Of a stretch of DNA of 64,000 nucleotides, positions 1 to 64,000 are shown one piece after another. Numbering within the stretch: the first letter of the stretch is position 1; the number at the start of each line of letters is the position of its first letter. Origin of the DNA: Candidatus Bathyarchaeia archaeon (GTDB taxonomy: Archaea > Thermoproteota > Bathyarchaeia > 40CM-2-53-6). A program made the translations under genes and the position numbers. The notes under the pieces are model-generated. The model searched no databases and was not told the origin of the DNA. It saw only the letters and a program-made list of their open reading frames with translations. The DNA lies in NCBI GenBank assembly GCA_035935655.1, contig DASYWW010000040.1:186001-250000 (forward strand), in the 5' to 3' direction.

Positions 1-463
1 CGCCTTTGATCAGCTCGACTAGTTTCATTGTAGGTACCGGGTTGAAGAAGTGCAGTCCTAGGACCCTTTCAGGTCTTTTTGTGGCAGAGGCAATCTTGCT
101 GATGCTTATTGACGATGTGTTCGAGGCTAGAATCGTGTTTTTTGGGCAGACCTTGTCGAGGGTCGAGAATACCTCTTCTTTGATTCGGGGATCTTCGAAG
201 ACGGCCTCCACGACTAAGTCTGCGTTGTTACACGCTTTCGCGAAGTCTACGCTCCCCTTCACCTTGGCGTGGATTTGAGACGCTTGGTCCTTGTTGATGT
301 GCCCACGGCTGAGGTTCCTTTGTACATAGTCGTCGACACGTTTCATTCCCTCGTCGAGGAGCTTCTTGTCTTGCTCGATCACGGTGACGGTGTGTCCAGA
401 TGCGGCGGAGGAGTAGGCTATGCCTGAGCCCATTGTGCCTGCTCCGACGACGACGATGTTCAT
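1..463 (-). CDS. 3-hydroxyacyl-CoA (3-hydroxybutyryl-CoA) dehydrogenase, C-terminal part missing at window edge
   Basis: Reading leftward from the ATG at 463, about 154 residues are visible before the window ends, so the protein is truncated only by the window. The N-terminus carries the Rossmann motif GAGTMGSGIAY (residues about 7-17), followed by the family hallmarks ASNTSSISISKIA and the catalytic-His segment GLHFFNPVP. These identify the NAD-binding domain of 3-hydroxyacyl-CoA dehydrogenase, which interconverts 3-hydroxyacyl-CoA and 3-oxoacyl-CoA. In TACK archaea such enzymes serve beta-oxidation or the hydroxypropionate/hydroxybutyrate carbon-fixation cycle; which one cannot be told here. 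The Mrr-like gene ends 17 bp upstream in the same direction. Confidence 0.9.
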   Translation of the reverse strand, partial: MNIVVVGAGTMGSGIAYSSAASGHTVTVIEQDKKLLDEGMKRVDDYVQRNLSRGHINKDQASQIHAKVKGSVDFAKACNNADLVVEAVFEDPRIKEEVFSTLDKVCPKNTILASNTSSISISKIASATKRPERVLGLHFFNPVPTMKLVELIKG

Positions 464-480
464 GAGTATCTTGACCGTTG

Positions 481-1191
481 TTAGCTGGATTGACTCATAG
501 GGTTTTCCACGGTAGCAGGGGTCGAGGCGATGAATGGAAGATCTTCGTCGTAGGGGGTTACGGCGCTCAAGAAGTTCGGAAATCTATCCGCCGAGACGAG
601 TATTGCGTCAGCAGACAGTTGAGTAGGGGGTTCGCGCAGTGTCAGGATGACGGGTAGCGCTTGCAGTCCCGTGTTTCTGTCAGTCATCCTATTCGTTAGT
701 GTCGCAAGGAGATGCAAAATGGCATGCCGTTGGTGGCTCGCCGGCATTTTGAATCGTGAGAGATGTCCTGGGGTGTTCCAGTGCTTACAATCGATCGCGA
801 GAACCAATTCTCCTCGTAACCCAACTACATCGATCTGCCAGGCACGCCCTTCGCCTTTGACTCTTACATTCCTCTTCGCTTCAAACCCCGCTTCCTTGAG
901 GCATTCTTCGGTAAGCTTTTCGAACTCTTGCCAGGTGAGAACATTGGCGGCGTCTCTCAGCCTTCCAGAACGAGCGACATCGAGGGCAAGCTGGATTCGA
1001 AGTCTAGGGTTCAGAGAAACCCAAGCGTTGTCAGCTTCGTCAAGGGCTGTCGTTAAGGTGCGCTTTGCGAATGATTCAGAGACTTTGGCGCTCGATGCGA
1101 TATCCACCAGTTCGAGTCTGTTCGTAGCCTTACTCAGTTTGAGAGTCTCGGTGAGAACTCGGAGGGTCTCCTCTTTCATGGGAGGACGCAT
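481..1191 (-). CDS. Mrr-like restriction endonuclease with N-terminal helical region
   Basis: A 236-residue protein. Residues about 105-155 hold a PD-(D/E)xK nuclease core of the Mrr type: an acidic helix (WQEFEKLTEECL), then the Asp in WQIDVVG, then the Asp and Lys in LVLAIDCKHW. The first 90 residues look like a winged-helix or all-helical DNA-binding region. Type IV Mrr enzymes cleave modified DNA; other proteins with this fold act in repair. No methyltransferase or specificity subunit is nearby, so it stands alone. The gene starts 10 bp after the stop of the site-2 protease and is probably co-transcribed with it. A second in-frame ATG lies four codons downstream. Exact substrate unknown. 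Confidence 0.75.
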   Translation of the reverse strand: MRPPMKEETLRVLTETLKLSKATNRLELVDIASSAKVSESFAKRTLTTALDEADNAWVSLNPRLRIQLALDVARSGRLRDAANVLTWQEFEKLTEECLKEAGFEAKRNVRVKGEGRAWQIDVVGLRGELVLAIDCKHWNTPGHLSRFKMPASHQRHAILHLLATLTNRMTDRNTGLQALPVILTLREPPTQLSADAILVSADRFPNFLSAVTPYDEDLPFIASTPATVENPMSQSS

Positions 1192-1201
1192 CGTGAATCT
1201 T

Positions 1202-2392
1202 CTAGAACGGAGAGAAGGCGAACGTCAATAGTAACATGGCAAGACCTAGGACGTAGAGCATTTTTCTCGAGTTGCTGACTGGGCTGATGTCGTCGAGAGG
1301 TTCTACTCCCGCGAATCCTCGGCGCGAGAAGATCATGAAAGCGAGGACTAGAAACGCGAATGGATAGTATCTTCCTGCTATGAGCACTAGCAGCCCGATT
1401 ACGGTTGCTGTGCGGTGTCCTCCTTCACCGAAAACCGATCGCGAAATGTGACCTCCGTCGAGTTGCCACATAGGAACCAGATTCAGGAAGGTGAGCAGGG
1501 CTCCGATTTGAGCAGCAAACGCAAGTTGTGAGTTAACAAGGATCACACCTCCTGTTACCGGCCGGAGAAACGTGGCTAGGCTGCCCACGATAATAGTGAG
1601 AGCGGGTTGCTGGAAAGGCCACGAACTCCAATCTACGCTTTGGACGCCGTATTGCTGTGCTTGCGGGAGCTGAGAAGGAGAGAGATAGATACCGAATACC
1701 ACGCTCAAAACAATTACCGCTACCGTCACAATGAAGCCAACTAATGGGCCACTCAGCCCTAAGTCGAAGAGTTGATCTCGGTTTGCAGGAGGCGATCTTA
1801 GCGAGATGACCGCGCCAAATGTTCCAATCGGCGGAAAGCCAGGAACAAAGTATGGTAGAGTAGCATCCATCTTGTGATGCATCGCAGCGGCTTTATGCCC
1901 GAATTCGTGAAGGCCGATTATTGCCAGCAATCCCGCAACAAACGCAACCGCCTCAACGTAGATGTTTGAGTTTGGTTCTATTGTCTGAATGAAACCTTGC
2001 TGGAGCTGGCCCAGCCAGAGAAGGTAGCCCGATACAAATACCGTTATGATGGTCGCCGCAAAGAGCGCGAGGTTGATGGTCCGCCGAGGCGGCTTCATCT
2101 TTGGTTTCTGGAATACTTTGATGGTTAGAATTTCCTCTGATCCTCTCGAACCCCTAATGGCAGCGATTAGTCCTTGCTGACTCAGCTGCTCGAGTAAAAG
2201 CTTGAACTTCTCTTTAGCTGGCTCGCGGACGACTTGGACAGTTGGAATGCCGTAGGGATCTATGAACGCGTCTTTGACTTTGAACTCTGTCGCGACCATG
2301 GTCTTGATAGAATCCAGCGAGGGCCCGGAATAAGACCCGAAACTATTTTGAGTTCCCGGCAAAGGAGTCGGCGTTTGGGGCGCGTCACTCAC
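1202..2392 (-). CDS. Site-2 protease family (M50) membrane metalloprotease
   Basis: A 396-residue polytopic membrane protein. The zinc site is seen as HEFGH (about residue 163) with the third ligand in NLVPMWQLDGGH (about residue 305), the two signatures of site-2 proteases, which cut substrates inside the membrane. About 100 soluble residues precede the first membrane segment (IITVFVSGYLLWLG); this N-terminal cytosolic domain and the HEFGHKAAA variant recall the EGY1-like group. It begins downstream of a TATA-like element near 2438 and is followed 10 bp later by the Mrr-like gene. The substrate cannot be inferred. Confidence 0.9.
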   Translation of the reverse strand: MSDAPQTPTPLPGTQNSFGSYSGPSLDSIKTMVATEFKVKDAFIDPYGIPTVQVVREPAKEKFKLLLEQLSQQGLIAAIRGSRGSEEILTIKVFQKPKMKPPRRTINLALFAATIITVFVSGYLLWLGQLQQGFIQTIEPNSNIYVEAVAFVAGLLAIIGLHEFGHKAAAMHHKMDATLPYFVPGFPPIGTFGAVISLRSPPANRDQLFDLGLSGPLVGFIVTVAVIVLSVVFGIYLSPSQLPQAQQYGVQSVDWSSWPFQQPALTIIVGSLATFLRPVTGGVILVNSQLAFAAQIGALLTFLNLVPMWQLDGGHISRSVFGEGGHRTATVIGLLVLIAGRYYPFAFLVLAFMIFSRRGFAGVEPLDDISPVSNSRKMLYVLGLAMLLLTFAFSPF

Positions 2393-2433
2393 TCAAGAGT
2401 CGCCTGTCTTTCGCGGCTCGCTCCGTTCTGAGC

Positions 2434-2442
2434 GATTTAAAC
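2434..2442 (-). promoter_or_regulatory. TATA-like element of the site-2 protease gene
   Basis: GTTTAAATC on the minus strand, centred about 46 bp before the ATG at 2392. This predicts a transcript start near 2412 and a leader of about 20 nt. Confidence 0.4.
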
Positions 2443-2482
2443 GTGTTGTCAAACTCATAGAAATTATCGAATTCGACGACAA

Positions 2483-2493
2483 GATATTATACA
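2483..2493 (+). promoter_or_regulatory. TATA box of the N-acetyltransferase gene
   Basis: GATATTATACA, about 35-40 bp before the TTG start at 2524. It predicts a short leader of roughly 12-15 nt. Confidence 0.5.
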
Positions 2494-2523
2494 TCAAGAT
2501 TCCCAATTATCTTAGGTAGAGAG

Positions 2524-3024
2524 TTGCTCGAAGCGCCGTACCTGTTGCGTCCGTTCCGCCCGGACGATCTCTCATCGGTTATCGAGATCAACAGGGTCTG
2601 TCTTCCCGAGAATTACAGTCCGTACTTTTTCATGGAAGTTTACAAGAGCTGTCCCGAAGCGTTCATTATCGCAGAAAAAGAACGAAACGTGGCAGGCTAC
2701 ATCATGTGTAGACTCGAGTTTGGCTTTTCGGATGTTCGCAGGTTCCGAATGGTCCGAAAGGGACATGTCGTCTCTGTCGCTGTGATGCCTGATTTCAGGC
2801 GGCAAGGAATCGGGAAAGAACTCGTTCTGGCAGCGATGAAGGCTTTGGAGTTGCACGGTGCGGAGGAATGTTTCTTGGAGGTTAGGACCGCCAACGAGGA
2901 CGCGGTACGGCTATACAAGAACATGGGATTCGAGACCGCCAGAGTGGCGACGCACTATTACCATGATGGCGCTGATGCTTATGTCATGAGCATCAAACTG
3001 CCTCATAACCCGATCGTCAACTAG
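2524..3024 (+). CDS. GNAT N-acetyltransferase, RimI/Ard1-like
   Basis: A 166-residue single-domain GNAT protein. The acetyl-CoA-binding motif A is seen as VSVAVMPDFRRQGIGKELV (about residues 89-107), followed by LEVRTANEDAVRLYKNMGF, the typical motif B of RimI/Ard1 enzymes that acetylate protein N-termini. It starts at TTG; AGGTAG upstream and the TATA box near 2488 fit this start. The stop overlaps the end of the small membrane-protein frame on the other strand (3017). Archaeal members usually act on many nascent proteins, so a specific target should not be assumed. Confidence 0.85.
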   Translation: MLEAPYLLRPFRPDDLSSVIEINRVCLPENYSPYFFMEVYKSCPEAFIIAEKERNVAGYIMCRLEFGFSDVRRFRMVRKGHVVSVAVMPDFRRQGIGKELVLAAMKALELHGAEECFLEVRTANEDAVRLYKNMGFETARVATHYYHDGADAYVMSIKLPHNPIVN

Positions 3025-3178
3025 TCGAACTGTCAGTCTTTCTTCTAACCTTCGCTAGGAACGGGCCGATAATCAGAACCGCCGTCGGTAAATAGACGAA
3101 CGCGATGTTGAAGGAGATCGCGAAAGGGTTCGCGTTTAACAGGTTGGCCACGCCCGCAACCAGAGACAGTATTAGCAT
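3017..3178 (-). CDS. Small two-segment membrane protein downstream of rpoK; start codon unclear
   Basis: From ATG at 3178 this frame encodes 53 residues ending in VRRKTDSSTS, with hydrophobic stretches LILSLVAGVANLL and IAFVYLPTAVLIIGPFLAKV, so two membrane passes with a basic tail. The same frame is open upstream for about 40 more codons to near the rpoK stop (it reads [14 protein letters not shown] then EDEKFSWRVALVAM), and that part looks like a real protein: a proline-rich cytosolic segment leading into the first membrane helix. However it has no ATG, GTG or TTG. Either translation starts at 3178 inside the first hydrophobic segment, or a non-standard codon near 3268 is used, coupled to rpoK. 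Function unknown. Confidence 0.45.
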   Translation of the reverse strand: MLILSLVAGVANLLNANPFAISFNIAFVYLPTAVLIIGPFLAKVRRKTDSSTS

Positions 3179-3264
3179 TGCTACGAGAGCGACTCTCCAT
3201 GAGAATTTCTCGTCCTCGGCGTTTACTCCCGTGACGGGGGCCGGTTCTGGAGATGGCTGGATGG

Positions 3265-3582
3265 TTACTCGTCTTCCTTCTTTGACCGGGGCTTCTTCTC
3301 CTCAACAGGATGGAGAAGCCATTTCAACGGAATGTTCTGGCTTGTCCCGTCAGGCAGCGCTCGGCGTATGCTGATGGGGAGAACACCTTCTTCCAGCTCT
3401 AGAAGAGCAACATCAATCGGCGACAGCCGATCCTGTTTCAGGTCGAGAAGAACCGGGGCGCCCATTGATATTTGGAGGGCCCTAGCCCCTACTACTCTCG
3501 CTTTCTCGAAGCGTGTGAGTTTTGGGGGTCCGATCTCGATGCTGTCGGGCTCTCTAGTAATCGCTGCTTCCCTCGTCGTCAC
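3265..3582 (-). CDS. rpoK: DNA-directed RNA polymerase subunit K (Rpb6 homologue)
   Basis: The core reads [20 protein letters not shown] then [20 protein letters not shown] and [11 protein letters not shown], which is diagnostic of archaeal RpoK, the Rpb6-type assembly subunit of RNA polymerase. The start is a choice: GTG at 3582 gives 105 residues and overlaps the 3' end of the thermosome gene by 29 bp; a longer reading from 3615 adds an Arg-rich stretch that is just the thermosome tail in another frame. The C-terminus is an unusually long charged tail ([13 protein letters not shown]). It is probably co-transcribed with the thermosome gene. Confidence 0.9.
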
Positions 3583-5206
3583 CCTCGTCCTTTCCCTTCG
3601 GACCGCCCTGACCACCAGGGCTAGATTTTGCAGCAGCGATCACATCGTCGATTTTGAGTATCATGCCCGCTGCCTCAGCCGCCGATTTTATCACCTGGAC
3701 TTTTACTCCAAGGGGTTCAAGAATGCCTCGTTCCTTGAGGTCGGCGACTTTGGACTCGTTCACGTCCACCCCGGCCCAGAGCTGTCCTTTCTCATGAGCA
3801 ACTCGGAGCTGGACGAGGATGTCGATCGGGTCGAGACCTGCATTTTCAGCCAGGGCAGTCGGAAGCGTTTCGAGGGCCTCGCCAAAGGCTATGACTGCCA
3901 ACTGTTCTTTTCCGGAAAGTTTCTGTGCGTACTCTCTGAGGCTCCTGGCAACTTCGGCTTCAGGGGCCCCTCCACCTCCAACGACTCGTGGATCCATCAC
4001 GACGTCGCGCACAACGCATAGTGCATCGTGGATTGCTCTTTCGGCTTCATCAACGAGTCTCTCACTTCCACCACGCACGAGGATCGTAACAGCCTTGGGG
4101 TTCTTGCTTCCTTCCACGAACGTCATCTTATCGTCTGCAACTTTTCGTTCTTCGACTAATTTTGCGAATCCCAGATCTGCGGGACTTAGATCGTCAACGT
4201 TGCTGACGACTTTTCCTCCGGTTGCTTTGACGAGCTTCTCCATGTCAGATTGTTTTACGCGTCTGACTGCTAGTATCCCCTTCTTCGCGAGGTAGTGTTG
4301 GGCGACATCGTCTATTCCTTTCTCGCAGAGTAGAACGTTAGCTCCCGAGCTCGAGATCTTGTCTGTCATATCCTTGAGCATTTTTTCCTCCTCGTCGAGA
4401 AATGCCTTCATTTGCTCTGGATTCTCAATGTTGATCTTTGCGTCAAACTCTGTCTTCTCCACCTCTAGGGGTGCGTCTACTAGGGCGATCTTTGCATCTT
4501 CCACTCTCTTGGGCATGCCGGGGTGAACGATTTCCTTGTCGAGAACTATTCCTTTGATGAGTGCCGTGTCGGTCAACGACTCGCCTGGCTTCTTCTCCAC
4601 TTTTACATCGTCAATGTCTACTTTGTATCCGTCGGCTGTTTTTTCAGCGACTTGGAGGATCGCGTTTACCGCGAGCTCCGCCATTGCCTCCTTGTCTTCC
4701 GCGAGGATTTTGCTCGCGAGAGAGACCTCGGCTACTCTTCTAAGGGTCGCCTTGTCAGTCGGATCGATTTTGATGGCGATTTGGTCGAGCACTTCTAATG
4801 CTCGGTTCGAAGCTTGCCTATAACCGTCAACTATGACCGTTGGATGAATTCCCTGATCCAGCAGTCCTTCGGCTTTCTTGAGCAGTTCTCCTGCTACAAC
4901 GACAGAGGTTGTTGTTCCATCCCCAACTTCATCGTCCTGTGTCTTTGCAACTTCCACCATCATTTTTGCGGCAGGGTGTTGTACTTCCATCTCGTCGAGA
5001 ATCGTAGCTCCATCGTTTGTGATCGTAACATCTCCGAATCCATCTACTAGCATCTTGTCCATCCCTTTCGGCCCGAGTGAGGATCGGACAGATTCGGCGA
5101 TTATTTTTGCGGCCATGATATTCGCTTTCAGCGCGTCCTGGCCGCGGCTTCTCGAAGTCCCTTCTCTAAGAATTATTACCTGCTGACCTGCTAGTTCTGC
5201 TGACAA
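3554..5206 (-). CDS. thsA: Thermosome subunit (group II chaperonin)
   Basis: A group II chaperonin subunit that folds proteins in an ATP-driven double ring. Signatures: [45 protein letters not shown], and [14 protein letters not shown]. The C-terminus is acidic and Gly/Ser-rich ([14 protein letters not shown]) instead of the common GGM repeat. I start it at TTG 5206, giving 550 residues, the usual family length. A reading from the ATG at 5299 would place the TATA box (about 5255) inside the coding region and add 31 residues without family similarity. Whether other paralogues exist cannot be seen here. Confidence 0.95.
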
Positions 5207-5250
5207 TTTCTTGTTATCCCCAAGTCTCGTCGGGCGAGAGATTTCGCGTG

Positions 5251-5260
5251 CAATATAAAA
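5251..5260 (-). promoter_or_regulatory. TATA box of the thermosome gene
   Basis: TTTTATATTG on the minus strand, 45-54 bp before the TTG at 5206. It predicts transcription from about 5230 and decides against the upstream ATG at 5299. Confidence 0.55.
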
Positions 5261-5340
5261 TTTATCAAGCGCTAGGGCTCCGAAACTGGAAGCAAACATG
5301 ACCTAGACGGGTTATGAGGCGCTAATTCCGTATTATCGAC

Positions 5341-5511
5341 TCATTTCTGACGATTTGCCCGTTTCCAGACTCCACCAAGTCTTGGATTGAGATCAAGGTC
5401 GTAATGCTTTGACGTTACCATCTGTTCCTGCACGACCGTTTTCCATTTTGCGATTTCTAATCGAGACAAACCTGCTCCGAGACCTGATTTTGGGCCAACT
5501 CTTTTAGGCAC
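5341..5511 (-). CDS. Possible small basic protein, 56 residues
   Basis: From GTG at 5511 the frame encodes 56 residues: PKRVGPKSGLGAGLSRLEIA, then WKTVVQEQMVTSKHYDLDLN, ending GGVWKRANRQK. It lies in the otherwise empty gap between the divergent thermosome and aminotransferase genes. Composition (many Lys/Arg, one Trp-containing helix) resembles a small nucleic-acid-binding or ribosome-associated protein, but I recognise no family. A weak TATA-like TTGTTTAGC lies about 35 bp upstream. The same frame continues upstream as an unconvincing shadow of the aminotransferase gene, so chance is a real alternative. Confidence 0.3.
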   Translation of the reverse strand: MPKRVGPKSGLGAGLSRLEIAKWKTVVQEQMVTSKHYDLDLNPRLGGVWKRANRQK

Positions 5512-5551
5512 CAGGCCGCACGATGCTGAAAACCGGAGCCAAGCTAAACAA

Positions 5552-6673
5552 TTGCGGGAATTGATCAGGATCAACCAACCATTTCTTGGAAAGGAAGAGA
5601 TCGATGCAGCTGTTGAAGTCTTACGCAGTGGAATCCTGACCGACAAGAGCGGGATGGGGCCTCGGGTTCTAGAGTTTGAAAGAAGCTTCGCAAAGTTCGT
5701 CGGAGCAAAGCATGCCGTAGCCGTAGTGAACGGAACAGCGGCGCTACACGCGTCGTTACTGGCCGGGGATGTTGGTCCCGGTGATGAAGTAATTCTTCCC
5801 TCATTCACCTTTGTCGGGGCTGCCAACGCTGTCGTGCTCACCGGCGCGACCCCAGTTTTCGCTGACATCGACAAAGACACGTATTGTCTCAGGACTGAAA
5901 GTGTCGAGGAGTGTGTTTCACGAAAGACGAAGGCGATAATTCCAACGGATCTCTATGGCCTCCCCTCCGACATTTCTGGGGTAACCAGCCTGGCACATGG
6001 GAAGGACATTGTTGTAATTGAGGACGCGGCCCAGGCTCACGGTGCCCAGCTTGACGGAAAGAAAGTCGGCTCTATTGCTGACATGACCTGTTTCAGTTTC
6101 TACGCCGGCAAGAATATTACGACTGGAGAAGGAGGAATGGTCACGACGAACGATGATGGGTATGCTCAGGCTCTGAGAATGGTTCGTTCTCATGGGGAAC
6201 AACGTCCCTACTGGACCGTCAGACCGGGTCACAATTACCACATGACCGAGATCGCGGCAGCGATCGGCTACGCGCAGCTGAAGAAGCTACCTTCTTTCCT
6301 TGAAAAGAGAAGAAAGAATGCTGAGCTAACTACTGAGAAATTGAACATGACCGGCAAACTACTCTTGCCTAAGGAACCTGACGGTCGGAGGCACAGCTGG
6401 TATCTGTACACCGTTCGCTTGAGAGGTGTGAACGCGGCGAAACGAAACAAGATTGTAGATAAGTTGTGGAACAAGAACATCGAAGCGGGAGTATACTATT
6501 CCTCACCCGTGCATTCTACGCCGCTTTATCGGGACTCGAATATTGCTCGGAGAGGGCGATTGCCTGAGACTGAGAAGGCGTCGAGACAGGTGTTCTCTCT
6601 TCCCGTTCACCCGAGACTTGGAGAGACCGAGATCGACTATGTGGCCGAGACGCTCCGGAAGACGATCGCCTAG
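5552..6673 (+). CDS. DegT/DnrJ/EryC1/StrS family PLP aminotransferase
   Basis: A 373-residue PLP-dependent sugar aminotransferase. Seen are NGTAALHASLLAGDVGPGDE (cofactor phosphate site), VVIEDAAQAHGAQLDG (Asp that holds the pyridine nitrogen), and SFYAGKNITTGEGG with the Schiff-base Lys. These enzymes transaminate 3- or 4-keto nucleotide sugars for surface glycans or glycosylation of proteins. No nucleotide-sugar dehydratase or glycosyltransferase is adjacent, so the substrate is open. TTG at 5552 is used; another TTG lies three codons later. Confidence 0.88.
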   Translation: MRELIRINQPFLGKEEIDAAVEVLRSGILTDKSGMGPRVLEFERSFAKFVGAKHAVAVVNGTAALHASLLAGDVGPGDEVILPSFTFVGAANAVVLTGATPVFADIDKDTYCLRTESVEECVSRKTKAIIPTDLYGLPSDISGVTSLAHGKDIVVIEDAAQAHGAQLDGKKVGSIADMTCFSFYAGKNITTGEGGMVTTNDDGYAQALRMVRSHGEQRPYWTVRPGHNYHMTEIAAAIGYAQLKKLPSFLEKRRKNAELTTEKLNMTGKLLLPKEPDGRRHSWYLYTVRLRGVNAAKRNKIVDKLWNKNIEAGVYYSSPVHSTPLYRDSNIARRGRLPETEKASRQVFSLPVHPRLGETEIDYVAETLRKTIA

Positions 6674-6685
6674 CTGTTAGATAAT

Positions 6686-7999
6686 CTAGATAATCCCTTT
6701 TGTGCGGAGGACGTCCTTGATTCCCGGCCTGGTCTGCTCCTTAAGCTCGTAACCCACTCTAGCCGTGGGTTTGGGGAACTTCATGATTCTCCTAATATCG
6801 GCAGGAGTCGCGATTATGATGGTATCACAGTCTACCTTAGCGATGGTCGCTTCCATGTCGCGTACTTGCCGGTTTCCGTATCCGACTGTAGGCAGAACCT
6901 CGGTGACATGAGTGTATTTCTTGAAGATATCTTTCACAATTCCGACGGCATACATTCGGGGATCAACGATTTCTTTAGCGTGGAAGGATTTCGCAGCTAT
7001 GTATCCGACTCCATAGGCCATGTCGCCATGAGTTACGGTTGGACCATCCTCTATGACAAGGACTCGTTTCCCTCTTACCAGCTCAGGCTTGTCTACTGTA
7101 ACTTCTGAAGCTGCCTTGATCACAATGGCCGTTGGGTTCAATGCTTTCAGATTTGATTCTACCAGCTGTATTTTTTTCGGTTCCGCGACGTTGACCTTGT
7201 TGATGATTCCGACATTAGCGATCCGAACGTTGACCTCGCTGGGATAGTGTGTCAATTCGTCGCCAGCGCGTAGTGGATCTAGGACGGCGAAGTGGACGTT
7301 TGGCTGGATGAAGGGTATGTCGTTATTTCCTCCATCCCAGAGTATTATGTCAGCTTCCTTCTCAGCCGATCTCAGAATCTGTTCGTAGTCTATGCCCGCG
7401 TACACGACGAACCCGTGTTCAATATGCGGCTCGTACTCCTCTCTTTCCTCGATTGAGCAGTCTGCTTTGTCTAGATCTTCGAATGATGCGAATCTCTGCA
7501 CTCCCTCCCTGGTGAGGTCGCCATAGGGCATGGGATGTCGAATTACCACAACTTTCTTGCCCGCATCTCGAAGAGTTAGCGAGATCTTTCTCGAGACGGT
7601 ACTCTTTCCAGCTCCGGTCCGGACTGCGCCAACCGAAACCACTGGCAATCTCGAGCTAAGCATGGTGTTCCTTGGGCCAAGCAACTCGAAGTCCGCTCCT
7701 GCGGCGAGTGCGGAAGACGCGATGTGCATCACATCCCCGTAGGACAAGTCACTGTACGACAATATTGCTAGGTCGGCCTTCAATTCCTTGATAAGGCGAG
7801 CAAGTTCTTTCTCTGCAAATATTGGGATTCCGTTGGGGTATCTCGGTCCCGCAAGCTCTGGCGGATAGGTTCTTCCCTCTATTCCGGGGATCTGGGCGGC
7901 TGTGAACGCGACTACTTCATGATCGGGCGAGTTCCGGAAGACCATGTTGAAGTTATGGAAATCCCTTCCCGCCGCTCCAATTATGATTACTCGTTTCAT
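6686..7999 (-). CDS. Cyclic 2,3-diphosphoglycerate synthase-like GTPase/ATPase
   Basis: A 437-residue protein starting MKRVIIIGAAGRDFHNFN, with a P-loop VGAVRTGAGKSTVS near residue 135, IILWDGGNNDIPFIQP near 240 and VVIKAASEVTVD near 290. This matches the family of cyclic 2,3-diphosphoglycerate synthetase from thermophilic methanogens, which forms the intramolecular anhydride of 2,3-bisphosphoglycerate using ATP. The family is also wide in organisms not known to make this solute, so the activity here is inferred. It runs convergent with the aminotransferase gene (12 bp apart) and divergent from the cyclophilin-like gene, sharing a TATA element with it. Confidence 0.75.
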   Translation of the reverse strand: MKRVIIIGAAGRDFHNFNMVFRNSPDHEVVAFTAAQIPGIEGRTYPPELAGPRYPNGIPIFAEKELARLIKELKADLAILSYSDLSYGDVMHIASSALAAGADFELLGPRNTMLSSRLPVVSVGAVRTGAGKSTVSRKISLTLRDAGKKVVVIRHPMPYGDLTREGVQRFASFEDLDKADCSIEEREEYEPHIEHGFVVYAGIDYEQILRSAEKEADIILWDGGNNDIPFIQPNVHFAVLDPLRAGDELTHYPSEVNVRIANVGIINKVNVAEPKKIQLVESNLKALNPTAIVIKAASEVTVDKPELVRGKRVLVIEDGPTVTHGDMAYGVGYIAAKSFHAKEIVDPRMYAVGIVKDIFKKYTHVTEVLPTVGYGNRQVRDMEATIAKVDCDTIIIATPADIRRIMKFPKPTARVGYELKEQTRPGIKDVLRTKGII

Positions 8000-8036
8000 G
8001 TGTGGGCTCGTTCGTCGGCGGTCCGCCCTGAGCGAG

Positions 8037-8044
8037 CTATATAA
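8037..8044. promoter_or_regulatory. Shared TATA element between divergent genes
   Basis: CTATATAA lies in a 71-bp gap. On the plus strand it is about 30 bp before the TTG at 8071; on the minus strand TTATATAG is about 41 bp before the ATG at 7999. It is the only TATA-like sequence I see in the gap. Confidence 0.5.
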
Positions 8045-8070
8045 CTTGGTTCACGTGGAGGCCGACAGTC

Positions 8071-8457
8071 TTGTCCCAAGGATCTGCATCAGAGGTATCG
8101 CGACCCAAAGTCGCGTTTTCGATCGAAGGACTAGGGGATGCTCAGGGGGAGTTCTTCAGGTTCGCCGCCCCTCGGACATCTGACGCTCTGCTGCGCAATC
8201 TTCCTGTTAATGGTAGGGCGGTGAGGTACGGGGAAGAGATCTACTTCCAAGTCACAGTGAAGGCCCCAAGCGAGAAGCCCCGCAGTAATATGGAAGTTGG
8301 ATCGATAGGCTATTGGCCGCAGGGCGATGCAGTTTGTGTCTTCTATGGTCCAACTCGGCCCTACGGTCCGGTTAATCTGCTAGGCAGAATAACAGCTGGC
8401 CTTGAACTGTTTAGGCAGGTGAAGGAGGGCACTGTTATTACGATAAGGAAGGTTTAG
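8071..8457 (+). CDS. Cyclophilin-like fold protein (DUF369/TM1367 type)
   Basis: A 128-residue protein with VAFSIEGLGDAQGEFFRFAA near the N-terminus, YGEEIYFQVTV, and GSIGYWPQGDAVCVFYGPTR followed by VNLLGRITAGLELFRQVKEG. This pattern belongs to a small cyclophilin-like family of archaea and Thermotoga that keeps the fold but lacks the usual prolyl isomerase catalytic set; its role is not established. TTG at 8071 sits close behind the TATA element. It overlaps the end of the S25e gene on the other strand by 4 bp. Confidence 0.7.
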   Translation: MSQGSASEVSRPKVAFSIEGLGDAQGEFFRFAAPRTSDALLRNLPVNGRAVRYGEEIYFQVTVKAPSEKPRSNMEVGSIGYWPQGDAVCVFYGPTRPYGPVNLLGRITAGLELFRQVKEGTVITIRKV

Positions 8458-8783
8458 GCCGCTGCTGGCTGGTAGATTCTGATCCGCGCGTTCCCGCCGA
8501 CAAGCCTTACGAGCCTTTTCTTCTCAAGGTCCTCCAAAAGATCCTTGGCCACGCTAAGTCTGAGATTGAACTGCGACGCTATTGAGAAGGGTGTGATTGC
8601 ACCCATTTTCTGGACTTCAGCTAGGAACTTTGGGTCAGAAAGGTCTGGGCTCTGCAATCCTCTTGGCCTCTTTTCCACAACTGTCTTCGCCTTTCCCTTT
8701 TTCGATCCAGGTTCATCTTTCTTGTCAGTCTGATCCTGGGTTCTTTCCATCTGTGCCATGCTTTTCTTCTTGGCGCCGCCCAT
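8454..8783 (-). CDS. rps25e: Small ribosomal subunit protein eS25
   Basis: A 109-residue protein beginning MGGAKKKSMAQMERTQDQ, with a Lys-rich tail of about 50 residues followed by the S25 winged-helix domain: PKFLAEVQKMGAITPFSIAS, then LRLSVAKDLLEDLEKKRLV and IRIYQPAAA. eS25 is a 40S-type protein found in TACK archaea and eukaryotes but not in bacteria or Euryarchaeota, so it is a useful placement marker. A TATA-like GTATTTATCC near 8817 (minus strand) fits the ATG at 8783. Confidence 0.9.
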   Translation of the reverse strand: MGGAKKKSMAQMERTQDQTDKKDEPGSKKGKAKTVVEKRPRGLQSPDLSDPKFLAEVQKMGAITPFSIASQFNLRLSVAKDLLEDLEKKRLVRLVGGNARIRIYQPAAA

Positions 8784-8853
8784 GAACCGTCAAAGTGTTC
8801 CTATGGTTTGGTGGATAAATACGTTATCGGAAAACTGGGGAAACCCTTATTCG

Positions 8854-8861
8854 CTTTATGG
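8854..8861 (+). promoter_or_regulatory. TATA-like element of the RHH regulator gene
   Basis: CTTTATGG about 25 bp before the TTG at 8883, implying a nearly leaderless transcript and arguing for the short form of the protein. Confidence 0.4.
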
Positions 8862-8882
8862 TTCAGTGAGCCCTGCGTTGCT

Positions 8883-9035
8883 TTGAGGCTCGTAACCGTT
8901 AAGCTTCCTGAGAAACTCATAGACGATGTCGACCAGTTGGTCAAGGCTGGAATCTATCACAGTAGGAGCGATGCTATACGGGCGGCGGTCCGGGATCTAC
9001 TGCGACGTGAATTGTGGCAGCCGGGTCAGACCTAG
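8883..9035 (+). CDS. Ribbon-helix-helix (CopG-like) transcription regulator
   Basis: Starting at TTG 8883 gives 50 residues: RLVTVKLPEKLIDDVDQLV, KAGIYHSRSDAIRAAVRDLL and RRELWQPGQT. This is the classic ribbon-helix-helix order, with beta-strand TVKLPEKL followed by two helices and the GIYHSRSDAIR turn. Such dimers bind short operators through the paired beta-strands. A longer reading from 8808 adds an N-terminus with no RHH similarity and would put the TATA element inside the gene. No toxin-like partner is adjacent (the next gene is pyrF, convergent with 4-bp overlap), so a free-standing regulator is likelier than an antitoxin. Confidence 0.8.
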   Translation: MRLVTVKLPEKLIDDVDQLVKAGIYHSRSDAIRAAVRDLLRRELWQPGQT

Positions 9036-9808
9036 TCGTCTTGGACAGACGCCCTCGCAAATTCCTCTGCTGCCTTTCCGGGGTTCGGTGCTTTCGTGAT
9101 TGATCTCCCGATTATGAAATAGTCTGTCCCTGCCTTTAGGGATCGGGCTATTTCTCCTCCTTGAGTTCCAACTCCAGGCGAGAATATCGGGACGTTCGCG
9201 GCAAGTATTTCTTTAGCTCTTCTGACAATGCTGGGGCGGGTCGCGCCAACTACGGCGCCATCGGCATCCCATTCGACTGCTTTCTCGGCGAAGATTTCGA
9301 ACTCTGGTCTCGCCCTTTTGGATCTCCCACTCATCACTTTCTGTCCGTATCCCTCAGAGGCTCCTGGATGGCTCATGTACACGAGAGCTAGGAGCCCCAT
9401 CCCTCCTTCATGGGCGAACTTGAAGGTACTCTCTAGTCCTCCTCTCCATCCAGCGAATGGATTAACAGTTATCGCGTTGAATCCAAAATTGAGATAGGTT
9501 CGTGTTATCGCAACGTTCGTCTCGTCAATGTCGTTGAGTTTGTCGTCTATTATCGTCGCGAGTTTGTAGCCGTGTATTGTCCTGAGGAGCCGAGACGCCC
9601 TCTCGGGGCCAATACTAAGAATTGTCTGACGTCCAAGCTTTACCGCACATATCGACTGGCGGGTTTGTTTGACCAGTTTGGCTGCTCGGTCAACGAGCTC
9701 CGGAGGTCGGGCGTTATGGACATCGATGGCAAGAACTACTCTGCTCTTGTTCGATCGTGAGGCTTGGAGGATTCGGTCTTTGAATTGTTTATGGCTATTC
9801 TGCCTCAA
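9032..9808 (-). CDS. pyrF: Orotidine 5'-phosphate decarboxylase
   Basis: A 258-residue TIM-barrel enzyme that makes UMP from OMP. Seen are VVLAIDVHNARPPE (first strand with catalytic Asp), IDDKLNDIDETN (the D-x-K-x-x-D catalytic array), VYMSHPGASEGYG (flexible phosphate loop region) and SPGVGTQGGEIARS with FIIGRSITKAPNP (phosphate binding). Its start overlaps the stop of the inositol phosphate synthase gene by 4 bp, so the two are translationally coupled. CarAB of the same pyrimidine route lie 12 kb away. Confidence 0.93.
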   Translation of the reverse strand: MRQNSHKQFKDRILQASRSNKSRVVLAIDVHNARPPELVDRAAKLVKQTRQSICAVKLGRQTILSIGPERASRLLRTIHGYKLATIIDDKLNDIDETNVAITRTYLNFGFNAITVNPFAGWRGGLESTFKFAHEGGMGLLALVYMSHPGASEGYGQKVMSGRSKRARPEFEIFAEKAVEWDADGAVVGATRPSIVRRAKEILAANVPIFSPGVGTQGGEIARSLKAGTDYFIIGRSITKAPNPGKAAEEFARASVQDD

Positions 9809-10869
9809 TTCGGCGTTGGACCCTTCGGGATCCAGCCTATCTCATCGTTAAGGTTTGCTAGAGGGACGCGTTTTGGAGGTGCTTTGAACCCGTAGGACGA
9901 GATCGCGTTCAGTGCTCCGGTCTGACCTTTTTCTGCTGCCAGTCTTACCATCCGTATCACGTCAGTCAGAATGCCCGCGCACGCTGGCCCATCCTCGAGG
10001 GAGATTCGCATGTCGAGTGTAAAGTCTGTCCCTGCGAAGTACTCGCCTTTGATCCAAAAGTAGCTTGTCCGACGGTTCTCCATGAAATCCACGAAATCGG
10101 ATGACCCTGCCACGATCGGGAACTTGTAGGGCACCGCGGCAGCTACGGCTGCGGTCTTTATCCCTCGTTTAATCTCGTACCTTTTCTTGTCGAGGGCTAG
10201 CTGCGACTCTGTTCCGCCGCCAATGTCGAGTTGGTATGTTTCGCCAATCTGAGTGCCCCTGTCGACTAGAAGGGATAAGAGATTCTTGTGGAGGATTGTT
10301 GAGCCGATCTGGTCCATGATGTCATCACCGACGAGGATGGCTCCCTTCTTCCTGTACTTGGCTTGCCACGCCTGGTTCGAGGCTATCTTGGCGGGCGTAG
10401 CATTGATGAAATCGCTGCCTGCTTGCAATGCCGCTTGGGCATACATTTCGCTGGCCTTAGATGCGCCTGTTGGGGTAAGGTTGACCAACACATGGGTCTT
10501 CGTATCTTCCAGAACCTTGCTAATGTTGGATGGGTTCGTGTTGCTTCGCTGGACCTTGTCGCCCGCGATCGAAGATATTCCGTCTAGCGGCTGGGCCATA
10601 TGGACTTTGACTCGTGTCTGGCCCACTTGAACGATTTTTCTTGTGTTGTTAGGTTCTCCGTAGATTGCTTCTGAGAGGTCTTTCCCAACTTTTCTCGCAT
10701 CGATGTCGAATGCGGCGACGAACTTGATGTCTGATACTTTGAAGGGACCGATTTTCTCGTTCATGAGTCCGACTCTCTTCAGGGAAGTGCGGTAGAATTC
10801 TATTCCTTGGACTAGGCTTGATGCGCAATTTCCAATTCCGGCGATGGCGACTCTAATTTCTCTTGTCAA
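9805..10869 (-). CDS. ino1: Myo-inositol-1-phosphate synthase
   Basis: A 354-residue NAD-dependent enzyme that isomerises glucose 6-phosphate to inositol phosphate. The N-terminus has the Rossmann motif VAIAGIGNCASSLVQGIEFY; later segments LVNLTPTGASKASEMY, DFINATPAKIAS, GDDIMDQIGSTILHKNLLSL and LDIGGGTESQLALD are typical of the archaeal/actinobacterial form. In archaea the product feeds archaetidylinositol lipids and, in thermophiles, di-myo-inositol phosphate solutes. It sits between the duplicated unknown protein and pyrF in a leftward operon. Confidence 0.93.
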   Translation of the reverse strand: MTREIRVAIAGIGNCASSLVQGIEFYRTSLKRVGLMNEKIGPFKVSDIKFVAAFDIDARKVGKDLSEAIYGEPNNTRKIVQVGQTRVKVHMAQPLDGISSIAGDKVQRSNTNPSNISKVLEDTKTHVLVNLTPTGASKASEMYAQAALQAGSDFINATPAKIASNQAWQAKYRKKGAILVGDDIMDQIGSTILHKNLLSLLVDRGTQIGETYQLDIGGGTESQLALDKKRYEIKRGIKTAAVAAAVPYKFPIVAGSSDFVDFMENRRTSYFWIKGEYFAGTDFTLDMRISLEDGPACAGILTDVIRMVRLAAEKGQTGALNAISSYGFKAPPKRVPLANLNDEIGWIPKGPTPN

Positions 10870-10925
10870 GAGGATATCCTTAGGGCCGTGAGAGTGTCGA
10901 TTGCTGAAAAGTCTTTGGCCCGAGT

Positions 10926-11639
10926 CTATTTTGGAAAGAGTGGAAAGTCCATGACGTCTATGATCTTTGTGTAGAAGTATTTTGCATCAGTGGCGGCGTT
11001 CGTGAATTCCAGCTTTTCACCGTGTGGCTTTGCTGCCAGGTATTTGAGAAAGGGTCCTGATGGTGGAGCTGCGGTCGACGTGTAGAAGAAGATTGGAAGG
11101 GCGTCGGAATCGTAATAGTGTTCGAATGGTATGCAGTTGCCCAATATGTGTCTCTCTCCTCTGCGGAAGTGCCACAGAGGGAACACATTGCCGTCTCGCA
11201 TCGAAAGAGTGAGTAGAACTCTTGCCAAAGATTTCGTGTCTTGGAGCTCTGTCATAACAGGATCAGGGGCGTCTGGAAATTCGCCTTCGATACTCTTTAC
11301 AAAAGCATCCGGAAGGTTTTTTACGTCAATTACTGATGCGTACTTGAACCGGGTGTCGTCGGCTTCATCCGAGAACTGCCATTCCTCTCCCTTAGGGGAA
11401 TCACTCTTGTATGCGAGGAACGGTTTGCTCACGTCGAAATCCGCTTCGGTGTAGGCTAGAATTGGAATGTCTCCGTCCCAGTACATGTACGCGGTAAAAA
11501 ATGCCAGAATGTTCCTTGAGTCGTGTTTGAAGCTCCAAATCATTTGCGATCCTTCTGTCAGGCCAAGTGCTAGTCGAGCGAAATTCTGGATGTCTCGTAC
11601 GCGGACTGGCATAGGGGGCTTGATTGGCTCCATTGTCAA
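10926..11639 (-). CDS. Unknown protein made of two tandem homologous repeats
   Basis: A 237-residue soluble protein I cannot assign. It consists of two similar units of about 95 residues. Unit 1 (about 13-108) has FARLALGLTEG, MIWSFKHDSRNILAFF, YWDGDIPILAYTEAD, PFLAYKSDSPKGEEWQFS and FKYASVIDVKNLPD. Unit 2 (about 133-237) has LARVLLTLSMRDG, PLWHFRRGERHILGN, YDSDALPIFFYTSTA, PFLKYLAAKPHGEKLEFT and YFYTKIIDVMDFP. Order and spacing match, so it arose by internal duplication. It lies between cofE and ino1 in a probable operon; this hints at, but does not prove, a metabolic or cofactor role. No membrane segment or Cys cluster is seen. Confidence 0.75.
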   Translation of the reverse strand: MTMEPIKPPMPVRVRDIQNFARLALGLTEGSQMIWSFKHDSRNILAFFTAYMYWDGDIPILAYTEADFDVSKPFLAYKSDSPKGEEWQFSDEADDTRFKYASVIDVKNLPDAFVKSIEGEFPDAPDPVMTELQDTKSLARVLLTLSMRDGNVFPLWHFRRGERHILGNCIPFEHYYDSDALPIFFYTSTAAPPSGPFLKYLAAKPHGEKLEFTNAATDAKYFYTKIIDVMDFPLFPK

Positions 11640-11706
11640 ATCTTGATCGTCTCTTCAGCGAGTTCTTGGTGGCATTAAGACTTGGCAGGTGGGACGTACC
11701 GTGGTT

Positions 11707-12456
11707 CTATCTGAAAAGATCCATTTCTTCGGGTCTGAGAAGGTCCCTGCTCGTGCCTTTGCCCCGTTTGATTTTGTATCCTCTTATTAGAGCGACTGGG
11801 ACTTTGTCGGCTTTGTTCATTACTAGCTCTCCGGCGCATGCTAGTTCGTCTGCAACCGCAATCTCGGTCACGTGAAGTGTGTGTCGATACATGTCCTTGG
11901 TTCCCTTGTAATCGTGGATTGGCTTCATTCCTGAGATTCCTATGGCGAAGTTGACCTGGCCCATTCTCCATGCTCGGCCAAATGTGTCGGTTATGATGAC
12001 AGCTATCGTTTTTCCGGTGAGTTTTCGGATTGTCTTGGCGATGCGGTCAGCGGAGAAGTCAGGATTTAGCGGTAGAAGTGTGATTGTGTCTTTTCCTTTT
12101 CCAACGTTTGAGGCGTCAACGCCAGCGTTTGCGCAGATGAATCCGTGTCTTGTTTCGGTGATCAAATGTCCGGCCTTCATTCTTATGATCTTTCGAGTTT
12201 CTCGAAGGATAACTTCGACGTGGCGAGGGTCTTTACCTGCTTCTTTGGCAACGTAAGATGCGAAAAGTGAGGGGGTTACCTTGGAGAGGTTAACCACGCG
12301 GCCCTCGGCCTTTGATACAACTTTCTGGGAGATGACCGTGATATCGCCTTGTTGAAATTCCTCTCCCTGATCTTTCAGCCGGGTGACAATGATCTCGCCT
12401 AAATTGTTGCCAGCCTCAATGTCTGGGATTCCTTTCACCGGGATTATCGTAAGCAA
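11707..12456 (-). CDS. cofE: Coenzyme F420-0:L-glutamate ligase
   Basis: A 249-residue enzyme adding glutamate to F420-0 with GTP. Diagnostic segments are ITVISQKVVSKAEGRVVNL, RETRKIIRMKAGHLITETRH, GFICANAGVDASNV, and ITDTFGRAWRMGQVNFAIG, ending near ELVMNKADKVPVALIRGY. It implies the organism makes coenzyme F420. The gene begins 7 bp after the DNA polymerase stop, so co-transcription with polB is likely; this pairing has no evident functional reason. CofC/CofD are not in the window. Confidence 0.93.
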   Translation of the reverse strand: MLTIIPVKGIPDIEAGNNLGEIIVTRLKDQGEEFQQGDITVISQKVVSKAEGRVVNLSKVTPSLFASYVAKEAGKDPRHVEVILRETRKIIRMKAGHLITETRHGFICANAGVDASNVGKGKDTITLLPLNPDFSADRIAKTIRKLTGKTIAVIITDTFGRAWRMGQVNFAIGISGMKPIHDYKGTKDMYRHTLHVTEIAVADELACAGELVMNKADKVPVALIRGYKIKRGKGTSRDLLRPEEMDLFR

Positions 12457-12463
12457 GGCTTCG

Positions 12464-15049
12464 CTAGGCTCCGGAGAAGAAGGATGTTAGTTTCTTTGCG
12501 CCTGTGAGTTCTTCGTAGTCAAGGCCCACTGAGTCAAGGACCTGCTCGAAGGTCGATCGGATGTATTCATTGTACTTTTCCACATCAATCTCTTGAATGC
12601 TAGCGAGCTGGACAGGTTTCACTCCCCTTCCCGTTGTCACTTTTACAAAACTGACCAGGTCGCCTGCTCTTACATCACCTCCCTTGTTGCTCAGTTGTTG
12701 CGCGGCTTTGACGTGTTGCGGAGTTGTCTTGGTATAGCTAGAGACGGATTTTCCAATCATCATGTTAAACGCTAGGTCATCGAGCGAGTATTTCCTGTTC
12801 CGTAGCTTGCTATACGAGTCCTGGACAAGGGTCTTAATCTTGACCCTCGCCGCGTCGAAGTCAGTAGGCGTTTCGACCTGACCCAAGATCTCCACTAGTT
12901 GGCTGAAGGTGTTCTTGAGAAATTCTGGAATGTGTCTCTTTTTACCTGTGAGCCCTTTGATGTCGACTTTGTTGTCAGGGTGAACTCCGAGATAGTTTTT
13001 CTTTCTGAGACTCAAAGCGACGTATCGGTAATTCTTGTCCACCTCTAGTTCCATCCCGAGCTCCTTTTTCGACCAGCGGATTAGCTCGTCGAGCTTCTCC
13101 CGTGCGGGAGTGCCAAGGAAGAGTGAGTCAGTGTCTCCGTAGAACACCTCAATCCCTAGTCGTTTCGCCTCTTGAATTGTGTTTGTTATCGCGTATCTTC
13201 CAACAGCCGCCGTCGATTCTGCAAGGGGGGGACAATACAACGAGAACCTGTCTGAGCCGAAGACTCCGTAGCTCGCGTTCAATACTACTTTGAGGGCGTT
13301 CTGTACAACCTGGTACCAAGTAAGCTTCTCTGGCGAGAGTCCTTTGTCTTTGGATCTGGGCTTGTACCAATGTATTCTGAGGTCCCGGAGAGATCCTACT
13401 AGTTGGCTTTCCATTGCTTTTTTGCGTCTGCAGACCCAGTGATCTGTGTCAGGGATCTTGTTAGAGCGACATTCAGCATGCCCGCAAAGAATCGTCTCGT
13501 AGCCCAGGTTCCAAGTCTTGATTATGGATGGGTACAGCGATGCGAAGTCGAGCACGGCAACATCAAAGTGGACTCCTGGAACGGGATCGACGACCATCCC
13601 GCCCTTGTACTTCTTGCCCTTGATTACGGCGGTCGTGCTAGTCGATCCTTTCTTGGCAGTGATCTCCTCGGACCGTGGAATGATGAAACCCCGAGATCGG
13701 TGCTCACGGAACAGCATGCTTCTGATCCAGCCTGAGACGCCTTGGCGGGCCATGTCCTCCATTGGGAGGAAACTTATTCGCGAGAGTGCGGTGATCAGTT
13801 TCATAACGACCTCTCCGTCGAAACTCGTCAGATTCATGACGAGTTCAGCGTCTTGGTAGCAGTATGCCGCGAGTTCTGTTGGACTTAGTCTCGACACTGA
13901 TGCGGAAATATCGAGCTTGCCCGTTTCAAGGAGAGCCTCGGAAACGGCGTCTAGCGTTACCTCTCTGTATTTGTTGCTGAAAGCGTAGACTTGGATGGAC
14001 CTATTGAAGAAGAATTTGTAAAGATCTAGGTGTACTCCGTATTTGACGGTGGCGGATTCTCTCCCTAACTCAATGGGGATTTGGTCTCTGTAGAAGCCAA
14101 GATGGTTTAGCGCTCGATGGAACAAGTATCTGAGGTCGAAGTCGTCCCCGTTGAAAGTTAGGACGAACGGGTAATCGTTTAGAGCGGTAAATATTGCTGA
14201 AATGAGCTCCGGTTCAGAATCGTACACCTCAACTTCTATCCCTGGAAGTTCGACGGCTTCTGTGCCAGTCTGCTTAAGGAGCAGCACTCTTTTGGTGTCG
14301 TCTGACCCGCAGAGGCTGGCACAGATGACTTTGTACTCTGCAGTTGTGGGGTCGGGAACCCTTGTTTCTATAGGGGAGTAGACCTCTATGTCGAGTGCTA
14401 CCCGTCTGAAGTTTGGAACTGGGTATTCGAGAAGGCGAAGCCATCTTTCCATTAGTTTGCGGTATTCTTCGTCTTTTTCCTCGATCGCTTCCTTGACAGC
14501 GGGAAGGGGTGCTGAGGTCCCTGGCTTCAGATCGCCTTGTTGGATGTTGTAGGACATTCCGGGCTCCAGATGTCTGTCGTAGATGTAGTTCTCGACGTAC
14601 CGAATGTCCGCTTCCCAAGCCGTAATTATGTCTCGGATGCATCCGCTTGGCCGTCCGCCGATTGATAGAGGGTCTCTCGCGAGTACAATAGTTACAGGAA
14701 CATCTTTGCCTTCTAAGGCATCGAATCGTCTGGCTGGTTCGAGTCCCAGGAGTCCCGGGTGACTCATCAGATCTTTGTTTTTCCTGAGATTTTCTGGTGT
14801 TTCCTTCGACAGGCAATAGGGCGTGTGGCCGGTGTTATCGTACCAGAATTGTATCTTCTCGGTTTGAGGATCATAGAGTTTGAGATATACTGCTCTTCTC
14901 TCACCGTCATATCCAGCCCCGACAAAATATGACTGAACCATCTCTCTCGGTGTCTCAGGCTTGAACCCCAGAGGTTGCTTCGTCAGAACCCTAGGCTTCG
15001 GAGTCTCAGGTTGAGGCTCCTTGAAATAGTGATCGAGACTGGACATCAT
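12464..15049 (-). CDS. polB: Family B DNA polymerase with proofreading exonuclease
   Basis: An 861-residue replicative-type polymerase. Exonuclease motifs: ALDIEVYSP (Exo I), LTFNGDDFDLRYLF (Exo II) and YCYQDAELVMNL (Exo III). Polymerase motifs: DFASLYPSII (A), VVLNASYGVFG (B) and YGDTDSLFLG (C). All key acidic residues are present. The C-terminus ends AKKLTSFFSGA, a PCNA-binding box (L-T-S-F-F), and the N-terminus SSLDHYFKE is a weaker match to the same motif. Length is normal for archaeal PolB. It heads a leftward operon with cofE and is divergent from the methyltransferase gene, only 59 bp away. Confidence 0.95.
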   Translation of the reverse strand: MMSSLDHYFKEPQPETPKPRVLTKQPLGFKPETPREMVQSYFVGAGYDGERRAVYLKLYDPQTEKIQFWYDNTGHTPYCLSKETPENLRKNKDLMSHPGLLGLEPARRFDALEGKDVPVTIVLARDPLSIGGRPSGCIRDIITAWEADIRYVENYIYDRHLEPGMSYNIQQGDLKPGTSAPLPAVKEAIEEKDEEYRKLMERWLRLLEYPVPNFRRVALDIEVYSPIETRVPDPTTAEYKVICASLCGSDDTKRVLLLKQTGTEAVELPGIEVEVYDSEPELISAIFTALNDYPFVLTFNGDDFDLRYLFHRALNHLGFYRDQIPIELGRESATVKYGVHLDLYKFFFNRSIQVYAFSNKYREVTLDAVSEALLETGKLDISASVSRLSPTELAAYCYQDAELVMNLTSFDGEVVMKLITALSRISFLPMEDMARQGVSGWIRSMLFREHRSRGFIIPRSEEITAKKGSTSTTAVIKGKKYKGGMVVDPVPGVHFDVAVLDFASLYPSIIKTWNLGYETILCGHAECRSNKIPDTDHWVCRRKKAMESQLVGSLRDLRIHWYKPRSKDKGLSPEKLTWYQVVQNALKVVLNASYGVFGSDRFSLYCPPLAESTAAVGRYAITNTIQEAKRLGIEVFYGDTDSLFLGTPAREKLDELIRWSKKELGMELEVDKNYRYVALSLRKKNYLGVHPDNKVDIKGLTGKKRHIPEFLKNTFSQLVEILGQVETPTDFDAARVKIKTLVQDSYSKLRNRKYSLDDLAFNMMIGKSVSSYTKTTPQHVKAAQQLSNKGGDVRAGDLVSFVKVTTGRGVKPVQLASIQEIDVEKYNEYIRSTFEQVLDSVGLDYEELTGAKKLTSFFSGA

Positions 15050-15108
15050 GAGGAGGCCAAGCCGGGAAGGGCTTATCGGTAAAAAGGTTCCCCGTAAGGA
15101 TCCAAAAC

Positions 15109-16425
15109 ATGCCCGACTCGAAACTTGTGGAGAGACTGCGCATGGCCCGAGAGGCTCTACTTCTTGTGTTGCAGGGAAGGAGTGAAAGGTCCGCAGTCTC
15201 GAGAATCGCTTCTGCTGATCCTCAAGTCCGGCCCGAGAAAACTTCGGCGCTTGTACTTGTCATCGATACGCTTTCGAGACTTGACATGCTGGAAAAAAAA
15301 ATCCAGACGATATTTCCAGGCGAGAAATTTGGGAGGCGGAGCCTTGCTCTCTTCTATCTCGCTGCGCACCTCTTGTTCACGGACGATACTACTGCCAAGG
15401 CTGATTTGGTTCGCGCATTGAGGAGGATATCATCTGGACTCGAAGGTCAGAGGCTCGAAATGTTACTGGGCCACCTTGTAGCGGACGAAGCTCCTGATAC
15501 TTCGGTTGTTGGCACCGAGACGGAGCGGGTGGGCCTCCGTACCCACAATCCATCCTGGTGGGTTACGTACTGCTTCTATCAGTTTGGTAGAGAAGTTGGT
15601 CTCAAGATCCTCTCGCCGCCGTTACGTCCTCGATACGTTAGGGTTAATCCGCTACGAAATCGTGGACGAGTTGCCCTTCCGATAGAGTTGAGAAAGTACT
15701 CGGATCAACTAGTAGAAGCCGATTCAGGCATTCGTATACTCAGTGGATCACCCTCGATCCTCGCGAAATACTTCGACACTGGACTCTTCCAGATGCAAGA
15801 CCTGGCCTCTTTCTTTGCTGTCAAAGCCGCCGACCCAGTTCCCGGGGAAGCCGTCTTGGATCTCTGCGCCGCCCCCGGCGGTAAAACAGCGACGCTGGCC
15901 CAGTTCATGAAGAATCGCGGAAGAATCCTCTCAGTTGACTATTCCAAGAATAGAATGGTGTCGTGGAGTAGCGAGACGGAAAGACTCGGCGTAAAGATAG
16001 CGTCATCCATAGTTGAGGATGCATCAAATCTCGGCCTTGATGGAGAATTTGATCTCGTCGTTGTCGACCCACCCTGTACCGGAACAGGCATTCTTGACCG
16101 AAACCCTCGAATGAAATGGCATCTCTCTCCCAAGCTCCTCCAAAAATTCTCTCTTCTGCAATCTAGGATTCTTGAAGAGTCTTCAAGGTACACACGGCCA
16201 GGAGGGCGCATCCTATACTGTACGTGCAGCTTGACTCTTGAAGAGAACGAACTTGTAGTGTCAAGATTTCTATCCGCGAACACTGACTTCGAAACTCGCC
16301 CAATATTAGAAGGAAAGGGCTCACCGGGCCTCCGGGGCCAAACAAACTGTCGACGATTTTATCCTCACAGGGACAAGACCGCGGGATATTTCATCGCAAA
16401 GCTCGAGCGCGTCGTTCATGCCTAG
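15109..16425 (+). CDS. NOL1/NOP2/Sun (RsmB-like) RNA cytosine-C5 methyltransferase
   Basis: A 438-residue SAM-dependent RNA methyltransferase. Residues about 1-140 form an all-helical NusB-like domain as in RsmB. The catalytic domain has VLDLCAAPGGKTATLAQFM (SAM motif I), VVDPPCTGTGILDRNPRMKW (motif IV with the product-release Cys) and ILYCTCSLTLEENELVVSRF (motif VI with the nucleophilic Cys). Archaeal members modify tRNA or rRNA; which RNA cannot be decided from sequence. A TATA-like GCTTATCGG lies upstream near 15075. Confidence 0.9.
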   Translation: MPDSKLVERLRMAREALLLVLQGRSERSAVSRIASADPQVRPEKTSALVLVIDTLSRLDMLEKKIQTIFPGEKFGRRSLALFYLAAHLLFTDDTTAKADLVRALRRISSGLEGQRLEMLLGHLVADEAPDTSVVGTETERVGLRTHNPSWWVTYCFYQFGREVGLKILSPPLRPRYVRVNPLRNRGRVALPIELRKYSDQLVEADSGIRILSGSPSILAKYFDTGLFQMQDLASFFAVKAADPVPGEAVLDLCAAPGGKTATLAQFMKNRGRILSVDYSKNRMVSWSSETERLGVKIASSIVEDASNLGLDGEFDLVVVDPPCTGTGILDRNPRMKWHLSPKLLQKFSLLQSRILEESSRYTRPGGRILYCTCSLTLEENELVVSRFLSANTDFETRPILEGKGSPGLRGQTNCRRFYPHRDKTAGYFIAKLERVVHA

Positions 16426-16593
16426 TCGTTCTCTTCGACTATGGAAAGGGCTAGGCACTAGATGGGCGAAAGGCACATTGAATGGACTAACAACCTGAAA
16501 ACGGAAGACCATCAAGTTTCCGAGTTCGACTGCTCGAGAATTGCCTAATAAGAAGCTTGGACGGAATCTTGCGAGCCTCGAAGGATATCGCAC

Positions 16594-18594
16594 TTGGCGC
16601 ATAAAACCGGACATGAGAAACATGAGCTGCGCAATCCTTTCGGAGCTTTTAGGCGCGAGTGCGAGACCGCACTAAGAACAGGATACTTATCGCTCCAGAA
16701 AACTGCGGAACGGAATTTTCCGGATCTCGATATCGTCTCGACCCTCGAGGATCCACCGAACCCAACATTCGGCCAGTTAGCCAGCTCACTGAGCTTCGAA
16801 CTGGCGAGAATCCAGAAGAAGAAACCAATGGAACTAGCCAGCAGCGTGGCAGAAGCCGCCAGGACACATGCAAAGCTCGATCTTATCGAAACAATTGAGG
16901 CTACCGAACCTGGATACGTAAACTTCCGTGCGAACCTGACAAGGCTCACAGAACTCACTCTCAAATCCATTCAACGTGAAGGATCAGAGTACGGACTCCT
17001 CAAAACAAATGCTCCAGAAACGACTGTTGTTGAGCATACCAGCGCAAACCCCGCGAGACCAATCCACATTGGCACAGCTAAGGGCGCCATATTCGGCGAC
17101 GCCCTTGCGCGACTCCTAACGGCGAGAGGGCACAGCGTTCGGACACACTTCTACATTGATGACACGGGCAGACAGGTCGCCATCATGGCCTACGGCTACA
17201 GACTAATCGGCGAGCCAATCCAGGAAGGGAAGCCAGATCACTTCATCGGAAAAATCTACTCCGTCACCGCAACACTTGTCGAGATTGAAGAACTGAAGAA
17301 ACGACTTGCGTTACTCAGGAAAACCAAGGGGTCAGACGAGGACATCAGTGATACAACCAAATCCCTAGATGAATGGGTAGGCATAGCTGCAGACCTTCAA
17401 AGCAAGTACCCCGAAGAATTCGACCGACTTAGCAAGCTAATCTCCCGAGACCCTGACCCGGATAAGGCGATTGGGGAACTCATTAGGAAGTACGAGAAAA
17501 AGGAGCCCGACACATCAGCTTTGATGAGGCATGTTACCCGGATAATTCTGACTGGGTTTGAAGAGACTCTGCGCAGGGCTCGCATAAGGTTCGACCAATG
17601 GGACTGGGAAAGTGACCTGCTCTGGTCGGGAAAAGTAGCCGAACTCACAGGCCAACTGAAGGAATCAGGCTTCACATTCAGCAGGGGAGGGGCTTTGGAG
17701 CTAGACGTGGACAAGGCAGTTGAAAAGTTCGGATTACGCGAGACACTCGGCGTAACGTCCACGTTCGAGTTTCCCCCGCTCACACTCCTCCGATCTGACG
17801 GGACTTCTCTCTATCCAACACGAGACATCGCTTACACGCTATACAAGTTCCAGGGTGCTGAGAGAGTCATCAATGTGATCGGAACTGAACAGTCTCTTGC
17901 ACAGTTCCAAGTCAAAGTTGCGTTCTGGATTACTGGGCACCGGAAGGAGGCTGAGAAATTCATCTACTTTCCCATCGGGCACCTCCAGCTTGAAGGGCAA
18001 CGAATGTCGGCCCGACGTGGCCGATACGTCACCTTCGACCAAGTACTAGACGAGACCCTCGCTCGCGCTAGATCAGAGGTCGATCGACGATCGCCTAGCC
18101 TCCCGGACGAGACTAGGCTACGAATAGCGGAGAGAATCGGCATTTCAGCGGTTAGGTACGCGATCCTCTGCGTCGAGGCTGTCAAATCCACGAACTTTGT
18201 CTGGGACAAGGTCCTGAACTTCGAAGCGAACAGTGCAGCCTTCATCAACTACGCCTACACAAGAAGCTCCGGGATTCTCAGGAAACTAGGAAGACTAGAA
18301 CAACCAAAGACGCTCAGCCTATTGAAGGACCCTACCGAACAAGAACTTGTCCTCGAATTGTCGAAGTTCCCAGAAACCTTCTCAAAGGCAGCTGACCACC
18401 TCAACCCAACACAGCTATGCCTCTACGCCAACCTACTCGCCCAGAGATTTCACGAGTTCTATGAAAAATCCGACATCTCCCATGTCAGCAATAATGAACT
18501 CAAATGGCAAAGAGTAGCACTCGTACTAGCCGTCAGAACAGTCTTGAAAACTGTTGCAGGGCTTTTAGGCCTGGAACTTGCTGAACGAATGTAA
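16594..18594 (+). CDS. argS: Arginyl-tRNA synthetase
   Basis: A 666-residue class I synthetase. After an N-terminal Add-1-type domain (about residues 20-130) comes EHTSANPARPIHIGTAKGAI, where the HIGH motif reads HIGT, then FYIDDTGRQVAIMAYGYRL. The Arg-site segment is LRSDGTSLYPTRDIAYTLYK. The second signature is QRMSARRGRYV in place of KMSKS. The C-terminal anticodon-binding domain includes FINYAYTRSSGILRKLG, typical of ArgRS. No ATG is available in frame near the N-terminus; TTG at 16594 gives a complete first domain. It is convergent with the dehydrogenase gene, 3 bp apart. Confidence 0.93.
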   Translation: MAHKTGHEKHELRNPFGAFRRECETALRTGYLSLQKTAERNFPDLDIVSTLEDPPNPTFGQLASSLSFELARIQKKKPMELASSVAEAARTHAKLDLIETIEATEPGYVNFRANLTRLTELTLKSIQREGSEYGLLKTNAPETTVVEHTSANPARPIHIGTAKGAIFGDALARLLTARGHSVRTHFYIDDTGRQVAIMAYGYRLIGEPIQEGKPDHFIGKIYSVTATLVEIEELKKRLALLRKTKGSDEDISDTTKSLDEWVGIAADLQSKYPEEFDRLSKLISRDPDPDKAIGELIRKYEKKEPDTSALMRHVTRIILTGFEETLRRARIRFDQWDWESDLLWSGKVAELTGQLKESGFTFSRGGALELDVDKAVEKFGLRETLGVTSTFEFPPLTLLRSDGTSLYPTRDIAYTLYKFQGAERVINVIGTEQSLAQFQVKVAFWITGHRKEAEKFIYFPIGHLQLEGQRMSARRGRYVTFDQVLDETLARARSEVDRRSPSLPDETRLRIAERIGISAVRYAILCVEAVKSTNFVWDKVLNFEANSAAFINYAYTRSSGILRKLGRLEQPKTLSLLKDPTEQELVLELSKFPETFSKAADHLNPTQLCLYANLLAQRFHEFYEKSDISHVSNNELKWQRVALVLAVRTVLKTVAGLLGLELAERM

Positions 18595-18597
18595 CTC

Positions 18598-19629
18598 CTA
18601 CTTCAACGACACGACTTTCTCGGCTATCGCTTTACCCATGTCACTTGTTCGCGCGTTTCCGCCGAGATCGTAGGTCAAAACCTTCCCTTCCTTGAGGACA
18701 GCCGTCGTGGCCTTCTCAACCAGGTTCGCGGCCTTGCTCTCACCCAAGTAGTCAAGCATCATTTTCGCCGCCTCGATCATCGCTACCGGGTTGACTTTGT
18801 TCTGGCCGGTGTATTTCGGAGCAGACCCACCAATAGGTTCGAACATGCCATAGTTCTCACCGATGTTTGCACCTGCGGCGACCCCTAAGCCTCCTACTGT
18901 GGCTGCGGCTTCGTCGGAGAGAATGTCTCCGTAAAGATTCATGGTCACTATTACATCGAAGCTCTCGGGTCGTCTGATCAACTGCATCGCCGCAGCATCG
19001 ATATGGAGGTCCTCCAGCTCGACCTCCGGATAGTCCCTAGCGATGTCGAGGACGGATTGTTTGAACAGGCCGTCGGTGATCTTCAGTATGTTCGCCTTGT
19101 GTACGAATGCCAGCTTCTTTCTCCTTTTCATAGCCAGTTCAAGAGCGAACTTTGCAATCCTCTCCGAGGCCTTTCGAGTGATAATCTTCATCGCCACAGC
19201 GACCCCTGGAGTGACTTCGAACTCCTTCCCAGAATACAGCCCTTCAGTGTTCTCCCTTACGACTATCATATCAATTCCGGGTTTTAGCGCCGCGACATTA
19301 GGAAGGGTGCGGGCAGGGCGGACGTTCGCATAGAGGTTGAAGATCGCGCGCATCGTAACCGCGGCACTCCGAGGTGTTCCAGGCTCCTCCGGCGTCGTCA
19401 TGGGACCCTTGAGGCATGCAGAAGTTCTCTTCATCATCTCAATGGTCTTGTCCGGCAAATTCGTGCCGTACTTCTTGATAGCGTCAAATCCGGCCTCGCC
19501 CTTCAGATACTCCAAATGTACTAGCCCCGTCTCTTGGACCGCGTCCAAGACCATGAGCGTCGCGTCAACGACTTCAGGCCCTATTCCATCCCCAGATAGA
19601 AGCGCGATCTTGTGCACTTTCGTCGTCAT
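18598..19629 (-). CDS. icd: Isocitrate/isopropylmalate dehydrogenase family; isocitrate dehydrogenase likely
   Basis: A 343-residue beta-decarboxylating dehydrogenase: ALLSGDGIGPEVVDATLMVL, the substrate-loop Ser/Arg in GTPRSAAVTMR, LYANVRPARTLP, VVRENTEGLYSG, the metal-binding Asp in MNLYGDILSDEAA, and GGSAPKYTGQNKVNPVA. The APKY...KVNP segment resembles isocitrate dehydrogenases; in E. coli Icd the equivalent Lys, Tyr and Val favour NADP. Adjacency to citrate synthase (divergent, 157 bp) supports the TCA role. 3-Isopropylmalate or homoisocitrate dehydrogenase remain alternatives, since the length matches those shorter relatives. Confidence 0.8.
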   Translation of the reverse strand: MTTKVHKIALLSGDGIGPEVVDATLMVLDAVQETGLVHLEYLKGEAGFDAIKKYGTNLPDKTIEMMKRTSACLKGPMTTPEEPGTPRSAAVTMRAIFNLYANVRPARTLPNVAALKPGIDMIVVRENTEGLYSGKEFEVTPGVAVAMKIITRKASERIAKFALELAMKRRKKLAFVHKANILKITDGLFKQSVLDIARDYPEVELEDLHIDAAAMQLIRRPESFDVIVTMNLYGDILSDEAAATVGGLGVAAGANIGENYGMFEPIGGSAPKYTGQNKVNPVAMIEAAKMMLDYLGESKAANLVEKATTAVLKEGKVLTYDLGGNARTSDMGKAIAEKVVSLK

Positions 19630-19786
19630 GAACTAGTCTCTCAGTCGGGAGCCAGCGGTTGAGGCGTTGAAAAAGGCTTTCCCGATCATCCGGAACCGGT
19701 TCTATTCTTTGAATCCATGTTTGTATCCTGATATTCCTTAACTAGGACTAGAATCCGTGCTACCAGCAATACCAATCATACGGTTC

Positions 19787-20926
19787 ATGGCGATGGCTGC
19801 AACAAGTGAGATCGAGAGGGGCCTGGAAGGAGTTGTTATTGCAAAGAGCGCTATTACATTCATCGATGGACAGCAAGGAATCCTCCGGTATAGAGGGATT
19901 GACATTAACGAACTCGCAGCCAAATCGAATTTCGAAGAGGTCACATGCCTACTCTGGAACGGAAAACTCCCAAGCAAGGACCAGTTATCAGAGTTCAAGA
20001 ACGAACTCACCACTCATCGTCCTCTTCCAGCGGAAGTCCTGAAACTTCTGCGGGGGATCCCGAAAGGTGCGATTCCTATGGAGGTCGCTCGAACCGCAGT
20101 CTCATACATGGCACTATTCCCGAGGAAAAAAGGGGAAACGTTCGAGCAGTTTAATCGGCGGAAGTCCTTGCAACTCACCGCTGCACTTCCCACAATTGTA
20201 GCCAGCTTCGAACGGATAAGAAAAGACAGGACCCCAATCAAGCCGGACCCGAAGCTAGGACACGCGGCGAACTTTCTCTATGGGTTGTGGGGAAAAAAGC
20301 CAGATGAAGCATCAAAAGCAGCCTTCGATACTCTCTCCATCCTGTACGCTGACCACGAAATGAACGCCTCCACGTTTGCCGCTGTCGTGGCGACCTCTAC
20401 TCTCGCCGACCTGGGAGGAGCAGTCACGAGCGCCATCGCGACTCTAGCTGGTCCTCTCCACGGTGGTTCAAACCAGCGTGTAATGGAGATGCTCGAGGAA
20501 ATCGGGACGAAAGAAAAGGTGGGGGGATGGATAGACGGTGAGCTAGCCGCCGGCAGGAAGATAATGGGGTTCGGTCACAGAATCTATCGAACCTATGATC
20601 CGAGAGCCAGGATCTTGAAGAGGACCGCGGAAGAATTGGCTGGGGAACGTGGAAACAGAAAGTGGTTCGATCTGGCTGAAGAGGTCGAAGCGGTCGTTAT
20701 GGAGAAAAGGAAGCTGTGGCCTAACATCGAATTCTGGGCGGCCGTTGTCCTAAACTCGCTTGGGGTACCCAAGGATTTGATGCCAGCCGTGTTTGCCTGC
20801 AACCGGGTCTCTGGTTGGATCGCGCATATCTACGAACAATACGCCGACAATAGACTCATCCGGCCGCTCACAGAATACGTGGGACCCACTCAGGTTCCGT
20901 ATGTGCCAATAGACCAGCGGTCTTAG
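19787..20926 (+). CDS. gltA: Citrate synthase
   Basis: Condenses oxaloacetate and acetyl-CoA. Key segments: ITFIDGQQGILRYRGIDINEL near the N-terminus, the first active-site His in GPLHGGSNQRVMEML, the second in GFGHRIYRTYDPRA, and the C-terminal catalytic Asp/Arg region around VFACNRVSGWIAHIYEQ. I start at ATG 19787 (379 residues); a second ATG is two codons later, and a GTG at 19757 would add ten residues without family similarity. The closely related 2-methylcitrate synthases cannot be fully excluded, but no prpD/prpB-like gene is near. Confidence 0.92.
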   Translation: MAMAATSEIERGLEGVVIAKSAITFIDGQQGILRYRGIDINELAAKSNFEEVTCLLWNGKLPSKDQLSEFKNELTTHRPLPAEVLKLLRGIPKGAIPMEVARTAVSYMALFPRKKGETFEQFNRRKSLQLTAALPTIVASFERIRKDRTPIKPDPKLGHAANFLYGLWGKKPDEASKAAFDTLSILYADHEMNASTFAAVVATSTLADLGGAVTSAIATLAGPLHGGSNQRVMEMLEEIGTKEKVGGWIDGELAAGRKIMGFGHRIYRTYDPRARILKRTAEELAGERGNRKWFDLAEEVEAVVMEKRKLWPNIEFWAAVVLNSLGVPKDLMPAVFACNRVSGWIAHIYEQYADNRLIRPLTEYVGPTQVPYVPIDQRS

Positions 20927-20927
20927 C

Positions 20928-21134
20928 CTATCTTTTAGCGGGAATCCACTTCTCGGCTTTCCAGTCCCAGATAATATGCTGATTCGGGTCTGAAGCTTCC
21001 ACTCTGGGCCTCTTCTCTGTCACCGTGTCCATGATGAACGAGGCGCCGCACGATGGACATTCTGCGAGTAGCCTCATTTCTGAGAGTTGAGTTAGCTGGA
21101 ACTCCCGCTTGTCACATTTCGTGCACGTGAACAT
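20928..21134 (-). CDS. Small zinc-ribbon protein
   Basis: 68 residues with two Cys pairs, FTCTKCDKREF and AECPSCGASF, forming a likely four-Cys zinc ribbon, then a charged tail ending HIIWDWKAEKWIPAKR. I do not recognise a named family. It ends against citrate synthase (convergent, 1 bp gap) and lies 82 bp downstream of the VOC gene in the same direction, so it may be the last gene of the carA-carB-VOC transcript. Confidence 0.7.
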   Translation of the reverse strand: MFTCTKCDKREFQLTQLSEMRLLAECPSCGASFIMDTVTEKRPRVEASDPNQHIIWDWKAEKWIPAKR

Positions 21135-21216
21135 TAGACCGTCAGCGACGACTCGGGCACGTCCAGTCCCTTATCAATTTGCCCTTGGAGTCATTGAACC
21201 GCGAAGAGAGACCATC

Positions 21217-21606
21217 TCAGTGTAGACTGGTAGCGGAGTACCAGAGGTTCCCCTCCGGGTCCCGGGCTGAATACTCCCGCTGGCCGTACGATTGGTCTGT
21301 GGGTGGAGAATCGATGGTAGCTCCTGCAATTCTTGCGTGATGATAGTGCGCGTCTACATCCTTGACGAAGACAACGAGACCGCCTGGTTGCGCTGGAAGG
21401 GATCGGGCAGAGACCAGGCCGTGTTCAGGGTCGACGCGGTGTATCCAGATTACCGAGTCGCCGATCGATACCTCGGCATGCACCGGCCGACCGCTGGGAT
21501 CTCGGTCTAGTCGTCCTCGCTTGAACCCGAAGACATCAACGAGGAATCGCTGGGCGGCTTCCATATCCTCGTACACTCGCAACGGAATGACAGCTTGGAT
21601 TGCCAT
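21217..21606 (-). CDS. VOC-superfamily (glyoxalase/bleomycin-resistance-like) protein
   Basis: 129 residues with a beta-alpha-beta-beta-beta pattern repeated twice: IPLRVYEDMEAAQRFLVDVF and GFKRGRLDRDPSGR, then LVVFVKDVDAHYHHARIAGA and YSARDPEGNLWY. It belongs to the PhnB/YdfO-like branch of the VOC fold. The substrate is unknown; the DPEGNLW end is common to all of these. It starts 15 bp after carB and is probably co-transcribed with it. Confidence 0.8.
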   Translation of the reverse strand: MAIQAVIPLRVYEDMEAAQRFLVDVFGFKRGRLDRDPSGRPVHAEVSIGDSVIWIHRVDPEHGLVSARSLPAQPGGLVVFVKDVDAHYHHARIAGATIDSPPTDQSYGQREYSARDPEGNLWYSATSLH

Positions 21607-21621
21607 GCTAAAACCCCTCTC

Positions 21622-24600
21622 CTAGTTGGCCTGAGGAACGGAGACGGGGAAAGGCTCGGTTCGGGCGGATGAGCCGGCAACGGGCACGCGCAATACGGTT
21701 GTAGGGATACGAGAAGTTACAAGAGCCTCTCTCTTGGGTTGGGTCTTCGACTGTAGCCCGGCATTGTGTAGGACAAGAGCTCTGGTAAGTGCTCTAGCAA
21801 GTTCGAGATTGGTCACGATCGGAATCCCAAATTCGGCCGCCTTTCTTCTAATGAGATATTCATCTTTCAATATCCTATGAGACGCGGGATCTCCTTCATG
21901 GCTTGGAATATTGATTACTAGCCGAATCTCTCCGTTTTGGAGATAGTCCATGATGTTCGGTTTCTTCTTCTCGCTGACCTTGTATAGAATCTTGCATTCG
22001 ATCCCATTTTTCGAAAACTCCTCCGCTGTGTGTTGTGTTGCGAATATCCGGTAACCTGCTCGCGCCAGCATTCTAGCATACGGGAGTATTCCCTTCCTCG
22101 TCTCACCCATCGAAATGAGGATAGCGTCGTCTTTCTTTGGAATGTAGAAGTTGCTAGCGATCAACGCGTTAATGAACGCGTCCTGGAAAGATTCACCGAA
22201 GCAGGCAACTTCTCCAGTTGACACCATCTCGACTCCCGTGACCGGGTCGGCTTTGTCCAATCTTGTGAAGGAGAATTGAGGTGCTTTCACTCCAACTCTT
22301 CGTGGGATTCCTTCGCCTGGCTTTATGATCCCATCGGTTATGGCTTCCGCGGCCAGATCCATTAAGTTTGTTCCGATTGTTTTGGATACGAATGGCATGC
22401 TTCGAGACGCTCGAAGGTTGCACTCGATTACCATGGCTTGTCCGTTCTTGACGAGGAATTGGATGTTGAACGGTCCCTGGATATTGAGACTTCTAGCGAT
22501 CCTTCCCGAGTAGAATAGAAGTTTCTTTCTCACAGCTTCGGTTATTGAGAGAGTTGGTATAGTCATCGTGGCATCCCCAGAGTGGACCCCGGCGTTTTCT
22601 ACGTGTTCGATGACTGCGCCGATGAAGACGCGCGACCCGTCGCAGACTCCGTCTACCTCCACCTCTCTTGCGCCTGTCAGGAACTTTGAGATGACAACCG
22701 GGTTCTTGCGAGAGACACGTGCCGCTTCTCGAATGTAGCCGGTGAGCTGTGCCTCGTTGAAGGCGACGTTCATCGCTGAGCCTGAGAGAACATAGGATGG
22801 ACGAATGAGGACAGGATAGCCTATCTGTTTGGAGAATCGTCTGGCGTCCTCAAGGGACGTGAGCTTGTTCCATTTCGGTTGCTCGATCTTCAGCTTGTCA
22901 AGTAGCTGGCCGAATCTCGCGCGGTCCTCGGCTGCGTCAATGCTGTCCGGAGTAGTCCCCAAGATAGTCGCGAAATCGGACAGTCCCTTAACGAGATTGT
23001 TTGCGGTTTGTCCGCCGACGCTTACAACTACTCCACGGGGCCGTTCCTTGTCCAATATGTCCGAGACCCGTTCAAGGGTCAGCTCGTCGAAGTAGAGCTT
23101 GTCCAATATGTCGAAATCGGTTGATACCGTCTCGGGATTGCAATTTACCATAATAACCTCTGACACTCTCTTCTTCAGGGCTGTAGCCATGTTCACACAG
23201 CACCAGTCGAACTCGACGCTAGACCCGATTCTGTAGCAGCCAGAGCCCAAGACGACCACCCTGTCTCCAGGGACGTACTCGAAGTCGTCCGCTTCACCGC
23301 CGTATGTTAGATAAAGGTAGTTTGTCGCCGCGGGCCACTCGGCAGCCATCGTGTCTATCTGTTTCGTGACTGGCAGAATACCGTGAGCTTTTCTGTAGTC
23401 GCGGATCTGAAACTCTCTCTTTCCTAGAAGCTTTCCCAGCTTCTTGTCGGAGAAGCCGAATTCCTTTGCTTTCCTGATGATCTCGGGATTGATCCTCTCC
23501 TTCAGGATCCGTCTTTCCAAGTCGACGATATTCTTGATCTTGTCCAGAAACCAGCTGTCGATCCCGGTCAACCCTGTTATCTCCTCGATGCTGATCCCGG
23601 ACTTCAGAGCCCTCGTCACATAGAAGATTCTCTCATCAGTAGGCTCTCGGAGCTCTTTCCGGATCCTATCGACACTTCGTCCCCCGATCCCGCTATCAGT
23701 CAGCTCCCTTCCGATGTCGAGCATTCTGATCGCCTTTTGCAGTGCTTCTTCGAAGCATCTGCCGATCGCCATGACTTCGCCTACGGATTTCATCTGGGTC
23801 CCGATTCCCTTGCTGACTTTGCGGAACTTTTGGAAGTCCCAACGTGGAGCCTTAACCACAACGTAGTCCAATGCGGGTTCGAAACACGCCGAAGTCACCC
23901 CAGTTATCTTGTTCGAGAGTTCCGGGAGAACGTAGCCCAAGGATAGTTTTGCGGCTATGTACGCTATAGGGTAGCCGGTGGCTTTGGACGCTAGCGCGGA
24001 ACTTCTTGAAAGTCTCGAATTGACTTCGATCACTCTGAATTCCTCGCTCTTCGGGTCGAGCGCGAATTGGATGTTGCACTCTCCGACTATGCCGAGAGTC
24101 CGTATGACCTTCTGAGCTGTCTCTCTTAGCTGGTTGTATTCGCGGTTCGTGAGTGTCTGGGAGGGAGCGACGACGATGCTGTCGCCAGTATGAATCCCCA
24201 TCGGATCCAGGTTTTCCATGTTACAGATGATGATACAATTATCATCACGATCCCTCATTACCTCGTACTCGACCTCTTTCCACTTCTCGAGGTATTCCTC
24301 AATCAGAACTTGTTTGATCCTGCTATAGGCCAGTCCTCGGAGAGCAATTTCCCCGAGCGTAGACTCATCGAACGCTACTCCCGACCCCTGCCCCCCCAAA
24401 GTGTAGGCAACCCTAACCATTACCGGGAAGCCAATCTCGCGCGCAGCCTCAAGTGCCGATTCTAGGTCGACTGCTTTCCGACTTTTCGGAACGGGGATTC
24501 CATGTTCGATCATGGTTTTCTTGAACAATTCACGGTTGTCGGCGATCTCTATGCTCTCGATTCCAGTGCCGAGAACCTTTACCTTGTATTTCGAGAGAAT

Positions 24601-24915
24601 GCCGCGTTCCGCAAGCTCAACGCCGCAGTTGAGGGCTGTCTGTCCCCCAAAGCCTAGAAGAATGCCATCTGGTTGTTCCTTGGCGATGATTTCTTCGAGA
24701 AAGTCCATCCTTATCGGAACCGAGTAGACCTTATCTGCGAATTTTTCGTCCGTGTGAATGGTCGCAATATTTGGATTGACAACAATCGTTCTGATCCCCT
24801 CTTCTCTAAGCGCCTTGATCGCTTGAGAGGTTGAGTAGTCAAACTCGCCAGCCTCTCCAATCTTGATAGCACCACTTCCCACAATAACGACGCCCTTGAT
24901 GCCGTCTATTTTCAA
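21622..24915 (-). CDS. carB: Carbamoyl-phosphate synthase, large subunit
   Basis: A full-length 1097-residue protein with two homologous ATP-grasp halves. The first carboxyphosphate half opens VVIVGSGAIKIGEAGEFDYS; the second opens VVVLGSGCYRIGSSVEFDWC near residue 560. Both ATP-grasp cores are present (PVMVRVAYTLGGQGSGVAFD and PVLIRPSYVLSGSAMNVAFN). The C-terminal MGS-like allosteric domain starts at about residue 945 (AILISMGETRKGILPYARML). The ATG overlaps the carA stop by 4 bp (translational coupling). Product feeds pyrimidine and arginine synthesis. Confidence 0.96.
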   Translation of the reverse strand: MKIDGIKGVVIVGSGAIKIGEAGEFDYSTSQAIKALREEGIRTIVVNPNIATIHTDEKFADKVYSVPIRMDFLEEIIAKEQPDGILLGFGGQTALNCGVELAERGILSKYKVKVLGTGIESIEIADNRELFKKTMIEHGIPVPKSRKAVDLESALEAAREIGFPVMVRVAYTLGGQGSGVAFDESTLGEIALRGLAYSRIKQVLIEEYLEKWKEVEYEVMRDRDDNCIIICNMENLDPMGIHTGDSIVVAPSQTLTNREYNQLRETAQKVIRTLGIVGECNIQFALDPKSEEFRVIEVNSRLSRSSALASKATGYPIAYIAAKLSLGYVLPELSNKITGVTSACFEPALDYVVVKAPRWDFQKFRKVSKGIGTQMKSVGEVMAIGRCFEEALQKAIRMLDIGRELTDSGIGGRSVDRIRKELREPTDERIFYVTRALKSGISIEEITGLTGIDSWFLDKIKNIVDLERRILKERINPEIIRKAKEFGFSDKKLGKLLGKREFQIRDYRKAHGILPVTKQIDTMAAEWPAATNYLYLTYGGEADDFEYVPGDRVVVLGSGCYRIGSSVEFDWCCVNMATALKKRVSEVIMVNCNPETVSTDFDILDKLYFDELTLERVSDILDKERPRGVVVSVGGQTANNLVKGLSDFATILGTTPDSIDAAEDRARFGQLLDKLKIEQPKWNKLTSLEDARRFSKQIGYPVLIRPSYVLSGSAMNVAFNEAQLTGYIREAARVSRKNPVVISKFLTGAREVEVDGVCDGSRVFIGAVIEHVENAGVHSGDATMTIPTLSITEAVRKKLLFYSGRIARSLNIQGPFNIQFLVKNGQAMVIECNLRASRSMPFVSKTIGTNLMDLAAEAITDGIIKPGEGIPRRVGVKAPQFSFTRLDKADPVTGVEMVSTGEVACFGESFQDAFINALIASNFYIPKKDDAILISMGETRKGILPYARMLARAGYRIFATQHTAEEFSKNGIECKILYKVSEKKKPNIMDYLQNGEIRLVINIPSHEGDPASHRILKDEYLIRRKAAEFGIPIVTNLELARALTRALVLHNAGLQSKTQPKREALVTSRIPTTVLRVPVAGSSARTEPFPVSVPQAN

Positions 24916-26045
24916 GCTTTCAAAGCCTCTTCAATGAATCTGTCGAAGAGAAATCTAGTATCGTATGGTCCCGGCGAGCTTTCGGGGTGCCACTGAATAC
25001 CCAGGAACGGTTTCTTCCTGTGCTTGATACCCTCCACTGTTTTGTCGTTAACGTTGACAAAATTCGCCAAGAAATCTGTATTCTCTAATGAGTTCCGATC
25101 GATCGTGAAGCCATGGTTTTGAGTTGTAATGAAACACCTACCGGTTTCAAGATCCATGCATGGGTGATTGACCGCTCTATGGCCGAACTTGAGCTTGTAG
25201 GTCTCCGCCGCGGCAGCCAGACCTAGGATCTGAGCGCCTAGACATATTCCCATTATGGGGAGGTCAGTTTCCATCAAATTTTTTGCGGTTTCTATGGTTT
25301 TGACGTCAATTTTGGGGTCTCCGGGTCCATTGCTGATGACAATCCCTCGCGGATTCAATGCGAGGATTTTGTCTGATGGAAAGTCGTAAGGGACACGGAC
25401 AATTCTCGCCCCCTTTGCGAGGAGACTTCGCAGAATCCCATACTTGACACCACAATCCACGATTACGATGGTCGATTCCTCCTCTCCATCATAGTAGATG
25501 GGCTCCTTCGGGCTTACTCGATGCACAAGGTCGTCATTGTTCGGGTCCCGCAGCTGGGAGACCCCGGTGGCAACGACCCGCGGATCAATAGTCGAACTGG
25601 AGACTCTCAGAACGCCTAGCATTGTTCCCTTGTTTCGCAGTCGCTGCGTCAGGACCCTTGTGTCAACGCCCGATATCCCGGGCACTCCTTGTTCGGTAAG
25701 CCATTCGTCCAGCGCTGTATGATTAGACCAGTGGCTAGGTCGGGAGAGAGAATGGACAGCGAAGCCTTTGACCTTTACAGAATCAGATTCGAAGTGAAGC
25801 GGAACTCCACCACCGTTGCGAATAGTGCTCGGGGGTACTCCGTATGATCCGAGAATTGGATAGGTCATTACTACAATCTGTTCTTGATAGGACGGGTCTG
25901 TGAGTAGCTCGGGGTAACCCATCATCGAGGTATTGAAAACAACCTCGCCAGAAATCTCGGTCTCGGCACCGAAACCTACACCTTGAAAGACAGAGCCATC
26001 CTCGAGGACCAGCACGCCTCTCTTATCTGGTTCCGCCCTTTCCAT
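24912..26045 (-). CDS. carA: Carbamoyl-phosphate synthase, small (glutaminase) subunit
   Basis: A 377-residue subunit that releases ammonia from glutamine for CarB. The N-terminal half has VVFNTSMMGYPELLTDPSY; the C-terminal class I amidotransferase domain has the catalytic Cys in MGICLGAQILGLAA, and His/Glu in GIQWHPESSPGPYDT. First gene of the carAB operon. A 17-bp perfect palindrome lies 45-61 bp upstream of its start and may be an operator. Confidence 0.96.
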   Translation of the reverse strand: MERAEPDKRGVLVLEDGSVFQGVGFGAETEISGEVVFNTSMMGYPELLTDPSYQEQIVVMTYPILGSYGVPPSTIRNGGGVPLHFESDSVKVKGFAVHSLSRPSHWSNHTALDEWLTEQGVPGISGVDTRVLTQRLRNKGTMLGVLRVSSSTIDPRVVATGVSQLRDPNNDDLVHRVSPKEPIYYDGEEESTIVIVDCGVKYGILRSLLAKGARIVRVPYDFPSDKILALNPRGIVISNGPGDPKIDVKTIETAKNLMETDLPIMGICLGAQILGLAAAAETYKLKFGHRAVNHPCMDLETGRCFITTQNHGFTIDRNSLENTDFLANFVNVNDKTVEGIKHRKKPFLGIQWHPESSPGPYDTRFLFDRFIEEALKA

Positions 26046-26089
26046 GTGGTGTTAGGGACCCAGAGGAGGGGGGTTGCACGCGGCCCTTT

Positions 26090-26106
26090 TCAAAGTTTTA
26101 CTTTGA
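26090..26106. promoter_or_regulatory. Perfect inverted repeat upstream of carA
   Basis: TCAAAGT-TTT-ACTTTGA: 7-bp arms around a 3-bp AT spacer, 45-61 bp before the carA ATG, where the TATA/BRE of this promoter should be. Geometry suits a dimeric repressor site. No second copy was noticed in the window by eye. Confidence 0.4.
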
Positions 26107-26200
26107 GATCTTTCTCTGCTGTTCCAAAACAAATCAAGATTTACAGCCATTCATGATGAATGTTTGATGTTGGCTGAAAGGATTGCAAGAGTAGAGATCC

Positions 26201-26500
26201 CTAGAGGACTCGTACTGCGTTTTTGCAATCTGGGCAGTACTGGTATAGTGCTATCAGATCTTTGTATTCCTGTTCTTCTCCCAAACTATGGGACGTATAC
26301 ACTAACACGTTCACGAGCGGTTTTGAACACGCGTAGTGACGACCATCCTCTGAAGTGGACACTTCGACTCGGGCATCTGGAATCTTGGCTTTCTTCAGTT
26401 CGGCGAGCAACTGTTCCAAGCTCGTGGCCGTAAATTCCTGGAAGGGCATGTGTGGAATGCCTCCGGCAATCTTACTTTTCACCCTGGAAGGATGTGCCAT
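26201..26500 (-). CDS. Unknown small protein with CPDC motif
   Basis: From ATG at 26500 this gives 99 residues: MAHPSRVKSKIAGGIPHMPF, a helical LEQLLAELKKAKIPDARV, and a C-terminal YQYCPDCKNAVRVL. A third Cys is in HYACSKPLV. The C-x-x-C near the end may bind a metal or be redox active. I recognise no family. The frame is open to 26614 (GTG), but the first 38 residues look non-coding and a TATA-like TGTTAAG at about 26610 would fall on that start; ATG at 26563 is an alternative. Confidence 0.5.
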   Translation of the reverse strand: MAHPSRVKSKIAGGIPHMPFQEFTATSLEQLLAELKKAKIPDARVEVSTSEDGRHYACSKPLVNVLVYTSHSLGEEQEYKDLIALYQYCPDCKNAVRVL

Positions 26501-26810
26501 CTCTAAGACCTGAGCCCGATTCTTGCCGCGTTCCAAGATACGTGGAGCATGAACGTCTCGCATAAGCGCCAAGTATCGTGGCTGGACAAGTTGAAGTGTC
26601 AGAAGACTTAACACTCACACTCCGCCGAACGAATCCAGTTGTCATATTCGCCCAGCAAAGACTTAGTCACGCCCTAGTATTCACTGGAACCTCCACCACC
26701 CGAAATTGCGAGTCGTGAAAGGTTTCAAATATTCTAATCCTGCACTTGTCGTCTACCGTTATCTATGATTTCACTACGACGAGGTCAGTTAGCAAGTTCA
26801 ATCAAGACCG

Positions 26811-26819
26811 GGAGGTGAT
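26811..26819 (+). promoter_or_regulatory. Strong Shine-Dalgarno sequence that points to an ATT start
   Basis: GGAGGTGAT is complementary over nine bases to the archaeal 16S rRNA 3' end. The core GGAGG is 6 nt before ATT at 26822, which directly follows an in-frame TAG at 26819-26821. The nearest standard start in frame is ATG 26873, 57 nt from the core and out of reach of this site. Confidence 0.6.
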
Positions 26820-26821
26820 AG

Positions 26822-27091
26822 ATTACGATTTTCGTCAGTTTAGCGAAGTGGAAGCAGAAACCAACTCCAGAAATGATCCGGGAGGCTGACAAACTGTGGG
26901 ACCTGTTGAGAAAAGAAGGCGGCAAAGTAGTTAGCGCCTACTGGACGATCGGGAGATACGACGCTATAGTCACCCTTGAAGCCCCTAGTGAGAGAGCCGC
27001 GCTGAAAGCCTTGATGAGATGGGGAGACTATCTCAACACCGAAACGCTGGTCGCAGTTCCCAGAGAAGAGGCCGTAAAACTCGTGGCATGA
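26822..27091 (+). CDS. GYD-domain protein, probable ATT start
   Basis: From ATT the protein is 89 residues: TIFVSLAKWKQKPTPEMIRE, KVVSAYWTIGRYDAIVTLEA, then ERAALKALMRWGDYLNTETL. This is the GYD family, a small alpha-beta domain (ferredoxin-like) whose members normally start M-x-x-(Y/F)-(I/V)-x-L-x-x-W; GRYDAIV is the hallmark. Starting at ATG 26873 would delete the first strand. Function of GYD proteins is not established. A T-tract follows the stop. Confidence 0.8.
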   Translation: MTIFVSLAKWKQKPTPEMIREADKLWDLLRKEGGKVVSAYWTIGRYDAIVTLEAPSERAALKALMRWGDYLNTETLVAVPREEAVKLVA

Positions 27092-27122
27092 GTCGCCATA
27101 TCGATCGACTCCTGCCTCCCCA

Positions 27123-27129
27123 TTTTTTT
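27123..27129 (+). terminator. T-tract terminator after the GYD gene
   Basis: Seven T residues about 30 bp past the stop at 27091, typical of intrinsic archaeal termination. Confidence 0.4.
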
Positions 27130-27208
27130 CTATTGCTCTTAGTATGCCTCAAGTTAAGAGACGATAGAAGTTGCGATGTCGCGGAGGTCTCCGATGAATC
27201 CCGATTCC

Positions 27209-27257
27209 AAAAAAATGGGTTTAGTCGATAGCACTAGCTGATGCATCCTCGCATCAG
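27209..27257 (-). terminator. Hairpin plus T-tract downstream of the HMG/YABBY-like gene
   Basis: On the minus strand a perfect 7-bp stem CTGATGC/GCATCAG with a 6-nt loop (27238-27257) is followed about 22 nt later by seven T residues (complement of 27209-27215). It lies 21 bp after the gene's end at 27279. Confidence 0.35.
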
Positions 27258-27278
27258 ACCTGATTGCGGTGTGAATAG

Positions 27279-27665
27279 TCAGTACTGTTGGGTTGGTGAT
27301 TGGTAGTCTTGTCGCATTGAAGAGCTCATGGATGATGTCGAGCTGTCTCTTTCTTTCCATGCTTTGACAGCGTCGACCATGCTCATTCCTTGCGTCATCT
27401 TCCCTTTCAGGAAGAGGTTGTACTCGCTGGGTTTCCGTTTCTCTTTCTTGGCGCCTTTCTTGCCAAGCTGGGAGATTGTTGACTCTTGCTGAGCTATCGT
27501 GCTTTGCTGTTTCTTGAGCATCTCTGAATGCGACTTTATGGTACTCATCGTGCTCTTGAAGTCCTTGATCAGCGATGTATGGTTCTTTTCGAGCGCTGCT
27601 AGTTTTGTCTTCAACTTGTTTATGTCCGCGAGGATGGACTTTGGTATTCCTGACGTTTTCGGCAT
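27279..27665 (-). CDS. Coiled-coil protein with HMG/YABBY-like C-terminal motif
   Basis: 128 residues. Residues about 10-72 form a coiled coil (LADINKLKTKLAALEKNHTS, then SHSEMLKKQQSTIAQQESTI). A basic linker KKGAKKEKRK leads to PSEYNLFLKGKMTQGMSMVD and AVKAWKER. The string RKPSEYNLFLK resembles the start of HMG-box and YABBY domains (RxPSAYNxFM), and the following helix with a Trp matches their second helix. The tail is Ser/Gln-rich. This suggests a small DNA-bending or chromatin-like protein that oligomerises by its coiled coil; this is inference from motif similarity. It is followed by a hairpin/T-tract. Confidence 0.65.
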   Translation of the reverse strand: MPKTSGIPKSILADINKLKTKLAALEKNHTSLIKDFKSTMSTIKSHSEMLKKQQSTIAQQESTISQLGKKGAKKEKRKPSEYNLFLKGKMTQGMSMVDAVKAWKERDSSTSSMSSSMRQDYQSPTQQY

Positions 27666-27862
27666 AGTTATTTGCTGATACGATGAGAAGAAAAGGGTTC
27701 CGTATGATTCAGAAACATGCGCTAATCATCGAAAAAACAGGCGTTTAGGACGCACCTACTAGAGGATCGAGCGCCCATTCCAGAAAATGCGAGCTTGGCA
27801 GGCTCCCATAAAGCTGGAGAAAGATACCGGTAGATTCAGAGAAAGGTTGAGATTTGGAGGTA

Positions 27863-28387
27863 TCAGCATGAGCTGCTGCTGAAGTTCTGAACTGTGCTGT
27901 CGGAAGCCGCCTCAACCGCGCCGTACAGCCCCGCTACAACGGTGGCGCTGACCGCCAGGACAAGCTTCGATGACGGAGGAAGAACCGGTTGGTTGGCGGC
28001 TGGATTAAGGGTTGGATGTGTGAATGGGAGGCTGAAGGTTATGCCTTGACCGGGTCCGAACGAACCATCGCTCTGAGTAGTCGTCCCGAGACCCAAACCA
28101 TCGACCGACAGAGTGAAACTAATGTGACTTAGACTGGTCTGGAGTGACGACGTGCTCCAGATCGAGCCTCGAATGTTGAAGTTCAGTGTCTTCAGTGAAG
28201 TCGACAAGTCCGTGGTGCAAGATCTTGAGATGTTGAACATCTTAACAGTGAGTCCGCGGATGGAGGTGTCGCTCATTATTCCGTATGCGGCCGATGCTGA
28301 ATAGGCGAGAATCAGAATGACGGCAACGATGAATTTCCAACCTCCAATTCGAAAGCGTCTCTGAGGCGTTTCGGTGTTGTCGGTCAT
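27863..28387 (-). CDS. Membrane-anchored protein with LEA14-like domain
   Basis: 174 residues: a cytosolic basic N-terminus, one membrane anchor (FIVAVILILAYSASAAYGIM, about residues 19-38), then an extracytoplasmic beta-rich region containing LNFNIRGSIWSTSSLQTSLS and ISFTLSVDGLGLGTTTQSDG, which has the pattern of LEA type-2 domains. The last 35 residues are again hydrophobic then Ser-rich, ending in Cys. I know no specific function. A TATA-like TCATAAAG lies about 30 bp upstream, so it has its own promoter although it follows the stomatin gene. Confidence 0.5.
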   Translation of the reverse strand: MTDNTETPQRRFRIGGWKFIVAVILILAYSASAAYGIMSDTSIRGLTVKMFNISRSCTTDLSTSLKTLNFNIRGSIWSTSSLQTSLSHISFTLSVDGLGLGTTTQSDGSFGPGQGITFSLPFTHPTLNPAANQPVLPPSSKLVLAVSATVVAGLYGAVEAASDSTVQNFSSSSC

Positions 28388-28471
28388 ACGGGAACGAGCG
28401 TTAGATGTCTTTATGAAACTTGCACGAGCTGGTTCGAGGCCGTTTCGACGCGTGGCCTGACCTTCCCATCG

Positions 28472-29440
28472 TTAACGAGGCGACGGGTCTTCCTCGGGAA
28501 GAGCCTTCCCCTCGGTGGACTCTTCGACAAATCCTTTCAACCGTGACACAAGGCTCGTGAACTCCATCGGAAATATGTACTTGGTCGATGGAGACTTTCC
28601 GATTTCCTTCAAAGCGTCTAGGTATTGGAGAGCCATAGTTTTTGCGTCTATGTTCTTGGCTGCTGAGAAGATGAGGGCCAGCGCTTGCGCGTAGCCGTCC
28701 GCCACAAGAACCTGGGACTGTTTGTTTCCTTCTGCAACGAGGATTGCGGATTGCTTTTGTCCTTCCGCCTGGAGTATGGCTGCGTTCTTCGCTCCTTCGG
28801 CTTTGAGTACGGAGGACTCTCTGATACCGTCGGATTCGGTGACTAGCGCTCGCCTGCTTCTCTCGGCGGTCATCTGTTTGACCATTGCGTCTTGAACGTC
28901 TTTGGGCGGTCTGATTTCTCGTATCTCAACGTTGGTCACTTTAATTCCCCATCGTTCTGTCACTTCGTCGAGCCTTGTTCGCAGGATCGAGTTGATCTGC
29001 TCTCTCTTGGACAAGAGCTCGTCGAGAGGTATGTCACCGACAACGGCTCTGAGGGTTGTGGTAGCTAGTCCGACTGAGGCGCCGGTAAAGTTCTGCACTT
29101 GGACAATGCTCGCTGAAGCGTCAACGACCTTGTAGTAGATGAGGAAGTCGATGTCTACGGGGGCGTTGTCTTTCGTGATCGCGGTCTGGTGAGGGACCTC
29201 CAGGTATCTTTCTCTCAAGTCTACTTTGACGAGCCTGTTGATAACCGGGAAGATGAGAACGATTCCTGGTCCTTTTGAGCCCTTCAGTCTGCCGAATTGG
29301 AACTGGACGACGCGTTCGTATTCTCGTATGATCTTGACGGAGGAGGCGAAAATCCCTAGAACTATTATGATGAGGAGAACTATTCCGAGTATTCCGACGA
29401 TGGTGGATGTTTCTAGTTGAAGGACGAGGGAATCGAACAC
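28472..29440 (-). CDS. Stomatin/SPFH-domain membrane protein
   Basis: 322 residues: an N-terminal membrane segment (IVGILGIVLLIIIVLGIFAS), then the SPFH domain (REYERVVQFQFGRLKGSKGP, VDLRERYLEVPHQTAITKDN, LDEVTERWGIKVTNVEIREI) and a long Ala/Glu/Gln-rich helix with repeats KAEGAKNAAILQAEGQKQ. This is the prokaryotic slipin type, forming large membrane-associated oligomers. It starts 4 bp after the NfeD-like gene; such pairs are a conserved stomatin operon. Confidence 0.93.
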   Translation of the reverse strand: MFDSLVLQLETSTIVGILGIVLLIIIVLGIFASSVKIIREYERVVQFQFGRLKGSKGPGIVLIFPVINRLVKVDLRERYLEVPHQTAITKDNAPVDIDFLIYYKVVDASASIVQVQNFTGASVGLATTTLRAVVGDIPLDELLSKREQINSILRTRLDEVTERWGIKVTNVEIREIRPPKDVQDAMVKQMTAERSRRALVTESDGIRESSVLKAEGAKNAAILQAEGQKQSAILVAEGNKQSQVLVADGYAQALALIFSAAKNIDAKTMALQYLDALKEIGKSPSTKYIFPMEFTSLVSRLKGFVEESTEGKALPEEDPSPR

Positions 29441-29444
29441 GTCT

Positions 29445-30794
29445 CTATGCCTCCCTTCGCTCTACGACCAGCTTCAATCCTTGGACATCTTTGACCCTGA
29501 CCTTTGTTCCTTTTGACAGACTTTCCGAGGAGGTTACGGTGTAGTCTTCGGAGCTGATTGTTGCCGTGCCGTACTCGCCCGCTTTCACATCAGATGTCAA
29601 ATATCCTTCCTTTCCTATTATAGCCTTGGGATTAATGCTCAGAGGCTGTCGCATGGTCGCTTCGCGTATCTTGTAGAGGTAGACGCTTCCAAAAACGACG
29701 CCTCCGCCTACAAGTCCTAGAATGATGTATGTCAATATCCCAATAACAGGATTCGGAAGCGTCCCCGTCGGTTGATTGGGACCCGGTGCAGGCGCCGGGA
29801 GACTGAAAACTAGAATGAAGCCTACGATGAAGATTACAACGCCGATTGTTGCGCTGATCCCATGATGTGTCTTGAGTTCGAAGAAGATGAAGAGGGCCCC
29901 TATCAACATCAGGATTATTGAGACAATAGAGGCTCCGAATACTCCGAGACCGACAAGCGCTAAGGCTATGGCTGCTGCCCCTACAACCGATATTACAATT
30001 GTTGGGTGGTAGACGTCGGCGAGGATGGCGAATGTTCCAAGGAGGAATAATATCCCGTCAAGGTTCGGGTCACTTAGGATCGATAAGACGGAAGATCTAA
30101 TCCCGGGAGTATGGATGTCCCCGCACTGCGAGCCACAGATGGCGAGAAGTGCTTCGTTTGTGGACGCGACGTTGATCACTTTGTCAACGACATGGTTGCT
30201 CAGGGCCTCACAATTATTGATGGCTTGGCACGAGAATGAGCGTCCTTTGGTGACCATGAGAGCTGTGCCGTTGCTGTTCCTGTAGCTCGGCGTAATGGAG
30301 ACCATGAATGCGGTGAAGCCATTGATGTCCTTCGTGAGAGTCGTGTTCTCTTCGCCGACGGGAATGCCGTAAACGATGGGAGTTGCTGAGCCGATTGTCG
30401 TGCCCGGAACGATGGTTATGTTTGTTGATGCTTCTGCGATGTATGCTCCCGCGCTGAACGCGTGCGCGCCGAATGGTGCTATTAGGGCCGTGAAATTGTT
30501 GCCGGCGCCTCTATATTTCGAGATAGCTGTGATGATGTTGTCCATGTTCTGGCCGTTACCGCCGAACGTGTCCAGGACCAGGACGAAATTGTGAATGCCC
30601 TGACTTGTTGCGTCGTTGATGGAGGAGACGACAAAGTCTTCGGTTCCGGGGTCTATGTTCGCGTTAATCGCTGCCACATAGTAGCTGGAACTTGCTCTCA
30701 CCGGTGGTGAAAGTGAAGACTGCAAGGTGAGGAAGATGAAGAGAGCAAGTACTAGGATACTGATCCTACGGGCGTGGCGAAACCGCTCCTTCAA
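29445..30794 (-). CDS. NfeD-like membrane serine protease (stomatin operon partner)
   Basis: 449 residues: signal peptide (ISILVLALFIFLTLQ), a ClpP-fold protease domain (VLVLDTFGGNGQNMDNIITA, catalytic Ser in AHAFSAGAYIAEAS), four or five membrane helices (about residues 235-370), and a C-terminal OB-fold NfeD domain (IIGKEGYLTSDVKAGEYGTA). In Pyrococcus the homologue cuts the C-terminus of its stomatin partner. The start is TTG 30794; no better one is visible before the signal peptide. It heads the two-gene operon with the SPFH gene. Confidence 0.9.
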   Translation of the reverse strand: MKERFRHARRISILVLALFIFLTLQSSLSPPVRASSSYYVAAINANIDPGTEDFVVSSINDATSQGIHNFVLVLDTFGGNGQNMDNIITAISKYRGAGNNFTALIAPFGAHAFSAGAYIAEASTNITIVPGTTIGSATPIVYGIPVGEENTTLTKDINGFTAFMVSITPSYRNSNGTALMVTKGRSFSCQAINNCEALSNHVVDKVINVASTNEALLAICGSQCGDIHTPGIRSSVLSILSDPNLDGILFLLGTFAILADVYHPTIVISVVGAAAIALALVGLGVFGASIVSIILMLIGALFIFFELKTHHGISATIGVVIFIVGFILVFSLPAPAPGPNQPTGTLPNPVIGILTYIILGLVGGGVVFGSVYLYKIREATMRQPLSINPKAIIGKEGYLTSDVKAGEYGTATISSEDYTVTSSESLSKGTKVRVKDVQGLKLVVERREA

Positions 30795-31270
30795 GATAAG
30801 ATTCTACTTGTATCTTGAAATTGGTTAGGCATAAGCATACCCTCAGCAATGAAGTCCTGGCTATCTCGAACCGAGAGGTTTGTTCGGCGCATCGGTTCTA
30901 AGAGCGTTAGCCACCCGTCGAAGGATCATGGAGGGTTTTTCGTTGCCAAGGCCGCTATTGCCTTGATGAGAGGTAGAAGCTGACCGCTCTTGCGTCGTGA
31001 GGGTCGCTCGCTAGTCCCCCCTTTTTGTCGAGGGGATTTCCCGTCTGGCGCTGATAATGGGCGAGTCTTGCCGATCAAGGCATGGTCCGGGCATGGATTG
31101 GTCGAGGGTTTGCGGGGCTACCAGCGTGGATACGGCGTGTTTCAAGAGTGATTGTTCAGATCTTGATTCAGGGCTGAGAATGGGCGATTTTCCAAGACTC
31201 TTGAGATTCGACGGTCGGGGTACGACAATGGGAAGCTATTCAAGAGATTAGCAAAGCCACGGACCCTGTC
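30795..31270. other. 476-bp stretch with no convincing gene
   Basis: No frame on either strand looks like protein. It contains a direct near-repeat GCTGATAATGGGCGA (31051) and GCTGAGAATGGGCGA (31173), and an inverted repeat TCAAGAG (31142) / CTCTTGA (31198) that could close a stem over the second copy. TGATGAG (30964) followed by CTGA (30980) resembles C/D-box elements but no proper D box follows. A structured non-coding RNA is possible; I cannot name one. The left end carries the NfeD promoter. Confidence 0.3.
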
Positions 31271-32287
31271 ATGAACCTGGAATTGATGCGCTATTTTTCC
31301 CGACAAACGACAGTCCAAGAGATTGGAGTTGCAGGCCTTGCGAGGTTGCAATCAGCCAAGCTAGCGGTCGTAGGTACGGGAGGAGTTGGAAGCGCCGCGG
31401 CCTACTTTCTAGCCAGCCAAGGCATAGGACACCTGAAACTAATCGATCAGGACATTGTTGAAGAGAGCAACCTGCACCGGCTAATCGGGGTGGAGAAGAA
31501 GGATCTTCACCAGCCAAAGGCAGAGGCGCTCGCGCGAAAACTGAGCTCGCGTCACCCATGGACAGAAACCGAAGCAATAGTTGAGACGCTCCGATCAGGC
31601 AACATTTCGCAGCTGTTAGATGACATAGAGTTGATTGTTGATGGGACGGATAACCTCCGGACAAGATATCTTCTAAACAGGTTTGCCATGGAAAACCACA
31701 TTCCCTATCTGTTCACGAGTGCGATCGCGAACCAGGGCCACCTCTCCCTGTTCAATCCTCCAGCCACCCCATGCCTTGAGTGCCTGATACCCAACTCGGG
31801 CGTAGAGTCCGTAGAAACGTGCGAGTTCACAGGCGTAACCCCTACGGTCGTTGGGATCATCGGGACTCTCGCAGCAACAGAGGCTGCAAAGAAAGTGCTT
31901 GAACTGCCCACAAGAATTCAAGGGCGCTTGCTGACTATAGATCTGGCAGGACCAGACTTCGTGTTCACAACGATCGCGAAGAAGCAGAACTGTGATGTAT
32001 GCAACGGCTCTTCACACAAGACGATTGCATCAGACAAGGTGGTAATGTTATGCGGCGACAATGTTGCCAATATCTTCCCCAAAAGAGATGTTGTAATAGA
32101 CCTTCAATCCCTCAAAACCAGGGTTCCAAAGGAATCAGTAGTCGCCAGTTCGGAGTCAGTCTTTGTTTACACCAAACAGCTCCACAGAGTATCTGTCTTC
32201 AAGACAGGTCGACTGCTTATCGGAAATGTCCCCACAGAAGAAGCGGCGAGGCAAATTGCGAGCGAAATCTGGAAGGAGATACTCTAA
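31271..32287 (+). CDS. ThiF/MoeB/HesA-family E1-like adenylyltransferase
   Basis: 338 residues. The ATP-binding core has LAVVGTGGVGSAAAYFLASQ and LIDQDIVEESNLHRL, then LIVDGTDNLRTRYLLNRFA. Two zinc Cys pairs are present: TPCLECLIP and NCDVCNG. A candidate catalytic Cys is in VETCEFTGVTPTVVG. About 85 residues follow the zinc site, ending TKQLHRVSVFKTGRLLIGNV. Such enzymes activate ubiquitin-like sulfur carriers (SAMP, MoaD or ThiS) by C-terminal adenylation. No MoaD/ThiS gene is adjacent, so protein modification versus sulfur transfer stays open. Confidence 0.88.
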   Translation: MNLELMRYFSRQTTVQEIGVAGLARLQSAKLAVVGTGGVGSAAAYFLASQGIGHLKLIDQDIVEESNLHRLIGVEKKDLHQPKAEALARKLSSRHPWTETEAIVETLRSGNISQLLDDIELIVDGTDNLRTRYLLNRFAMENHIPYLFTSAIANQGHLSLFNPPATPCLECLIPNSGVESVETCEFTGVTPTVVGIIGTLAATEAAKKVLELPTRIQGRLLTIDLAGPDFVFTTIAKKQNCDVCNGSSHKTIASDKVVMLCGDNVANIFPKRDVVIDLQSLKTRVPKESVVASSESVFVYTKQLHRVSVFKTGRLLIGNVPTEEAARQIASEIWKEIL

Positions 32288-32369
32288 CGTTAGAACGAAC
32301 TACCACTTAGCTCGGATTCAGTTCATGGCCACCGTCGGGCATCCGGGAAACAGCCTGGTTTTCAACAAG

Positions 32370-32377
32370 CTTATACA
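32370..32377 (+). promoter_or_regulatory. TATA box of the tRNA-Cys gene
   Basis: CTTATACA, predicting transcription near 32399-32402 and a leader of about 15 nt before the mature tRNA 5' end at 32416. Confidence 0.5.
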
Positions 32378-32423
32378 GTTCAGGCAAGCTCGGTCCAAAT
32401 TGCCGGGGGCACGAGGCCGGGGT

Positions 32424-32439
32424 TGGCTTGTCCACCGAA
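32424..32439 (+). other. tRNA-Cys intron 1, between positions 8 and 9 (16 nt)
   Basis: Removing these bases gives T8-G9 and a normal D-arm. The bulge-helix-bulge has outer pairs GGC/GCC (32415-32417 with 32441-32443), central CGG/CCG plus a G-A mismatch, 5' bulge GTT, 3' bulge AAG and an inner GG/CC hairpin. The mismatch makes exact cut sites less sure than for the other two introns. Confidence 0.65.
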
Positions 32440-32468
32440 GGCCGATCGGCTCAGGCGACGGGCTGCAG

Positions 32469-32483
32469 ATAAATCTCGTAGCA
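32469..32483 (+). other. tRNA-Cys intron 2, canonical 37/38 position (15 nt)
   Basis: The anticodon stem forms the outer helix. Exon bases CTGC (32463-32466) pair with GTAG (32478-32481) as a four-pair central helix. The 3-nt bulges are AGA and CAA, each cut after the second base. This is an ideal bulge-helix-bulge with an 8-nt loop and no inner stem. Confidence 0.88.
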
Positions 32484-32494
32484 ACCCGTAGTAA

Positions 32495-32517
32495 GCATCC
32501 AGCAATGGATGGCTGAA
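32495..32517 (+). other. tRNA-Cys intron 3, between positions 48 and 49 (23 nt)
   Basis: Outer helix CCCG (32485-32488) with TGGG (32519-32522); central helix TAGT with GCTG (includes two G-U pairs); bulges AAG and AAG; inner six-pair stem CATCCA/TGGATG with a GCAA tetraloop. Excision leaves the standard five-base variable loop. Confidence 0.85.
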
Positions 32518-32586
32518 GTGGGTTCGACTCCCACCCCCGGCTCCACGACATAGATGGATCGTCTTGTAGCGAAACGGGATTGAATC

Positions 32587-33891
32587 TTAGACTGAAGGTT
32601 GAATTGGGGGAGCTTTGGCCGCGATTCCCTTCATCCGTCTTCTCGCAATCCAGACGCCTGCCCCAATCAGAGCGATGGCTACTATTCCAAGAACACCATA
32701 CACCCACGGTAGCCATCCGGCGGAAAGCAGAGGGGATCTTGGCTGTCCTGGATTGCTGTTGCGAGGTCCGGCTCCACCATTTGTTTCGGAGGATCCTGAA
32801 CTGGATCCGCTCCCAGCGTTGGTTCCAGAGTTCGACCCTGAACTCGTCCGTGAGCCCGCACCTGAACCAGATCCCGAAGTCGACTGAGACCCACTGGTTT
32901 GAGACGGGCTTGTCTGGCTCATCGAATGGGTCAGGCTGACGGTGGTGCTAGCAAGCTTCAGCGCGGCCTGAATGTCAATGCCGAATTCTCTCATTAGCAT
33001 CGTCGGGCTAGACGCTGGAAGGCACGCGCTAGGCGAGATGGGCGTACTGCACGGGGTTGGCTGAATCGTTGTTTCTACTCCAAACCCAATGTGAATGTCT
33101 GCGTTCGCAGTGAGGAGGAGGTCACTGGCCTGGTCGTAGTTGAATGTGAAGGCCACTTCCGAGTTGTCGCGAATGGGAATCGATGATGTTGAGGTAGTTG
33201 CTGGCTCTGGAGGGATCAATGGCCGCGAGAGACTGTAGGCTAACGTCCATGCTGTTCGAGTTCCTAGGGTACCTCCGAGATCTACGCTTGATGCCCTTGT
33301 AACGTTTGTTGGGAGCACGAACACCGGAATTGTCTGATTGAGCTTGAGGGGTCCGTTCACCCACCACATAGTGTAGAGTGGTCGATTCATCATCGTGTTG
33401 TCGAGAATCGACATTGATGAGCTCCAACTGACACCCGTGGGCAAAATAGTAGCCATGTTGGTCTGAGCCATTTGGAGGGCTTGATCGATTTCCGGCACGA
33501 TAATTGGGAGGAGAGTAACTATTCTGGTAGCTAGGTTGACCGACTCGATGAAACTGCCCGAGCTGCGGGTGACGGAAGTGCTGAGGTCGCCGTAGGATAT
33601 CATGAGGTCTCGAGTGAGGTTCATGGATGCCGTGGTGCTATTGAGATCGGTCGCTGTCCAGCCGAGAGTTCCGTTGACGTCGATAGTCGAAGGCAGCGTC
33701 GCTATCATGGGGCATACGATCAGGCTGCTCGAAGATGAGGTTCCTACTCCGCAAGACTGGAGGAAAGAGATTGAGGCTGACAGATTGTAGATGGCCTGGT
33801 TCCCCTTTTGAAGGGAGGGAGCTGCACTCGCAGGAACCATAGCGAGAAGCAGTAACGCTAGGATTGCCAGTGTCAGACTCGTTCGCTTCAT
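32587..33891 (-). CDS. Secreted surface protein with Ser/Gly linker and C-terminal membrane anchor
   Basis: 434 residues: a signal peptide (LTLAILALLLLAMVPASAAP), about 290 residues of beta-rich ectodomain with Ser/Thr-rich and probable N-glycosylation sites (NLT, NST, NGT), a low-complexity linker of Ser, Gly and Asn (about residues 315-375), then one membrane helix (WVYGVLGIVAIALIGAGVWI) and a basic stop-transfer RRRMKG. The layout is that of archaeal S-layer-associated or pilin-independent surface proteins. I recognise no enzymatic domain. Confidence 0.65.
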   Translation of the reverse strand: MKRTSLTLAILALLLLAMVPASAAPSLQKGNQAIYNLSASISFLQSCGVGTSSSSSLIVCPMIATLPSTIDVNGTLGWTATDLNSTTASMNLTRDLMISYGDLSTSVTRSSGSFIESVNLATRIVTLLPIIVPEIDQALQMAQTNMATILPTGVSWSSSMSILDNTMMNRPLYTMWWVNGPLKLNQTIPVFVLPTNVTRASSVDLGGTLGTRTAWTLAYSLSRPLIPPEPATTSTSSIPIRDNSEVAFTFNYDQASDLLLTANADIHIGFGVETTIQPTPCSTPISPSACLPASSPTMLMREFGIDIQAALKLASTTVSLTHSMSQTSPSQTSGSQSTSGSGSGAGSRTSSGSNSGTNAGSGSSSGSSETNGGAGPRNSNPGQPRSPLLSAGWLPWVYGVLGIVAIALIGAGVWIARRRMKGIAAKAPPIQPSV

Positions 33892-34001
33892 GTTTCTCGA
33901 GACAGTAATCGTACACTATGTCTCGTAAAAAGAGTTAACGGTTTCTCACGGTTGAACCCGGTCATTCTCGAAGTCTGTGAATCGTCCGTTGAAGTGTGGC
34001 T

Positions 34002-35003
34002 CTACGGGAATTTGGGAGAAAGCGCACCAGCAGGGCATGCATCAATGCACGCCATGCAAAGGATGCACTCAGAGTCGTTGAACTTCTTCCAATCAAGATC
34101 CAAGATTGGGATCTGCATGGGGCATGCCGTTTCGCATTCTTTGCAGTTTGAGCATTTGATCGGGTCGCGGTGCATTCCGAGCAGGCTGTTCTTTTGGAAG
34201 ACTGCCATGATCCCTCCGACCGGGCAGATGTACCGGCACCAGAATCTCGGGATTCGCCATGCTGCGTAGATGAATCCTATCAGGATGAGAATGTTGATCC
34301 ACGTAAGTGCCGATATGCTTCCTAGCCCGGATCCAATAGTGGCTGCTGAGATGTCAGATATTTGAGCGGTGGCCAGAAATCTCCAGGAGCGAGCAAGTAG
34401 CACCGGTAGAGTTCCGAAGAGGGTGCCATCAGGAGTTATTGCAATGAAGAGCCCGGATGCAAAGTCGGTTCCAAGACTTTGCTGGTAGTCGGATCCGACT
34501 CCATAGTAGAGTGCGATAGCTAGCGTACCGCTGATCAAGAAAGTGATGCCAACAAGGACATACTTCAAACGTATCCAGTATTCGTGTGTACGTGACTGGA
34601 CCGAATCGACTCTTCCCTTAACCCCTGTAATGACATCTTGAAGGAATCCGACTGGGCAAATCCAACCGCACATGAACCGTCCTAGAACTGCTCCAACCAC
34701 GAACATTATGCCGATGGGCAACCAGGGAAAAATTGCTTGAGACAGGAGAAGCGTGGTCGCGTCCAGAGTTGAACCGACCGTGCCCTGCGCTTTGACACTA
34801 GCAACGACCGGGAGTACGACCCAAGATCTCGCTCCGTTGAATGCAGGAATCAAGCGAGCGAGAGCAACACCGGCGAATAGTAGGAAGAAGCTTAATTGTA
34901 CGATAGCTCTGATTGGCCAGTAGTAGATTCTCCCTCGCCGCAACATCAGCCATGTTCGTTTGCCGATGCCGAGTTTCGATTCGCTTGATGCGACGGGTTG
35001 CAT
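34002..35003 (-). CDS. Membrane polyferredoxin (NosR/NapH/CcoG-like 4Fe-4S protein)
   Basis: 333 residues with about five membrane helices, two CxxxCP motifs on the cytosolic side (CGWICPVGF and CRYICPVGG), and two C-terminal 4Fe-4S sites (CSNCKECETACP, CILCMACIDACP). Relatives move electrons between the quinone pool and a partner, or help copper/cofactor assembly of oxidases (CcoG, NosR). Its location just before the Rieske/cytochrome b operon supports a link with respiration. It follows a 41-residue membrane peptide gene by 13 bp. Confidence 0.85.
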   Translation of the reverse strand: MQPVASSESKLGIGKRTWLMLRRGRIYYWPIRAIVQLSFFLLFAGVALARLIPAFNGARSWVVLPVVASVKAQGTVGSTLDATTLLLSQAIFPWLPIGIMFVVGAVLGRFMCGWICPVGFLQDVITGVKGRVDSVQSRTHEYWIRLKYVLVGITFLISGTLAIALYYGVGSDYQQSLGTDFASGLFIAITPDGTLFGTLPVLLARSWRFLATAQISDISAATIGSGLGSISALTWINILILIGFIYAAWRIPRFWCRYICPVGGIMAVFQKNSLLGMHRDPIKCSNCKECETACPMQIPILDLDWKKFNDSECILCMACIDACPAGALSPKFP

Positions 35004-35016
35004 TGGGAAGTCTAGC

Positions 35017-35142
35017 CTAACCGATGAAGGGAACGAACGAACGGACTAATCGCTGGATGGCAGTCCATTGTTCTGAGTAGACACCCAGCATCATTGCTGC
35101 GAGACCTAAGAAGAGTGTAAGAGTTGCAATGACGCGATTCAA
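35017..35142 (-). CDS. 41-residue single-span membrane peptide
   Basis: TTG at 35142 opens a 41-residue frame: NRVIATLTLFLGLAAMMLGV (membrane span), then YSEQWTAIQRLVRSFVPFIG (amphipathic). A Shine-Dalgarno GGTGATC ends 4-5 nt before the TTG, and a TATA element near 35200 is suitably placed. The stop is 13 bp before the polyferredoxin ATG, so both are on one transcript. It resembles small accessory subunits of respiratory complexes in size and topology; no family recognised. Confidence 0.6.
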   Translation of the reverse strand: MNRVIATLTLFLGLAAMMLGVYSEQWTAIQRLVRSFVPFIG

Positions 35143-35195
35143 ATTGGATCACCATGGCTCGGCGAATCAGTTTGGCATTCCCCGAGTCGCCGTAG

Positions 35196-35204
35196 TTATA
35201 TTGT
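35196..35204 (-). promoter_or_regulatory. TATA element of the membrane peptide/polyferredoxin operon
   Basis: AGTTATATT as read on the plus strand; AATATAACT on the minus strand, about 58 bp before the TTG at 35142, implying a leader of about 30 nt that contains the GGTGATC ribosome site. Confidence 0.45.
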
Positions 35205-35252
35205 TTCCGAAGACTATTTTCACGTCTGTTGTCTGCGTATGATATAGACAAG

Positions 35253-35263
35253 TCTTTAATAGC
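35253..35263 (+). promoter_or_regulatory. TATA element of the Rieske-cytochrome b operon
   Basis: TCTTTAATAGC, predicting transcription from about 35283. A GGAGG ribosome site follows at about 35301. Confidence 0.45.
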
Positions 35264-35313
35264 GTGGAAACGAACCGAGCGAAAATTATTCTTGAGCAAC
35301 GGAGGACATGTTC

Positions 35314-36030
35314 ATGGACGATAAGAAGCCTAGTGCGTCCACGACCTCTACGCCGCCTCCTTCCGCGACACAACAATCGGCTCCACCTCCCGCAGCGGCG
35401 CCAGTGAAGGGTCCTCTTATCTCACGAAGGAGATTCCTCCAAGGAGCACTCGCCGCCTCGACTATACTAGCTGCAGCTTCAGTCGGCGCCTCAGGCCAAA
35501 TACTGGGACCACAAGTCCCTACCCCGCTTCCTCCCCAGGTCATCGGGAATTGGTACTCCCTCAACAAGCAATATCTGAACGTAAAGGATACCCCGACGAT
35601 TAATGGAGGGCTGTACGACGAGAGCCAATACTCGCAGTTTTTCTATTGGCCCTATGACTCGTCTGTCAGCCCATACTACAAGAACGTGTTGGCGCGGCTC
35701 CCCGACACAGACCCCTCCGGTAAACCCTTGGTAAACCCTCTTTATCCCACCGACCCCATGCGGTCGCATCTAGTTGCTTTCAATACCACTTGCGTGCACC
35801 TGAGATGCCTCGTCAACCCAATTTATTCCGGGAACCCAGGCTCCGGAGAATTTAGGCTCCAATGTCCATGCCACGGTAGCCAGTACCGACTAGTGGACGC
35901 CGTCCCTGTTGCAGGGCCCGCATTCGACCTAGGGCTGAATCCGCTGCCCCAAGTCGAACTATCAGTTGACTCATCCGGGAACATAAGCGCGACAGCAATG
36001 AGGGGAACACCAGGAATTGGCCGCACCTAG
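35314..36030 (+). CDS. Rieske iron-sulfur protein
   Basis: 238 residues from ATG 35314, chosen because GGAGG is 8 nt upstream; ATG 35308 is only 2 nt from it. A Pro/Ser-rich N-terminus leads to a twin-arginine signal/anchor SRRRFLQGALAASTILAAAS. The 2Fe-2S site is CVHLRC and CPCHGSQY, with both His and four Cys (two for the disulfide) present; the first box has Arg where Gly is usual. Such proteins take electrons from quinol in bc1/b6f-type complexes. Its stop overlaps the cytochrome b start by 14 bp. Confidence 0.93.
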   Translation: MDDKKPSASTTSTPPPSATQQSAPPPAAAPVKGPLISRRRFLQGALAASTILAAASVGASGQILGPQVPTPLPPQVIGNWYSLNKQYLNVKDTPTINGGLYDESQYSQFFYWPYDSSVSPYYKNVLARLPDTDPSGKPLVNPLYPTDPMRSHLVAFNTTCVHLRCLVNPIYSGNPGSGEFRLQCPCHGSQYRLVDAVPVAGPAFDLGLNPLPQVELSVDSSGNISATAMRGTPGIGRT

Positions 36031-37447
36031 CAACAAGAAGAAACGGGTCCTCGACCCAATCATTGCCCTCCTTCAGTGGACATGGGAGAGGCTTGAACGG
36101 ACACTCCTCCTCGGCCTAAAGATCGTATTTCCTTCCCGGTTCATCAGCCCACTCGGCTTTCTGGGAATGCTCACCGTAATCGTGTTCATCATACTCGGCG
36201 TCACCGGAGCGCTTCTGCTCTTCCATTTCACCCCGTTCTTCGGAAACTGTCCACCAGCTGTTAACGCTTCGAGCTATATTCCATCATCAACATGCAACCA
36301 AGCCTACAATAGCGTCCAATCGATCAATAACAATGTTGCATGGGGATCGATTATCCGGAATATCCACTACCATGCTTCCAACGCCATGGTTCTTCTTGCG
36401 GTAATGCACATGTTCTATCAATATTTTGGTGGAAGATACAAGCTCAGGTACGAGATACTGTGGGTAACCGGAATAGTTCTCGGCGTTGTCACAGTGATCG
36501 AGGCTTATACGGGATACGACCTGATATTCAATATTCGAGGTCAGTTGGCGATCAACATTGGACAGACTCTCACTTACTATAGCCCGGTGATCGGTGCGAA
36601 TCTGGCTCAGATAATATTCGGCTTCAGTTTCAACGATTTAGCAATCCGATTTTACGCTTTCCATGTCTTCATCATCCCAATAATCATGCTTGCCATTATG
36701 GCTGTCCATCTGCCAAGAAATCTAGTGCTAGACATCCCCGTCGCATCTGCGATTACAGGAGTGATCCTGATCATGGGGGGATTATTCCCAGTGGACGTCG
36801 GCGTGCGATATGATCCGAATTTGGCTACTCAAATAACATTTCCAGAATGGTACTTCACCAGCCTTTACGCCTTCATCAGAGTTCACGGGTTGAACCCGTT
36901 CATCGCAGGCGCAATAATCCCTGCCATATTCGTCCTCATCTTTCTCGTCGCTCCATTCTTTGACCGTGGGAGGAAAATTGCGATGATCGACAGACCATTC
37001 TGGGTGGCGCTAGGCGTTGCGTCGCTTGGGCAGATTGCGATAGTGACGGTGTGGGGTTTCAGGGCAGCTAACCCCCTTGTGGCGTTACACAACGAGAATC
37101 AGCTTGTCATCGATCCCACTCCATTTGCTGGCTCTTTACTAATCGCTACTGCGATAGCGTATGGTTCAGTCTACGCCTTTGCCCGTTGGAGGCGCGCCAA
37201 GATAGATCAGTTGAGAGCGGCAAAGAAGCCCCTGCCCTTCAGGAAACTGCCGCCTTACATGTTTTCGAAAAGCGAAGTTTACTCCTTGGTTGGAGGATTG
37301 CTTCTATTGCAGGGCTTCCTCGATCTTGCAATCTTCCGGGCCCTACTCGACAACCTCAACAACCTCGTACTGCTCGAGATCGGGATGGTCCTAGTCGCCT
37401 TCGCCGCGACGGTTCATATATACAGAGTGGCAAACCAAGCCAAGTGA
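36017..37447 (+). CDS. Cytochrome b of a bc-type quinol-oxidising complex
   Basis: 476 residues, about 12 membrane helices, one polypeptide covering both N- and C-terminal halves. Heme ligands: His pairs in NIHYHASNAMVLLAVMH (13 residues between) and FHVFIIPIIMLAIMAVH (14 between, a spacing known from cytochrome b6). The quinol-site motif is FPEWYFTSLYAF. Starts at TTG 36017 inside the Rieske gene. It corresponds in role to SoxG/SoxC-type cytochromes. Confidence 0.93.
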   Translation: MAAPSNKKKRVLDPIIALLQWTWERLERTLLLGLKIVFPSRFISPLGFLGMLTVIVFIILGVTGALLLFHFTPFFGNCPPAVNASSYIPSSTCNQAYNSVQSINNNVAWGSIIRNIHYHASNAMVLLAVMHMFYQYFGGRYKLRYEILWVTGIVLGVVTVIEAYTGYDLIFNIRGQLAINIGQTLTYYSPVIGANLAQIIFGFSFNDLAIRFYAFHVFIIPIIMLAIMAVHLPRNLVLDIPVASAITGVILIMGGLFPVDVGVRYDPNLATQITFPEWYFTSLYAFIRVHGLNPFIAGAIIPAIFVLIFLVAPFFDRGRKIAMIDRPFWVALGVASLGQIAIVTVWGFRAANPLVALHNENQLVIDPTPFAGSLLIATAIAYGSVYAFARWRRAKIDQLRAAKKPLPFRKLPPYMFSKSEVYSLVGGLLLLQGFLDLAIFRALLDNLNNLVLLEIGMVLVAFAATVHIYRVANQAK

Positions 37448-37457
37448 TTGACCGATC

Positions 37458-38033
37458 GTGCAGGTTCCAAAGCGACACCTACCAGTTGTCGGATTGCTCG
37501 GTCTGATAGTTATCGCGGCCACCGGAGGGACGATTTACTACTATCAATTCCTGACCCCTCACTTAGTCTCACATGCTGAGCCAGTCCACAGACTAATCTT
37601 CATGACAGCCATTGTGCACGAGGAAGGCGGTTTCACCATCTCCAACACCGCATATCTCAACCAGACTACCCTTCCCAGCTACAGCCCCTCCACCGGGTAC
37701 AACCTCACAGGGGTCAAGTACCAAAATTACAAATCGAGCCCCAACGATAACAAGACAGTATACGCAAACAGTGGGGACACGCTCACATTCTATTTCTATG
37801 GAGAAAACGCTACTCACACGGCACCGCTTTTTTCTGATCATCACTCCTTCGTACTTGACGTCATGCCGACACCTGTCACGGTCTTAGACGGACAATTGGG
37901 AGGCAACATTTTCTTCAAATCATGGTATTCAGTGACCTTCAAAATCAACGGTTCGGGTGTGTACGAGTTCAGATGCCTCGTACCTTGTAGCGGTGAGCAC
38001 TCGCTAATGTTTGGAAATATCGTTGCAGCGTAA
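37458..38033 (+). CDS. CuA-type cupredoxin (oxidase subunit II-like), membrane anchored
   Basis: 191 residues: one N-terminal helix (LPVVGLLGLIVIAATGGTIY), a beta-sandwich domain, and a C-terminal CuA site CLVPCSGEHSLM, with the upstream His in FSDHHSFVLDV. All six usual CuA ligands can be placed, but the Glu between the two Cys (a Mg ligand in oxidases) is replaced (CLVPC). Only one membrane helix is seen, unlike the two of standard subunit II. It may be an electron carrier in the Rieske/cytochrome b complex, like SoxH, or the subunit II of a second oxidase. Start GTG 37458. Confidence 0.8.
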   Translation: MQVPKRHLPVVGLLGLIVIAATGGTIYYYQFLTPHLVSHAEPVHRLIFMTAIVHEEGGFTISNTAYLNQTTLPSYSPSTGYNLTGVKYQNYKSSPNDNKTVYANSGDTLTFYFYGENATHTAPLFSDHHSFVLDVMPTPVTVLDGQLGGNIFFKSWYSVTFKINGSGVYEFRCLVPCSGEHSLMFGNIVAA

Positions 38034-38958
38034 GACGGCTGAACTCACCCTCCAACGCGAAGTTGAAACCTCGACGAAGAATCGCGTTCTGACCTATTAC
38101 GAGTACACGAAGCCGAAAATCTGGTATCTTCTAGTTTTCACCTCTCTGACTGCAACATTTGTCGCCTCAAACCTCGTTTCGACCGGCCTTTCCCCGATCA
38201 AATGGGTCGTCGCAGCTCTAGCGATAGCTTCAGGCTGCGCAGGTTGCAACGCCCTCACAAACTACAACGACAGAGACATAGATGCAGTCATGAACCGTAC
38301 AAAGCACCGTCCGCTGCCAAGCGGAAGACTCACCGCTGCGGCAGGACTCCGATTCGGACTCTCTCTCATCACAATATCCATCCTGCTGTCATTCACCCTA
38401 AACCTCCTTTCAGTTCTATGGATGGCTCTTGGAGTTCTCGATAATGTCGGGGTTTACAGCTTGTGGCTGAAACGACGTAGCGCATTGAACATCCTCCTCG
38501 GAGGGTTTAGCGGCGGGCTGCCAGTTCTCTTCGGCTGGTCGGCCGCAACGCCCGGTCCAATCGGGAGCATCGCTCTACTTCCAGTCCTCATGGCCGGTCT
38601 TGTGTTCCTCTGGATTCCGATTCACATATGGTTCCTCGCTGTCACCTATCGCACGGACTACGCGAAAGTCGGGGTCCCAATGCTCCCGGTAGTAATTGGA
38701 ACTGTGCCAGCCATCCGACTGATAGTAATCTTCTCGATGATTTTCATCCCATTTTCCCTTGGAGTCTATCTACTCGGTCACTTCGGTCTCGTTTATGGTC
38801 TGGTCGCACTTGTGGGTGGACTGGTGAATCTGATTGGAAGCGTATGGGTCCTTTACAAGCCCACGGAGGCGAATGCCTGGAAGATGTTCAAGATCTCGAG
38901 CCCCTATCTCTTCCTGCTCTTCCTGGCAATGATACTAGATGTTGCGCTTAGGGCTTAG
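38011..38958 (+). CDS. ctaB: Protoheme IX farnesyltransferase (heme O synthase)
   Basis: 315 residues of a UbiA-type prenyltransferase that attaches farnesyl to heme B for oxidase hemes. The first Asp-rich motif is NALTNYNDRDIDAVMNRTKH, followed by RPLPSGRLTAAAGLRFG; the second is AVTYRTDYAKVGVPMLP. About nine membrane helices. TTG at 38011 overlaps the CuA gene by 23 bp; TTG at 38023 is an alternative. Ends 4 bp into the reductase gene on the other strand. Confidence 0.92.
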   Translation: MEISLQRKTAELTLQREVETSTKNRVLTYYEYTKPKIWYLLVFTSLTATFVASNLVSTGLSPIKWVVAALAIASGCAGCNALTNYNDRDIDAVMNRTKHRPLPSGRLTAAAGLRFGLSLITISILLSFTLNLLSVLWMALGVLDNVGVYSLWLKRRSALNILLGGFSGGLPVLFGWSAATPGPIGSIALLPVLMAGLVFLWIPIHIWFLAVTYRTDYAKVGVPMLPVVIGTVPAIRLIVIFSMIFIPFSLGVYLLGHFGLVYGLVALVGGLVNLIGSVWVLYKPTEANAWKMFKISSPYLFLLFLAMILDVALRA

Positions 38959-40133
38959 GCCAGTAGTCGCATGAATGTTCCCATTCCACCGGGTATCTGG
39001 CACATTATCACATCGGCAATCCTCTTCGTGCCCATTATTCGGAGCATAAGGTCGAAGAGAAATCCGTGGGCCATGACTCTGTCTGACGCTTGACGCATCA
39101 ACTTGGAATTCTCCATCTCCAAGCCAATCTGCTCCTTCCAAGCGGCCTCATAACTCGACAATGGAGTTTGACGCTCAAAATAGTTGACCGCCGCCTCCGC
39201 CGCCAAGTCTCCTGTAATCAGAGCGGTCTGTATTCCGCCACCGTTAGTGGGCATGACCATTCCGGCAGCGTCGCCAACTGCCATGACGCGATCAGAATAG
39301 GTCCGCGAAAGAGGTCCGTCTACTGGTAGGCTGTCCCCGATCATCGAGGCCTTGTTCCCCCCAATCAATCGTTTGGAGGCCACAGTGTTCTTCTCGATGA
39401 ACCCGGTGAGGAGATCTCGTATTTGCCAATCTCGCCTGACGTACGGTTCCCTGATCCCGATCCCGACGTTCGCTCGTCCGTGTCCCTTAGGAATTATCCA
39501 TCCGTACCCACCAGGTGAGTATCGAGGGTCCATGTACATCTCGGCGACATCCTGCTCAACATTCAGATCCGTCATCAGATACTCGATGTTCGTTGCTACC
39601 GCGTAGGGACCCGCGTAAGCTCTTTCTGGCAGACCGGCTCTCTCCGCCGTCTCGCTCGGATAGCCATCTGCTGCAATGATGACATTCCCATGAACCGACT
39701 TTTCCCGTGTCGGTCCAACCCAACCACCCTGTTCATCCGGAAAATAGTGGGCTTGTACCCCAACGTCAATATCCGCCCCGTGGGTTCGAGCAATATCGGC
39801 CAAGTGACTCTCAAAGATATGACGATCGAGAATATAGGCCCCGAATGGAAACTCAAACTCGTGTCCCTTCGGACTTATTAGGCGAATGGAACGACAGGTT
39901 GTGTCGACAGACTCTGGTGGCGCGTCGATAACGTCGAGGTTCTTGACTCTTGGAACAAGCTTCTCCATTTCTGCTTTGACCGGAAAATATTCGCCGCACC
40001 TGACCGGTGTGCCGAGAATTTTCTTTTTCTCAAAGACCTTCACTTTCAGGCCTTTCTTTGACAGATGGACTGCCGCAGAGAGGCCGCCTGGGCCCCCGCC
40101 GACGATTACAACGTCATATTTGCCTCCGTTCAA
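38955..40133 (-). CDS. Geranylgeranyl reductase family flavoprotein
   Basis: 392 residues. FAD-binding VVIVGGGPGGLSAAVHLSKK, then the family motif LGTPVRCGEYFP, GYGWIIPKGHGRANVGIGIR and the second flavin motif VMAVGDAAGMVMPTNGGGIQ. These enzymes saturate the isoprenoid chains of archaeal lipids (digeranylgeranylglycerophospholipid reductase) or of quinones. Given the respiratory neighbours, menaquinone or caldariellaquinone side-chain reduction is also possible. Divergent from the pyrophosphatase. Confidence 0.88.
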   Translation of the reverse strand: MNGGKYDVVIVGGGPGGLSAAVHLSKKGLKVKVFEKKKILGTPVRCGEYFPVKAEMEKLVPRVKNLDVIDAPPESVDTTCRSIRLISPKGHEFEFPFGAYILDRHIFESHLADIARTHGADIDVGVQAHYFPDEQGGWVGPTREKSVHGNVIIAADGYPSETAERAGLPERAYAGPYAVATNIEYLMTDLNVEQDVAEMYMDPRYSPGGYGWIIPKGHGRANVGIGIREPYVRRDWQIRDLLTGFIEKNTVASKRLIGGNKASMIGDSLPVDGPLSRTYSDRVMAVGDAAGMVMPTNGGGIQTALITGDLAAEAAVNYFERQTPLSSYEAAWKEQIGLEMENSKLMRQASDRVMAHGFLFDLMLRIMGTKRIADVIMCQIPGGMGTFMRLLA

Positions 40134-40231
40134 ATCGTCAGCTCTTCTCCTAGGTATTCGAAGTGAAACGTTGGTAGAAGTGATTTATGGGTTTGGCCCG
40201 GTTCACACTTGTTCATGCGATCCAGTGAATA

Positions 40232-40240
40232 GATTTATAA
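40232..40240 (+). promoter_or_regulatory. TATA box of the membrane pyrophosphatase gene
   Basis: GATTTATAA, about 64 bp before the TTG at 40300, giving a leader near 38 nt. Confidence 0.5.
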
Positions 40241-40299
40241 TCCGCGCGGGAGGGTTGACGGAAATTCCATAGTTTGAAAAAATAGCAGGAACCAAAAAC

Positions 40300-42492
40300 T
40301 TGGCGTTCGACCCTCTTCTCCTAACGACTTCTCTCGCGGTCGTCGGGGTCATCGCCTCAATATTTCTCGTTCTATCGGTCAAAAAGTATCCGACTGGGAA
40401 CGAGAAAATGATCGCAATATGGACGGCAATCATGGAAGGCGCAAACGCCTACCTGAAAAGACAATTTCGGACCATTGGTGTCATCGCAGTAATCATCGCC
40501 TTCGTCATTCTAGCGGCGTTCAGCGCAACCTTCACTCTAGGTTACGCCGCTGAAATTGCGTTCAGCTTCCTCCTCGGAGTCACATTCTCCCTCGTCGCAG
40601 CCTACATCGCAATGTACTCCGCCACAAATGCGAATGTCAGATCGACAGCAGCTGCTGAAAAGTCGACATATCTTGCCCTCAGGGTAGCCACGCTCGGAGG
40701 CGGAGCGCTGGGCTTAGCCGTTATCAGTATGAGCCTACTGGGTCTCTCAATCCTCTATGCCGCCTTCCGAGACCCCGGGGTCTTGGCAGGCTTTGGATTC
40801 GGAGCCTCGCTGGCGGCATTGTTCGCGCAGTTGGGTGGCGGAATATTCACGAAGTCCGCCGATGTCGGTGCTGACCTCGTCGGGAAGGTGGAGGAGAACT
40901 TCCCAGAAGACGACCCTAGAAACCCAGCTGCCATAGCTGACAATGTAGGCGACAACGTGGGAGATGAGGCGGGGAGAGGCGCGGACCTGTTCGAGTCTTT
41001 GACCGCAGAGAACCTTGGAGGCATGATTATCGGTCTTATTGTGTCGATCATTCTCTTCCAGGGAATAAGCGTCTACTACGTAACAATGCCTCTCATCGTG
41101 AGATCGCTGGGAATAATCGCGACGTTCGTCGGGCTCGCAGTTGCAATCTTTGAGAAGAAATTCAAGAACCCGATCAAACCGACCAGGGACGGACTCTTAG
41201 TAGCGTCCGTCGTGGCGGCGATTCTCATGTTTGTTGCGACATGGTACGTTTTCGGTCCATCTAGTTTGACGCCGAGCGGAACTGCTCTGGCTGCGTATGC
41301 GCTATACGGCTGTATGGTCTCGGGATTGGCGGCAGGATTGCTTATCGTGCTCTACACTGAGTACTACACAGGTTCTGAAGCGAAGTCTGTGATTACGATA
41401 GCTGAAAGATCGAAATCCGGTCCAGCCCTCACCATAATGTCCGGGACAGCTGTAGGCATGATCTCAAGTGGACTTCCAGTAATTACTGTCGCAATCACCC
41501 TTCTCATTTCGTTTGCGCTGGGGGAACAGTTCGCCGTCCAAGCGGGAATCACCGACACGTTCCTGGGAGGCGTCTATGGCACAACCATGGCAACGATGGG
41601 CATGCTATCGACAGCTGGAATAGTACTGACTATGGATGGTTTGGGTCCAATAGTAGACAACGCTGGAGGAATCGCCGAGATGTCCGGTGCCCCCAACGAG
41701 ATCCGCGAGCGAATAGAACCTCTCGATACACTTGGCAATACGACCAAAGCGCTTACCAAGGGCTACGCGATGGGTTCCGCTGCTCTAGCGTCTCTGTTAC
41801 TCTTCCAGGCTTTCGTTCTAGAAGTCGCGAGATATCAGGCCAAAATAACCGACCTAACCGCAATCACGAGCGCCCAAGCGGCACTTCTGGGAACGAAACT
41901 ATCCAGCTTGGGATCGGCACTGGCTCTCAACCACCCCGATGTCGTCATCGGGGCATTGGTTGGGGCAATGCTTCCCTTCGTATTCTCTGGAACGGCAATC
42001 AACGCCGTAAGCGTTGGCGCCTACCGCATGGTCGAAGAAGTCCGAAGACAGTTCAGAGAGATTCCAGGGCTCAGAGAAGGGACCGCTAAGCCAAACTATG
42101 CAGCAGCAGTGGACATTTCCACGAGAACGGCCTTGCGACTAATGGTCGTTCCGGGAGCCATTCCAGTGGTAGCGCCAATAGTTGTGGGAGTATTCCTTGG
42201 CTGGGCAGCCGTCGGAGCGCTGGTTGTTGGAGCTACGCTCTCCGCCATACCCTTGGCTATCATGATGATGTGGGGCGGAGCGGCGATGGATAATGCGAAG
42301 AAGTATGTTGAGGCAGGACACTTCGGAGGCAAGAACACCGAAACACACGCCGCAACAGTCGTCGGTGACACGGTCGGGGACCCATGGAAGGACACAGCTG
42401 GCCCAAGTCTGCACATCCTCATAAAGCTCCTCAACACGATTTCCCTAGTATTCATTCCGCTATTCTTGGTAGCCCTAATCTCTCTAGCCTAA
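40300..42492 (+). CDS. hppA: Membrane-bound proton-pumping pyrophosphatase, K+-independent type
   Basis: 730 residues with about 16 membrane helices. Substrate-site motifs DVGADLVGKVEENFPEDDPR and ADNVGDNVGDEAGRGADLF are intact, as are the C-terminal VGDTVGDPWKDTAGPSL acidic residues. The segment GNTTKALTKGYAMGSAAL has Lys where K+-dependent enzymes have Ala, so it is of the K+-independent, H+-pumping class. It couples pyrophosphate hydrolysis to proton export, or the reverse. TTG start; the next gene begins 17 bp downstream. Confidence 0.94.
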   Translation: MAFDPLLLTTSLAVVGVIASIFLVLSVKKYPTGNEKMIAIWTAIMEGANAYLKRQFRTIGVIAVIIAFVILAAFSATFTLGYAAEIAFSFLLGVTFSLVAAYIAMYSATNANVRSTAAAEKSTYLALRVATLGGGALGLAVISMSLLGLSILYAAFRDPGVLAGFGFGASLAALFAQLGGGIFTKSADVGADLVGKVEENFPEDDPRNPAAIADNVGDNVGDEAGRGADLFESLTAENLGGMIIGLIVSIILFQGISVYYVTMPLIVRSLGIIATFVGLAVAIFEKKFKNPIKPTRDGLLVASVVAAILMFVATWYVFGPSSLTPSGTALAAYALYGCMVSGLAAGLLIVLYTEYYTGSEAKSVITIAERSKSGPALTIMSGTAVGMISSGLPVITVAITLLISFALGEQFAVQAGITDTFLGGVYGTTMATMGMLSTAGIVLTMDGLGPIVDNAGGIAEMSGAPNEIRERIEPLDTLGNTTKALTKGYAMGSAALASLLLFQAFVLEVARYQAKITDLTAITSAQAALLGTKLSSLGSALALNHPDVVIGALVGAMLPFVFSGTAINAVSVGAYRMVEEVRRQFREIPGLREGTAKPNYAAAVDISTRTALRLMVVPGAIPVVAPIVVGVFLGWAAVGALVVGATLSAIPLAIMMMWGGAAMDNAKKYVEAGHFGGKNTETHAATVVGDTVGDPWKDTAGPSLHILIKLLNTISLVFIPLFLVALISLA

Positions 42493-42509
42493 GTCGGAGT
42501 CGGGCGGAT

Positions 42510-43460
42510 TTGAGTTCCCCCGCCAAAAACAACGTTCTAAGAGCAATCCTTGCAGATGACGCCTCAGTCAAAATTGCAACCGCACTTGCCGCACCAGGAA
42601 ACACAGAATCGAAAAAAATCGCCCTCACATCCGGACAGCTGACGACCGAGCAAATCGTCAATCGCGTTAAGGAACTGTCGAAGCTACGAGACGAGATCCT
42701 CCAAGTAATGCGGCAAGTCAGTCTGACAAGAGAATCCGGCCCGAGCAAAGCTGATCGGCTGGACTACAATAGTGAACTGGAATCGGCAAAGCGAGAGTTG
42801 GACCAGGCCAGAAACGAGTACCAAGAAGTTCAAGGAAAGATCGAGAAGATCCAACGACAAATCGATGAATCCAAGAAGCAGATCGCGGCTCTCACAGAAA
42901 TATCTCAGGCGGGTTTTGCGACGGATCAGTTGGAATCCGAGAACGGAGATTTCCGGAGGGTCCTTGGACGATTGCCAGTCAAGAAACTAGATGCCGCACA
43001 GAAAGCATTGCGGTCACAATACAAAGACCAAGCTGTGTTGGCCGTCGGCAATAGAAAGCAGGACATATACTACGTCCTCGTCGCCGCACCAAAAGAGAAG
43101 TTTTCCCAGGCCCTTCAAACTCTCCTTCTCTATGACTTCACACCCATCGAGGTTCCCGAATACAAATCGGCGGACGTGAAATCGGGAATTCAAGCGGAGG
43201 AGGAGAGAGGAAAATTGTTGTCTGAAGAACTTGAAGCGTTGAAGCTAGAACTAGACGATTTGCGTCGGAGGGCGGGACAGAATTTGAACCGGAGACTTGA
43301 CGAATTCGTGGAAGCTTTGATGCTGCTCCGCGGAATCCTCAAACTTGGCGAGGGATCTCAGGCATCCCGGATCTATGCTCACCTGGACAAGGTCGTTCCG
43401 GCTGAAACCCTAAGCAACTTATCCAAGAGAGGGATCATTGAATTGGAGTCTTCCTCGTAG
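42510..43460 (+). CDS. Coiled-coil protein resembling the soluble domain of ATPase subunit I
   Basis: 316 residues from TTG 42510. It has two coiled coils (about 80-145: ELESAKRELDQARNEYQEVQ; about 235-270: EERGKLLSEELEALKLELDD) around an alpha/beta domain with VLGRLPVKKLDAAQKALRSQ and IYYVLVAAPKEKFSQALQTL. That order, including a hairpin that ends in a small globular lobe, is the cytosolic half of V/A-ATPase subunit I/a, but no membrane domain follows. With the ATPase genes next door it may be a stator-like accessory; this is inference. The full subunit I is encoded separately at 45680-47683. Confidence 0.55.
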   Translation: MSSPAKNNVLRAILADDASVKIATALAAPGNTESKKIALTSGQLTTEQIVNRVKELSKLRDEILQVMRQVSLTRESGPSKADRLDYNSELESAKRELDQARNEYQEVQGKIEKIQRQIDESKKQIAALTEISQAGFATDQLESENGDFRRVLGRLPVKKLDAAQKALRSQYKDQAVLAVGNRKQDIYYVLVAAPKEKFSQALQTLLLYDFTPIEVPEYKSADVKSGIQAEEERGKLLSEELEALKLELDDLRRRAGQNLNRRLDEFVEALMLLRGILKLGEGSQASRIYAHLDKVVPAETLSNLSKRGIIELESSS

Positions 43461-43474
43461 AAGCGCGCGTATTT

Positions 43475-44080
43475 GTGAGCAGCCCAGATCTCGAAGCACA
43501 AGCAACTCCCAGAATAAAGGATGCACTAAACGCCGCGATCCGATACACGGGAAAAGAAGAGTTTGCCAAAACATCGGGAACTGACCCCTACGAGCTAGAC
43601 AGAATCCTCCAAGGCGATACAGAATTTGTCCCGCTAGCGACCATAACACAAGCGTGCCAGATCAATAGGAGCCACAACGACCCCAACTCTGCCCATTCGA
43701 GCATTAGCGAATGCTTGAAGGGATCAATTTTGAGATTGCCCCAGAAAAGTAACGGCGCAGAGACAGCGACTCCAGTTGAGTCATCGACTCCCAGAAATCG
43801 ACGAGCCCAATTCCTCAAGGGTCAGGGTCGCAATGAACGAATCTATGATGCCGTGGCTCTTCGAATAGCGGGATTCAGCGTTAACCTATTCACCTTTCTC
43901 GTCCTCGGATACTTTCTCGGCGGAATAATTCTAGGGCCGCTGTTCGGACTCGGCTCATGTGTAGGGGTATTGGCAACTCCACCTTGGATTGCTCCGTGTG
44001 CAGGGTCAGGGATAGGACTGGTAGTTGGATCGATTGTTGGACTTGCATACACGTACTACTATTTCGTCAAGAAACTCTAG
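43475..44080 (+). CDS. XRE-like helix-turn-helix protein with AtpZ-like membrane hairpin
   Basis: 201 residues from GTG 43475. Residues about 10-65 look like a lambda-repressor-type HTH (EEFAKTSGTDPYELDRILQG, then PLATITQACQI). After a polar linker, residues about 125-200 form Gly-rich membrane segments FLVLGYFLGGIILGPLFGLG and GIGLVVGSIVGLAYTYYYFV ending in KKL, a pattern like the two-helix AtpZ/AtpI proteins of bacterial ATPase operons. It lies between the subunit I-like gene and the convergent subunit C gene. Function unknown; a membrane-tethered regulator or an ATPase accessory are both possible. Confidence 0.5.
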   Translation: MSSPDLEAQATPRIKDALNAAIRYTGKEEFAKTSGTDPYELDRILQGDTEFVPLATITQACQINRSHNDPNSAHSSISECLKGSILRLPQKSNGAETATPVESSTPRNRRAQFLKGQGRNERIYDAVALRIAGFSVNLFTFLVLGYFLGGIILGPLFGLGSCVGVLATPPWIAPCAGSGIGLVVGSIVGLAYTYYYFVKKL

Positions 44081-44106
44081 TCAGCCAGGGAAGATGGTCT
44101 CAGAAA

Positions 44107-45180
44107 TCACTCGGGAATGGCGACCAAGGATCGGATCTGGTCCGGTTTCATTCCTGCTCCAACTCCTGCGACGATGGCCGCGAGATTTCTAGCCTCGTTT
44201 TCCTTAGCGATCAAGAAAGCATGAACAACTCCCAATGTGTACGGGAATCCGAGGAATATCCTCTTGCTGATTTGCGTAGCGTGCTTTCTCGATGCGACTT
44301 CTAGGAAGGAGAGAGACTTTGTCTCTTCATACTTCTGCCTGGCTCCGGAGAGAATGCTGTGATAGTATGAATGTGAAGAAGCCAAATCAAGAGCTTGAGT
44401 TACGTCCTGAGCGGCTAGCAGTTGGTCAATCGTCCGATCATCAAGTTTCCAAGAGGAGGGGATAAGGTGCTCCCGGACATTAGGATTTCCGATGAGTTTG
44501 CTTCTCAGAATCATAGACAGATTTGCTAAGTCAACTGTCCCTCCAGCTATGGGAAGACAACTCTCTCGGTCGAAACCACCAAGCTTGTCTTTTACATAAT
44601 TGTAGAAACGTTCCTCTCCCCAGCCACTAATGATATCTCGAACAAGGGAAGCTCTTTCGCCGGCGAGATCCTCCATCGAGAAACTCTTCACCCGGCTTAT
44701 CAGCGCCCTGTCACCTACAATTCCAACAATTGTCCGGAAGTCATCCATCGAATAGAGTCGATGAAGCTCAGCTTCCTTCAGAAGGGCGAGGGGCTGACGA
44801 GTAGAAACGAACTCCTCCCAGCTTTTTCCTTGAGCTTTGAAAACCACTATCGCGGCAAGGTCGTACGCGTCGAATCGCCGGCTAAACTCGAGGAGAAATT
44901 CTCGGGCTGATCCTTGAGAAGATGAAATTAGCGTCTTAACTCCTCGGGCGAACCCCAACCGGACAGCTCGCTCTGTCTCTAGGGGGGAAGAGCCTTCTCT
45001 CAGTTCAGAGAGTTCTTTGCCATAGGGTCCGTCTGCAAGGACCCCTAGGATCTCGCTTTGGGTTCGGAACTCGGCGAGGGAATGTAACTGCTGTCGTTCC
45101 AGGAGCTTGCCTTTTTCTCCTCGAATCTTCGCGATAATGTAATTGCCTCGGACGATGTGGGATAGAGTCTCAGTTCCCAC
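44107..45180 (-). CDS. atpC: A/V-type ATP synthase subunit C
   Basis: 357 residues, all helical, with the C-terminal signature HAFLIAKENEARNLAAIVAG and GMKPDQIRSLV typical of AtpC (V-ATPase subunit d), the funnel that joins the central stalk to the rotor ring. It is the last gene of the leftward H-E-I-K-C set, 12 bp after K. In many archaea F-A-B-D follow; here an oppositely directed gene does. Confidence 0.88.
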   Translation of the reverse strand: MGTETLSHIVRGNYIIAKIRGEKGKLLERQQLHSLAEFRTQSEILGVLADGPYGKELSELREGSSPLETERAVRLGFARGVKTLISSSQGSAREFLLEFSRRFDAYDLAAIVVFKAQGKSWEEFVSTRQPLALLKEAELHRLYSMDDFRTIVGIVGDRALISRVKSFSMEDLAGERASLVRDIISGWGEERFYNYVKDKLGGFDRESCLPIAGGTVDLANLSMILRSKLIGNPNVREHLIPSSWKLDDRTIDQLLAAQDVTQALDLASSHSYYHSILSGARQKYEETKSLSFLEVASRKHATQISKRIFLGFPYTLGVVHAFLIAKENEARNLAAIVAGVGAGMKPDQIRSLVAIPE

Positions 45181-45192
45181 GACGCGTCGCTG

Positions 45193-45675
45193 TCACTTTG
45201 CTTGTAGTACCAACAACAGGGCCGTGACAAGGGCATAGATGGCCAGAGCCTCAGCCAATATCAGCGTGATTACAGCTCTCGAGAATATGTCCGGCTTCTC
45301 TGCAGTAGCAGCAGCAAGAGCGCTTCCAGAAGTGCCAATGCCGAATCCAGCGCCGAGCGCAGCTGCTCCCATCGTTAATCCGCCCGCGAATATTCTGACT
45401 GAGCCAGCAAGAGTAAGAGCGTCGGTAATGTGGAAGACTGAGAGAAGACCTACCACCAATCCGTAGATTGCCAATGCTTCAGCGAGGATTGTCGCGATAA
45501 AGGTCTTGAACATCACTTCAGGCCTCTCGACCCCTGCTCCGGCAATCGCTGGCCCTGAGATTCCGATTCCAATTCCGGCACCGATGGCTGAGAGGAGGAC
45601 GCTTAGTCCACCGCCGAGGCCGGCCCAGAATGTGGGGCATAAAGTAACAGACGTTAGAGTAGCGCAATCAACCAC
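45193..45675 (-). CDS. atpK: A/V-type ATP synthase proteolipid subunit K, double hairpin
   Basis: 160 residues from GTG 45675, which follows the subunit I stop by 4 bp; a longer reading would overlap subunit I by about 80 bp. Two tandem helical hairpins: GLGGGLSVLLSAIGAGIGIG with ATILAEALAIYGLVVG, and GGLTMGAAALGAGFGIGTSG with LILAEALAIYALVTAL. Both hairpins keep the ion-binding Glu (AEALAIY). The Gln and Thr/Ser ligands of sodium rings are not evident, so protons are likelier. The ring subunit is a fused duplication with a full set of carboxylates. Confidence 0.9.
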   Translation of the reverse strand: MVDCATLTSVTLCPTFWAGLGGGLSVLLSAIGAGIGIGISGPAIAGAGVERPEVMFKTFIATILAEALAIYGLVVGLLSVFHITDALTLAGSVRIFAGGLTMGAAALGAGFGIGTSGSALAAATAEKPDIFSRAVITLILAEALAIYALVTALLLVLQAK

Positions 45676-45679
45676 TTGG

Positions 45680-47683
45680 TTACACAGTCCAGCTTGTTGG
45701 TTCTCGGTACGGCGCGAATGACAAACCTGATCCTTCATAAAACTTGCTAAACCACTCAACCCAGTGAAGTCTCAGAGTTTGTACGAAAACGATCAAGCCC
45801 TCTAGAATCATCACCAGAAGGTTCCCTGCAATTGCCCCTGCTATCCCGAAGGAAGTGAAGAATGCGAATTTAATTGCAAAGTCTGCTAGGTTGAGAGCCC
45901 AGATTCGAAGATAGGACAACGTATTGCTTCCTGCGCTGATGAACACTTCGAAGAAGTGAAGAGGTCCCTCTTTGACTGCCATGATTCCCATCGGTATGAA
46001 CAAGAGTACAAGCAACGTCGGGTTCTGCAGGAGTACTCCGAACTTGTAGCCGGAGATAACGACTTGTGATGCTAGATAAATGAAGATAATGTAGAACCAC
46101 GCCCAAGAAATCGGTCCATAGAATGCGTGCCGGATCTCGTGGTTCCGGACTTTGTTGTATATGCTTATTGCTAGGCCCGAGAGATAGTGTCCTACTCCGA
46201 AGAGGAGTATCACCGACATGTAAATGAGAAGATGGGAAATGTCCGGGGTGGCTGCGAAGGCTCCCTCGTTGGGGTTGAAGAATGGTCGGAGACCGAAGAT
46301 CGCCTGGGACTCAAAACCGAAGAAGTCGCCGAAGAGAAACCCGAAAATCGTTATGCCGATGCCAAGCATAACAATGAGTTCCGCCCCGTTGACAAACAAT
46401 TGCCCGATCTCAAAGATCTTGACCTTTTTTCGCTTCAGCCACAAAAGGAAGAGACCCAGAACCAAGAATAACGGACCCTCACCGAAATCTCCGAACATGA
46501 GTCCGTAGATCAGGGGAAAAGTGAGAATCATGAAGACCAAAGGATTCGTTTCGTTGTAAGATGGAATGCCAAAATTGTCGATTACAGATTGTAGAGGTGT
46601 TGCCCATCCAGGGACTCTAACCAGAGTCGGTGGGGTCTGATGCCCTTTTGCTTCAACGCCGTTCCCTATTGAAGTGCTATGAGCGACCTTCCGTCCATCT
46701 TGTACGTTCTCTCTAAGGACAGAAACGAGTCCGTTGCATGCCTGCGAAGCCCCTTCCGCAAGTCTCTGGACACTTTTCTCGGCGACCCACCCTCTTAACA
46801 TAAAGGTCGACTCTGTGGTAGACGAGTTTGAGACAGCTCTAGATCGACCTTCCAGAATCTCTGTGAGATATTCGAGGGTCTTGAGTATCGGGCCGTTCTC
46901 CTTTCTAAGTACATCCCGCTGATGGTCAAGCTCCTCTTCCGCATCGTTGATGTTCGCCAGTCGGGCGTCCGCGAATTTCTTGGCTTCCTTAGGGTCTGGT
47001 GGGAGGTCTGCCCAGGGCTCTTCCACCCTTGAGCCCAGTGCAGTGGCTGCTTGTTTCGCGTCGTCTTCGAAGGCTCGCGGAAAAATAGCTAGGAAAGTCT
47101 GAGTCTTGTCTGCACTATGAGTAATAACGAAGATCAGATTTCCGTACGTCAGCTCATCTAGATCTGTTTGGATCGAAACGGTCGATTCCTTTGCACATTC
47201 TCCAGCAAGGGTAACGAGAAATTCACTGCTCCCAATTGTGCCAAGGGGCATACCCACTGCTTCTAATCCTGATAGGAATCGTGAGAGTTCCGATGTTCTC
47301 TCTTTGTCAGTTAGTAATTTTCCCTGCGCTTCCTCTAGTTGGCGGACAGACCCTTCGAGTTTCGACGTTTCTTGGTCGAGGAAGAGGGCGAGCTCGTCGA
47401 TGTTATGAATTGGGGCTTCAATTTTCTCCGGTTGAACATCCGGCGCTTGGAGAGCTGCGGCCAATGCTGAAATGCGGTTCCTGATCGTCGCCGATTTTGA
47501 CAGCAAGCCCGTAGCTTCGAATGGTGTTGCTCCTGGTGGGAGATGTTCATCCTCGATGGTGATGAGGTGAATCAATTGTTCTCTCCCGGCGTAGGAGAGG
47601 AGGTTTGGCAACTCATCCTTTGCGACTATGATGCTGACTTGATGCATTAGCTCTGGTCTAAGCAAGAATGGAGACCTACTCAC
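45680..47683 (-). CDS. atpI: A/V-type ATP synthase subunit I (subunit a)
   Basis: 667 residues. The N-terminal half (about 1-370) is cytosolic with coiled coils; the C-terminal half has seven or eight membrane helices, beginning near PLIYGLMFGDFGEGPLFLVL and ending AGNLLVMILEGLIVFVQTLR. The essential Arg of the proton path is in ISAGSNTLSYLRIWALNLAD, and the last helix carries QTLRLHWVEWFSKFYEG, a conserved end. Overlaps subunit E by 8 bp. Confidence 0.93.
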   Translation of the reverse strand: MSRSPFLLRPELMHQVSIIVAKDELPNLLSYAGREQLIHLITIEDEHLPPGATPFEATGLLSKSATIRNRISALAAALQAPDVQPEKIEAPIHNIDELALFLDQETSKLEGSVRQLEEAQGKLLTDKERTSELSRFLSGLEAVGMPLGTIGSSEFLVTLAGECAKESTVSIQTDLDELTYGNLIFVITHSADKTQTFLAIFPRAFEDDAKQAATALGSRVEEPWADLPPDPKEAKKFADARLANINDAEEELDHQRDVLRKENGPILKTLEYLTEILEGRSRAVSNSSTTESTFMLRGWVAEKSVQRLAEGASQACNGLVSVLRENVQDGRKVAHSTSIGNGVEAKGHQTPPTLVRVPGWATPLQSVIDNFGIPSYNETNPLVFMILTFPLIYGLMFGDFGEGPLFLVLGLFLLWLKRKKVKIFEIGQLFVNGAELIVMLGIGITIFGFLFGDFFGFESQAIFGLRPFFNPNEGAFAATPDISHLLIYMSVILLFGVGHYLSGLAISIYNKVRNHEIRHAFYGPISWAWFYIIFIYLASQVVISGYKFGVLLQNPTLLVLLFIPMGIMAVKEGPLHFFEVFISAGSNTLSYLRIWALNLADFAIKFAFFTSFGIAGAIAGNLLVMILEGLIVFVQTLRLHWVEWFSKFYEGSGLSFAPYREPTSWTV

Positions 47684-48290
47684 CGAATATCGTGGAAGAG
47701 ATTGTCGTTAGGAGCTGGTTGTCCAGTCTTTCTATGCGAGCTTTGAAGGAGTTGTTGAAGATCACCTTTCCGTCTGGGTCACTCGCGATCACGCCTCCCA
47801 GGTCATCAATCGCTGTCTCGTCAGAGACGAACTTTGTACCTTTGGGAAGCGACTGTCCCAGGGATTGTAGACTCTTCTTCTCCGCATTCCGATAGCCAAC
47901 TCGCACTACTGCGTTATCTGTCCCCAGCGCCTCAACCGCTTCCATCACGAGGCGTTTCAATGTCGACTCGAACTGGCCAGTAGTAGCGAATTCCGAAAGG
48001 CGTTGTTCAACGGACTTGAGAACGCTTTGAACGATCCGATTCCTCTCGTCAAGAATCTTCAGGCGGTTTGCTCTGATTCTGGAACTAAGAATACTCCTCC
48101 TGATGCTCTCGGCCTCCAAGCCGGCTCTCGCTAGAATATCGTTCGCATCTCTTTGAGCTTGGGCTTTGGCCTCTTCTAGAATCTGCCTGGACTTTTCTTC
48201 TGCCTGTTCGACCATTCCCGAAGCCTTCAGTCCTGCGTCTGACAGAATTCGACTGTGAAGCTTCTCCAACGACTCCGCCATTTTTTTCAA
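47676..48290 (-). CDS. atpE: A/V-type ATP synthase subunit E
   Basis: 204 residues: an N-terminal coiled coil of about 100 residues (QAEEKSRQILEEAKAQAQRD) and a C-terminal globular domain with VVRVGYRNAEKKSLQSLG and IDDLGGVIASDPDGKVIFNN, the standard subunit E ending. It forms the peripheral stalk with subunit H. Start overlaps the subunit H stop by 4 bp. Confidence 0.92.
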   Translation of the reverse strand: MKKMAESLEKLHSRILSDAGLKASGMVEQAEEKSRQILEEAKAQAQRDANDILARAGLEAESIRRSILSSRIRANRLKILDERNRIVQSVLKSVEQRLSEFATTGQFESTLKRLVMEAVEALGTDNAVVRVGYRNAEKKSLQSLGQSLPKGTKFVSDETAIDDLGGVIASDPDGKVIFNNSFKARIERLDNQLLTTISSTIFGE

Positions 48291-48604
48291 CCACCTAGAA
48301 CCAATTCGACGGCCTTCTTGGCGGCAGCGTCTTTCCTGCTCTCGAAGAGTTTCTTGTAATTTTCAAGTAGCGAGTCGGTTTCCACGTCTGAGGTTCTCGC
48401 GTCGGCCTCCGCTTTCTCCCGCGCCTCTCGAAGCATCTGGGCTTTTCGCTGTTCTGCCTCAGCTGTTGAGGCTTGCCGAACCTTCCTAGCTTCTTCCGAG
48501 GCACGAGCCTGAATTTCTCGAGCCTTTGACTCCGCTTCCTCGACAATCCGTTTGGCTTGTCCTTCAGTCTCCACAATCTTCTTTACAGCGTCGATTCCGG
48601 ACAA
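48287..48604 (-). CDS. atpH: A/V-type ATP synthase subunit H (peripheral stalk)
   Basis: 105 residues, almost entirely one right-handed coiled coil of Ala, Glu, Lys and Arg (VKKIVETEGQAKRIVEEAES, then AREKAEADARTSD) ending AKKAVELVLGG, as in archaeal AhaH/subunit G. First gene of the leftward ATPase set. TTG start; divergent from the next gene with 86 bp between. Confidence 0.85.
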   Translation of the reverse strand: MSGIDAVKKIVETEGQAKRIVEEAESKAREIQARASEEARKVRQASTAEAEQRKAQMLREAREKAEADARTSDVETDSLLENYKKLFESRKDAAAKKAVELVLGG

Positions 48605-48666
48605 GCGATTTCTGCTCCAAATGCACCATTAGGTCGCGTTTTCGAATTCGTAGTTTGAGTGCGCGC

Positions 48667-48673
48667 TATAAAA
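48667..48673 (+). promoter_or_regulatory. TATA box of the amidohydrolase-like gene
   Basis: TATAAAA about 24 bp before TTG 48691, implying a nearly leaderless message and excluding the longer reading from 48526. Confidence 0.5.
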
Positions 48674-48690
48674 CTGTTCGAAGAAGGGTT

Positions 48691-49317
48691 TTGATACAGT
48701 TTCCAATTCTTTACTCTACATACGAGGTCGCTGAAGTGCCCGTCAAGATAATTCACCCGGACCACATAGAAATCATGGGTCTAGGGCGCGTACTTCTGAC
48801 CGCTCCTCCTGCCACTAGCTCCGACGCGGACCTTCACATGGGATCAATCGTTGAGGAAGCGGCACTGACTTCGAGGTCCCACGCAGTCATAGGCAAGGTC
48901 AACAGGGAATTCTTGGATCCGAATAGGATTCAGTCCGTGCAAACGGAGCTGAGAAGGAGCATCGAGGAATTCATTACGGAAGATGGCATCCGGTATATTC
49001 TGGAGATCCAAGGGAAAAGAGAACCAGGCGTGGACATTAGGACGGTCGCAGCCCAGACAAGTTCCGACTCTACGATCGAGTTAGTGAGGGCAAGGTTAGT
49101 CAACGATTTCAATGTGGGTGCGAACCCCGAGAACAAGAGCGACAAGCATACAGGCACAGATACGAGTCACGGGAAGAAGAATGCGGATGACAACCTCTCA
49201 TCTGTTGAGCAGATCCAAATTCAGTTCGGTCATGAAGAGAGACACTTTCTGAGGGAGAAGGTGATCAGAGACATCTCCGAGATAGCCGATATTCTGAATG
49301 GGCAGTTAGCATCCTAG
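48691..49317 (+). CDS. N-formylglutamate amidohydrolase-like protein
   Basis: 208 residues from TTG 48691 (GTG 48736 is another possible start). Segments: ATSSDADLHMGSIVEEAALT, VIGKVNREFLDPNR, IRYILEIQGKREPGVDI, then QIQIQFGHEERHFLREKVIR. The order Asp/His, N-R, a strand ending in a polar residue where the family has DxHG, and a late Gln-Ile-Glu-like strand matches N-formylglutamate amidohydrolase-like proteins. The usual DIHG is EIQG here, so zinc-dependent catalysis may be altered or lost. Its stop overlaps that of nuoN by 4 bp. Confidence 0.5.
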   Translation: MIQFPILYSTYEVAEVPVKIIHPDHIEIMGLGRVLLTAPPATSSDADLHMGSIVEEAALTSRSHAVIGKVNREFLDPNRIQSVQTELRRSIEEFITEDGIRYILEIQGKREPGVDIRTVAAQTSSDSTIELVRARLVNDFNVGANPENKSDKHTGTDTSHGKKNADDNLSSVEQIQIQFGHEERHFLREKVIRDISEIADILNGQLAS

Positions 49318-50774
49318 CGTGGGACTAGTGCCGCCGCAGCGCCTTGAACTAGTCGAATCCAAGGGTCGGGATAGATACCTATGGCGAAGATCAGAATTGT
49401 GGCAGCCCAAAGAACGGTCATGTACACACGTGGTTCTGGAATCTTGGACTGATCTGCCGGTTCGTCAAAATACATTCTCTTAATGATCCAACCATAGTAG
49501 CTCATACTGAAGCCACTGTTGATGAGAGCAGCTAAGGCGAGATAGCCGCCCCAGCTATATGGGGAATAGATCGAGCCGGTGAAGAGCATCACTTTGCTGA
49601 AGAACCCATTCAGTGGGGGCACTCCTGCAAGGCCGAGGAAAATTACTGCGATATTCAGAGATGTTTGGGGCATTCTTCGAGATAGACCATTGAAAGATTC
49701 AAGGTCCGTAACCGAGAGCCTGGTAGCAACCGCTGCAGCAGCTACGAATGCAGCTGTCTTCAGAATAGAATAATTCAGAACGTGGAAGAGTCCACCTGCT
49801 AGACCCAACGGCACATTCGTTACCGTGAAGGGTGTAGCCAAAGCCATTAGAATGTAGCCAGCCTGGGCGATGCTGGAATAAGCTAAGAGTCGAGTGAAGC
49901 TTTTCTGCATAAGAGCCGCGACGTTCCCTACACTCATTGTTACTACGGCCACAATAGCAAAAGTCGAGTAGAAATCCACGCTGAAAGCTGAGATCCCCAC
50001 TATGAAAACTCGAAAGGCCGCGGCGAATGCTGCCATCTTTGCGCCAGCCGCCAAAAAAGCACCAATTGTTACGGGGGCTCCTTCGAAAGCGTCAGGTATC
50101 CACATGTGAAAGGGAACGACTGCCATCTTCACCCCGAACCCGACGATGAAGAGAACTATGGCAAGGACTCCAAATGGGCGGACATCGGGCCCTGACGTAG
50201 ATAAGGAGCTTGCAATGGCTGTTAGCCCAGTAGAGCCTGTGACGCCGAAAACTAGGGAGATGGCGTAGACAATAAACGCGGAGGAGAGCGCCGAGAGAAC
50301 GAAGAATTTCATGGCTGCCTCGTTAGAGTTCGGATCTTTCTTCCTGAAAGCGGTTAGAGCATAGGTAGGAATGCTCATCAATTCCCAGCCAACATAGAGA
50401 AGTATCAGGTCCATCGAAGCAGCCAGGACAATCATTCCGAGAGTCGAAAGAAGGAGAAGCCCGAAGAACGGTCCTTTGTTGGGATCCTCTCGCATGTATT
50501 GGAGTGAGGCAACCGTGACGAAGATTGCTACGATCAGGAGAACCCCTGAGAAGAACAGGGTAAACAGATCAACTTGGAGTCCCCCGAAAGATACGCGCGA
50601 AGGACTCGTGAACCCAAGCCACACAGTCGACACTAGAGCCACAGCCAGACCCAGGATCCCGACAAAGGGGGCGAGACCAAGCTTCGATTTTCTGAGCCGG
50701 AGAAACCCCGCGGGAGTCGCGAGGAGTCCGAATACTGCCAAGCTGAGAAACGGAGCCAGCGAGAGAAGAGCCAT
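49314..50774 (-). CDS. nuoN: NADH-quinone oxidoreductase-like subunit N
   Basis: 486 residues, about 14 helices, Mrp antiporter-like family. Seen are LYVGWELMSIPTYALTAF (Glu of the half-channel), VKMAVVPFHMWIPDAFEGAP (central Lys), ALMQKSFTRLLAYSSIAQAG and GVPPLNGFFSKVMLFTGSIY, where the last-channel residue is Lys as in NuoN. Last gene of the leftward operon. No NADH-binding subunits are present; the electron donor is unknown. Confidence 0.92.
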   Translation of the reverse strand: MALLSLAPFLSLAVFGLLATPAGFLRLRKSKLGLAPFVGILGLAVALVSTVWLGFTSPSRVSFGGLQVDLFTLFFSGVLLIVAIFVTVASLQYMREDPNKGPFFGLLLLSTLGMIVLAASMDLILLYVGWELMSIPTYALTAFRKKDPNSNEAAMKFFVLSALSSAFIVYAISLVFGVTGSTGLTAIASSLSTSGPDVRPFGVLAIVLFIVGFGVKMAVVPFHMWIPDAFEGAPVTIGAFLAAGAKMAAFAAAFRVFIVGISAFSVDFYSTFAIVAVVTMSVGNVAALMQKSFTRLLAYSSIAQAGYILMALATPFTVTNVPLGLAGGLFHVLNYSILKTAAFVAAAAVATRLSVTDLESFNGLSRRMPQTSLNIAVIFLGLAGVPPLNGFFSKVMLFTGSIYSPYSWGGYLALAALINSGFSMSYYGWIIKRMYFDEPADQSKIPEPRVYMTVLWAATILIFAIGIYPDPWIRLVQGAAAALVPR

Positions 50775-50780
50775 CCTAGA

Positions 50781-52298
50781 TCACTTTGCACCAAATCCGA
50801 CTATCGTTCCAACCCACTTCTCCACTGTCGGCGTTATTACACTCCCGAGCACTGGTGGAGGATACACGCCGAAGATCAGCAACGGCACGAGAAATGCAAC
50901 CAGTATCAGGATCGAGTGAAGATGCAGCTCGTTCTTGGGACCGACCGGCGGGGTCATCGCGACACGTCGAAGCATCCAGAGGAAGTATCCGACGGTCAGA
51001 GCTGGCGCGACGATGGCGATCGCAAAAACATAGCTCACGTTAAGAGCGCCCTGAATCACGAGATACTCGCTGATGAAATTGGCAAATCCGGGAACCGCCA
51101 TTGCGGCCATCGAAGCCAGAAAGAGGAGTGTAACCGTCTGAGGCATCTTTCCCCTCAGCCCCTTTAGTTCGTCAATGTTCCGGGTTCCAGTATGTTCGTG
51201 AATGTATCCCGACATAAGGAAGAGCATTCCAACTGCAAGGCCATGGCTGAACATCTGAAAGACTGCTCCAGAAACACCCGCGACGGTTGCCGTGAACGCC
51301 CCGAGCAAAACGTAGCCCATGTGATTGACACTCGTAAGAGCAATCATTCTCTTCAGATCCCGAGCAACAAGGGCAACGGATGCGCCATAGATGATAGTAA
51401 TGAGACCGATTGTCGTGAAGTAGGGCCAGAGGACACTCACTGCCTTAGGGAAGAGCAACAAGTTGTACCTGATCAACCCATAACCTCCCATCTTGAGGAG
51501 TAAACCAGCAAGAAGAACACTGACAGGCGCCGGAGCTTCGACATGCGCATCAGGCAACCAAGTGTGAAGCGGAAAAATCGGAAGCTTGACCGCGAATCCG
51601 ATGAAAGTCGTAACTGCCACTGATACCTGCAAGGGCAGTGCAAGGCTAGGAATCCTGGCCGCCAGAACATCATAATCGAACGATGGCCCCCCTGAATAAG
51701 CAGAGGTTCCAGTCCAGGCGTAAAGAGCGAGAAAACCGAAGAGCATCACCGCGCTACCGGAATAGGTGAAAATGAGGAACTTCAAGGAGGCATATCTTCG
51801 GCGGGGTCCTCCCCAGATTCCGATGAAAAAGAACATTGGAATGAGAACGATCTCCCAGAAAAGATAGAACAGAATCAGGTTAAGGGAAGTGAAGACGCCG
51901 ATAATTCCCGTTTCGAAAATGAGAAAGAGAGCATAGTACTCTGCGTGCTTGAAGGTAATCTGATCCCAGGATCCCGCAGCTGACAAGAGGCTCAGAAACG
52001 TCGCTATCATAAGGAGTGGAAGACTGATGCCGTCGATCCCAACCCTATAGTTGAGCCCAAAGGATCCCGCCCATGGGGCACTTTCGGTTAGCTGGAAGCA
52101 GTTCAGAGCCAACCCACCGGGGCATCCTGATGGGCCGTATTGGAAAACTACGAGAACTAGAATTGAGATTGCGAATACTATGGCGGTGGTCCCGACTCCT
52201 AGAGTCTTTGCTACCCTGGCGTTTTTCCTGCCGAGAATGTATGTTGGCGCGGCAAGTATTGCGGGGAGAAAAACCGCGATCGAGAGGAGCCCGATCAT
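50781..52298 (-). CDS. nuoM: NADH-quinone oxidoreductase-like subunit M (first copy, bacterial-like position)
   Basis: 505 residues, 14 helices. Motifs: LFYLFWEIVLIPMFFFIGIW, VKLPIFPLHTWLPDAHVEAP, ALVARDLKRMIALTSVNHMG and GFANFISEYLVIQGAL. Channel Glu and Lys are conserved. It lies between nuoL and nuoN, the place NuoM has in bacterial L-M-N operons, and follows nuoL directly. It differs clearly from the second M gene. Confidence 0.92.
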   Translation of the reverse strand: MIGLLSIAVFLPAILAAPTYILGRKNARVAKTLGVGTTAIVFAISILVLVVFQYGPSGCPGGLALNCFQLTESAPWAGSFGLNYRVGIDGISLPLLMIATFLSLLSAAGSWDQITFKHAEYYALFLIFETGIIGVFTSLNLILFYLFWEIVLIPMFFFIGIWGGPRRRYASLKFLIFTYSGSAVMLFGFLALYAWTGTSAYSGGPSFDYDVLAARIPSLALPLQVSVAVTTFIGFAVKLPIFPLHTWLPDAHVEAPAPVSVLLAGLLLKMGGYGLIRYNLLLFPKAVSVLWPYFTTIGLITIIYGASVALVARDLKRMIALTSVNHMGYVLLGAFTATVAGVSGAVFQMFSHGLAVGMLFLMSGYIHEHTGTRNIDELKGLRGKMPQTVTLLFLASMAAMAVPGFANFISEYLVIQGALNVSYVFAIAIVAPALTVGYFLWMLRRVAMTPPVGPKNELHLHSILILVAFLVPLLIFGVYPPPVLGSVITPTVEKWVGTIVGFGAK

Positions 52299-54389
52299 CT
52301 AGGTGGCTCCGACGACGAACAGCATGTAGGCGAGCAGAAGGATTATTCCGATGGCGAAGCCGATGATGTACTGTTCTGTTACTCCTGTCTGGAGCCTTCG
52401 GAGGAGGTTGCTGAGCCGGGAACCGTAAGATGCAACCTCGTTTGCGGCTCGGTCAACAACTTGAGTGTCAAGCTGATCGCTCGCCCGTGAATAGTCCATG
52501 ATGTCTCTACCAATCGTGTTGTTTAGCCTGTTCCAGATCCCTTGTTCGACAAGCTCGTAGAGTCCTCGACTTGCGGCGAGCAGGCCTGACACGAATACTT
52601 TGTAGTAGATGGCGTCTAGGTACCAGCGATTGTAGAGGAATCGCTGAATGGGGTTCATGTCCGTTTTGAATTCGTAAAGTTTCTTGAAGTAGAGGAGATA
52701 TCCAACTACGCCGCCAATGACCGCCACCATGGTGCTCACGGAGAACAACAGAAGATCGGTAATACCAGAAGTTGGGCTAGTCGCCGCGGGGAGTTTGTAC
52801 GCGGCTGAGCTGAACGTGTTCGCGAGATACGCGACCAGTGGACCACTGTAGAAAGGATAAGCTAGTCCCAGGGCCAGACTGCCAACTGCCAGAAGTAAGT
52901 AGGGAATAAGCATAGTGAAGCCAGCCTCGTGTGGATGCTTTCCACCCTCCGTCAATTCCATCACGTGTCTGCTAGGCTTCCCGGCGAGTGTGATCCCTAG
53001 CATTCTGACTGTGTAGAAACCCGTGATGAATGCTGTGGCGAGCGCCAGTCCGTAGAGAATGTATTGTCCGCCGAGGAAGCTAACGGAGAGTATCGCGTCT
53101 TTTGTCCAGAACCCGCTGAATGGTGGAATACCCATCAGGGATAACCCTGCCAAAAGCATTGACGCGGAAGTAAGCCTCATCGCCTTTGCCAACCCGCCCA
53201 TTTCGTCCATGAAACGTGATCCCGCCACGTGCAACACCCATCCGGCGGCTAGGAAGAGTGAAGCCTTGAACACGGCGTGGCTGAGAAGGTGAAAGAGTCC
53301 TGCGGAATATCCTGCCAGAAAGTTAGCGCTGAGCCCTGCAACTCCGAGGGCAAGCATCATGTAACCGATTTGAGAGATCGTGGAGTATGCAAGGACCTTC
53401 TTTATTTCGCGAGCGACCGCGGCCTGACTCGCTGCCAAGAGTGCAGTGAATGCGCCTACCCAAGCGATCACGCCGAAGAATTGAGGCACCTGGTTGAATT
53501 GAGATAACGCGATGAAAAATACGGGTCCCATTCTTCCTGTCAGGAAGACTCCGGCCTTGACCATTGTTGCAGCGTGAATCAGGGCGGAAACCGATGCGGG
53601 ACCAGTCATTGCATCTGGGAGCCATTCTTGCAAGGGAAACTGGGCCGACTTTCCGATGGGTCCTCCGAAGAAAAGTAGTGCCGCGGGGAGTAGAAGGCCG
53701 AGTCGAGCTAGATTCGCAGCCCAGCTAGCTGAGCCGCCAAGTTGCAATACCAATTGGTTGTAGTTGAAGGTCCGGGCGAACGCGTAGATCAGAAAGATTG
53801 CGATCAGCAACGCGATATCTCCTATTCTTGTCATTATGAACGCTTTCATTCCTGCCTTTGTCGCGGAGTATTCTTCCGAGACGCCAAGAGCCTTGTCCCC
53901 TGGGCTACCTACCCAGAATTGTGGCTCGTCGCGATAGAAGTGACCTATCAACGCGTACGAGCAAAGGCCTACTCCTTCCCAGCCGAAGAACATCATCAAG
54001 AGATTGTCAGAGAGAACTAGCAACAGCATGTTTCCAATGAAGAGGTTCATGAAGAACCAGTATCGGGTTAGGCCGAACTCGCCTTTCATGTAGCCAACGC
54101 TGTAAATCATGATGAGGAGACTGATCCAGGCAACGATGTTCGCCATGAACATGCTAAGAGGATCAACCAGAATTCCAGCGTTGATGTTGAGAGACGGAAT
54201 CCAAGCAACGGTGTAATCTCCGCTCGAGACAGTCAATGAGGAGACAGTCGCCAATACAGCTGCGACAAACGTGAAACCGACAGCGGTTACGTCACGAACT
54301 CTAGAATGAATCTTGGCGAAAATCGGTGTAAGAAGCGCGCCCACCAGGGGAGTGACCCAGATTAGCCATACGAGAAGAGAGCTAGCCAA
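52299..54389 (-). CDS. nuoL: NADH-quinone oxidoreductase-like subunit L
   Basis: 696 residues, longer than E. coli NuoL. Core: MMFFGWEGVGLCSYALIGHF, SAQFPLQEWLPDAMTGPASV, VAREIKKVLAYSTISQIGYM, GIPPFSGFWTKDAILSVSF. The C-terminal 150 residues hold the lateral amphipathic helix (about 560-670) and a final anchor (YIIGFAIGIILLLAYMLFVV). A long lateral arm would be needed to embrace an extra antiporter subunit. Stop and start of neighbours are 0-4 bp apart. Confidence 0.93.
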   Translation of the reverse strand: MASSLLVWLIWVTPLVGALLTPIFAKIHSRVRDVTAVGFTFVAAVLATVSSLTVSSGDYTVAWIPSLNINAGILVDPLSMFMANIVAWISLLIMIYSVGYMKGEFGLTRYWFFMNLFIGNMLLLVLSDNLLMMFFGWEGVGLCSYALIGHFYRDEPQFWVGSPGDKALGVSEEYSATKAGMKAFIMTRIGDIALLIAIFLIYAFARTFNYNQLVLQLGGSASWAANLARLGLLLPAALLFFGGPIGKSAQFPLQEWLPDAMTGPASVSALIHAATMVKAGVFLTGRMGPVFFIALSQFNQVPQFFGVIAWVGAFTALLAASQAAVAREIKKVLAYSTISQIGYMMLALGVAGLSANFLAGYSAGLFHLLSHAVFKASLFLAAGWVLHVAGSRFMDEMGGLAKAMRLTSASMLLAGLSLMGIPPFSGFWTKDAILSVSFLGGQYILYGLALATAFITGFYTVRMLGITLAGKPSRHVMELTEGGKHPHEAGFTMLIPYLLLAVGSLALGLAYPFYSGPLVAYLANTFSSAAYKLPAATSPTSGITDLLLFSVSTMVAVIGGVVGYLLYFKKLYEFKTDMNPIQRFLYNRWYLDAIYYKVFVSGLLAASRGLYELVEQGIWNRLNNTIGRDIMDYSRASDQLDTQVVDRAANEVASYGSRLSNLLRRLQTGVTEQYIIGFAIGIILLLAYMLFVVGAT

Positions 54390-54393
54390 TCCT

Positions 54394-55899
54394 CTAAGAC
54401 CCCACTATCGCTCTTGCCGCGGAGAGGAGACGGCCAAGTATGGGCTCAGGGTAGATACCCAGGATTATGGTGACAATGCTAAGGGTGATGAGTGGAAGAG
54501 TGATTGTCCAGGGCGCTTCCTTGACGTCGGAGGTATCCGAATTTGGCGCTCCGAAGAAAATCTTCTTCATCGCCATTAACGAATAACCTGCGGTGAGAGC
54601 GGTCGCAATGATTCCTAGGGCTGCGATTACAATGCGGTACTCCGATGCTGTGTCGGTGGCTCTTACAAATCCGCCTTGAAATAGAAAGAACTCGGACAGG
54701 AATCCATTGGTGGAGGGTAGGCCTGCAAGAGTTAGGGACCCGATGAAGGCTGCGGTGGCGGTGATAGGCATTTTGCCTGCAAGTCCTCCGAGCTTGCTCA
54801 GGCTTCTCTCGCCCCGGACCTGTAGCATTACTGCTCCGACTACGATGAAGAGTATTCCTTTGGCCGTCCCATTGCTCACGTACTGGAACATTGATCCTGA
54901 AACGCCAAACGAGTTGAATGCGGCCAGCCCGAATAGGATGTAGCCCATCTGGCTGATGCTCGAGTATGCTAGCAGTCTCTTGATGTCATCTTGGACCAAA
55001 GCCATGGCACTGCCATAAATCATTGTAATCAGCGCCCACCCCGCGAAGAAAGCGGAGAAAGTAAGGAAGGATTGTGGGAAGATCGTCATGACGATTCTAA
55101 CGGTGGCGTATCCACCTATTCCCGTCATGGCCGCGGCTAGAATCGTACTGATCGGGGTCGGTGCTTCAGCGTATGCCGACGGAAGCCAGACGTGGAGGCC
55201 GAACTGGCCAATCTTCACAAAGAACCCGAAGCACATTGCTGCGACAATTCCAAGACGGAGGGTTGTTGAGATGAGTCCCGGATTTACAGCAAGGTTGTTG
55301 ATTACGAGATCCATGTCGGTAACGCCTGTCAGAAAGGCGGTGACTAGTATTCCAACAAGGAACACCAGGGCTCCCACGTGCGTCCAGATGAAGTATGTCA
55401 ACGAAATTCTCTCTTTTTCTCCGTACCCCCATTCAGCGATGAGGAAGAAGGAGGGAACGAGCATTATCTCAAAGAAGAGATAGAACTCGATCAGATTTGT
55501 TGCGAGAACAGTCCCGATCATTCCCAGAGAGTAGAGTGCATAGAGGCTGTAGTACAGTCCATAGCGTCCTGGGTCATCGCCTATTCTCTGACGCATGTAT
55601 GGAACGGAGAAGAGGGAGACTAGAGCTGTCAGGAGACATATTATGAAGAGTATTGGAAGGCTCAGATTGTCGACCCGGAGGCCGAAGTTTCCAATTGGAG
55701 ACCATGAGTACAGTTCCTGGTAGGTTCCTTGATTAGATCCAGACCCCTGAAGCGCGGCGTATAGAATCGTTGCGAGTGGGATGAGTAGGAGGGCGAATGA
55801 AACGAATCCGGTGTTTTCCTTTAGCGTTCTTGCTGTAGCGAATAGGAGTGGAATCCCTATCAGCGGTACTACTATTGCACCGATTAGAAGCAGTGTCAT
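54394..55899 (-). CDS. nuoM: NADH-quinone oxidoreductase-like subunit M (second copy, archaeal type)
   Basis: 501 residues, 14 helices. Motifs: FYLFFEIMLVPSFFLIAEWG, VKIGQFGLHVWLPSAYAEAP, ALVQDDIKRLLAYSSISQMG, GLPSTNGFLSEFFLFQGGFV. Placement between nuoK and nuoL is the usual one in Thaumarchaeota and Sulfolobus. Glu and Lys of the proton path are kept. With the other M it gives four antiporter-like subunits (L, M, M, N) in one operon. Confidence 0.92.
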   Translation of the reverse strand: MTLLLIGAIVVPLIGIPLLFATARTLKENTGFVSFALLLIPLATILYAALQGSGSNQGTYQELYSWSPIGNFGLRVDNLSLPILFIICLLTALVSLFSVPYMRQRIGDDPGRYGLYYSLYALYSLGMIGTVLATNLIEFYLFFEIMLVPSFFLIAEWGYGEKERISLTYFIWTHVGALVFLVGILVTAFLTGVTDMDLVINNLAVNPGLISTTLRLGIVAAMCFGFFVKIGQFGLHVWLPSAYAEAPTPISTILAAAMTGIGGYATVRIVMTIFPQSFLTFSAFFAGWALITMIYGSAMALVQDDIKRLLAYSSISQMGYILFGLAAFNSFGVSGSMFQYVSNGTAKGILFIVVGAVMLQVRGERSLSKLGGLAGKMPITATAAFIGSLTLAGLPSTNGFLSEFFLFQGGFVRATDTASEYRIVIAALGIIATALTAGYSLMAMKKIFFGAPNSDTSDVKEAPWTITLPLITLSIVTIILGIYPEPILGRLLSAARAIVGS

Positions 55900-55905
55900 C
55901 TAGGT

Positions 55906-56220
55906 CTAACCTTTCAGTTTCGATAGCTTTGACAGATCGATCTCGGTGTTTAGTCGGGAGACAAGGATGATTATGGCGAGTCCAACTGCAGCTTCCATTG
56001 CGGCAAGTGCAATTGTGAACAGTACTAGCACTTGCCCGGTTACTATGGGGGGACTACGGAGGCGTGCGAAGGCGATGATGTTAAGATTAGCAGCGTTGTA
56101 GATCAGTTCTACGGAGAACAAGATGCGAATGGCGTTCCGCTTCGTTGTGAGACCGTAGATTCCGATCCCCAGTAGGATTACTGAGACTGCAAAGAAGCTC
56201 GACAAAGGCTCCATTGTCAT
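55906..56220 (-). CDS. nuoK: NADH-quinone oxidoreductase-like subunit K
   Basis: 104 residues, three helices (LSSFFAVSVILLGIGIYGLT, RILFSVELIYNAANLNIIAF, VLVLFTIALAAMEAAVGLAI). The two membrane Glu residues (SVELIYNA and AAMEAAVG) of the proton path are present. Overlaps nuoJ by 4 bp. Confidence 0.93.
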   Translation of the reverse strand: MTMEPLSSFFAVSVILLGIGIYGLTTKRNAIRILFSVELIYNAANLNIIAFARLRSPPIVTGQVLVLFTIALAAMEAAVGLAIIILVSRLNTEIDLSKLSKLKG

Positions 56221-56711
56221 TGCCCTCGATCCGTCTTAGACAATGCCAGCGCGCCAATTACCGCGGCCGCCATTACTAGTGACATGAATTCTAGTTGAAC
56301 GCCATAGTCTTTCAAGAGAGATGTACTGAATAGAGAGAGATCGCACCCAGATCCGCAAGAATCTTGTCCAGGGAACGCTGTTGCACTGGCAAGGGCACCG
56401 ATCATTCCTAGTAGCAACGAAACTAGGATCGCCGTGAGAAGCGACACTCGTTTCAACCCTAGAGGGGTCTCTCCCATCTTCGGGCCGACAAGCATGACTG
56501 TGAATAGAATCAGAACGACTACGGCGCCGATGTATACTGCGATCTGAAACCAGCCCACATAGGCCGCATCGAGAAGGAAGAAGAGTCCTGCTACCCCTAG
56601 GAAAGCGATTCCAAGCGCTGCCGCCCCGTAAACAAGGTCTCTCGCTTCAATCGCCAATATCCCTGCGCCTATCGTCACTCCTGCGAAGGCGAGAAACACG
56701 ATATCTGTCAT
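56217..56711 (-). CDS. nuoJ: NADH-quinone oxidoreductase-like subunit J
   Basis: 164 residues, five helices. FLLDAAYVGWFQIAVYIGAV followed by VVLILFTVMLVG is the conserved NuoJ segment (helix 3 with its pi-bulge). Located between nuoH and nuoK as usual; in most organisms nuoI sits between H and J but is absent here. Confidence 0.92.
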   Translation of the reverse strand: MTDIVFLAFAGVTIGAGILAIEARDLVYGAAALGIAFLGVAGLFFLLDAAYVGWFQIAVYIGAVVVLILFTVMLVGPKMGETPLGLKRVSLLTAILVSLLLGMIGALASATAFPGQDSCGSGCDLSLFSTSLLKDYGVQLEFMSLVMAAAVIGALALSKTDRGQ

Positions 56712-56720
56712 CTTTTTTGA

Positions 56721-57728
56721 TCAGAACGTTGGCAGTCCGACGACCAATAGGTACGTGATTCCAATGTTTACAATCGCGAGCGTGAGCAGAACGGTCCATC
56801 CCGCCCTGAGAAGTTGGTCGAGACGGACTCTTGGAAATGTGGATCGAAGTAGCATTATCAATACAATTACTACGAGGGCTTTGAGGAGCATCCAGAAGAG
56901 CGGGGGTAGAAAGCTCGGTCCGAGGAAGCCTCCTAGATAGATTGTTGCGAAAAGTGCCGAGAAAGCGTAGAGCTTCACAAAGCCTGGACCCTGAGCTGCG
57001 AGGAATAGGACGCCAGGATACTCGGCTTGCCAACCCATCATGATCTCGGATTCCGCTTCGGGAAGGTCGAATGGAAGTCGCTCCATCTCTGCGACACTGG
57101 TCACCAAGAAGATGAATGCTCCAAGCGCTTGCGGAATGATGAACCACCCGTTAGTCTGGGCTGATACTATCTGAGCGAGATTCATGGTTCCCGCCATCAT
57201 TATCACTCCGAGAGCCGAAAGCCAGAGTGGAATTTCGTACGCCGTCTGCTGGAAGAGTGCTCGAAGACCTCCGATGAAAGGGAACTTGCTGTTAGCACTC
57301 CATCCCGCTAGCAGGATGAGAGTGGGAGACAAAGTGATGATTGCCAGGAAGGCTGGAAGCCCCACCTCGATGTTCGCGATTTGAAGCCCGGGTGCAAATG
57401 GGATCAGCCCAACGAGGGCCGCGCCAAGCACTAGACCCGTTGTGGGAGCCATTATGAAAAAGAACGCGTCGGAGCTCTCTGGAACGAATAGCTCTTTGAA
57501 TGAGAGCTTGATCAGATCTGCGAACATCTGAAGAATTCCGCCTGCGGGGCTCGCGTATAGCGGACCAATTCGGAGCTGCACTCGTGCGGTAACCTTGCGT
57601 TCCAACCACCCCAGCAGCGCGCCGATGATAGCGATTGATAGGAGGCCCGGAAAGAGGACTATTTCGAGAAATAGTGGGCTAGTGAGCATGTCAAATATCG
57701 GTTGTAATGGTCCAAGAATTGGCGCCAA
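56721..57728 (-). CDS. nuoH: NADH-quinone oxidoreductase-like subunit H
   Basis: 335 residues, eight helices. GWLERKVTARVQLRIGPLYA, then MERLPFDLPEAESEIMMGWQ and AEYPGV are the quinone-tunnel motifs with conserved Arg and Glu. C-terminal RSTFPRVRLDQLLRAGW. This is the anchor of the peripheral arm, whose B, C, D and I genes are not in the window. Confidence 0.94.
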   Translation of the reverse strand: MAPILGPLQPIFDMLTSPLFLEIVLFPGLLSIAIIGALLGWLERKVTARVQLRIGPLYASPAGGILQMFADLIKLSFKELFVPESSDAFFFIMAPTTGLVLGAALVGLIPFAPGLQIANIEVGLPAFLAIITLSPTLILLAGWSANSKFPFIGGLRALFQQTAYEIPLWLSALGVIMMAGTMNLAQIVSAQTNGWFIIPQALGAFIFLVTSVAEMERLPFDLPEAESEIMMGWQAEYPGVLFLAAQGPGFVKLYAFSALFATIYLGGFLGPSFLPPLFWMLLKALVVIVLIMLLRSTFPRVRLDQLLRAGWTVLLTLAIVNIGITYLLVVGLPTF

Positions 57729-57744
57729 TCTCCGGATTAGACTC

Positions 57745-58116
57745 CTACCAGTTCTCCCGGTGATCGGCTAGATGCAGGGCGTAACCCAACGGGATCAGGA
57801 GCACAACAATGAAGACAAGAACCGGAACCGATCCTGACGCGCCAAGAGCCCTTAGATTCAACCCCCAGGCGAATAAGAACATCGCAATAACGTCGTAGAC
57901 GACGAACATCAAGAGATAGGGATAGTATTGAATGATGAATCGGGTCCTGCCGGGGCCCGCGGCGATTTGTCCTGACTCGAAAGGTTTCTTCTTTTCAGGG
58001 GTTGGGCGGGGGTCCCTTGGGGTGACGAATAGTCTTAGGACTATGACTAGGGCGACGGTCGAGACAAAAAGAAAGGCGATGTAGGCCCCGATCTCCGGGA
58101 TTCCCTGTGCGACCAT
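57745..58116 (-). CDS. nuoA: NADH-quinone oxidoreductase-like subunit A
   Basis: 123 residues, three helices: IGAYIAFLFVSTVALVIVLR, then KKPFESGQIAAGPGRTRFII with the conserved ESG loop, FVVYDVIAMFLFAWGLNLRA (helix 2, D/E ligand replaced in part) and a third helix. It heads the operon behind a strong TATA box. Confidence 0.9.
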   Translation of the reverse strand: MVAQGIPEIGAYIAFLFVSTVALVIVLRLFVTPRDPRPTPEKKKPFESGQIAAGPGRTRFIIQYYPYLLMFVVYDVIAMFLFAWGLNLRALGASGSVPVLVFIVVLLIPLGYALHLADHRENW

Positions 58117-58160
58117 TTCTTGGACCCGTGCTCGATCTTTGAGCCACCGGGAGTTGAGAT

Positions 58161-58170
58161 ATTATAAACG
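58161..58170 (-). promoter_or_regulatory. TATA box of the complex I operon
   Basis: CGTTTATAAT on the minus strand, 45-54 bp before the nuoA ATG; transcript start expected near 58140. Confidence 0.55.
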
Positions 58171-58195
58171 TTTGAGTTAGAGAGTAATTTTGCCC

Positions 58196-59128
58196 CTATT
58201 CCTTCCTCTTCCACAGATAATCGACGTATTCTTCGAGAATCTTCCGGTTTCTCAACCGTTTTACCTTCAGCAACGAAGCCTTCGCCTCAATTGCATAGTC
58301 TCTCGCGCGTTTCCGTGCAAATTCTAGAGATCCCGTTTTCCTAAGAAGTTGAAGGACCTCTTTGTTGCTATGACCGTTGTTCGAGTTCAACACATCAGAG
58401 CTATGGTTGGGACGAGACGCCTCATGAAGACAGTGCGAAGTCACGATGTTCGGTCCCTTCAACAGCTGCTCCCCAGAACCATTGTGGAAATCAAGTACGT
58501 CATCTTGAATCTGAAACGCCATTCCGCCTGACCTCCCGAATTTCTGCATGTTGACAAGATCCTTTCCCTCTATCCCGGCAATTGCAGCTCCGATACCCGC
58601 AGCACTACCAAACAGAGAGGCCGTCTTCAAATCAGCAATCGCAATACACTCACTTACACTCGCGTTCAAGTCGGAAATAATGTCCAAAAGTTCTCCTCTA
58701 CTGACATCTACTAGAGTCGAGCCAATCATTCTCATAACCTCCGCGTTCTTGTAGTTCGACAAGAGCTGAACCCCCTTAGACGCGAGGAATAATCCCGACG
58801 TCAAGGCTTTCTCGTTACTGAACGCCATATGGACGGACGGAGCACCTCTCCGAACCTGGTCCTTATCGATCAGATCGTCAAAAACGAGGGTGGCAGCGTG
58901 AATTATCTCAAGCGCCGCAGCCGCGTCAAGCGCATCCTCAGGATCTCCCCCAAGAGCTTTCGTCGACAGCACGACCAATAGAGGCCTACAGCGTTTGCCT
59001 CCCGTCTTGAACATGTATTTGATAATCTGATTTGCTTCCTCTCGATCGAAATTCGTCTCAAGAGTATTGTCAATTTTTTCTTGTATCGGACCTCTCCAAC
59101 TCTTGAAGACAGGAGGAAAGACACTCAT
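58196..59128 (-). CDS. Polyprenyl diphosphate synthase (geranylgeranyl type likely)
   Basis: 310 residues. First Asp-rich motif in AATLVFDDLIDKDQVRRG, second in MAFQIQDDVLDFHNGSGEQL; lysine GGKRCRPLL near residue 57 binds diphosphate. It condenses IPP with allylic diphosphates for membrane lipids. In place of the usual D-K-T after the second motif there is a polar insertion of about 25 residues (HEASRPNHSSDVLNSNNGHS). The TATA box ATTAAATATG near 59180 serves this gene. Confidence 0.88.
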   Translation of the reverse strand: MSVFPPVFKSWRGPIQEKIDNTLETNFDREEANQIIKYMFKTGGKRCRPLLVVLSTKALGGDPEDALDAAAALEIIHAATLVFDDLIDKDQVRRGAPSVHMAFSNEKALTSGLFLASKGVQLLSNYKNAEVMRMIGSTLVDVSRGELLDIISDLNASVSECIAIADLKTASLFGSAAGIGAAIAGIEGKDLVNMQKFGRSGGMAFQIQDDVLDFHNGSGEQLLKGPNIVTSHCLHEASRPNHSSDVLNSNNGHSNKEVLQLLRKTGSLEFARKRARDYAIEAKASLLKVKRLRNRKILEEYVDYLWKRKE

Positions 59129-59174
59129 TCAGTCATCATCTAGGCCAAGTTTTCAGATAGCAGGTGACCACACC

Positions 59175-59184
59175 CATATTTAAT
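59175..59184 (-). promoter_or_regulatory. TATA box of the prenyl synthase gene
   Basis: ATTAAATATG on the minus strand, about 50 bp before the ATG at 59128. Confidence 0.5.
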
Positions 59185-59242
59185 CGGTTGCAAACGTGGG
59201 AATTCCTGTCATGATTATCGGTATGTACATGCCTGAAACAAC

Positions 59243-59250
59243 CTTTATAC
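59243..59250 (+). promoter_or_regulatory. TATA box of the blue copper protein gene
   Basis: CTTTATAC, about 40 bp before the ATG at 59287; AAGGAAAAAA before the ATG serves as ribosome site. Confidence 0.5.
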
Positions 59251-59286
59251 GAAAAGAGGACCTGCGCACGTAAATCAAGGAAAAAA

Positions 59287-59727
59287 ATGGAAACAACACC
59301 TAAGCCACCGGAAGTACTAAAGTCCAAAGGCAGTCCGTGGAAGCTCATTGCGATCGTTATAGTAATACTAATCGTAGTGGGCGTCGCTGCTTACATTCTG
59401 ACCCTACCGCCATCCTCCACTACTGCGAACATACTCATCAAAGACGACAGCGCATGTGGGGCTTCGCCTCCAGATACCGCTTGCCTGTTCAGTCCCGCAT
59501 CGTACCAGGCAACAGTTAATGGTCCAGCCGTCGTCTGGAAGAATACTGGAGGAGTTCCGCACACCGCAACTTCCAATTCCACTGCGAACGGGAGCCTGCC
59601 GTCGTTTAACAGTAATTCTATCGCAATAAATGGTGGGATATTCTCTTTCACCTTTACCAAAGCAGGCAACTACTCCTATTACTGCAACATCCATCTTTGG
59701 ATGAAAGGCACCATCATCGTAAAGTAG
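59287..59727 (+). CDS. Membrane-anchored blue copper protein (plastocyanin/sulfocyanin-like)
   Basis: 146 residues: a short cytosolic part, one anchor helix (LIAIVIVILIVVGVAAYILT), then an external cupredoxin domain. Type 1 copper ligands: His in GGVPHTATS, Cys, His and Met in YYCNIHLWMKG. Several N-glycosylation sequons (NST, NGS, NYS). It should carry electrons between the cytochrome b complex and the oxidase, as sulfocyanin (SoxE) or thaumarchaeal plastocyanins do. It faces the oxidase cluster convergently. Confidence 0.92.
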   Translation: METTPKPPEVLKSKGSPWKLIAIVIVILIVVGVAAYILTLPPSSTTANILIKDDSACGASPPDTACLFSPASYQATVNGPAVVWKNTGGVPHTATSNSTANGSLPSFNSNSIAINGGIFSFTFTKAGNYSYYCNIHLWMKGTIIVK

Positions 59728-59769
59728 CTCGTTGCTTTAACATCGTCGCTTGCAGTATTCCCACCTCTC

Positions 59770-59775
59770 TTTTTT
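59770..59775 (+). terminator. T-tract after the blue copper protein gene
   Basis: Six T residues preceded by pyrimidines, 43 bp past the stop. Confidence 0.35.
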
Positions 59776-59828
59776 CTGTAATCAGGGTTTGATCGAATGG
59801 AGCGTAATGAACTGAGTACTCCGTAACT

Positions 59829-60677
59829 CTAGGATTTCACGCAAACTTGGCCCTTGAAGCTGTGTAATGATCTCGCTGATATCAGCGGCGCCACGACTAG
59901 AATTGGTATGCTTACGACAACGAACGTGGTCTGAAGGGAGCCCTCAAAGAATGAGGCGGACAAAGTACCGGTCCCACCGAGCGTTGAAAGTATGGCCAGA
60001 CCCGCGCAAGTTGGACATGAAGTGAAGAGGCCGATGAAGGCTCCTATCCCTCCGAACAAGCCCCTTCCAGCGTTCTTCGTTCGAAACGATAATGTCCAAC
60101 TCGCAAAGCTTGCGTTTAGACCGACCAGCCATGAAATTGAGAAGAGCAGAAGCAAGTTGACCGGAACGAGAACCAGCCCTAGGTGTTGAGTGATGTACGC
60201 AACGACTTGTGGAGTTCCTCCAAGTGGGCTACAACAGGTGGCGATAGCCACAGAAGGTATCCCCGCGTGATATACATCTGAGAAACTGATTGAAGGTTGA
60301 AAGACGATGATCCCGGAAGCGAACGCATAGAACAAGCCATATGCGGATGAAGACGCGAAGAGCAGCCGGGAGTATCGATTTCTTGAGAAGGCCGCTGCGA
60401 CCATTCCAGTAATGGAGGATGGGGGTCCTGAGGCTTCGCCCATTGACCGGCTGGTCAAGAGGCGGGTGGCACCATAGAATAGAATTCCTAATCCGACGAT
60501 GTCAAGGCCGAATGCGAAATATGCGTAGGTTATCAGAAAGCCTTCGCCGCGGACCGCTTCCGTTTGATTCAAGGCGGCTACCATGGGATAAGTGGTGAAT
60601 CCCAAGATCACGAGAAGAGTGCCGAGAAGTACAATTGCCAACGGTGGAACCTGGCCGGATAGTGGTCGGTTTGTCAT
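59829..60677 (-). CDS. Polytopic membrane protein with CC and CPTC motifs, oxidase cluster
   Basis: 282 residues from ATG 60677 (the frame is open to 61196 but that part is a shadow of the COX4-like gene and the oxidase end). About seven or eight helices. Two Cys motifs sit at membrane edges: ATCCSPLGGTPQV (about residue 147) and FTSCPTCAGLAIL (about residue 222). They could bind copper or form a disulfide, suggesting a role in oxidase assembly or copper delivery; this is inference. I know no named family. It follows the subunit IV gene by 107 bp, at the end of the cluster. Confidence 0.6.
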   Translation of the reverse strand: MTNRPLSGQVPPLAIVLLGTLLVILGFTTYPMVAALNQTEAVRGEGFLITYAYFAFGLDIVGLGILFYGATRLLTSRSMGEASGPPSSITGMVAAAFSRNRYSRLLFASSSAYGLFYAFASGIIVFQPSISFSDVYHAGIPSVAIATCCSPLGGTPQVVAYITQHLGLVLVPVNLLLLFSISWLVGLNASFASWTLSFRTKNAGRGLFGGIGAFIGLFTSCPTCAGLAILSTLGGTGTLSASFFEGSLQTTFVVVSIPILVVAPLISARSLHSFKGQVCVKS

Positions 60678-60784
60678 AGCGTGGATTCGCCCGCTGAGTC
60701 GCGCAGCCGTGGATATTCTATGATATCGAGCAACTCCATGTCTTTCGGACCGACAAGGTCGAGATCCACTCGCTGGAATGAGTC

Positions 60785-61096
60785 TCAGTGAACGTGCAAC
60801 TGTATGAAAACTAATGACATTAGTAAGGAGGCTATTACGAGGCCGACAAGGACCCACGACGAGAGGGATCTCGGTTCGTATTTGAGGTGTTGGTAGAATA
60901 ATGCGATGAGGAGCGCCTTCATCCCGGCCAAACCTAGAAGAATGCTGACTATCAATCCATAAGAAAGAGCGACCGTTCCAAACAGCATCGATACGCCGCT
61001 CGACGCGGACGGGTACAACGCTACGATATTGACTTCTATGTCGGTGCTTCCTACAAGGATCGCGAATACGAGAAGGTAAAGGTAGGTGGTGTTCAT
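60785..61096 (-). CDS. Cytochrome c oxidase subunit IV-like protein
   Basis: 103 residues, three helices, with the bacterial/archaeal COX4 signature GMKALLIALFYQHLKYEPRS and C-terminal LVFIQLHVH. It stabilises the oxidase. Starts 8 bp after the subunit I+III gene. Confidence 0.85.
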   Translation of the reverse strand: MNTTYLYLLVFAILVGSTDIEVNIVALYPSASSGVSMLFGTVALSYGLIVSILLGLAGMKALLIALFYQHLKYEPRSLSSWVLVGLVIASLLMSLVFIQLHVH

Positions 61097-61104
61097 GGGA
61101 TCGC

Positions 61105-63567
61105 CTAGATGAGATAGAACAATGGGAATAGGAAGACCCAGACGATGTCGACGAAGTGCCAGTAGAGACCGAAGTGTTCGATCGCTTGATGATCACCTTT
61201 CAGGTAGCGCCCCTTCAGAGTGTTGGCTAGTAGATACAAGGTCATGAGCATGCCCGCGAAAACGTGAACCCCGTGAGTTCCTGTTGTGATGAAGTAACTC
61301 GTTGCCGGAAGGCCGTACGCGATCGAGAAGACCCCGTGTGACCCAAGGTAGAACCATTCTGTGGCCTTGATGTAAAGAAACGAAACGCCCAGTCCAAAGG
61401 TAGCTAGTAGGCTTGCAATCAACCCGTTACGTGATCCTATTTTTGCCGAGACGAGAGCCATGATCGCCGTGAGACTGCTTGTGAGCAGAACAAGAGTCAT
61501 TGCAAACCCGTTTCGAATCTCGAACAGTGACCCAATCTCTGGCCACGTAGGCGAATTAGTTCGAACGAAAAAGTATGCGCCAATCAGCACTCCGAAGAAG
61601 ATCACCTCTGCCCCCAAGAAAGTCCAAATTCCGAGTTTTACGTTTGGAACTTCTCGGAACGGCCAGCTCTCAACGTGGGTCTCTTCGCGTACCGAGAACC
61701 TTTCTCTGCTGTAACCATAGAGCACGATGATCCCCAGGATAGCACCGTCCGCTATCAAGGGCCAGAACGGCTGATAGGTAACAGGCGTAGTTGGACTGCT
61801 TGGTTGCCCTATCGACAACCCGAGGAAGAAGAGGAACGCCGCGAAGGCCATGACGATAGGCCAGGGACTCAGGCCTTCGAGGTGAGAATGCGAATAACCA
61901 TTTCCCACCTTCGATCCAATCGGATATCCAGTCCCATTCGGTAGAACTGGACTGTTCCCGAAATGATACGTTCCGTCCTCAGCAATGGTGGGTATGGTGT
62001 CGAAGTCATGGGCTGGTGGCGGGGAAGGAAGCGACCATTCCAGCGTCCAGCCATCCCAAGGATTCGGCCCAGAAGGCGGTCCCCTCCTCTGGCTGAGGAA
62101 GAGATTCAGAAAGAGTAGTACCTGAGCACCACCGAAGATGAAACCCCCGAGGGTGGCAAGGGAGTTTAGTGGTCCCCATCCGGTATTGGGGGCATATGTC
62201 TGGATTCTCCGCGGCATGTCCAGCAGGAGAAACATCGGGAAGTAGAGGATGTTAAATCCGATGAAGGAAACGACAAAGTGTATCTTGGCGACGGTTTCGT
62301 TGTACATTCTTCCGGTAAATTTTGGAAACCAGTAATACAATCCGGCGATCAGTCCCATGATGCTTCCGCCAACCATAATGTAGTGGAAGTGAGCCACGAC
62401 GAAATACGTGCCCCTTAACGCGTGATCAAGAGCCACGGATGCGAGGTATACTCCCGTGATTCCCCCGATCACAAAGAGCGCGATAGCTCCGAGAGCAAAG
62501 AGCGCCGCTGCCTTCAGCTTGACCCTTGCTTTGATCAGCGTCTCTATCATAGCGATTACCATCACGTCAAACGGCAGCGAGACCGCGATTGTTGTGACGG
62601 TGTATAGCTTGGTTGACGTCAATCCGATTCCTGTCACGAACATGTGATGACCCCAAACGATGAAGCTGATGATGGCTGCAGCTATCATGGAACCAATGAC
62701 ATACTTGCTACCGTAGAGAGGCCTTCGCGTGAACGTTGGAATCACATCGGCGATAAGGCCGATGGCTGGGAACAGAACGATGTACACTTCAGGATGCCCG
62801 AAGAACCAGAATACGTTGTCCCAGAGTAGCGCTCCACCTTGTAGGGAGGAGAAATAGAAGGTTCCGAAGGATCGGTCAACATACAGCAAGAGGACGGCGG
62901 CTAGGAACGATGGAAATGCGTAGAGCATCATGAAGATCGTCACTAGAATCGCCCACGGGAAGACTGGCATGTTCCTCAGCTTCATGCCGGGAGCGCGCAT
63001 CTTGAACATGGTCACGAGAAAGTTTACCGAACTCATCGTTATCGAAACTGTGATCAGGATGAGAGCGGCAGCTCCGACGTTGATTCCAATCGACGGAGCG
63101 AATTGGAATGCAGTCTGAGGAGAATAGAGCGTCCAGCCGAGGTCGGGGGCGCCGAAGATGAAACTCATTATGATAGCAACACCGCTGAATAGGTAGAACC
63201 AGTAGCTCATCGCGTTGAGCCTTGGGAATGCAAGATCTCGAGCTCCAATCTGTAGTGGAATGATGTAGTTTGCGAAGCCGAACGCGAATGGGGAAAGAAC
63301 CCAGAATATCATCAGAAGGCCGTGCACCGTAACGAACTGATTGTAGAGGCTCTCGGTCAGAATGTTGTTGTCTGGAACTGACAGTTGTGTTCGCATTGTG
63401 AGAGCTAATAATCCAGCTGCGATGAAAAAGAAGAGAGATGTCACAAGATAGAGGATTCCAACCTCTTTGTGGTTGGTTGTGAACAGCCACCTCCTGACTC
63501 TGGCCGGAAAGATATCTTGGCTCATATGGTCACTTTGCACCGCTATACCAGAGTTGGAAGTCTCCAA
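61105..63567 (-). CDS. Heme-copper oxygen reductase, fused subunits I and III
   Basis: 820 residues. Subunit I (about 1-540): helix VI motif FWFFGHPEVYIVLFPAIGLI with the CuB His, cross-linked Tyr and channel Glu of the A1 type; WGHHMFVTG with two CuB His; VVAHFHYIMVGG with the heme His pair. After a soluble linker (about 515-600), subunit III (about 625-820) has PNVKLGIWTFLGAEVIFFGV and GLYWHFVDIVWVFLFPLFYL. I+III fusions are known in SoxM of Sulfolobus and in some bacterial caa3 enzymes. It overlaps subunit II by 38 bp. Confidence 0.95.
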   Translation of the reverse strand: METSNSGIAVQSDHMSQDIFPARVRRWLFTTNHKEVGILYLVTSLFFFIAAGLLALTMRTQLSVPDNNILTESLYNQFVTVHGLLMIFWVLSPFAFGFANYIIPLQIGARDLAFPRLNAMSYWFYLFSGVAIIMSFIFGAPDLGWTLYSPQTAFQFAPSIGINVGAAALILITVSITMSSVNFLVTMFKMRAPGMKLRNMPVFPWAILVTIFMMLYAFPSFLAAVLLLYVDRSFGTFYFSSLQGGALLWDNVFWFFGHPEVYIVLFPAIGLIADVIPTFTRRPLYGSKYVIGSMIAAAIISFIVWGHHMFVTGIGLTSTKLYTVTTIAVSLPFDVMVIAMIETLIKARVKLKAAALFALGAIALFVIGGITGVYLASVALDHALRGTYFVVAHFHYIMVGGSIMGLIAGLYYWFPKFTGRMYNETVAKIHFVVSFIGFNILYFPMFLLLDMPRRIQTYAPNTGWGPLNSLATLGGFIFGGAQVLLFLNLFLSQRRGPPSGPNPWDGWTLEWSLPSPPPAHDFDTIPTIAEDGTYHFGNSPVLPNGTGYPIGSKVGNGYSHSHLEGLSPWPIVMAFAAFLFFLGLSIGQPSSPTTPVTYQPFWPLIADGAILGIIVLYGYSRERFSVREETHVESWPFREVPNVKLGIWTFLGAEVIFFGVLIGAYFFVRTNSPTWPEIGSLFEIRNGFAMTLVLLTSSLTAIMALVSAKIGSRNGLIASLLATFGLGVSFLYIKATEWFYLGSHGVFSIAYGLPATSYFITTGTHGVHVFAGMLMTLYLLANTLKGRYLKGDHQAIEHFGLYWHFVDIVWVFLFPLFYLI

Positions 63568-64000
63568 CAGGCATCACGTCAAGAGTTGCAATCATCCCGA
63601 CGTGTCCGGTCCCGCATAGCTCGAAGCATTGGATCGTGTAATTGCCGGTTTTGTAGGGGATGAACCAGATGGTATTGGTTCGTCCGTGAATGGCATCCGT
63701 CTTGATCTTGAACTGTATGATTCCGAAATCATGGAAGACATCAGCGCTAGTGACGTCGAGAACGACAGTCGTATTAGCGGGCACCCTGAAGAAATTCGTG
63801 TATGTATGATTGTTGGGATATCTGAAAACCCAGTAGAATTGATGACCCGTGACATCGAGTCGTGGGCAGCTTTGTCCCGCGGCTTGAGTCTGATTGTAGG
63901 CGGCGATGCCATAACACCATGTGGCATTCGGCGGGTTATTGGGGAAGAGTATGTCCACCGCGGCAAACGACGTTACTATCAAGATGGCTAGGAGGAAAGT
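63530..64000 (-). CDS. Heme-copper oxygen reductase subunit II, N-terminus cut by window end
   Basis: About 156 codons are visible; the frame is open to the window edge (TFLLAI before LIVTSFAAVDILFPN), so the protein extends further. The end of a membrane helix is followed by the cupredoxin domain with VTGHQFYWVFRYPN, the CuA His in DVFHDFGI and CuA site CFELCGTGHVGM with the Mg-ligand Glu present. It accepts electrons for subunit I. Confidence 0.93.
   Translation of the reverse strand, partial: TFLLAILIVTSFAAVDILFPNNPPNATWCYGIAAYNQTQAAGQSCPRLDVTGHQFYWVFRYPNNHTYTNFFRVPANTTVVLDVTSADVFHDFGIIQFKIKTDAIHGRTNTIWFIPYKTGNYTIQCFELCGTGHVGMIATLDVMPVGDFQLWYSGAK

Follow-up and report, generated by a model that had tools for sequence, protein, structure and literature searches.

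Among the described systems, the multi-intron tRNA genes of Thermoproteales come closest to the gene reported here. They carry up to three short introns bounded by bulge-helix-bulge (BHB) motifs at canonical and non-canonical sites, are served by a splicing endonuclease (EndA) of the (alpha-beta)2 type, and some of their introns can be removed only successively (PMC8450103). Three introns, at positions 25/26, 37/38 and 56/57, have been reported for the tRNA-Pro of Pyrobaculum islandicum (PMC4090602). There are precedents for three introns in one archaeal tRNA and for forced sequential removal (PMC8450103, PMC4033280), and a forced removal of introns one after another is already known for archaeal tRNAs with closely spaced introns (PMC8450103). 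The tRNA-Cys(GCA) gene described below shares these traits, and as a three-intron gene it belongs to the known kind of archaeal multi-intron tRNA genes, but unlike the genes of Thermoproteales it is found in mesophilic soil Bathyarchaeia, its introns are in part at other positions, and its leader contains a conserved copy of the acceptor strand, for which no counterpart was found in the literature searched. Isotype and number of introns agree also with the tRNA-Cys(GCA) of the Guillardia theta nucleomorph (cited in PMC4090602), which differs from the present gene in that it is eukaryotic and has introns of 3-24 nt; the citing passage does not mention a leader copy.

Two other kinds of unusual tRNA genes resemble the present one at the 5' side. 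In the split tRNAs of Nanoarchaeum and Caldivirga, the leader helps to build the structure that is cut by EndA, as may be the case here, but in those organisms two transcripts pair in trans, whereas here there is one colinear transcript, the leader of which would pair with the mature 3' strand and not with an intron. In the permuted tRNAs of Thermofilum pendens (PMC3218864), it is the distance from promoter to tRNA that signals an odd 5' architecture, and this is so here as well; however, no half of the tRNA has been moved in the present gene, and the extra piece upstream is a duplicate of nt 1-7.

The gene lies in a window of 64,000 nucleotides, which is the whole stretch of DNA that was analysed, on contig C40 of a genome of 2.5 Mb (65 contigs, 95.8% complete). 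The host is a soil Bathyarchaeota archaeon, and its closest named relatives are soil metagenome assemblies of Candidatus Bathyarchaeota. The initial annotation had proposed a tRNA-Cys(GCA) gene with introns of 16, 15 and 23 nt at positions 8/9, 37/38 and 48/49, and this proposal holds: the spliced product of 32416-32545 is 76 nt long, has U8, the anticodon GCA, U73 and CCA, and is called tRNA-Cys(gca) by ARAGORN, and the same arrangement recurs in 16 other genomes. In the unspliced window, neither ARAGORN nor the Rfam tRNA model at gathering scores detects a tRNA. A second, intron-free tRNA-Cys(GCA), which in the initial annotation would speak against the gene if the present copy were unexpressed, was looked for in the host genome with the spliced sequence, with a pattern search and with the Rfam tRNA model, and no second tRNA-Cys was found by any of them. 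The features of the locus are listed in Table 1.

Table 1. Features at the tRNA-Cys(GCA) locus, in coordinates of the window
Feature	Position	Strand	Remarks
ThiF/MoeB-like (E1-type) neighbour gene	31271..32287	+	synteny with the tRNA kept in a large part of the genus
Promoter, BRE/TATA-like CAACAAGCTTATAC	32363..32376	+	no variation of the core CAAGCTTATAC in 16/16 family genes
GCCGGGG, duplicate of the 5' acceptor strand in the leader (leader copy, copy 1)	32402..32408	+	invariant in 17/17 genes with an 8/9 intron
Spacer between the copies	32409..32415	+	G32415 (-1) is the partner of C12 in the intron-1 motif
Exon 1 (tRNA nt 1-8, GCCGGGGT)	32416..32423	+	agrees with intron-free orthologues GCCGGGGTGGCC...
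Intron 1, position 8/9, 16 nt	32424..32439	+	BHB; in 17/17 genes
Exon 2 (nt 9-37, anticodon GCA within)	32440..32468	+	
Intron 2, position 37/38, 15 nt	32469..32483	+	BHB
Exon 3 (nt 38-48)	32484..32494	+	
Intron 3, position 48/49, 23 nt	32495..32517	+	BHB
Exon 4 (nt 49-76, U73 and CCA within)	32518..32545	+	

A covariance model was built from two spliced sequences and searched against 257 Bathyarchaeia genomes, with matches in all of them. The strongest matches, of up to 96 bits, are contiguous intron-free tRNA-Cys genes (GCCGGGGTGGCCGA...), and because a model made of spliced sequences matches such genes, the gene model is far beyond chance. The intron-free orthologues carry T8 and G9, and intron 1 is therefore fixed at 8/9. 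An alternative register of intron 1, with the hairpin UUGGCUU/AAGGCC as central helix, was rejected, as it yields no U8/G9 with canonical bulges, while the intron-free orthologues have T8-G9.

The three introns are shared by 16 genomes of the family of the window (f1) and by one genome, G021, of the sister family f2, which gives 17 genes. There is one three-intron gene per genome in the 16 family genomes, G005 has a fragment truncated at a contig end, and in the window genome and 15 other family genomes this gene is the only tRNA-Cys found, with the exons intact throughout. All 17 genes, when spliced, give a 76-nt tRNA-Cys(gca) according to ARAGORN, with the same plan as the intron-free orthologues, and a split or permuted arrangement is contradicted by the exons, which are colinear within 130 nt in the 17 genes. 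In most other Bathyarchaeia the tRNA-Cys is intron-free with the same exons; in the same order, the intron at 37/38 is the sole one of families f3 and f5, f4 and G026 (f2) have those at 37/38 and 48/49, and f1 and G021 have all three. Across the 17 genes the introns measure 16-18, 14-17 and 12-24 nt, respectively, and their loop sequences differ, with the exons nearly constant. Judged by sequence comparison, this is the pattern of real introns that were gained stepwise, and there is hardly any doubt that the three-intron tRNA-Cys is real as a gene model.

Some observations from the same genomes may be added. No tRNA-Cys was found by the searches in G004, G007, G019 and G020, and several among these four and G030, G031, G032 and G036 are incomplete genomes. 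G037 has two tRNA-Cys-like genes (L115, L132) that differ in sequence and have one 37/38 intron each. In the host genome, many other tRNA genes are interrupted, several of them apparently more than once (matches of 85-123 nt), so that this genome appears to be rich in tRNA introns, notwithstanding its relatives from soil. Adjacent intron-free genes for tRNA-Ile(GAT) and tRNA-Ala(TGC) in the same assembly (G000:C19:1798-2043; L001, L002), which lie on a 5-kb contig, look bacterial and may be a contamination of the bin.

Also the surroundings of the gene deserve mention. On the 3' side of the tRNA, the minus strand of the window (32587-33891) encodes a secreted or membrane protein of 434 aa that has a Ser/Gly-rich stretch, followed by a C-terminal helix. 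The tRNA-Cys resembles an integration site (L067:3757-5110 in G014 and L153:1591-2940; compare L159, L146, L154 and L145). In G015, G010, G016 and G018 the tRNA is immediately followed by a conserved stretch (AAGAAAGAAGCCTGACGTGCCGTTACTCAAA...), which in G014 is found 1.3 kb further on, behind a duplicated, att-repeat-like 3' end of the tRNA (CCACCCCCGGCTCC); an Rfam search with this stretch returned no match.

The standard BHB geometry, which was applied here, consists of an outer helix, a central helix and, on both sides, a 3-nt bulge that is cut after its second base, and it fits every junction of all three introns in 17/17 genes. In the case of intron 1, nt -1, 1 and 2 form the outer helix with nt 10-12, the central helix CGG(G)/(A)CCG has 3 bp and a G.A mismatch that is invariant in 17/17 genes, and the bulges are GUU and AAG; the motif thus pairs exon 1 (nt -1 to 5) with the intron's own 3' end and with nt 10-12 of the D-stem. 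Intron 2 uses the anticodon stem as outer helix, with CUGC/GUAG as central helix and AGA and CAA as bulges. Intron 3 has an outer helix CCCG(39-42)/UGGG(50-53), a central helix UAGU/GCUG, the outermost pair of which is U.G, U-A or C-G across the genes, AAG bulges on both sides, and an inner helix of 6 bp. The only exception to a full 4-bp geometry for introns 2 and 3 is one G-G at intron 2 of G011. A BHB at each intron had been claimed in the initial annotation, and as to the 3-nt bulges this is true throughout; what has to be corrected is the central helix of intron 1 with its one mismatch.

The 37/38 and the 48/49 motifs are mutually exclusive because both use nt 39-42. Neither the T-stem nor motif 2 can form together with motif 3, and the acceptor stem and the D-stem are incompatible with motif 1, so that the introns must be removed sequentially. 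An order of splicing and folding had already been deduced from the re-pairing of exon 3 with the T-stem by the third intron, and the constraint goes further than claimed: the 48/49 motif takes nt 39-42 from the 37/38 motif, and an order is imposed also at the 5' end, where the 8/9 motif takes the 5' acceptor strand from the acceptor stem. In folding calculations, the motifs cost about 7, 3 and 3 kcal/mol for introns 1, 2 and 3 in the full transcript.

The host genome has two genes of the EndA family. The product of the first (189 aa) finds its best match in the alpha chain of the (alpha-beta)2 enzyme of Aeropyrum pernix (3p1z, E = 1.7e-41), its catalytic His is kept, and its K42 aligns with K44 of A. 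pernix, the Lys of the Crenarchaea-specific loop; the product of the second (173 aa) is a beta-like chain. A broad-specificity EndA of the heteromeric type had been postulated from the introns, together with a check of the genome for its subunits, and the two subunit genes and the loop Lys and catalytic His of the alpha chain agree with this at the sequence level. The Crenarchaea-specific loop has been tied to diverse intron positions (PMC6379350, PMC12397907), and the present pair of EndA chains, with the loop Lys in the alpha chain, fits this known link.

The sequence from 32416 onward does not suffice to understand the gene, as its leader holds an essential-looking element that the initial annotation had missed, together with the strict linkage of this element to the 8/9 intron. 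GCCGGGG, the first seven bases of the tRNA, occurs a second time 14-20 nt upstream of the acceptor strand, and this copy is found unchanged in each of the 16 family genes and in G021, that is in every gene with the 8/9 intron, whereas it is absent within 60 nt upstream of 34/34 tRNA-Cys genes without that intron. Since G021 has the copy and its family mate G026 does not, copy and 8/9 intron come or go together, though only few evolutionary events underlie this linkage. Over the 25 nt that separate TATA and copy, the mean pairwise identity is 43% and no column is invariant, while the copy is 100% conserved; the spacer from the copy to the tRNA is of variable sequence and has 7, 8, 10 or 13 nt, and position -1 before the tRNA is G in 16/17 genes and A in G021. 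From the start of CTTATA to the copy there are 32 nt in 16/16 family genes, and to G1 of the tRNA 46-52 nt. In the other tRNA genes of the family, the tRNA begins 30-36 nt behind TATA, a few outliers with weaker TATA calls excepted, and because the copy lies at this usual distance, the transcript is expected to start at the copy or just before it. Of about 45 other tRNA genes examined, none has its own acceptor strand copied upstream (the longest shared k-mer was 5 of 7). To the extent that this could be checked, the obligate leader copy is a new feature: neither such a copy nor tRNA introns of Bathyarchaeota were found in the literature, but key works on the topic lay beyond the search, and this absence is weak evidence.

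Two genomes show variants of the leader. In G021 (L169), the G at -1 that pairs with C12 precedes copy 1 and not copy 2, and either copy may serve in the motif. In G018 (L076/L159), a T follows also copy 1 (GCCGGGGT), so that a single long 8/9 intron that holds copy 2 gives a correct tRNA as well; this arrangement is possibly the ancestral state. For the genes in general, one long intron reaching from copy 1 to G9 was rejected, as position 8 would be G, A or another base than U, except in G018.

We lean towards the view that the leader copy is a stand-in for the 5' acceptor strand during the removal of intron 1 from the only tRNA-Cys(GCA) gene found. This view builds on features that sequence and comparison show, namely the exons and introns, the BHB geometry, the conservation of the copy, its linkage to the 8/9 intron and its position relative to the promoter, and the genes for EndA and RNase P RNA, and from there we infer the stand-in pairing, the strand exchange and the order of events. 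EndA would cut out all three introns. As the BHB of intron 1 is made from the 5' acceptor strand and nt 10-12 of the D-stem, the acceptor stem cannot coexist with it, and the G+C-rich 3' acceptor strand would normally draw the real 5' strand off this motif. The leader transcript would begin with the copy, which would engage the 3' acceptor strand by base pairing and so free the real strand for the cutting of intron 1. Once this intron has been removed and the ends ligated, the real strand would displace the stand-in, and RNase P, the RNA of which is encoded in the genome, would remove the leader. Introns 2 and 3, with nt 39-42 in common, would be removed singly.

When two defined states were folded, the motif-1 state differed from the acceptor-stem state by -1.3 to 5.5 kcal/mol with the copy, versus means of 7-12 kcal/mol with random 7-mers, and in the predicted intron-1 state copy and 3' acceptor strand are joined by 7 bp in 16/17 genes and by 6 bp in the other. 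This gain in the folding model arises partly by construction, as pairing with the 3' strand is open to every exact copy, and may be taken as support, not as proof. If the energy is related to the whole ensemble of each transcript, composition-preserving shuffles of the copy are nearly as good and the true copy is not separated from them, because G-rich shuffles pair with the 3' strand too. It counts against the stand-in that the predicted minimum is not the intron-1 motif, which costs about 7 kcal/mol and has a G.A within the central helix. The acceptor strand is invariant in these genomes, and there is no covariation between copy and 3' strand to read.

It is unlikely that the gene has three introns with a copy unrelated to splicing, such as one that sets the start site, aids promoter escape, shields the 3' end or lets a modification enzyme recognise the precursor. 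Such a role would account for the fixed distance from TATA, the location at the expected start site and the pyrimidine that precedes the copy in 16/16 family genes, but not for an exact match to the gene's own acceptor strand that is seen in no gene lacking the 8/9 intron; among the other tRNA genes examined, none is preceded by a full duplicate of its own acceptor strand.

Another reading, which we regard as distinctly improbable, counts four introns: 32402-32408 would be the true exon 1, and the second copy would be part of an extra 14-nt intron at 7/8 (32409-32422, carrying GGCCGGGG), so that U8 (32423) alone would make up an exon of one nucleotide ahead of the 8/9 intron, and the mature sequence would be unchanged. 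The copy is exactly where tRNAs usually start relative to TATA in these genomes, and an odd promoter distance has exposed misread tRNA 5' ends before (PMC3218864). It is indeed possible to draw a BHB at 7/8, with bulges of 3 nt and a CCGG/CCGG helix of 4 bp, but CCGG is self-complementary, so that this helix is automatic once the strand is duplicated; moreover, the outer pairs of the motif are wobble or mixed only and are lost in G021, and the motif costs about 22 kcal/mol in the full transcript as compared to 7, 3 and 3 for the others. Copy 2 is also conserved beyond the needs of a 7/8 motif, RNase P RNA is present, and three introns per tRNA are the archaeal maximum in the literature searched. 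That the gene is degenerate or mispredicted, i.e. a non-functional copy or an assembly artefact, can practically be dismissed: the gene is missed by standard finders and comes from a metagenome assembly, but it is the sole tRNA-Cys found, with intact exons, in the window genome and 15 family genomes, has fixed exons while the introns vary, and looks the same in independent assemblies.

It is fairly likely that one of two things holds: either the stand-in closes the acceptor stem and 8/9 splicing takes place before 5' maturation, or the stand-in serves as exon 1, with U8 as an exon of a single nucleotide between two introns, the duplicated acceptor strand being obligate for maturation in both cases.

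As a warning, the tRNA finders used here overlook a tRNA that is essential, and do so throughout one family of environmental archaea. Also, tRNA-intron-rich genomes are added for the mesophilic Bathyarchaeia, a group for which the literature searched describes no tRNA introns. If the stand-in reading is true, intron-1 splicing would precede the maturation of the 5' end, contrary to Methanopyrus kandleri, for which 5' maturation before splicing has been reported (PMC3695527). It would also give a concrete, testable answer to how introns can be removed if their splice motif competes with stems of the tRNA itself: the tRNA gene would have evolved a cis-acting placeholder strand that lets an intron occupy the junction between acceptor stem and D-arm.

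Follow-up and report, generated by a model that had tools for sequence, protein, structure and literature searches.

The genome of a soil member of the Bathyarchaeota most probably encodes a single complete complex I, of the 2M type, whose genes are divided between two loci and whose electron input is FrhB/FpoF-like (a probability of about three in four is given to this reading). The operon in the window, the whole 64 000-nucleotide stretch of DNA that was analysed, would form a membrane arm with four antiporter-like subunits (A-H-J-K-M1-L-M2-N), and a second operon would supply B, C, D and I, the subunits of the quinone side and of electron input. Read directly from the sequences are the two loci with their single gene copies, two NuoM lineages, a longer NuoL helix, an FrhB-like neighbour, CofD and the lack of NuoF. 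From these we infer membership of both loci in one complex, placement of M1 and M2 side by side, translocation of an extra proton and the identity of the donor.

The membrane-arm operon

The operon occupies positions 49314–58116 of the window, with all genes on the minus strand (Table 1). The order A-H-J-K-M-L-M-N with two distinct NuoM genes, as originally predicted, was borne out by the ORFs and their NCBIfam names. NuoA identity in near relatives was 91–97 %. The polyprenyl synthase gene upstream of nuoA is possibly involved in making the quinone side chain. The window additionally encodes a heme-copper oxidase, a cupredoxin and an H+-pyrophosphatase.

Table 1. Genes of the membrane-arm operon and the adjoining gene (positions in the window)
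Gene	Position	Strand	Length (aa)	Remarks
nuoN	49314–50774	−	486	Best NCBIfam model NuoN, 323.8 bits, slightly below cut-off of 332.6
nuoM2	50781–52298	−	505	NDH_I_M 470 bits (cut-off 263.8); E. coli NuoM group
nuoL	52299–54389	−	696	TTG start; NDH_I_L 501 bits (cut-off 407.5)
nuoM1	54394–55899	−	501	NDH_I_M 329 bits (cut-off 263.8); archaeal FqoM/FpoM-type
nuoK	55906–56220	−	104	ORF and NCBIfam name
nuoJ	56217–56711	−	164	ORF and NCBIfam name
nuoH	56721–57728	−	335	NCBIfam 313 bits (cut-off 305)
nuoA	57745–58116	−	123	NuoA the sole NCBIfam match, weak scores
Polyprenyl (isoprenyl diphosphate) synthase	58196–59128	−		Adjoins nuoA on upstream side; conserved neighbour

M1, L and M2 were found together on a single contig in 17 of the 21 genomes of a family of soil Bathyarchaeota metagenome-assembled genomes (MAGs); of the other four, two are truncated by contig ends (G008 and G012) and two had no match (G009 and G010).

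A second locus for nuoB, C, D and I

No nuoB, C, D or I gene was present in the window operon or in any of the 17 related membrane-arm stretches. The original prediction had described these genes as missing from the operon; they are present in the genome: a search of the other contigs located nuoB-C-D-I, followed by an FrhB/FpoF-like gene, on contig C13, and loss of the four genes is thus ruled out. The division into two loci recurs across the family, and at all 19 named family BCDI loci the DNA examined contained, of this gene set, only B, C, D, I and FrhB, together with intein genes. An apparently missing quinone arm can therefore turn out to be a split operon.

The genome contains one NuoB and one NuoD (one frame, seen as two stretches), and its four antiporter-type genes (PF00361; five HMM stretches) all lie in the window operon. 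The second M had been considered as a possible part of an Mrp/Mbh complex; this was rejected, as no separate MrpA/D-type set was found in the genome and PF00361 matched only the four genes of the operon. NuoF (PF01512) was not detected in the genome in a search that was positive for 9 of 14 controls. These copy numbers and the lack of NuoF indicate that the two loci most likely specify one 2M-type complex I, although the MAG has 4.5 % contamination and carries them on separate contigs.

Electron input

The FrhB-like protein combines a 4Fe-4S N-terminus with an FrhB C-terminus (PF04432, 125 bits; PF04422, 79 bits) and its gene immediately follows nuoI in 17 of the 18 family genomes that could be evaluated. 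It scored below the NCBIfam cut-offs for the FrhB subfamily model (219 of 269 bits) and for FpoF (118 of 475 bits), and because of the latter score the complex is not classed as a true Fpo. This iron-sulfur flavoprotein probably replaces the NADH module, in which case F420H2 or ferredoxin would be the electron donor and a quinone the acceptor. CofD, the cof gene searched for, was found in 18 of the 21 family genomes, 17 of them above the cut-off. With the potentials of F420 (−0.34 V) and menaquinone (MQ; −0.08 V), moving five protons per two electrons would require a proton-motive force below ~0.10 V.

Two NuoM lineages

In a tree of M and N proteins, which left out rows of 400 aa or fewer and some near relatives, M1 and M2 fell into separate clades (support 100/99 each), both shared with Thaumarchaeota MAG nzgw5 (L059) and with G369. 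The M before L grouped with Archaeoglobus M and the M between L and N with E. coli NuoM, on long branches, in agreement with the archaeal and bacterial positions originally proposed for them. All six positions checked were retained in M2 (E144, K234, K265, H322, H348 and E407, E. coli NuoM numbers), as were five of five E. coli NuoN residues in nuoN. E144, K234 and E407 were kept by M1 in all rows checked, with Gly in place of K265, the lysine of TMH8, and, in the genus, Gln or Asn replacing two of the histidines. The TMH8 lysine was absent from M1 in all 18 two-M-type or Archaeoglobus rows. Pumping by M1 is consequently not certain; the single M of Archaeoglobus likewise has no such lysine.

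Median dN/dS was 0.03–0.06 across M1, M2, L and N (M1 0.033 and M2 0.040; 15 pairs). M1 and M2 are, by these sequence comparisons, old and distinct lineages, each under strong purifying selection. The flanking of L by two M genes could also be produced by a recent tandem duplication of nuoM without functional meaning. However, the separate clades common to L059 and G369, the retention of both genes across the family and the selection on each make this extremely unlikely, and the M/N tree rules it out, barring misleading long-branch effects.

NuoL length and the lateral helix

At 71, the lateral-helix span of the window NuoL exceeds by 26 residues that of one-M relatives from its own order (45), and spans were 71 in all 19 two-M NuoL rows versus 41–46 in four one-M rows (the split-frame NuoL of G005 is absent from this table of spans). 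The lengthened helix that had been predicted is therefore present, but it does not serve as proof of the 2M type: spans of 72–74 occurred in 15 other genomes, of which 14 have one M and one has no M in the stretch read (a 5-kb contig); L182 of G031 was left out of the phylum-wide span counts because of poor alignment in the anchor region. Nor does the total of 696 residues indicate an extra subunit, as had been suggested, because many NuoLs of the phylum combine a length of 682–722 aa with a short lateral span. The sample of phylum loci was biased, being made up of those with the best scores; seven near-duplicates and L182 were omitted from the NuoL tree. In this phylum, a second NuoM is thus proved neither by the length of NuoL nor by an extended lateral helix, and the architecture of the arm does not strictly follow the number of M subunits.

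The insertion was compared with its neighbouring sequence as a possible tandem copy. Support for such an origin of the 2M NuoL insertion was weak: an offset of 26 was the best in the 2M NuoL group profile and was not significant in the window NuoL alone (P~0.5). Of ten long-helix NuoL rows outside the 2M group, nine had a clear copy at offset 27 or 28 (P ≤ 0.002 with each of the two shuffles), and the signal was weaker in the remaining one, G352 (P 0.03). An AlphaFold NuoL model (three sequences) was too poor for use (mean pLDDT 43.5).

Alternative functional readings

In the preferred reading, M1 and M2 would be adjacent, N and both M subunits would be clamped by the NuoL helix, and one extra proton would be moved per two electrons. 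The second M, whether M1 or M2, might instead be structural or vestigial, sitting in the arm of a complex that behaves as an ordinary archaeal complex I with no extra proton. The substitutions in M1, the existence of long helices without a second M and the F420H2/menaquinone energetics, which leave little room for a fifth proton, agree with this. However, the conserved E144, K234 and E407, a dN/dS for M1 as low as for M2 and N, and the missing TMH8 lysine in Archaeoglobus M, the sole M of its operon, speak against it, and it is considered unlikely. That the loci encode separate machines, an antiporter-like proton module in the window and an F420-linked oxidoreductase, soluble or with another kind of anchor, from the BCDI-FrhB operon, would accord with their being unlinked in every family genome seen. 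The membrane-arm operon nevertheless encodes NuoA and NuoH, the subunits that bear the quinone site of complex I, the genome has no second B or D, and in L059 a single operon holds everything with the relative order unchanged, so this reading appears very improbable.

A single split 2M complex I could also run in reverse in vivo, oxidizing quinol and reducing F420 or ferredoxin at the expense of proton-motive force, with the extra subunit adding drive. The heme-copper oxidase, cupredoxin and H+-pyrophosphatase of the window could supply that force, and passages of PMC9040806 propose such operation for extra-subunit enzymes of chemolithoautotrophs. However, soil Bathyarchaeota of this kind are described in parts of PMC5103831 as peptide and amino-acid degraders, without an obvious need for reverse electron flow, and reverse running is regarded as distinctly improbable.

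Comparison with known systems

Fpo/Fqo, the F420H2 dehydrogenase of methanogens and Archaeoglobus, resembles the present complex in having B, C, D and I with an FpoF-like protein and no NADH module; the second M, the split loci and a protein nearer FrhB than FpoF set the present complex apart. The 2M-type complex I was reportedly treated by Chadwick et al. in 2018, and is described in passages of PMC7300363, PMC9040806 and PMC9038741. It shares with the complex found here the second NuoM in the operon and a NuoL lateral-helix insertion of ~26 residues; passages of PMC9040806 give an HL insertion of 26 residues and, for the 2M NuoL of Nitrospira, an insertion of comparable length. The lack of NuoF parallels the marine heterotrophic Thaumarchaea, which lack NuoEFG. 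The present case differs in its two operons, its FrhB/FpoF-like gene after nuoI, its nuoI intein and its host, a Bathyarchaeota family, and is a variation on a type already known. L059 has the same subunits, the M1-L-M2-N order and a helix span of 71, with 47–50 % identity for M1, L, M2 and N. However, it has one continuous operon (A-B-C-D-H-I-J-K-M1-L-M2-N) without an intein, and no FrhB-like gene was seen within the 12.8 kb examined.

Bathyarchaeota are mostly discussed as anaerobes, and the literature searched gave nothing direct on respiration in soil Bathyarchaeota. In soil Bathyarchaeota, the present analysis places a putative four-antiporter complex I beside a heme-copper oxidase, a cupredoxin and an H+-pyrophosphatase.

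An intein in nuoI

The nuoI gene on contig C13 is interrupted by an intein of 373 residues whose splicing motifs are intact. Class 1 inteins have Cys1, TxxH, a C-terminal His-Asn and a +1 Cys, Ser or Thr; the nuoI intein has Cys1, TxxH in block B, an AHN end and a +1 Cys. LAGLIDADG_3 was above its cut-off, and Hint_2 and Intein_splicing matches were below theirs; the nearest solved relative is PI-PkoII. The features agree with class 1 LAGLIDADG inteins, with the differences that the host is NuoI and that the +1 Cys is a predicted iron-sulfur ligand. No report of inteins in NuoI was found in the literature searched, and the intein is a more novel lead than the 2M complex. An AlphaFold model of the precursor (nine sequences) was too poor for use (mean pLDDT 30.5).

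The motifs suggest that NuoI is made as an intein-bearing precursor and that splicing would be needed to complete its second [4Fe-4S] motif. A rather improbable extension is that splicing at the ligand cysteine gates complex I assembly, NuoI being an inert precursor until excision; excision, responding to redox conditions, metals or the availability of iron, would then set the amount of complete electron-input arm. The insertion site is also occupied in two distant archaea, and a third has an intein at a different ligand cysteine. If gating were true, inteins at two NuoI ligand cysteines in at least four archaeal lineages would represent a tolerated or useful switch and not pure parasitism. 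Within the family, the intein was present in 14 of 21 genomes, with intein-free alleles at the same site in the other seven. Closely related MAGs that differ in the intein, such as G011 and G012 (98.06 % identity over 2476 bases, one with and one without it), provide a natural test of possible splicing control over a respiratory complex.

Organization of the membrane-arm operon

The window carries a complex I membrane arm in the predicted order A-H-J-K-M1-L-M2-N, where M1 and M2 are the nuoM genes before and after nuoL. All eight ORFs lie on the minus strand, and their names were backed by NCBIfam profile matches of the window proteins. Cupredoxin, COX4-like, fused COX1-COX3 and membrane pyrophosphatase genes occur in the same window, near the A-type ATPase and complex I genes. 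The 263-codon ORF beside nuoN had no match in Pfam or NCBIfam.

Coordinates of the features discussed
Feature	Sequence	Position	Strand	Placement
Cupredoxin, COX1-COX3 fusion and COX4-like genes	window	59287-63567		upstream of the operon
Polyprenyl synthase gene	window			directly before nuoA
nuoA-H-J-K-M1-L-M2-N	window	49314-58116	-	
263-codon ORF	window	48526-49317	+	between the ATPase genes and nuoN, strand opposite nuoN
A-type ATPase genes	window			after nuoN
H+-pyrophosphatase gene	window	40300-42492		
5.2 kb upstream of the 2M operon of G369	L115	1-5200		
Tandem M1-type genes of G144	L242	9372-14430		
nuoI intein of G006, with the deletion	L021 / L046	11474-12540		
NuoI of G186, with second-site intein	L250	7534-9537		

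Two NuoM lineages and the NuoL lateral helix

A phylogeny of 42 M and N proteins bore out the claim of two distinct NuoM genes, with M1 and M2 in separate clades (each 100/99). M1 of the own family of soil Bathyarchaeota MAGs (21 genomes, assigned to four genera of an order with 38 genomes), of the Thaumarchaeota MAG nzgw5 (L059) and of comparison genome G369 clustered with Archaeoglobus M, while M2 of the same genomes formed a clade of its own adjoining E. coli NuoM; some long branches make the positions of the E. coli and Archaeoglobus proteins uncertain. The M proteins of G033 and G034, which belong to the same taxonomic order but have a single M, fell outside both clades. Median dN/dS for 15 near-relative pairs was 0.033 for M1, 0.040 for M2, 0.057 for L and 0.038 for N (rough values, with dS near 1). 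M2 retained each of the six E. coli positions examined in 17 of 17 rows. M1 kept E144, K234 and E407, and position K265 in TMH8 held Gly in 17 rows from two-M complexes and in Archaeoglobus (18 in total) and Lys in G033 and G034. The TMH8 lysine is named as a key residue in an excerpt of PMC7419157.

The lateral helix of NuoL, measured from the conserved Phe to the conserved Gly that flank it, was lengthened as predicted, spanning 71 residues in all 19 two-M rows (17 from the family, L059 and G369) versus 45 in G033 and G034; spans were 46 in Archaeoglobaceae and 41 in E. coli. Excerpts of PMC9040806 describe a 26-residue insertion at the same place in other extra-subunit complexes, cite one of similar length in Nitrospira 2M NuoL, and place such insertions also in NuoL of that paper's other complexes I. 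The total length of 696 residues, also put forward as a sign of an extra subunit, proved uninformative because short-span NuoLs reach 722 aa.

Among 35 well-aligned NuoL loci (the 26 best-scoring from a phylum search plus nine of the same taxonomic order), the span was 71-74 in 11 and 45-46 in 24. Besides G369 there were ten long-span genomes; in nine of them the fetched stretch holds a single M-type gene, and the 5-kb contig of the tenth, G352, holds none. Whole-genome counts gave exactly three antiporter genes each in G233, G120, G227 and G278, and five more (G187, G107, G348, G266 and G245) combine a single M close to L with a span of 72-74. When mapped on a NuoL tree computed with the helix left out, the long state needs six changes, of which four or more are forced. 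The long helix is consistent with a second M without proving one, because long spans occur with one M and the state changed repeatedly on the tree. In G144 two M1-type genes in tandem adjoin a long-helix NuoL and seem to form a 2M complex I of separate origin and different make-up. One-M loci with spans of 72-74 were L147/L192, L194, L195, L196, L244 and L246-L248, and several of these NuoLs owe the added length to an evident tandem copy of 27-28 residues.

A probable single complex from two operons

The reported lack of nuoB, nuoC, nuoD and nuoI held for the operon but not for the genome (2.50 Mb, 65 contigs, 95.8% completeness, 4.5% contamination), in which all four cluster with an FrhB-like gene on contig C13; the window itself covers positions 186001-250000 of contig C40. 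The closest named NuoD records came from soil MAGs of Candidatus Bathyarchaeota (BA_* isolates) and Crenarchaeota archaeon 13_1_40CM_3_52_17. The split recurs across the family: B, C, D and I were absent from 18 membrane-arm stretches (the own one and 17 others), and 19 of 19 named loci around NuoD (3.7-21 kb each) contained nothing of the gene set beyond B, C, D and I, the intein and FrhB. L059, in contrast, has a single operon, A-B-C-D-H-I-J-K-M1-L-M2-N, of which the window order is a version minus B-C-D and I; the one-M loci L119 and L122, from relatives in the same taxonomic order, read B-C-D-H-I-J-K-L-M-N. G369 is split at another point, with a 2M operon H-I-J-K-M-L-M-N, and A, B, C and D were absent from the 5.2 kb upstream of it.

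Since NuoB and NuoD each occur once in the genome, both on C13, one complex I built from two operons would be the parsimonious reading of these sequences. The alternative, that the second M belongs to an Mrp or Mbh set, was ruled out because PF00361 matched only four antiporter genes in the genome, all in the window operon. NuoF was absent from the genome. Two family members carry further sets, B-C-D-H-I-L-N in G020 (L117) and an L-N pair in G005 (L116), whose NuoLs have a very short lateral span of 18.

The membrane-arm finding is real: a 2M complex I of soil Bathyarchaeota with two operons and an FrhB-like input gene. It varies on an established type, as 2M complexes I are described in excerpts on heterotrophic marine Thaumarchaea (PMC7300363) and Angelarchaeales (PMC9038741); no report from Bathyarchaeota was found in listings of open-licence papers. 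An extra proton per two electrons would be expected.

Electron input

The gene after nuoI encodes a protein that has N- and C-terminal FrhB/FdhB domains and whose N-terminus resembles a two-cluster ferredoxin. Its best solved relative was 8riu_B (E=5.6e-55), followed by F420-reducing hydrogenase beta subunits, and its NCBIfam scores were under the FrhB and FpoF cut-offs. Of 18 family genomes that could be evaluated, 17 have this gene directly downstream of nuoI, and the stretch read from G020 lacks it; in three others the contig read ends inside the intein. As CofD is also present (18 of 21 family genomes), F420H2 is a plausible donor; ferredoxin is a possible one. Potentials are -0.34 V for F420, about -0.5 V for ferredoxin and -0.08 V for menaquinone. 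With these values, and menaquinone assumed as acceptor, 5 H+/2e- would be feasible only up to a proton-motive force of about 0.10 V with F420H2 and about 0.17 V with ferredoxin, and the low limit puts real tension on the F420H2 reading. Aerobic peptide degradation is described for soil Bathyarchaeota in an excerpt of related work (PMC5103831).

An intein at a predicted iron-sulfur ligand of NuoI

The most surprising and most directly testable part is an intein at a predicted NuoI iron-sulfur ligand. The own nuoI (537 codons) encodes about 101 residues and then a 373-residue insert, whose first residue is a Cys at the position where the second CxxCxxCxxxCP motif should have its third Cys. The insert has Cys1, a TxxH motif, a His-Asn end and a +1 Cys, which we take to be intein splicing motifs; it matched the PI-PkoII intein (E=2e-11), and LAGLIDADG_3 scored over its cut-off and Hint_2 and Intein_splicing under theirs. 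Because the Cys right after the insert restores the cluster motif, this +1 residue is predicted from sequence to be a [4Fe-4S] ligand. Literature searches, judged by title, found no report of an intein in NuoI or NADH-quinone oxidoreductase, nor did a wider search of intein papers find a NuoI case.

The intein was present in 14 of 21 family genomes, and nuoI was uninterrupted in seven. Ten copies were whole, three (G003, G007 and G012) were cut by contig ends, and that of G006 had a 55-bp frame-breaking deletion, for which real loss, a split intein or an assembly error may account. Intein presence required at least five changes on a NuoD+NuoI tree; G011 (empty) and G012 (intein) had identical compared proteins and 98.06% identity over 2476 bases. 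In the same genomes, roughly estimated median dS was 0.66 for the intein (10 pairs), 1.15 for frhB and 1.50 for nuoD, the genes that flank it. The lower intein dS, with a dN/dS of 0.147 (also rough), fits horizontal spread plus selection.

A search of 398 phylum genomes (E<=1e-35; counts are a lower bound) identified inteins at the identical NuoI site in G369 and G133 (38% and 40% identity, respectively) and, in G186, one at a different position of NuoI that precedes the first Cys of that second-cluster motif. Further related inteins lay at cysteines of two other protein types, presumably 2-oxoacid oxidoreductase beta-like (L129, L131, L132, L133, L137 and L138) and IscU/NifU-like scaffold proteins (L134 and L136). 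In these hosts the inteins end right before a Cys (CPG|C and GNP|C), and we assume that these cysteines resemble iron-sulfur ligands.
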